Source: JAGLHV01 sp023143305 [NCBI: Clostridia bacterium] (GTDB lineage Bacteria; CBDUZB01; JAGLHV01). Taken from it: a stretch of DNA of 15,559 bases. Positions within the stretch are counted from its first letter, which is position 1; every line of letters starts with the position of its first letter. The DNA is taken from positions 1 to 15,559 of the forward strand of contig DAOVVV010000045.1 in the NCBI GenBank assembly GCA_030637025.1, read 5' to 3'. Below the pieces are notes generated by a model. The model did not search any database. It saw nothing but the letters and a program-made list of their open reading frames with translations, and was not told the origin of the DNA. Positions 1-15,559 of this stretch are shown one piece after another. The translations under genes were made by a program, and so were the position numbers.

Positions 1-85
1 ATGGGGGATTGTTTTATTGTATTAGTATTGCTTTAAGAAAGAAAAGAAGAGAGAACTAAAACTAAATACAGGAGAAATAATAAGG

Positions 86-1033
86 GTGATGAGTAAAAAG
101 AAAATAAAAATTATTTTTTTTTTGATTTTTATTAATTTTTGGACACAACCTCTATTTGCTTTAACTGTTGTAGTAATTCAGGATAGAAAATTTGATAGCT
201 ATAAGGATGCCTACACAGGGTTTAAGCAGGAAATAAAAAAAAGCAATGAAAAAATAGACTTTATTTTTTATAATCTGAAAAAAGATAATTTCGAACAAAT
301 AATAAGAGATATAATATTAAGGGAACCGGAATTAATTTTTAGTTTAGGTGAACAAACAACCAGGGCAATAAAAAACAGGGTTAATAAAACTCCGGTAATA
401 TTTTGTCTGGTACTGAATCCTGTAGAAAAAGGTTTAGTTGAATGCATAAAAAGTACGGGTAATAATCTTACGGGTGTGTGTTTGGATATTCCGGTAGCTA
501 CTCAATTTTTAGCTTTGCAGCAGGTAATTCCTTCTGCTAAACGTATAGGGGTTATTTATAATCCGTTTAAAACAAATTTAATAGTTGAAGAAGGAAAAAA
601 AGTGGCGGAAAAGTTAGGACTACAATTAATATCACGCAGAGTTTATTCTCAAAAAGAAGTTCCTGATGTTTTAAAATCTTTTAAAAATAATATAGATGTT
701 TTATGGGGGGTGCTGGATACTACCGTTTTTACTTATCAATCGCTTTCTTTTATTTTAAAATCTACTTTAAAAGATAAATTGCCTGTATTAGGTTTTTCAG
801 TAAATATGGTGAAAACAGGAGCACTTTTATCTTTATATACTGATTATAAAGATATGGGTAGACAGGCCGGTGAGATTGCCTTAAAAATAATTAATGGGGA
901 TAAACCCGATGATATTTCTGTTTCTTTTCCAAGAAAAATAACGATGGCAATTAATCTTAAAGTGGCAAAAATAATCGAAATAGATATACCGGAAAAAACA
1001 ATGAAAAATAAAGATATTAAATTTTTTAAATGA
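86..1033 (+). CDS. Secreted ABC-type solute-binding protein (PF04392 / COG2984 family)
   Basis: This is a periplasmic binding protein of the ABC_sub_bind family, the group related to TrpX-like amino-acid binding proteins. A basic start (KKKIK) is followed by a hydrophobic stretch and a cleavage-like site after LFA near residue 25. There is no lipobox Cys, so the product is probably a soluble periplasmic protein. The mature part shows family signatures: 'LGEQTTRAIKN' (~86-96), 'TPVIFCLVLNP' (~101-111), 'LTGVCLD' (~127-133) and 'RIGVIYNP' (~152-159). The length of 315 aa is normal. The start is ambiguous: GTG at 86 or ATG at 89, with AGGAG at 70-74 favouring GTG slightly by spacing. No permease or ATPase gene follows. 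Instead a chemoreceptor gene starts 45 bases downstream, so the protein may deliver its ligand to that receptor rather than to a transporter (inference). The ligand cannot be read from the sequence. Confidence 0.85.
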   Translation: MMSKKKIKIIFFLIFINFWTQPLFALTVVVIQDRKFDSYKDAYTGFKQEIKKSNEKIDFIFYNLKKDNFEQIIRDIILREPELIFSLGEQTTRAIKNRVNKTPVIFCLVLNPVEKGLVECIKSTGNNLTGVCLDIPVATQFLALQQVIPSAKRIGVIYNPFKTNLIVEEGKKVAEKLGLQLISRRVYSQKEVPDVLKSFKNNIDVLWGVLDTTVFTYQSLSFILKSTLKDKLPVLGFSVNMVKTGALLSLYTDYKDMGRQAGEIALKIINGDKPDDISVSFPRKITMAINLKVAKIIEIDIPEKTMKNKDIKFFK

Positions 1034-1078
1034 AGAATATAGGTTAAGAGAATAATAGAAGAATAAAAGGAGGAAAAA

Positions 1079-2734
1079 ATGGAAGAGTTGACCCAGGAAA
1101 AAGAGTGGAAAAGAAGTATGGGTTTACAGAAGAAAGCAATTATTTATATTGGTGGTTTAATAATTTTTATCTCAACAATACTTAGTATTTTTTTTATTGT
1201 GCAGTATAGGAAACAAGTATATCGTAGTTTAGGAGAACGGGGACTTGCTTTGGCCAAAAATTTAGCTTATAACAGTGAATATGGGATTTCTATTGCTAAT
1301 GAAGATATACTAAGTAAACTTATTGAAAGCATTGTTCAGGTTCAGGAAAAAGAAGTGGTTTATGTTGCTATTCAGGATAAATACGGGAAAATAATAGCCA
1401 GTAATAATATTAAGGAAATGCTTGATTTGTTCGAGGGAGAAAAAAATAAAAAGGCTTTGCAACTGGTTATTCCCAAAGCAATATTTTATGAGATAAACAA
1501 GAACACTATATTAGATATTATTGTTCCTGTGTATACAAGGGGAGAAGACTTATTATTGTCGGAGGTCTCTTTGTTTTCCGGTAAAAAAGAAGACGGGATA
1601 TTTGGAAATAAAATAGGTGTTGTCCGGGTGGGTCTTTCCTTAGAGAATGCTGTTTTAGAAACTAGAAAAATACAAGTGATTACTTTTTTATCAACGGTTT
1701 TAACAATTATAATTTGTTTTGTACTTTCCTTTATTTTTATAAATAGAATAATTGTTCCCATCAAAGAATTATTAAAAGGGACAGAAAAGGTTGCCAAGGG
1801 GGATTTATCCTGCTGGATTAAAATAAAGGAGGAAAATGAAATAGGCCTGTTGGCTAAAGGATTTAATTTAATGACTAGAAGTTTGAATTCTTTAGTTGTT
1901 CAGCTTCGTAATGCTGCTTTACAGATAACTTCAAGTTCAGGAGAAATATTGTCTGCTTCTGAGCAGCAATCCAGTGGTGCCAGTGAGCAGGCAGCATCAG
2001 TAGCAGAAACTACGGCTACAGTGGAAGAATTAGCGGCTACTTCTAAAAATATTGCTTACACCTCTGATTCATTAGTTAAAAAAGCAGAAGCGACTTTAGA
2101 TGTGACCCGTGAAGGAGAAAAAGCAATAAGAGAAACAATGCAGGGAATGAGTGAAATAAAGTTGAAAACGCAGGAATCAGCCAAAAATATTTTAGCATTA
2201 GGAGAAAAATCGCAAAGGATAGGCAGGGTTATTGAAATTATAGATGATATAGCCGACCAAACTAATTTATTAGCTTTGAATGCTGCTATTGAGGCGGCCC
2301 GGGCAGGAGAGGCAGGAAAGGGTTTTGCGATAGTTGCAGTAGAGGTAAAAAAATTAGCGGAAAATGTAGTAATATCTACTAAGCAAGTAAAAGAAGTAAT
2401 TAGTGAAATTCAATCTTCTACTAATAAATCAATTATGGTTACAGAGGAAGGAATAAAAGGAGTAGAAAGAGGAGTAGTGTTATCACATAAAGCCGGAAGA
2501 GTTCTGGAAGAAATATTAGAAATGATAAAAGAAGCTAATATTTCAGCCAAACAAATTGGTTTGGCTACACAACAACAAAGAAGTGCTACCGATCAGGTAG
2601 CGATAGCTATGAAACAAATTGCAGAAGTGTCTAATCAATCAGTTATTTCTTCTAAACAGGTAACTTCTGCTACGCGTCAGTTAGGATTGTTAGCAGAGAA
2701 ATTGAGAGAAATGGTGGGAAAGTTTAAAGTATAA
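1079..2734 (+). CDS. Methyl-accepting chemotaxis protein (two-TM chemoreceptor)
   Basis: This is a membrane chemoreceptor that controls CheA activity. Domains in order are TM1 ~18-41, an extracytoplasmic sensor of ~155 residues (~42-198; Cache/CHASE-like in feel, family not certain), TM2 ~199-222, HAMP ~223-275, and the cytoplasmic signalling coiled coil ~285-551. The hairpin tip around 387-415 contains IADQTNLLALNAAIEAARAG, which is diagnostic of MCPs. Gln/Glu-rich stretches near 294-320 look like methylation helices. There is no C-terminal NWETF-type CheR tether. The start is well supported by AGGAGG at 1068-1073. The gene sits between a solute-binding protein and cheA in the same direction, so it is probably the input of this pathway. 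No cheR gene for methylating it is present in the window, although cheB is. Confidence 0.95.
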   Translation: MEELTQEKEWKRSMGLQKKAIIYIGGLIIFISTILSIFFIVQYRKQVYRSLGERGLALAKNLAYNSEYGISIANEDILSKLIESIVQVQEKEVVYVAIQDKYGKIIASNNIKEMLDLFEGEKNKKALQLVIPKAIFYEINKNTILDIIVPVYTRGEDLLLSEVSLFSGKKEDGIFGNKIGVVRVGLSLENAVLETRKIQVITFLSTVLTIIICFVLSFIFINRIIVPIKELLKGTEKVAKGDLSCWIKIKEENEIGLLAKGFNLMTRSLNSLVVQLRNAALQITSSSGEILSASEQQSSGASEQAASVAETTATVEELAATSKNIAYTSDSLVKKAEATLDVTREGEKAIRETMQGMSEIKLKTQESAKNILALGEKSQRIGRVIEIIDDIADQTNLLALNAAIEAARAGEAGKGFAIVAVEVKKLAENVVISTKQVKEVISEIQSSTNKSIMVTEEGIKGVERGVVLSHKAGRVLEEILEMIKEANISAKQIGLATQQQRSATDQVAIAMKQIAEVSNQSVISSKQVTSATRQLGLLAEKLREMVGKFKV

Positions 2735-2810
2735 TCATAAAAACTATTTAAGTATATAAGTGGGGTTGGATATAAACTTGTAAATATATTTATTTTCGGG
2801 GAAATAAAAA

Positions 2811-5117
2811 ATGGAAAAAAGTTTTGATCGAAATATGTTTTTAGATAAATTCAAGGAAGAAACCAAAGAACATCTTCGGAAATTAAATCAGGACTTGGTA
2901 ATCCTGGAAAACGATTCTGAAAATGCAGAAATACTTGAAGAATTGGAACGGGAAGTACATACACTGAAGGGTTCAGCTAAAATGATGGGGTATAATGACA
3001 TAGCGGAAATAACTCATAAGATGGAAGATATTTTTGGGTTATTAAAGCAGAAAAACATTGATTTTAAAAAACAAATGGTGGATATTTTATTCGAATCTCT
3101 GGATGCAGTGGATGATTTACTAAGTGCTCTTCTAAAAGGAGAAAAACATGATGTTAAGGTAAAGTATATTTGCAGAAAATTAGAAAAAATTAGTAAAGGT
3201 GAAGAAATTCTTTCCTCTGATTTTAATAAAAGAGAAGCAATAAAAAAGAAGAAAACAATAAGAACAAAAATAGAAAAGAAGGAAGAAAAGCGAAAAGTAG
3301 AAGAAAAAGTAGAAGAAAAAGTAGAAGAAAAAGTAGAAGAAAAGAAAGAAAGAAAAGAGAGAAGAAAAGTTTCTTTTCCCTCGAGAGAGATATCGGAAAC
3401 TATTCGGGTAGATACCTCAAAAATGGATAAGTTAGTAAATCTTATGGGGGAAGTTGTCGTGATGCAGATAAAATCTGAACGGTATCTTGCCAGAATGAAA
3501 GGGTTAAAATATTTAGCTGAAAAACAGGTTTTTTTGTGGGAAAAAATATATAAAAACAGAATTCAAAAAGGCAATCTTGATTCCAAAGAATTAGAAATGA
3601 TTTTTAATGAGATTAATAATAAAAATGTGCAATTGAGGGATGAAAGTGTTCTTATTTTTAAAGAAAATAGTGAGAATTCCCGGCAAAAGGGGTTGATTAT
3701 TGATTCTTTACAACGTAAATTAATGGCGGTGAGAATGCTTCCCCTTTCGACAGTCTTTGATTTTTTTCCCCGGGCAATTCGGGATTTAGCTAAAGAATAT
3801 GGTAAAGAAATAGAATTAGAAATAGAGGGAGAAAACATAGAATTAGATAAAAAGATATTAGAAGAAATTAAAGATCCCCTAATCCATCTTGTACGTAATG
3901 CAGTGGACCATGGGATAGAAGAATTAAAAGAACGCCGGAGTTTAAATAAACCGTTTGTGGGTAAAGTGAAACTTTTTGCCCGTCAGGAGGGCGGACGGGT
4001 ATATATTTATCTGGAAGATGACGGAAGAGGTATAGATGTAGAAAGATTAAAAGAAATAGCCCTTAAAAAAGGATTCATTGATAAAAATATTTTTGAAAAA
4101 ATTAGTGATAGGGAAGCAATGTATCTCCTTTTCGAACCTGGATTAAGCACAAGCCCGATTATTACAGATGTTTCCGGCCGGGGTATAGGAATGGACGTAG
4201 TAAAGAGTAAAATTGAAGGATTAAAAGGGATGGTTTTAATTGAATCAGAGAAAGGAAAAGGAACAAAATTTTCACTTTCTTTGCCTTTAACTTTGGCTAC
4301 TACCCGGGTACTTCTTGTAGAATTGGAGGGAGGAGATGTTTTTGCTATTCCCATTGCTTCTATAGAAACAGTAAATAAGGTTTATTTCCGAGATATTGTT
4401 TATGTGGAAGGAAAAGAAGCTTTTAGATTGGGGAGACGAGTAATTCCTTTAATAAAATTAAGCGATTTATTAGGGTTATCTGTTCAAGAAAATAAAAAGG
4501 ATGAATTTTTTGTTGTGGTACTTAGTCATGCGAGGCAAAGAATAGGAGTTGTGGTGGATAAACTAATGGAAGAAGAAGAAATAGTTATAAAAAATTTAGG
4601 TAATTTTTTAAAAAGAATTAAAAACATAACCGGGACTACTTTATTAGAAAGCGGAAAAGTAGTATTAGTGCTAAATGTTTCGGAAATAATACATCTGGCA
4701 AGTATGATTGATAAGGTAAAAGTTTTTCGTAGTCGGGAAAAAAAGAAAAAAATACCATCAATTTTAGTAGTGGAAGATTCTCTAACTACACGGGAATTAG
4801 AACGGAATATTATAGAATCGGCAGGGTACAATGTGGAAGCAGCAATAGATGGGGTGGAGGCTACCGAAAAATTAGACGGTAAAAAATTTGATTTGTTAAT
4901 AACTGATGTTCAAATGCCCCGAATGAATGGATTTCAATTAACATCTTGGGTAAAGAAAAAAGAAAAACATAAAGATATGCCGGTAATTATTGTGACTTCT
5001 TTAGAGAAAGAAGAAGAAAAGAAAAAAGGTATTAAAGCAGGGGCGCAGGCTTATATTGTTAAATCATCCTTTGACCAAACTACCTTATTGGATACAATAG
5101 AAAGATTGATTAAGTAA
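2811..5117 (+). CDS. cheA: Hybrid chemotaxis histidine kinase CheA with C-terminal receiver
   Basis: This kinase autophosphorylates on a histidine phosphotransfer domain and passes phosphate to aspartates of receivers. HPt is ~1-110 with phospho-His at H50 (HTLKGSA). A Lys/Glu-rich linker (~140-190) takes the place of a recognisable P2 docking domain and holds four KVEE repeats. The dimerization/P3 region is ~195-320. The ATPase core has an N box HLVRNAVDHG (359-368), a G1 box DDGRGID (403-409) and GRGIGMD (456-462). The CheW-like regulatory domain is ~495-635. A receiver spans ~648-768 with acidic pair E655/D656, phospho-acceptor D699 (TDVQMPRMNG) and K752. HPt-kinase-CheW-REC order is that of WspE/FrzE-type hybrids, not the flagellar CheA of enteric bacteria. 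The receiver probably acts as a phosphate sink or second output. The RBS GGGGA lies 8 bases before the ATG. Confidence 0.95.
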   Translation: MEKSFDRNMFLDKFKEETKEHLRKLNQDLVILENDSENAEILEELEREVHTLKGSAKMMGYNDIAEITHKMEDIFGLLKQKNIDFKKQMVDILFESLDAVDDLLSALLKGEKHDVKVKYICRKLEKISKGEEILSSDFNKREAIKKKKTIRTKIEKKEEKRKVEEKVEEKVEEKVEEKKERKERRKVSFPSREISETIRVDTSKMDKLVNLMGEVVVMQIKSERYLARMKGLKYLAEKQVFLWEKIYKNRIQKGNLDSKELEMIFNEINNKNVQLRDESVLIFKENSENSRQKGLIIDSLQRKLMAVRMLPLSTVFDFFPRAIRDLAKEYGKEIELEIEGENIELDKKILEEIKDPLIHLVRNAVDHGIEELKERRSLNKPFVGKVKLFARQEGGRVYIYLEDDGRGIDVERLKEIALKKGFIDKNIFEKISDREAMYLLFEPGLSTSPIITDVSGRGIGMDVVKSKIEGLKGMVLIESEKGKGTKFSLSLPLTLATTRVLLVELEGGDVFAIPIASIETVNKVYFRDIVYVEGKEAFRLGRRVIPLIKLSDLLGLSVQENKKDEFFVVVLSHARQRIGVVVDKLMEEEEIVIKNLGNFLKRIKNITGTTLLESGKVVLVLNVSEIIHLASMIDKVKVFRSREKKKKIPSILVVEDSLTTRELERNIIESAGYNVEAAIDGVEATEKLDGKKFDLLITDVQMPRMNGFQLTSWVKKKEKHKDMPVIIVTSLEKEEEKKKGIKAGAQAYIVKSSFDQTTLLDTIERLIK
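3294..3341 (+). repeat. In-frame 12-base minisatellite in the cheA linker (4 copies)
   Basis: Four perfect tandem copies of AAAGTAGAAGAA encode KVEE x4 (residues 162-177) in the charged linker between the HPt and dimerization domains. The period is a multiple of three, so copy-number change would lengthen or shorten the linker without a frameshift. Confidence 0.9.
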
Positions 5118-5160
5118 AGAAGAGGGTTATAAAGATAAAATACTGCGAGCGAAAGGGGTT

Positions 5161-5188
5161 TTGCCCTAGACTGAGTTAGTTTTATAAA
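5161..5188 (+). promoter_or_regulatory. Weak candidate internal promoter before cheB
   Basis: TTGCCC (5161-5166), a 16-base spacer and TATAAA (5183-5188) lie in the 92-base cheA-cheB gap. The -10 is good and the -35 is poor. A short GC-richer stem (AGGG, 6-base loop, CCCT) overlaps the -35. It might give cheB and downstream genes their own expression, but it is tentative. Confidence 0.25.
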
Positions 5189-5209
5189 TATATACCAGGG
5201 AGAATTATT

Positions 5210-6259
5210 GTGAGTGGTAAAATTAGAGTAGTTATTACTGATGATTCATTAATAGCCCGAGAATTAATTAGAAAGATTCTGGAAACAGATGATCAAATTG
5301 AGATAGTAGGAGTGGCTAAAAACGGAAAAGAAGCGGTGGAAATGGTTTCTGCTTTAAAACCAGATATAATAACATTAGATCTAAGAATGCCGGTAATGGA
5401 TGGGTTCAAAGCGATTGAACAAATAATGGCTTTTAATCCTACACCTATTTTAGTGATTACAGCAACTTCTTTTAAGAAAAAACAGGAAATAGTTTTTGAA
5501 GCATTAGCTTTGGGAGCTTTGGATATAGTAGTTAAGCCATCTCCTGAGATGTGGGTTGATTTTTCTCGTGCAGGAGGAGAGTTAATTAAAAAATTAAAAA
5601 TACTTTCCGGGATACCCGTAGTTACTCATCTTCAAGGGAAAAAGAAAAGTTTAAAAAAGATTACTCTCCCTGGAAATCTTAAAGGATTTAAAGTGATAGC
5701 TATTGGTGCTTCGACTGGGGGGCCACAGGCATTATTACGTATTCTTAGCCGTTTTCCCTCTGATTTTCCTGCAGGAATAGTTGTTGTTCAGCATATTGCT
5801 GCCGGTTTTACGGAAAGATTAGTTGAATGGTTAAATAAAAGTTGTAAAATTTCTGTCCAGGTAGCAAAGGATGGTCAAAAAGTTATTCCGGGACAGGCTT
5901 TAATAGCAGCTAATGGAAATCATTCGATAATAGATGAAAACGGACTGGTAAAACTTAGTAAGTCTTCCCCTGTAAATGGGCATCGGCCTTCGATTGATAT
6001 TTTATTTTCTTCTGTTGCTTCGGTTTATAAATCAGATACTATTGGGATTATTCTTACCGGAATGGGAAAAGATGGAGTTGAGGGAATGAAAAGAATAAAA
6101 AGGAGTGGAGGAAAAACAATTGCACAGGACAAAGAAAGTTGTGTAGTTTTTGGAATGCCTAAAGTTGCTATTGATAATATGAAAATAGATAAGATTGTAA
6201 CTTTAGATCGTATAGCAAGTGAAATAATTAACATTTTAAAGGAAGAAAAAGATGGTTAA
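5210..6259 (+). CDS. cheB: Chemotaxis response regulator / protein-glutamate methylesterase CheB
   Basis: CheB removes methyl groups from (and deamidates) receptor glutamine/glutamate residues. It is activated when its receiver is phosphorylated by CheA. The receiver is ~1-120 with D11/D12 and phospho-acceptor D57 (LDLRMPVMDG). The CheB_methylest domain is ~160-345. The full catalytic triad is visible: S168 in GASTGGP, H195 in VVQHI and D288 in GMGKDG. The length of 349 aa matches the E. coli enzyme. Translation starts at GTG 5210, supported by AGGGAGA at 5197-5203. The end overlaps the next gene by 8 bases, so the two are translationally linked. As no CheR is encoded nearby, its substrate receptor must be methylated by a distant enzyme, or the domain serves another adaptation role. 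Confidence 0.95.
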   Translation: MSGKIRVVITDDSLIARELIRKILETDDQIEIVGVAKNGKEAVEMVSALKPDIITLDLRMPVMDGFKAIEQIMAFNPTPILVITATSFKKKQEIVFEALALGALDIVVKPSPEMWVDFSRAGGELIKKLKILSGIPVVTHLQGKKKSLKKITLPGNLKGFKVIAIGASTGGPQALLRILSRFPSDFPAGIVVVQHIAAGFTERLVEWLNKSCKISVQVAKDGQKVIPGQALIAANGNHSIIDENGLVKLSKSSPVNGHRPSIDILFSSVASVYKSDTIGIILTGMGKDGVEGMKRIKRSGGKTIAQDKESCVVFGMPKVAIDNMKIDKIVTLDRIASEIINILKEEKDG

Positions 6260-6623
6260 AGGGAAAATATTGGTTATTGATGATAGCCCGACAGTAACAG
6301 CTATATCCAGGTGTACTTTAGAAAATGCTCAATATGAAGTGATTACTGCAATTAATGGGAGTGAGGGACTGGCTAAAGCCCGGAACGAAAAACCTGACCT
6401 GATAGTTCTTGATATTATACTTCCGGATTTAGATGGATATAAGGTTTTAGAGTTACTTAAGGGAGATCCCCAGACTAAATCTATTCCGGTATTAGTATAT
6501 ACTGCATTAGGAAAAGGAACTTTTTCTGAAATAGCTTTGGAACGCGGAGCTGTTGGTTTTATTTCAAAACCTTTTCAGGGAGAGGAATTAATTAGAAAAA
6601 TAGAAAGACATATAAAAAAATAA
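6252..6623 (+). CDS. Single-domain CheY-like response regulator
   Basis: This is a stand-alone receiver of 123 aa with no output domain. The acidic pocket is D10/D11, the phospho-acceptor is D54 (LDIILPDLDG), the switch Thr is T84 and the conserved Lys is K106 (ISKPF), so it is intact. It begins inside the last codons of cheB (8-base overlap), with AAGGAAG before the ATG. It may compete with the receivers of CheA, CheB and the downstream cyclase for phosphate, or carry the signal to another target. It is clearly similar to the receiver of the next gene (shared DDSPTV and EKPDLI.LDI), which suggests local duplication. It is not called cheY because no flagellar genes are present and its partner is unknown. 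Confidence 0.93.
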   Translation: MVKGKILVIDDSPTVTAISRCTLENAQYEVITAINGSEGLAKARNEKPDLIVLDIILPDLDGYKVLELLKGDPQTKSIPVLVYTALGKGTFSEIALERGAVGFISKPFQGEELIRKIERHIKK

Positions 6624-6676
6624 AATAACTGAAGAAAGTGTCTATAGAAAAAAATTACAAATAAGAGGAAATAAAT

Positions 6677-8161
6677 ATGGATAATAGCAAAATTAAGATA
6701 TTAATTGCAGATGATAGTCCTACGGTTGTAGAGATGATCCGATTTATTTTAGAAGAAAAGGGCTATACTACAGTAGTTGCTGCTGATGGGGTAGAGGCAA
6801 TAAATAGGGTTTATCAGGAAAAACCGGATTTAATTTTGTTGGATATATTAATGCCTAAGATGAATGGTTATCAGGTTTGTCGCCTTTTAAAAGGAAATAA
6901 AGATACTGCTTTTATTCCGGTTATAATGTTGGCGGCTTCTGAACAAAAAAGCGATGAATTTTGGGGAATAGCAACCGGAGCAGATGAATTTTTTACTAAA
7001 GATTTAGCCATGACCCAGCTTGCCGGTACAATTGAAAAAATTCTTAAGATTAAACCGTATTTAGATAGACAAGCTCCTTCCCGTCCTTTCAAGAAGAAAG
7101 AAATTTCCAGTGAAGAAATTCTTTCCCGCGTTAATAATTTACTGGATAAAAAACTTTTTGAATCTACAGTAATTAATGAAATTAGTAAAATAGCCAGTTC
7201 TATTTATGACTATGAGGAAACGGCAAAATCAATCTTAATTTTGTTAAGTAGAATTGTTTATTATGAGGTAGGGGCTTTATTAATAGAAGAAGTTGGAGAA
7301 AAAAAATTATCAATGTTATTAAATGCTGAAGTAAATGCAGACGTGGTTAAGAAAATTAGCAAAAAAATGATTGATGAAATAAACAAGGAAAAACCTCAGG
7401 AAAAGAGAAAACTTGGTTCATTTAAAACTAAAATTTTTAATGAAGAATATCAGAAAGAAAGTGCAACTAAAAAGTTAAAAGCTTTTTTTAGTGTTACTTT
7501 AAAAGCAAGAGGAGGAATAATTGGGATATTAGCGTTGGCCAGTAGTAAGGAAAGTTCTTTTTCCAAAGAGAATTTAGACACTTTAACTTTAATGGCTGAT
7601 CAAATTTCCATGGTAATTAACAATGTTTGTTTATATCAAAAAATAAATTATCTTTCTATAACCGATGGTTTAACGGAATTATATAATTATCGATATTTTC
7701 AGGATATGTTAAAAAGAGAGTTTGAAAGGGCTCGCAGATATGAATTTTATCTTTCTTTAATAATGATTGATATTGATCACTTTAAAAAAGTTAATGATAG
7801 CTATGGTCATCAACAAGGAGATATAATATTAAGAGAATTGGGAATTAGGTTTAAAAAAGAAGTTCGGGAGCGATTGGATACTCCGGTCAGGTACGGTGGG
7901 GAAGAATTTGCTTTTATTCTTCCTAATACAGGTAAAAAAGGAGCATTTGTAGTGGCAGATCGGATTAGAGAGAGAATTGCTGAATATAAATTTCCGGGAA
8001 GAGACAAACCTCTAAGAATTACTTTAAGCTTGGGAGTAGCAAGTTATCCGGCAAAGGGGATAGAAAAGTTTGCTGATTTGGTTAAAAAGGCAGATGAAGC
8101 TTTATATCGTTCAAAACAGGAGGGAAGAAACAAGGTTTCTGTTTATGAAGAAAAAAAATAA
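6677..8161 (+). CDS. Response regulator diguanylate cyclase (REC-GAF-GGDEF)
   Basis: The enzyme makes cyclic di-GMP from two GTP, gated by receiver phosphorylation. The receiver is ~1-125 with D12/D13, phospho-acceptor D56 (LDILMPKMNG) and K108. A GAF-like region is ~160-320 and the GGDEF domain ~325-490. The catalytic motif GGEEF is intact (407-411), as are the metal/nucleotide signatures MIDIDHFKKVND (363-374) and GHQQGD (377-382). Two departures stand out. The usual switch Thr/Ser of the receiver is Ala86. The product-inhibition site RxxD is not canonical: D401 is in place but residue 398 is Glu, with Arg at 397 and 399. An RBS (AGAGGA) precedes the ATG. Following hybrid cheA and cheB, it is the likely main output of the cluster, as WspR is for Wsp, though WspR lacks a GAF domain. 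Confidence 0.93.
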   Translation: MDNSKIKILIADDSPTVVEMIRFILEEKGYTTVVAADGVEAINRVYQEKPDLILLDILMPKMNGYQVCRLLKGNKDTAFIPVIMLAASEQKSDEFWGIATGADEFFTKDLAMTQLAGTIEKILKIKPYLDRQAPSRPFKKKEISSEEILSRVNNLLDKKLFESTVINEISKIASSIYDYEETAKSILILLSRIVYYEVGALLIEEVGEKKLSMLLNAEVNADVVKKISKKMIDEINKEKPQEKRKLGSFKTKIFNEEYQKESATKKLKAFFSVTLKARGGIIGILALASSKESSFSKENLDTLTLMADQISMVINNVCLYQKINYLSITDGLTELYNYRYFQDMLKREFERARRYEFYLSLIMIDIDHFKKVNDSYGHQQGDIILRELGIRFKKEVRERLDTPVRYGGEEFAFILPNTGKKGAFVVADRIRERIAEYKFPGRDKPLRITLSLGVASYPAKGIEKFADLVKKADEALYRSKQEGRNKVSVYEEKK

Positions 8162-8178
8162 TAGGGAGGCAGATTTTT

Positions 8179-9693
8179 ATGCAGGATGAATACATAAGAG
8201 CATTAATTGCTGTAGCAATAATTATTGGGATAGGACTAGGGATTTATTTATTAGTTTATTTTTTATTGTTTAAAAGACGAGGGGGTCGTCCTTCCAGGGT
8301 AAATTTTTTTTGGGGTTTATTCATCGGATTAATGAGTATAAGATATTTTATTTTTTTAGGACCGCAAGGGATAATATTTAAGCCGTTAGATTTTATTGTT
8401 TTTCTAATTGGTGGTTATATAATAGTTAAAATATGTGATTTTTATCTAATAGAAAGAAAGATAGAAACAGGAGAAATTACTTTCCCTTCAAAATGGCATA
8501 AGGCAATTCGAAGATTGAGTTATTGTTTATTGGCTTTTATCAGTGCTTTAATAATGTGGAAGGGTGATTTTCTTCCCTGGTTTGTTCTCTTTGGGATAGT
8601 AGTTATTGTTGTGACTGTTGCTTTACAGGATTGGTTGCAATCTGCCGTTAATGGGTTGCAATGGGGGAAGCTTTTTGAGGTAGGTAATTGGCTTGTTGTA
8701 GGGGATAAAGAGGGAAAAGTTGTTGAAGTAAATTTACAAGGCTTAAAATTACAAACAGAAGATTTTAACTCTTTATTTATTCCTTCTGCCGTTCTTGCTA
8801 AAGAAAAAGTAATAGATTATGGATTATCTACACAAAGACATAATTGTGTAGTTGAAATGGATGTAAATTCTTCGGTGCCTCCTGATAAAGTGAAGGAACT
8901 GTTAGTACAAGGTATTTCTGAAATTCAGGGGGTTAGTAAGCTTCCTTCCCCGCAGGTTTTGATAATTTCATTTGGCAATCTTTGGATAAAATATAAATTG
9001 ACTTTTTGGATAGAAAATTTTTCTGAGCGAAGAAAAATAATATCTAAGGCCTATAATTTAATTTGGTATTATTTTAAAAGGGAAGAAATAGAAAATCCTG
9101 CCCTTGTTTATGATATATATGCTCATATAATTTCACCGGAAGAAAAAGCCAGGAAAAAATCACAGGAAATTTTGTACAAAAAAGAAATACTTAAAAGAAT
9201 AAGGTTTTTGTCTGTTTTTACTGAAGAAGCTTTGGCTAAAGTAGTAGAAAAATCAAAAAAACGACTTTTTTTAAAAGGAGAAACAATAGTTAAACAAGAT
9301 CAAAAGGGAGATTTTTTATTTATCGTTTTATCGGGTAAAATTAATTTGAGCAGTAAAAAGAAAGGTTTAAATAAAGAGTTTTTTTCTACTTGTTTGGGAC
9401 CTGGAGATTTTTTTGGGGAAATGTCTGTTTTTATTGATGAAGAGAGTTTATCTACGATAACCATAGAAGAAAGAAGTGAGTGCTTACTTTTAGACAGGGA
9501 AAGCATAAAAAACGGTTTGATTACTAATGCCGCGATTGTCCAACCTATAAGTGAAATTTTAGCGGAAATACAAGCACATCAAAAAGAGAGGATAGAAAAA
9601 GAACTGGATAAAGTAGAAAATATTGTTTCTATGGACCAGAGAATTAAGAATATAGCTTTAAAAATAAAAGAAGTTTTTAAAATACTGCAATAG
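8179..9693 (+). CDS. MscS-family channel with C-terminal cyclic-nucleotide-binding-like domain
   Basis: This is an inner-membrane small-conductance mechanosensitive-type channel. Hydrophobic segments lie at ~8-31, ~43-60, ~69-90, ~113-127 and ~131-155. The last, followed by ALQDWLQSAVNGL (148-160), is the pore/TM3 region, and FEVGNWLVVGDKEGKVVEV (166-184) is the MscS beta domain. A cytoplasmic domain follows. Residues ~345-470 form a CRP/CNB-fold domain with FGEMS (412-416) at the start of the phosphate-binding cassette. This architecture is that of the bacterial cyclic-nucleotide-gated (bCNG) branch of the MscS superfamily. The cassette Arg that normally contacts the cyclic phosphate appears to be Ser423, so cAMP binding is doubtful. 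The gene starts 17 bases after the cyclase stop with a good RBS (AGGGAGG), so it is likely in the same operon. A c-di-GMP or voltage/tension response is possible but unproven. Confidence 0.9.
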   Translation: MQDEYIRALIAVAIIIGIGLGIYLLVYFLLFKRRGGRPSRVNFFWGLFIGLMSIRYFIFLGPQGIIFKPLDFIVFLIGGYIIVKICDFYLIERKIETGEITFPSKWHKAIRRLSYCLLAFISALIMWKGDFLPWFVLFGIVVIVVTVALQDWLQSAVNGLQWGKLFEVGNWLVVGDKEGKVVEVNLQGLKLQTEDFNSLFIPSAVLAKEKVIDYGLSTQRHNCVVEMDVNSSVPPDKVKELLVQGISEIQGVSKLPSPQVLIISFGNLWIKYKLTFWIENFSERRKIISKAYNLIWYYFKREEIENPALVYDIYAHIISPEEKARKKSQEILYKKEILKRIRFLSVFTEEALAKVVEKSKKRLFLKGETIVKQDQKGDFLFIVLSGKINLSSKKKGLNKEFFSTCLGPGDFFGEMSVFIDEESLSTITIEERSECLLLDRESIKNGLITNAAIVQPISEILAEIQAHQKERIEKELDKVENIVSMDQRIKNIALKIKEVFKILQ

Positions 9694-9750
9694 AAAAGTA
9701 TCTTGTATGGGCAATCTTTTTATTCAGACTGTGTCACAATCCCCTTTTTT

Positions 9751-9836
9751 GTAGTCGCAGGTTTTTTTCCAAATCCGCCTGAGGTTGAGCGGACAAGTCG
9801 CTCGCGGAAAAGCTTCGACGATAACGTTGCGGCTAC
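9751..9836. repeat. Imperfect palindromic element (structured spacer, MITE- or REP-like)
   Basis: The ends pair over 9 bases: GTAGTCGCA (9751-9759) with TGCGGCTAC (9828-9836), one G-T wobble. Inside are TCCGC/GCGGA (9774-9778 / 9789-9793) and GTCG/CGAC (9797-9800 / 9816-9819), which gives a branched fold. It is more GC-rich than its surroundings. No clear target duplication or ORF is seen. It could be a non-autonomous mobile remnant or an RNA structure between the channel gene and coaX. Confidence 0.5.
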
Positions 9837-9848
9837 CACATAAAAATA

Positions 9849-9886
9849 TGAGTTATGACTCAGTTTGATTCTCAAGTATCCGGATA
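9849..9886. promoter_or_regulatory. Two short palindromes upstream of coaX
   Basis: TGAGT-TATG-ACTCA (9849-9862) and the perfect palindrome TATCCGGATA (9877-9886) lie about 80-120 bases before the coaX start. Such symmetry is compatible with operator sites, but no matching promoter is evident and no regulator is known. Confidence 0.25.
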
Positions 9887-9967
9887 ATTTAGAGAAGCAG
9901 TCAGGAAAACGGTAACAATAATAGTAAAAGAAAATAAAGGATTAATAACCTACATAAAGGAAATAGC

Positions 9968-10732
9968 GTGCTTTTAGTAATAGATATAGGTAATAGTAAT
10001 ATTGTTTTTGGAGTCTATCAGAAAGAATCATTATTGCATACTTGGCGGAAAGTTACCGGGAAAAAAGTAATTTCAGGCAACTACTCTAAAGACCTTCTAA
10101 GAGAGTTAGACTTTAAAAAAATCAGGAAAGAAGAGATTAATGGGATAGAAATTGCCTGTGTAGTTCCTTCTCTTTTACCTGATTTTAAAAAGTGGTGTAA
10201 AGATTTTTTTTCAGTAAATCCATGTGTGGTGAAACCGGAAGAAAACGCATATGTTAGAATTTTATGTGATAATCCCTCTGAAGTAGGAGCAGACCGTATT
10301 GTAAATGCTGTTGCGGGTTATAGTAAATACGGAGGACCTTTAATCATTGTAGATTTTGGTACTGCTACTACTTTTGATATAATAGGTATTAAAGGTGAAT
10401 ATCTGGGAGGAGTTATTGTTCCCGGGATAGGAATTTCAGCAGAAGTGTTATTTGAAAAAGCGGAAAAACTTCCTTTAGTAAAACCATTAAAACCGGACAA
10501 GGTGGTGGGTAAAAATACAGAAGAAAGTATCCAGGCAGGCTTGTTTTTTGGAGCTATAGGGCAGGTAAAGGAAATTATCAGTAGGATTAAAAAAGAAATT
10601 AATATTTCTCCTAAGGTAATTGTTACCGGAGGATATGCTGAATTAATGAAAAGGGAGATAAAAGAAGTAATAATTGATGCTTGTTTAACTCTGGAAGGGT
10701 TAAGGATTATATATGAGAAAAACAGGCAATAA
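9968..10732 (+). CDS. coaX: Type III pantothenate kinase
   Basis: This cytoplasmic enzyme phosphorylates pantothenate with ATP, the first step of coenzyme A synthesis. CoaX differs from CoaA by its ASKHA (acetate kinase/Hsp70-like) fold. The phosphate-binding start DIGNSN is at 6-11, the PSLLP motif at 67-71, the catalytic-Asp motif GADR at 107-110 (D109), DFGTATT at 129-135 with the second nucleotide loop, GGVIVPG at 147-153, GKNTEESIQAG at 181-191 and VTGGYA at 219-224. The length of 254 aa is typical. It starts at GTG 9968, giving MLLVIDIGN, with AAGGAA at 9957-9962 as RBS. It stands alone, with a 274-base spacer before it, and is a housekeeping gene unrelated to the upstream signalling cluster. 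Confidence 0.95.
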   Translation: MLLVIDIGNSNIVFGVYQKESLLHTWRKVTGKKVISGNYSKDLLRELDFKKIRKEEINGIEIACVVPSLLPDFKKWCKDFFSVNPCVVKPEENAYVRILCDNPSEVGADRIVNAVAGYSKYGGPLIIVDFGTATTFDIIGIKGEYLGGVIVPGIGISAEVLFEKAEKLPLVKPLKPDKVVGKNTEESIQAGLFFGAIGQVKEIISRIKKEINISPKVIVTGGYAELMKREIKEVIIDACLTLEGLRIIYEKNRQ

Positions 10733-10740
10733 AATTAAAT

Positions 10741-10789
10741 TGTGTATAATGTGGATAACTTTGGGGATAAAACGAATAATTTATCCACA
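10741..10789. promoter_or_regulatory. Cluster of DnaA-box-like 9-mers
   Basis: Two perfect matches to the DnaA box TTATCCACA lie here: TGTGGATAA (10750-10758, minus) and TTATCCACA (10781-10789, plus). Two one-mismatch copies accompany them: TGTGTATAA (10741-10749) and TGGGGATAA (10762-10770). Four boxes in 49 bases beside AT-rich DNA (T8 run at 10807-10814) resemble part of a replication origin or a DnaA-binding regulatory site. No dnaA, dnaN or rpmH gene is in the window. Confidence 0.5.
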
Positions 10790-10871
10790 AATATTCATTA
10801 TTAGTATTTTTTTTGCATAAGTTGTTTTTAGATAAGGGATTGATATATGGTTGAGTAATATCATGGTTTTA

Positions 10872-10918
10872 CTCTCCGCCATAAACTTGAACTTTATGCT
10901 CAGATTTATGGCGGAGAG
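10872..10918. repeat. 14-base inverted repeat that includes the tRNA 3' end
   Basis: CTCTCCGCCATAAA (10872-10885) is the exact reverse complement of TTTATGGCGGAGAG (10905-10918), with a 19-base loop. The right arm covers the last 10 bases of the tRNA-Ser including CCA. No T-run follows on the minus strand, so it is not a standard terminator. Confidence 0.85.
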
Positions 10919-11002
10919 GGAGAGATTTGAACTCTCGCTAGCCCTTAACAGGCTACTACAGGTTTAGCAAACCCGCCCCTTCAGCCACTTGGGTACCTCT
11001 CC
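10909..11002 (-). tRNA. tRNA-Ser (anticodon GCT, reads AGC/AGT)
   Basis: Read on the minus strand, the gene starts GGAGAGG at 11002 and ends CCTCTCC-G-CCA at 10909. The acceptor stem pairs over 7 bases and CCA is encoded. The anticodon stem CGGGT/ACCTG encloses loop TTGCTAA, giving anticodon GCT. The long variable arm (TAGCC...GGCTA) is the class II hallmark of tRNA-Ser. The T arm is GAGAG-TTCAAAT-CTCTC. The total of 94 bases with CCA is normal. Confidence 0.96.
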
Positions 11003-11020
11003 TCACCATTTCTTTCGGTA

Positions 11021-11049
11021 ATGTTAGCAAAATAAAAAGTATTTGTCAA
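11021..11049 (-). promoter_or_regulatory. Sigma-70-type promoter of the tRNA-Ser gene
   Basis: On the minus strand a perfect -35 TTGACA (11049-11044) is followed by a 17-base spacer and -10 TAACAT (11026-11021). Transcription would start about 10 bases before the tRNA 5' end at 11002. Confidence 0.7.
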
Positions 11050-11088
11050 TACTGATTTAGAATTGTGTCATTTAAGAAATCAACTACC

Positions 11089-11224
11089 CCGCAGCAAGCT
11101 GCGGACCGTTCTAATCCCTTCAAGGGAGTTTATGCTGAGCAAAACGAAGTACTCAGGATAAACTCAGCTGAAATGAGCAGGATTAATTCGACTACAGAAT
11201 TTTTGTCAGCGTAGCTGAAAAACT
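11089..11224. repeat. Hairpin-dense gene-free stretch
   Basis: The 333-base gap between the tRNA and the PAC2 gene holds no credible ORF but a series of inverted repeats: CCGCAG-CAAG-CTGCGG (11089-11104); CCCTT-C-AAGGG (11116-11126); a 14-pair stem with one mismatch, 11126-11139 with 11152-11165; and TCAGC-GTA-GCTGA just before 11220. The long stem's loop region shares CTGAGCAAA-CGA with the terminator loop near 15486-15500 in reverse orientation. It looks like stacked intergenic palindromic repeats; function unknown. Confidence 0.6.
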
Positions 11225-11254
11225 CTAAGTCTCATTGAATTAAAAAAATTAAGA

Positions 11255-11283
11255 TTGACTTTTTGTGTTTCCTGTGTTAATTT
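11255..11283 (+). promoter_or_regulatory. Candidate promoter of the PAC2 gene
   Basis: TTGACT (11255-11260), a 17-base spacer and TAATTT (11278-11283) lie about 50 bases before the ATG. The -35 is strong and the -10 weak. Confidence 0.35.
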
Positions 11284-11335
11284 TTTAATAAGAGAGTAAA
11301 TTTTAAATTGTTAAAAAAATAGAAGGTTAATTAGA

Positions 11336-12256
11336 ATGCAAGATATAAAAATTTATCAGGAGATAAAGATAAAAAAGCCGGTTATGTTTGCTGCCTGGCC
11401 GGGAATGGGAAATGTAGCTCTGGGTGCTATTGATTATTTGAGAAAAAAGATGAAAGCAACATTATTTGCTGAAATTGATATTGGCCGGTTTATTATACAT
11501 GATTCTATTATCATTGAAAAAGGAATAGCGAAACTTCCTTATTTGCCCAAAAACCTGTTTTATTATTTGCCCGAACCTGAATTAATTATTTTTGAGGGTG
11601 AATCTCAATTGATAGGAACGCCGGGTCTGAAGTTAGTAGATTTAATTTTAAATTTTGCCGAGGAATATAAAGTACAAAGAATATATACCGGAGCAGCATT
11701 TCCTTGCCCTATGAATCATAATGAGCGTTCTTCTCTCTATGCTACAGCAAATAGTGCCGGCTCAAAAGATTTCCTGGAAAAGAAAGGGATCGAAGTTTTG
11801 GGGGAGGGGCAGATTTCAGGTTTGAATGGGTTATTAGTCGGTTTTGCAAAACTTAGACAAATCGAGGCTGCCTGCCTGTTAGCTACAATACCTTTTTATG
11901 CTATAAATTTTCCCAACCCTAAAGCTTCTAAATTATTATTGGAAATGTTTATGAAAATATTAAATCTTCAAACTTTGGATTTTAAAGATTTGGATAGGGA
12001 TATTAAGAAAATGAATAGTAAAATGAAAGAGATTGAAGAGAAGATAAAAGATATTTTTCCCCTGAAAAAAGAGGATAAAACACAAATTAAAGAAGAAAAA
12101 GCACCTCATTATGTAATAGAAAAAGTAGAAAAACTCTTTCAAGAAGCCAGGATAGATAAGGAAAAGGCTTATTTATTAAAAGAAGAATTAGACAGATGGA
12201 ATTTATATAAACTATATGAGGATAAATTTTTAGATTTATTTAGAAAACATCATTAA
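11336..12256 (+). CDS. PAC2-family protein (proteasome-assembly-chaperone-2-like, PF09754)
   Basis: This belongs to the PAC2 / COG1938 family, named after a eukaryotic proteasome assembly factor but widespread in archaea and some bacteria where its role is unknown. Family marks are WPGMGNVALGAIDYL (21-35), IIFEGESQ (84-91), IYTGAAFP (116-123) and ISGLNGLLVG (160-169). The predicted fold is a single alpha/beta domain of ~210 residues. It is followed by a basic, Glu/Lys-rich helical tail (~215-306) likely to form a coiled coil. The length of 306 aa is typical of the prokaryotic members. The RBS GAAGG lies 9 bases before the ATG. No proteasome or ATPase gene lies beside it. It converges with the DUF1015 gene downstream, so the two are not cotranscribed. 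Confidence 0.85.
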   Translation: MQDIKIYQEIKIKKPVMFAAWPGMGNVALGAIDYLRKKMKATLFAEIDIGRFIIHDSIIIEKGIAKLPYLPKNLFYYLPEPELIIFEGESQLIGTPGLKLVDLILNFAEEYKVQRIYTGAAFPCPMNHNERSSLYATANSAGSKDFLEKKGIEVLGEGQISGLNGLLVGFAKLRQIEAACLLATIPFYAINFPNPKASKLLLEMFMKILNLQTLDFKDLDRDIKKMNSKMKEIEEKIKDIFPLKKEDKTQIKEEKAPHYVIEKVEKLFQEARIDKEKAYLLKEELDRWNLYKLYEDKFLDLFRKHH

Positions 12257-12286
12257 TCTGCTTTAAACCCTTTCTTGGCTATTGTC

Positions 12287-12303
12287 TTAAAATCCAATTT
12301 TAA
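12287..12303. terminator. Weak AT-only hairpin between convergent genes
   Basis: TTAAAAT-CCA-ATTTTAA (12287-12303) sits between the PAC2 stop and the DUF1015 stop. It is symmetrical and followed by A/T runs on both strands, so it could help end both transcripts. The stem has no G-C pair and would be unstable. Confidence 0.25.
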
Positions 12304-12314
12304 AAAAATTACGA

Positions 12315-13604
12315 TTATTTTAAGGAAAGACGGATTTGATTAAGGACTAACCCTGTAAGTAATTTCGGATAAAAATAAGTTGTTTTTTGAGGAAGGGTTA
12401 TTCCTGTGACCGCAATATTCTTAATTTCTTCAATGGAAGCTGGGAGTAAAAAGAAGGCGATTTTAAATTTTCCTTTATTGACCAGATTAATTGCTAAATG
12501 TGCATCTCTTGTATAAGAAAGGTTTTTTTCATATTTTGTTTTACTCTTAAGTCCCAATAAATTTTTTAAAATATACTGGTGAAGGATGTGGGTAAAAGAT
12601 AAAACGGGGGTAACTTTGTTTTTTTTCAAAGTTAATAAATAATACTTGTTCTTATCTTTTTTATACATTCCAAAAGCACAGATGTTTTGTCCCTTCATTT
12701 TTTCTAACCGGGAAAATAATATTTCTTTTCGTTTGAATACTTCTATCTGAAAATTATTTGCTAAGTTTTTCTCCAGATTGGCTAATTTTTTTTCGGGTAA
12801 AGAAGAAATTAATCTATGAGTTGGCAAAATAGTAAGGTTTTCATTTTTCATATTAGAAAAAAACATCATGACATAATCAAAGGAAAGGTTTTTTTTAAGA
12901 GAGGATGATTTTTTCTTTATTTCATTTTTGTAATTAAGAGCTGTTTCATAACGGTGATGTCCGTCTGCAATAAAGATTGTTTTGTTTTTCATCTTTTTGC
13001 ACAAGTTATTTATAATTTTGGTGTTTGTTATTTTCCAAATTTTATGTTTTATTTTTTCTTCGTCTATCAGATTAATATTCGGATTCTTTTGGACAGTGTT
13101 TTTCAGGATATTGTCTATTTGGTTTGTCTTGTCCGAATAAAGAGAAAAAATACTTGAAGAGTTTATTTCACATGTTCGAAGGAGATTTAACCTATCCTTT
13201 TTAGGACGGCTTAAAGTCTTTTCATGAGGGAAAACAACTTTTTTCTTAAAGTCCTCTAATTTAATTAAAGCTATAAACCCAACTTGTTTTTTCTTTTTCC
13301 CTTTGAAAATATATTCTTCCTGGTAAACATAAATGCAAGGCTTTTCATCTCTCAGGAAAACACCTTCTTTTAACCAATTGTTGAAATGTTCTTTTGCCCT
13401 GGTGTATTTATTATTGGTTTTGGCCGTGTCAGTGGGAAATTCCTGCCCCAAAATTATTCGAATAATATTGTTTTTGTGTTTACGGTAATATTTTTTTTGT
13501 TCTTGAGGAGAAATAACATCATATGGAGGGGTGACTACTTGAGAAATATTTCTAATTTTTTTAGGATTATATAAAACCCCTTTAAAAGGAATTATTTTTG
13601 CCAT
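12315..13604 (-). CDS. DUF1015-family protein
   Basis: This is a conserved protein of unknown function (PF06245) found in many anaerobic and thermophilic bacteria and in archaea. Family marks, numbered from the chosen start, are IIPFKGVLYNP (4-14), VVTPPYDVIS (23-32), FPHEKTLSRPKKDRLNLLR (125-143), the core motif IADGHHRYETAL (212-223) and ILPTHRL. The length of 429 aa is full. Two in-frame ATGs compete. AAGGA touches the outer one (13613) but lies 9 bases before the inner one (13604), so the inner start MAKIIPFKG is chosen. The GHHR motif resembles that of ParB/sulfiredoxin-fold serine kinases (inference). It is transcribed toward the PAC2 gene. Confidence 0.88.
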   Translation of the reverse strand: MAKIIPFKGVLYNPKKIRNISQVVTPPYDVISPQEQKKYYRKHKNNIIRIILGQEFPTDTAKTNNKYTRAKEHFNNWLKEGVFLRDEKPCIYVYQEEYIFKGKKKKQVGFIALIKLEDFKKKVVFPHEKTLSRPKKDRLNLLRTCEINSSSIFSLYSDKTNQIDNILKNTVQKNPNINLIDEEKIKHKIWKITNTKIINNLCKKMKNKTIFIADGHHRYETALNYKNEIKKKSSSLKKNLSFDYVMMFFSNMKNENLTILPTHRLISSLPEKKLANLEKNLANNFQIEVFKRKEILFSRLEKMKGQNICAFGMYKKDKNKYYLLTLKKNKVTPVLSFTHILHQYILKNLLGLKSKTKYEKNLSYTRDAHLAINLVNKGKFKIAFFLLPASIEEIKNIAVTGITLPQKTTYFYPKLLTGLVLNQIRLSLK

Positions 13605-13654
13605 TTTCACCATTCCTTACTTAAAAATAAATTTTTTCTAACAAAGTTTAATAG

Positions 13655-13683
13655 AATATATCATAAAATAATTTTAAAATCAA
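13655..13683 (-). promoter_or_regulatory. Candidate promoter of the DUF1015 gene
   Basis: On the minus strand TTGATT (13683-13678), a 17-base spacer and TATATT (13660-13655) lie about 50 bases upstream of the start at 13604. The -10 matches 5 of 6 and the -35 4 of 6. The region is very AT-rich, so chance matches are possible. Confidence 0.45.
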
Positions 13684-13785
13684 GAAAAATATAAAGAGTA
13701 GATTACTTAATAATAATAGGAAAACTAAATATTTTCTATTTTATTATTAATGATTCCTGTTGAAAATTGAATGAATATTTTTTCT

Positions 13786-13815
13786 TTGACAAGTTTGTAA
13801 TGTTTTTAGTATAAT
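13786..13815 (+). promoter_or_regulatory. Consensus sigma-70 promoter of the macro-domain gene and hisG
   Basis: TTGACA (13786-13791) and TATAAT (13810-13815) are both perfect, with an 18-base spacer. The predicted start near 13822 leaves a leader of about 65 bases before the ATG. No attenuator or leader peptide is evident in it. Confidence 0.75.
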
Positions 13816-13887
13816 TTTAAACGAAATTGTTAAACTATTTTTTTAAAGATTAATTTTATTAGAAAGACAATATAAAAGGTATGCTTT

Positions 13888-14442
13888 ATGGATGACATTT
13901 GTCTCAATATAAAAAACACCAAAGTAAAAGTTTGCTGTGGTGATTTACTAACACAGGAGGTAGAGGCTGTTGTCTCTCCTGAATCAACCAAGCTGGAAAT
14001 GGATTTAGGAGTTGCAGCTATTATAAAAGAAAAAGCAGGAGAAGCTGTTCAAAGAGAAATAGCTAAAATTGGGACTATTCCTGTAGGGGAAGTAGTAGTA
14101 ACTTCGGCCGGAGCTCTTGGTGTAAAATATATTTTTCATGTAGCTACCTGGGAAAATATGAAATTGCCGGTAAGAGAAAATATGCAGATAGCGTTAAAGA
14201 ATTGTCTCTTACATGCAGAAGAAATGAAAGTGAAATCTATTGCGTTTCCTACTTTAGCATTGGTTAAGGTAAAACTCGCTTATGATATGTGTGCCAGGGT
14301 TATGATGGAGGAAGTTTTTCGTTATTTACTAAATAATGACAGTTCTCTGGAACTGATTGTGTTTAATTTGTTTAACGAAAGTAGTTTTAATTCTTTTAAA
14401 AAAATGACTAATATTTTAAAAGAAGAGTTTCTTATTATTTAA
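13888..14442 (+). CDS. Divergent macro-domain protein
   Basis: This is a single macro domain, a fold that binds ADP-ribose or related nucleotides and in some members removes ADP-ribose or acetyl groups. Visible features are the N-terminal strand VKVCCGDLL (13-21, family GDIT), VEAVVS (25-30, family VDAIVN), GVAAIIKEKAG (41-51), G-VVVTSAGALGVKYIFHV (67-85, family iT.gy.L.a..iiH.v) and IAFPTLA (118-124). Key ligand loops are altered. The NAAN segment is SPES, the GGGV loop is EMDLGV, and the second Gly-rich loop after FPTL reads ALVKVKLAY. Ordinary ADP-ribose binding or hydrolysis is therefore doubtful. The length of 184 aa is standard. It sits 65 bases behind a consensus promoter and 20 bases before hisG, so the two are probably cotranscribed. 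Confidence 0.8.
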   Translation: MDDICLNIKNTKVKVCCGDLLTQEVEAVVSPESTKLEMDLGVAAIIKEKAGEAVQREIAKIGTIPVGEVVVTSAGALGVKYIFHVATWENMKLPVRENMQIALKNCLLHAEEMKVKSIAFPTLALVKVKLAYDMCARVMMEEVFRYLLNNDSSLELIVFNLFNESSFNSFKKMTNILKEEFLII

Positions 14443-14462
14443 CAGGAGAAGATTCTTTCAAA

Positions 14463-15356
14463 ATGAAAAAATTAAAATTAGGTTTGCCTAAAGGAAGTTT
14501 ACAAAAGTCAACATTGGAATTGTTTCAGAAAGCAGGTTTTCGGGTATGGTTGAGAGACCGTTCTTATTTTCCTGTTTGTGAAGATGATAGTTTACAGATA
14601 ATGCTGGTGCGTAGTCAGGAAATGGCTGACTATGTAGGAAGTGGAGTGTTAGATGCCGGTTTGACTGGGTATGATTGGATATTGGAAACTAAGATAAAAG
14701 ATAAAAAAAGAGGTGCACAGTTAAAAGAAATTTGTGAATTAGTTTATGCTAAAACCGGTTATTCTGCTGTTTCCTGGGTTTTAGCGGTGCCGGAAAAGTC
14801 TACGATAAAAACAATAAATGACCTTAAAGGGAAAAAAGTAGCCACAGAATTGGTAAATGTAGTAAAAGATTATTTTAAGAATAAAAAAATAAATGTTGCA
14901 ATAGAATTTTCCTGGGGGGCAACGGAAATAAAAACTCCTTATTTAGTAGATGCTGTGGTAGAGTTAACAGAAACCGGTTCTTCTTTGCGTGCTAATAATT
15001 TAAGAGTCGTAGAAAAAATATTAAGTTCAACTACCCGGTTGATTGCTAATAAAACCGCTTTAAAAAATTCATGGAAAAAAGATAAAATTAAAAATATTGC
15101 GCTTCTTCTGCAGGGTTCTTTACTTGCAGAAGAGATGGTAGGTTTAAAAATGAATCTTCCTGAAAAAAATATTACTAAAGTAATGAATATTTTACCCTCA
15201 TTAAGAAAACCAACTATTTCCCGTTTAACCCTTCCTGGATGGGTAGCCTTGGAAGTAGTTCTAAGTGAAAAGTCTGTAAAAAAAATTATTCCTCAATTAA
15301 AGGCTGCCGGAGTAGAAGGAATAATAGAATATCCTCTAAATAAAATTATCTATTAA
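14463..15356 (+). CDS. hisG: ATP phosphoribosyltransferase, long form (HisG)
   Basis: This enzyme condenses ATP and PRPP to phosphoribosyl-ATP, the first and committed step of histidine synthesis. The catalytic part is ~1-210, with LGLPKGSLQ (6-14), VGSGVLDAGLTGYDW (58-72) and the PRPP loop ELTETGSSLRANNL (167-180). The C-terminal ~85 residues (LPSLRKPTISRL, 244-255; AAGVEGIIEYPLNKII) form the ACT-like regulatory domain of the long HisG_L form. This type is active as a hexamer without HisZ and is inhibited by histidine. The length of 297 aa is typical. AGGAG at 14444-14448 lies 14 bases before the ATG, rather far. It follows the macro gene by 20 bases. No other his gene is seen before the window ends. 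Confidence 0.95.
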   Translation: MKKLKLGLPKGSLQKSTLELFQKAGFRVWLRDRSYFPVCEDDSLQIMLVRSQEMADYVGSGVLDAGLTGYDWILETKIKDKKRGAQLKEICELVYAKTGYSAVSWVLAVPEKSTIKTINDLKGKKVATELVNVVKDYFKNKKINVAIEFSWGATEIKTPYLVDAVVELTETGSSLRANNLRVVEKILSSTTRLIANKTALKNSWKKDKIKNIALLLQGSLLAEEMVGLKMNLPEKNITKVMNILPSLRKPTISRLTLPGWVALEVVLSEKSVKKIIPQLKAAGVEGIIEYPLNKIIY

Positions 15357-15474
15357 ATTAAAAGGTCCGGCTTCTTTGTCCGGGTTGGTTGACAGTAAGG
15401 GGGGGTAGAACAAAGGTAAAATATGTTTCTCTCTGGACGCATAATTTTACCCTACGGGCACGCAAAAACAAGCT

Positions 15475-15516
15475 AAAAATAAGCAACTCGCTTTGCTCAG
15501 ACAGGCTTATTTTTTT
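15475..15516. terminator. Hairpin terminator downstream of hisG, probably bidirectional
   Basis: AAAAATAAGC (15475-15484) pairs perfectly with GCTTATTTTT (15505-15514) around a 20-base loop, and two further Ts follow. On the reverse strand the stem also ends in a T-run. A second copy of GCTTATTTTT at 15520-15529 could replace the right arm. It lies 119 bases after hisG, so it may serve hisG, a gene beyond the window, or both. The rest of 15357-15559 has no gene. Confidence 0.55.
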
Positions 15517-15559
15517 AACGCTTATTTTTACTAAAATTTGCTATATCGTTCGAAACACA

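Follow-up and report, generated by a model that had tools for sequence, protein, structure and literature searches.

The Wsp systems of Pseudomonas and Burkholderia (WspA–F with WspR or WspH), as described in PMC8552884, combine an MCP, a CheA with a C-terminal receiver (REC), CheB, a CheR fused to TPR (CheR-TPR), two CheW domains carried by WspB and WspD, and a REC-GGDEF output protein; the strict wspA–wspF synteny by which that paper delimits Wsp is reported there as confined to beta- and gammaproteobacteria. The ACF class, by the account in PMC3447774, is marked by CheR-TPR, mostly encoded inside the chemosensory cluster, and has REC-GGDEF proteins among its multidomain response regulators, some of them with GAF or PAS domains. 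A CheA with a receiver and without P2 is described as common to the ACF, F3, F5 and Tfp classes (PMC10542144). A published Wsp-like cluster outside Pseudomonas, chemosensory cluster 2 of Halomonas titanicae, is reported to have a 40H receptor, CheA-REC, CheR-TPR, CheB, a CheY-like protein and a cyclase with receivers (PMC5907407). The locus analysed here is a fairly ordinary member of this known group: probably a Wsp-like chemosensory system of the ACF type whose output is c-di-GMP, in which the coupler is a fused double CheW and CheR-TPR is encoded away from the cluster.

In the window (the whole stretch of DNA analysed, 15,559 nucleotides), five ORFs lie within positions 1079–8161, all on the + strand, separated in order by 76, 92, −8 and 53 bp and assigned by Pfam. 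The MCP (1079–2734) has a sCache-type periplasmic domain, a HAMP domain and a signalling hairpin of WspA length (40H), E. coli Tar differing from it by two 14-residue inserts and Burkholderia cenocepacia WspA by none in the hairpin. CheA (2811–5117) is composed of Hpt, H-kinase_dim, HATPase, CheW-like and REC domains, with Hpt, N-box and G-box motifs and no P2 domain found by Pfam, and CheB (5210–6259) of a receiver and a methylesterase (Pfam 4.4e-65; GAST, QH and GMGKDG motifs). A stand-alone CheY-like receiver (6252–6623) and a REC-GAF-GGDEF diguanylate cyclase (6677–8161) complete the run. Motifs for kinase, methylesterase and cyclase are all present. The earlier note's reading of one directional run, with four receiver domains beside a single kinase, is confirmed by these ORFs and domains, and the Wsp-like architecture with a c-di-GMP-type output that it proposed is supported by them.

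The run is flanked on the same strand by two further genes. An ABC_sub_bind protein (PF04392; 86–1033, +; Pfam 1.2e-42), with an N terminus resembling a signal peptide by eye, ends 45 bp before the MCP and adjoins it also in the three genomes of the genus that we compared, G001 (nearest to the window), G002 and G003; it is possibly a periplasmic partner of the receptor. A MscS-like channel with a C-terminal cNMP-binding-like domain (8179–9693, +; Pfam) starts 17 bp after the cyclase, in the same place in G001 and G002 (the G003 contig ends before that point), and is a possible operon member. Scans of positions 1–11400 for promoters and terminators gave no more than shuffled sequence would (45 hits against 42.3, and 7 against 5.7).

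Nine proteins of the window were scanned with Pfam (the large ORFs at 9968–10732, 12315–13613 and 14463–15356 lay outside the scan); none of them is a CheW or CheR protein or belongs to a flagellar family, and to that extent the earlier note was right that the cluster has neither CheW nor CheR and no flagellar gene nearby. For the organism, its statement on CheW and CheR is not confirmed. Content was read from the near relatives G001, G002 and G003, all draft genomes, 86 to 97% complete: each of the three has a single gene in which two CheW domains are joined, with no further CheW match apart from the CheW-like domain of CheA, and one CheR gene each. In G002, the double-CheW gene lies on the contig and strand of the cluster and precedes the MCP by about 6 kb, in the order CheWW, TonB-receptor-like ORF, nucleosidase, SNF symporter, ABC_sub_bind, MCP, CheA, CheB, REC, cyclase, MscS-like. 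In G001, overlapping contigs put it about 0.9–1.9 kb upstream of window position 1, a placement resting on 143 identical bases of contig overlap, past which the contigs diverge, one with the SNF symporter and the other with a relic. Of the cheW/cheR pair that the note had said would refute it if found just upstream of position 1, a two-domain CheW is placed there and CheR is not.

CheR sits on a contig other than the cluster's in the genus genomes. It is a single CheR-TPR ORF in G002 and G003 (486 and 487 aa), the WspC architecture, while in G001 cheR and the TPR part are separate ORFs. Each of the three genomes has only one CheA at E ≤ 1e-40, the two CheA matches of G001 being complementary pieces of one gene (residues 1–609 and 603–768); a check for other cheA genes, which the note had proposed, gave none at this cut-off. 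The absence of CheW and CheR is an effect of the window boundary, which cuts off genes present elsewhere in near relatives. That the system runs without both, coupled only through CheA's own CheW-like domain, fits the nine scanned window proteins, but a double CheW and a CheR accompany the single CheA found in all three relatives, in G002 with the CheW gene on the cluster's own contig and strand, and we consider this first reading barely credible. The note's other suggestion, that coupling relies on distant genes, is borne out by the double CheW and CheR found outside the window region. Very improbable, too, is a second chemosensory system, missing from the drafts, to which the double CheW and the CheR-TPR would belong, the cluster having couplers of its own that were not seen: the genomes are incomplete and CheR is unlinked to the cluster, but a single CheA was found in each, and the double CheW of G002 shares the cluster's gene neighbourhood.

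The double CheW keeps an NLRG motif in both domains, its arginine corresponding to R62 of E. coli CheW, and the two domains are identical at 41 of 139 residues. The top structure matches of its AlphaFold model, a moderate one (mean pLDDT 66.9, pTM 0.43), are CheW structures. Our literature search found no paper recognisably about a coupler with two CheW domains; two CheW domains inside CheA are described in PMC10542144. A coupler with a second domain, and a CheW gene outside the cluster, have a precedent in the spirochaete F2 system (PMC7666581), although there, as reported, CheW is fused to a CheR-like domain rather than to another CheW, and the class is flagellar.

With these genes included, the likeness to described systems can be drawn in full. 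As in the ACF class, CheA has a receiver and no P2 was found, CheR is fused to TPR in the relatives G002 and G003 (but not in G001), and the output is a multidomain response regulator, REC-(GAF)-GGDEF, of the type with GAF noted in PMC3447774, the GAF region lying just below the Pfam cut-offs (its best match scores 28.2 bits where 28.6 is required, E 2.5e-6); the CheR-TPR gene, in contrast to most of those in that account, is elsewhere in the genome. With Wsp as described in PMC8552884, the locus shares the MCP hairpin length, CheA with a C-terminal REC, CheB, CheR-TPR, two CheW domains and the REC-GGDEF output. It differs in gene order from wspA–wspF (CheWW ... MCP, CheA, CheB, REC, cyclase, with CheR on another contig), in having both CheW domains in one fused protein (all three genomes) instead of a WspB/WspD pair, and in its unlinked CheR-TPR, GAF-like cyclase region, extra lone receiver and sCache-type sensor. 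Our Wsp reference, L103, is a B. cenocepacia record without annotation that was treated as Wsp on account of its gene order MCP, CheW, CheR/TPR, CheW, CheA/REC, CheB; for the stretches compared, no gene table accompanies the records of B. cenocepacia, Halomonas and Niveispirillum. In the account of H. titanicae cluster 2 (PMC5907407), the cyclase has Hpt and two receivers rather than the REC-GAF arrangement, CheR and CheW lie inside the cluster, and the second CheW-like protein is without part of the fold.

In the CheA tree, which has few class-labelled references, the kinase falls outside the 99/96-supported clade that holds E. coli CheA, as the note had expected of a kinase outside the flagellar type. 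FlhA (PF00771), the only flagellar marker used, was found in none of the three genus genomes, with control matches in 4 of 14 known genomes. On the tree and FlhA together a flagellar system was set aside, although a position of CheA as sister to the E. coli-type clade is not rejected (AU p 0.108). As to orthology with Wsp, the grouping of the genus CheA with B. cenocepacia WspE does not appear in the tree and is not rejected either (AU p 0.267, long branch). PilZ and several T2SSE ATPases occur in all three genus genomes.

Similar arrangements are found in other genomes. Among 20 CheA neighbourhoods, the best matches outside the genus, counted with HMMs built for this analysis, a separate CheW occurs in 14, CheR-TPR in 13, CheB in 17 and a REC-GGDEF protein in 7; in a second set of 20, from a smaller search and mostly more distant, the counts are 15, 8, 14 and 1. 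A run of CheA-REC, CheB and REC-(GAF)-GGDEF is present in G089, G229, G090, G358, G150 and G288 (loci L169, L164, L170, L158, L155 and L163), which between them have five family codes, one of them common to G089 and G229. The cyclase receivers of these six and of the window share the signature GYQxCR, FW[GA]...GAD. Unlike in the window genus, five of these six neighbourhoods also include CheW and CheR-TPR (the sixth, L163, breaks off at 6.1 kb), and CheW is encoded singly rather than as a fusion, by one gene (L155, L158) or by two (L164, L169, L170); no MCP was found in the L158 neighbourhood. Nor does “compact”, the note's word, suit the system, whose parts are more scattered than in relatives with the parts in one run. 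These six runs suggest that the c-di-GMP-type ACF module is spread wider than the strict Wsp definition allows, and the full Wsp-like parts list here, with its fused double CheW coupler, would by inference lie outside the beta- and gammaproteobacteria, in a lineage whose close kin here amount to three genomes, all from the same genus. The supposed exception of a chemosensory system lacking both CheW and CheR is thereby removed, and the case shows that a window edge can create one. A scan of genome contigs for close relatives gave nothing near (six loci, the best an Aquificales MAG at 37%), and a plasmid search, used for reference systems only, gave none over 60% identity among 1122 records.

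On the basis of these parts, with their copy number in each genome, their order, motifs and relatives, we infer how phosphotransfer, coupling, ligand, targets and c-di-GMP output might be connected. The sCache domain of the MCP would read a periplasmic cue, possibly handed over by the adjacent ABC_sub_bind protein, and the signal would set the activity of the hybrid CheA, with the double-CheW protein joining MCP and CheA in the array and standing in for the WspB/WspD pair. CheA would phosphorylate the receiver of the cyclase, raising c-di-GMP, and also CheB; phosphate would drain to the lone receiver and to the receiver of CheA itself, and adaptation would be set by CheB and the unlinked, WspC-like CheR-TPR. 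In Wsp sensu stricto, contact with a surface raises c-di-GMP by way of WspR. Here the output probably acts on PilZ effectors, exopolysaccharide or type IV pili, and not on flagella. The genus genomes have 7 to 9 GGDEF matches each, so the cluster cyclase is one of several.

The cyclase itself has unusual features. Its GGDEF motif is RYGGEEF, with RERLD where RxxD is expected and thus no canonical RxxD I-site, and the switch Thr/Ser position of its receiver is alanine in the window, G001, G002 and G003, which may weaken activation by phosphorylation; the cyclases of the six like clusters have Thr or Ser at the switch in every case and RxxD in five. The lone receiver retains Asp, Thr and Lys, and pilus-type T2SSE ATPases are present (type judged by length). 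These features would suit a main phospho-output through the lone receiver, PilG/PilH- or CheY-like and acting on type IV pili or another machine, with the cyclase constitutive or GAF-controlled. We regard this as rather unlikely, as the cyclase receiver retains both the phosphoacceptor Asp and the Lys, the cluster has conserved its cyclase (85% identity to that of G002), and a similar protein follows CheB in six other neighbourhoods; the cyclase is preferred as the output. The loss of RxxD and the switch alanine, both genus-specific, would also agree with the retuning of the cyclase to a local c-di-GMP circuit, in which the MscS-like channel, through its cNMP-type domain, would be the receptor and an ion channel would thus be gated by the array, a highly speculative arrangement to which we attach little weight.

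Finally, in a quick CheW-domain tree, from which four short CheW pieces were dropped, the two domains of the double CheW fall on different sides. Of the 20 loci that have two coupler domains, 15 show such a split (three of the 15 being genus mates), a count as high being reached by 261 of 20000 shuffles. The B. cenocepacia Wsp CheW pair is among the five loci without it. The top matches outside the genus differ between the two domains, with the CheW domain L121_922 ranking high for both. An origin of the double CheW by fusion of two coupler lineages was nevertheless not retained: holding the six genus CheW domains together in a constrained tree improved the likelihood by 11.7 (p-AU 0.62), and tandem duplication is for this reason kept as a possible origin.

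The cluster at 1079-8161 (+) is composed of five ORFs: an MCP with an sCache-type sensor, HAMP and MCP signal domains; a CheA with Hpt, dimerisation, HATPase, CheW-like and receiver domains (both by Pfam); CheB; a lone receiver; and lastly a REC-GAF-GGDEF cyclase of 494 aa, whose GAF matches lie slightly below the Pfam cut-offs. The intergenic gaps are 76, 92, -8 and 53 bp, and the gene description in the earlier note is borne out. The protein sequences carry the motifs that an active kinase, methylesterase or cyclase should have. An ABC_sub_bind gene (86-1033), 45 bp from the MCP, extends the run upstream; it has no adjoining transporter gene, precedes the MCP in 3/3 genomes of the genus (G001, the nearest to the window, and its genus mates G002 and G003), and has a relative in the neighbourhood L165 (E 7e-41). 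The gene directly 3' of the cyclase, after 17 bp, encodes an MscS-like channel that ends in a cNMP-type domain (8179-9693), and is found at the same place in G001 and G002; among the other loci scanned, only L106 gave a match, a weak one (E 3e-6). Further downstream, a Macro-domain protein (PF01661, 13888-14442) sits directly 5' of an ORF read as hisG, in the same order in G001 and G002.

The cluster had been described as a compact Wsp-like system without CheW and CheR, and neither absence holds in the genus. G001 has 83% of sampled 31-letter words in common with the window, and the twelve window proteins compared with it are 99.6-100% identical. CheW domains occur at two places in G001, two of them in a single 337 aa ORF and the third within CheA, and G002 and G003, the rest of the genus among the genomes searched, have the same arrangement; at E <= 1e-40 each of the three has one CheA, the G001 gene being divided between contigs C26 and C146. 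On G002 contig C94, the double CheW (3750-4757) and the CheA cluster share contig and direction: in order, PorV-like (a Pfam match below cut-off), double CheW, an ORF that we read as TonB-receptor-like, a phosphorylase-family nucleosidase, SNF symporter, ABC_sub_bind, MCP, CheA, CheB, REC, cyclase and MscS-like channel. We take the nucleosidase to be an MTA/SAH nucleosidase (MTAN), which could presumably clear SAH produced by CheR; it follows the double CheW in 3/3 genomes (L039 2360-3118, L035 2476-3234, L064 1612-2370), with one gene between in G002.

G001 contig C61 carries PorV-like, double CheW, MTAN and SNF symporter, and the window starts at base 231 of contig C26, the first 143 bases of which are identical to the 3' end of the C61 MTAN. 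After this overlap, C26 continues with an apparent relic of the SNF symporter (L037 1-316), then ABC_sub_bind, MCP and CheA; the symporter gene is whole on L035, and interrupted on L039, L064 and L036 by contig ends alone. By the overlap, the double CheW would lie upstream of window position 1, with its start about 1934 and its end about 921 bases away. Past the 143 shared bases C61 and C26 diverge, and a population made up of two strains would account for this. Of the cheW/cheR pair that, immediately upstream of position 1, was to count against the earlier reading, the coupler is thus placed there and CheR lies elsewhere. Both domains of the double CheW keep the NLRG arginine, equivalent to R62 of E. 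coli CheW, and a predicted model of the fused protein, of only moderate quality, has CheW as its top structure matches. Fused CheW pairs also occur at L109, L172 and L173, and L121 1-1521 in G030 holds a further multi-CheW coupler, a three-CheW ORF that runs off the edge of the locus. CheW outside its cluster has precedent in the spirochaete F2 system, according to PMC7666581.

Each of the three genomes has one CheR, away from the cluster and beside the same three membrane-protein-like ORFs, two of which have no Pfam match and one of which is, we presume, MgtC-like. In G002 and G003 it is a single ORF (486 and 487 aa) of CheR followed by TPR repeats (Pfam run on that of G002), the domain layout of WspC; G001 has the two parts as separate ORFs (L040 2521-3989), either an assembly error or a real break. 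PMC3447774 describes CheR-TPR as a mark of ACF pathways.

As to system class, comparison with E. coli Tar shows two symmetric inserts of 14 residues in the MCP; its hairpin has none relative to the receptor of a B. cenocepacia cluster, which is taken as Wsp from gene order. With Tar as a 36H receptor, the 28 inserted residues, four heptads, would make the MCP 40H. A tree of 52 CheA cores places the genus outside a clade (bootstrap 99, SH-aLRT 96) made up of E. coli CheA, every other receiver-less CheA and two with a receiver; the genus sits among the hybrid CheAs, its sister group not being resolved. Neither a position as sister to that clade (p 0.108) nor a grouping with WspE (p 0.267) is rejected. 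FlhA was found in 0/3 genomes of the genus, which hold 3, 3 and 6 PilZ matches, 8, 9 and 7 GGDEF matches (fragments counted; those of G001 and G002 include the cluster cyclase), and 6, 7 and 7 T2SSE ATPase matches, with PilB and PilT type judged from length. G002 and G003 have a further MCP of about 415 aa (L062 8078-9325; L066 2552-3802), in which no HAMP was found, next to a gene that by eye is membrane-protease-like; this MCP was not found in G001.

In the most likely scheme, a cue would be sensed at the MCP, which the double CheW would couple to CheA; CheA would pass phosphate to CheB and to the receiver of the cyclase, CheB and CheR-TPR would set adaptation, and the output would be c-di-GMP. 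Genes and motifs of this scheme are seen in the sequences, and its fluxes are inferred by analogy with Wsp (PMC8552884). The lone receiver keeps its phosphorylation residues and may act as a sink or as an additional output. A sink role for CheA receivers is discussed in PMC10542144, and the 0/3 result for CheX, alone sought of CheX/CheZ/CheC, fits such a role.

CheA matches at E <= 1e-105 occur in 42/386 genomes searched, the three of the genus counted. Of the 23 best-matching loci outside the genus, we examined the neighbourhoods of 20 (G043 and G056 were read in another set and G267 left out), with domain HMMs built for this analysis: 14/20 have a separate CheW, 13/20 CheR-TPR, 17/20 CheB and 7/20 a REC-GGDEF protein, and several are contig-truncated. 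Four 19 kb neighbourhoods free of contig breaks (L156, L161, L162, L171) lack both CheW and CheR, so that systems with scattered parts are not uncommon. A REC-GGDEF protein follows CheB in six (L155, L158, L163, L164, L169, L170); its receiver-to-GGDEF stretch measures 484-492 residues, the complete window cyclase having 494 aa, and it shares with that cyclase the receiver signatures GYQxCR and FW[GA]...GAD; an intervening GAF is found by our HMM in 5/6, and by Pfam, below cut-offs, in 2/6. From this survey, the window system appears to belong to a wider range of ACF-type clusters, its coupler being fused and its CheR relocated.

Its parts and logic are already known. PMC8552884 reports strict wspA-F synteny only from beta- and gammaproteobacteria, and PMC5907407 describes a Wsp-like cluster of Halomonas that includes a CheY-like protein and a differently built cyclase. 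Among the 60 genomes closest to G001 (itself counted), 57 are kin only at domain level, in agreement with the best 62 of 386 CheA-search rows, from which we infer a lineage outside Pseudomonadota.

The cyclase itself has two oddities. At the receiver switch position, Ala is found in the window and all three genomes, versus Thr or Ser in the six related cyclases; and the pre-active-site motif is RERLD or RESLD in the window, G001 and G002 (the G003 contig ends earlier), versus RxxD in 5/6 relatives. Both bear on how the cyclase is regulated.
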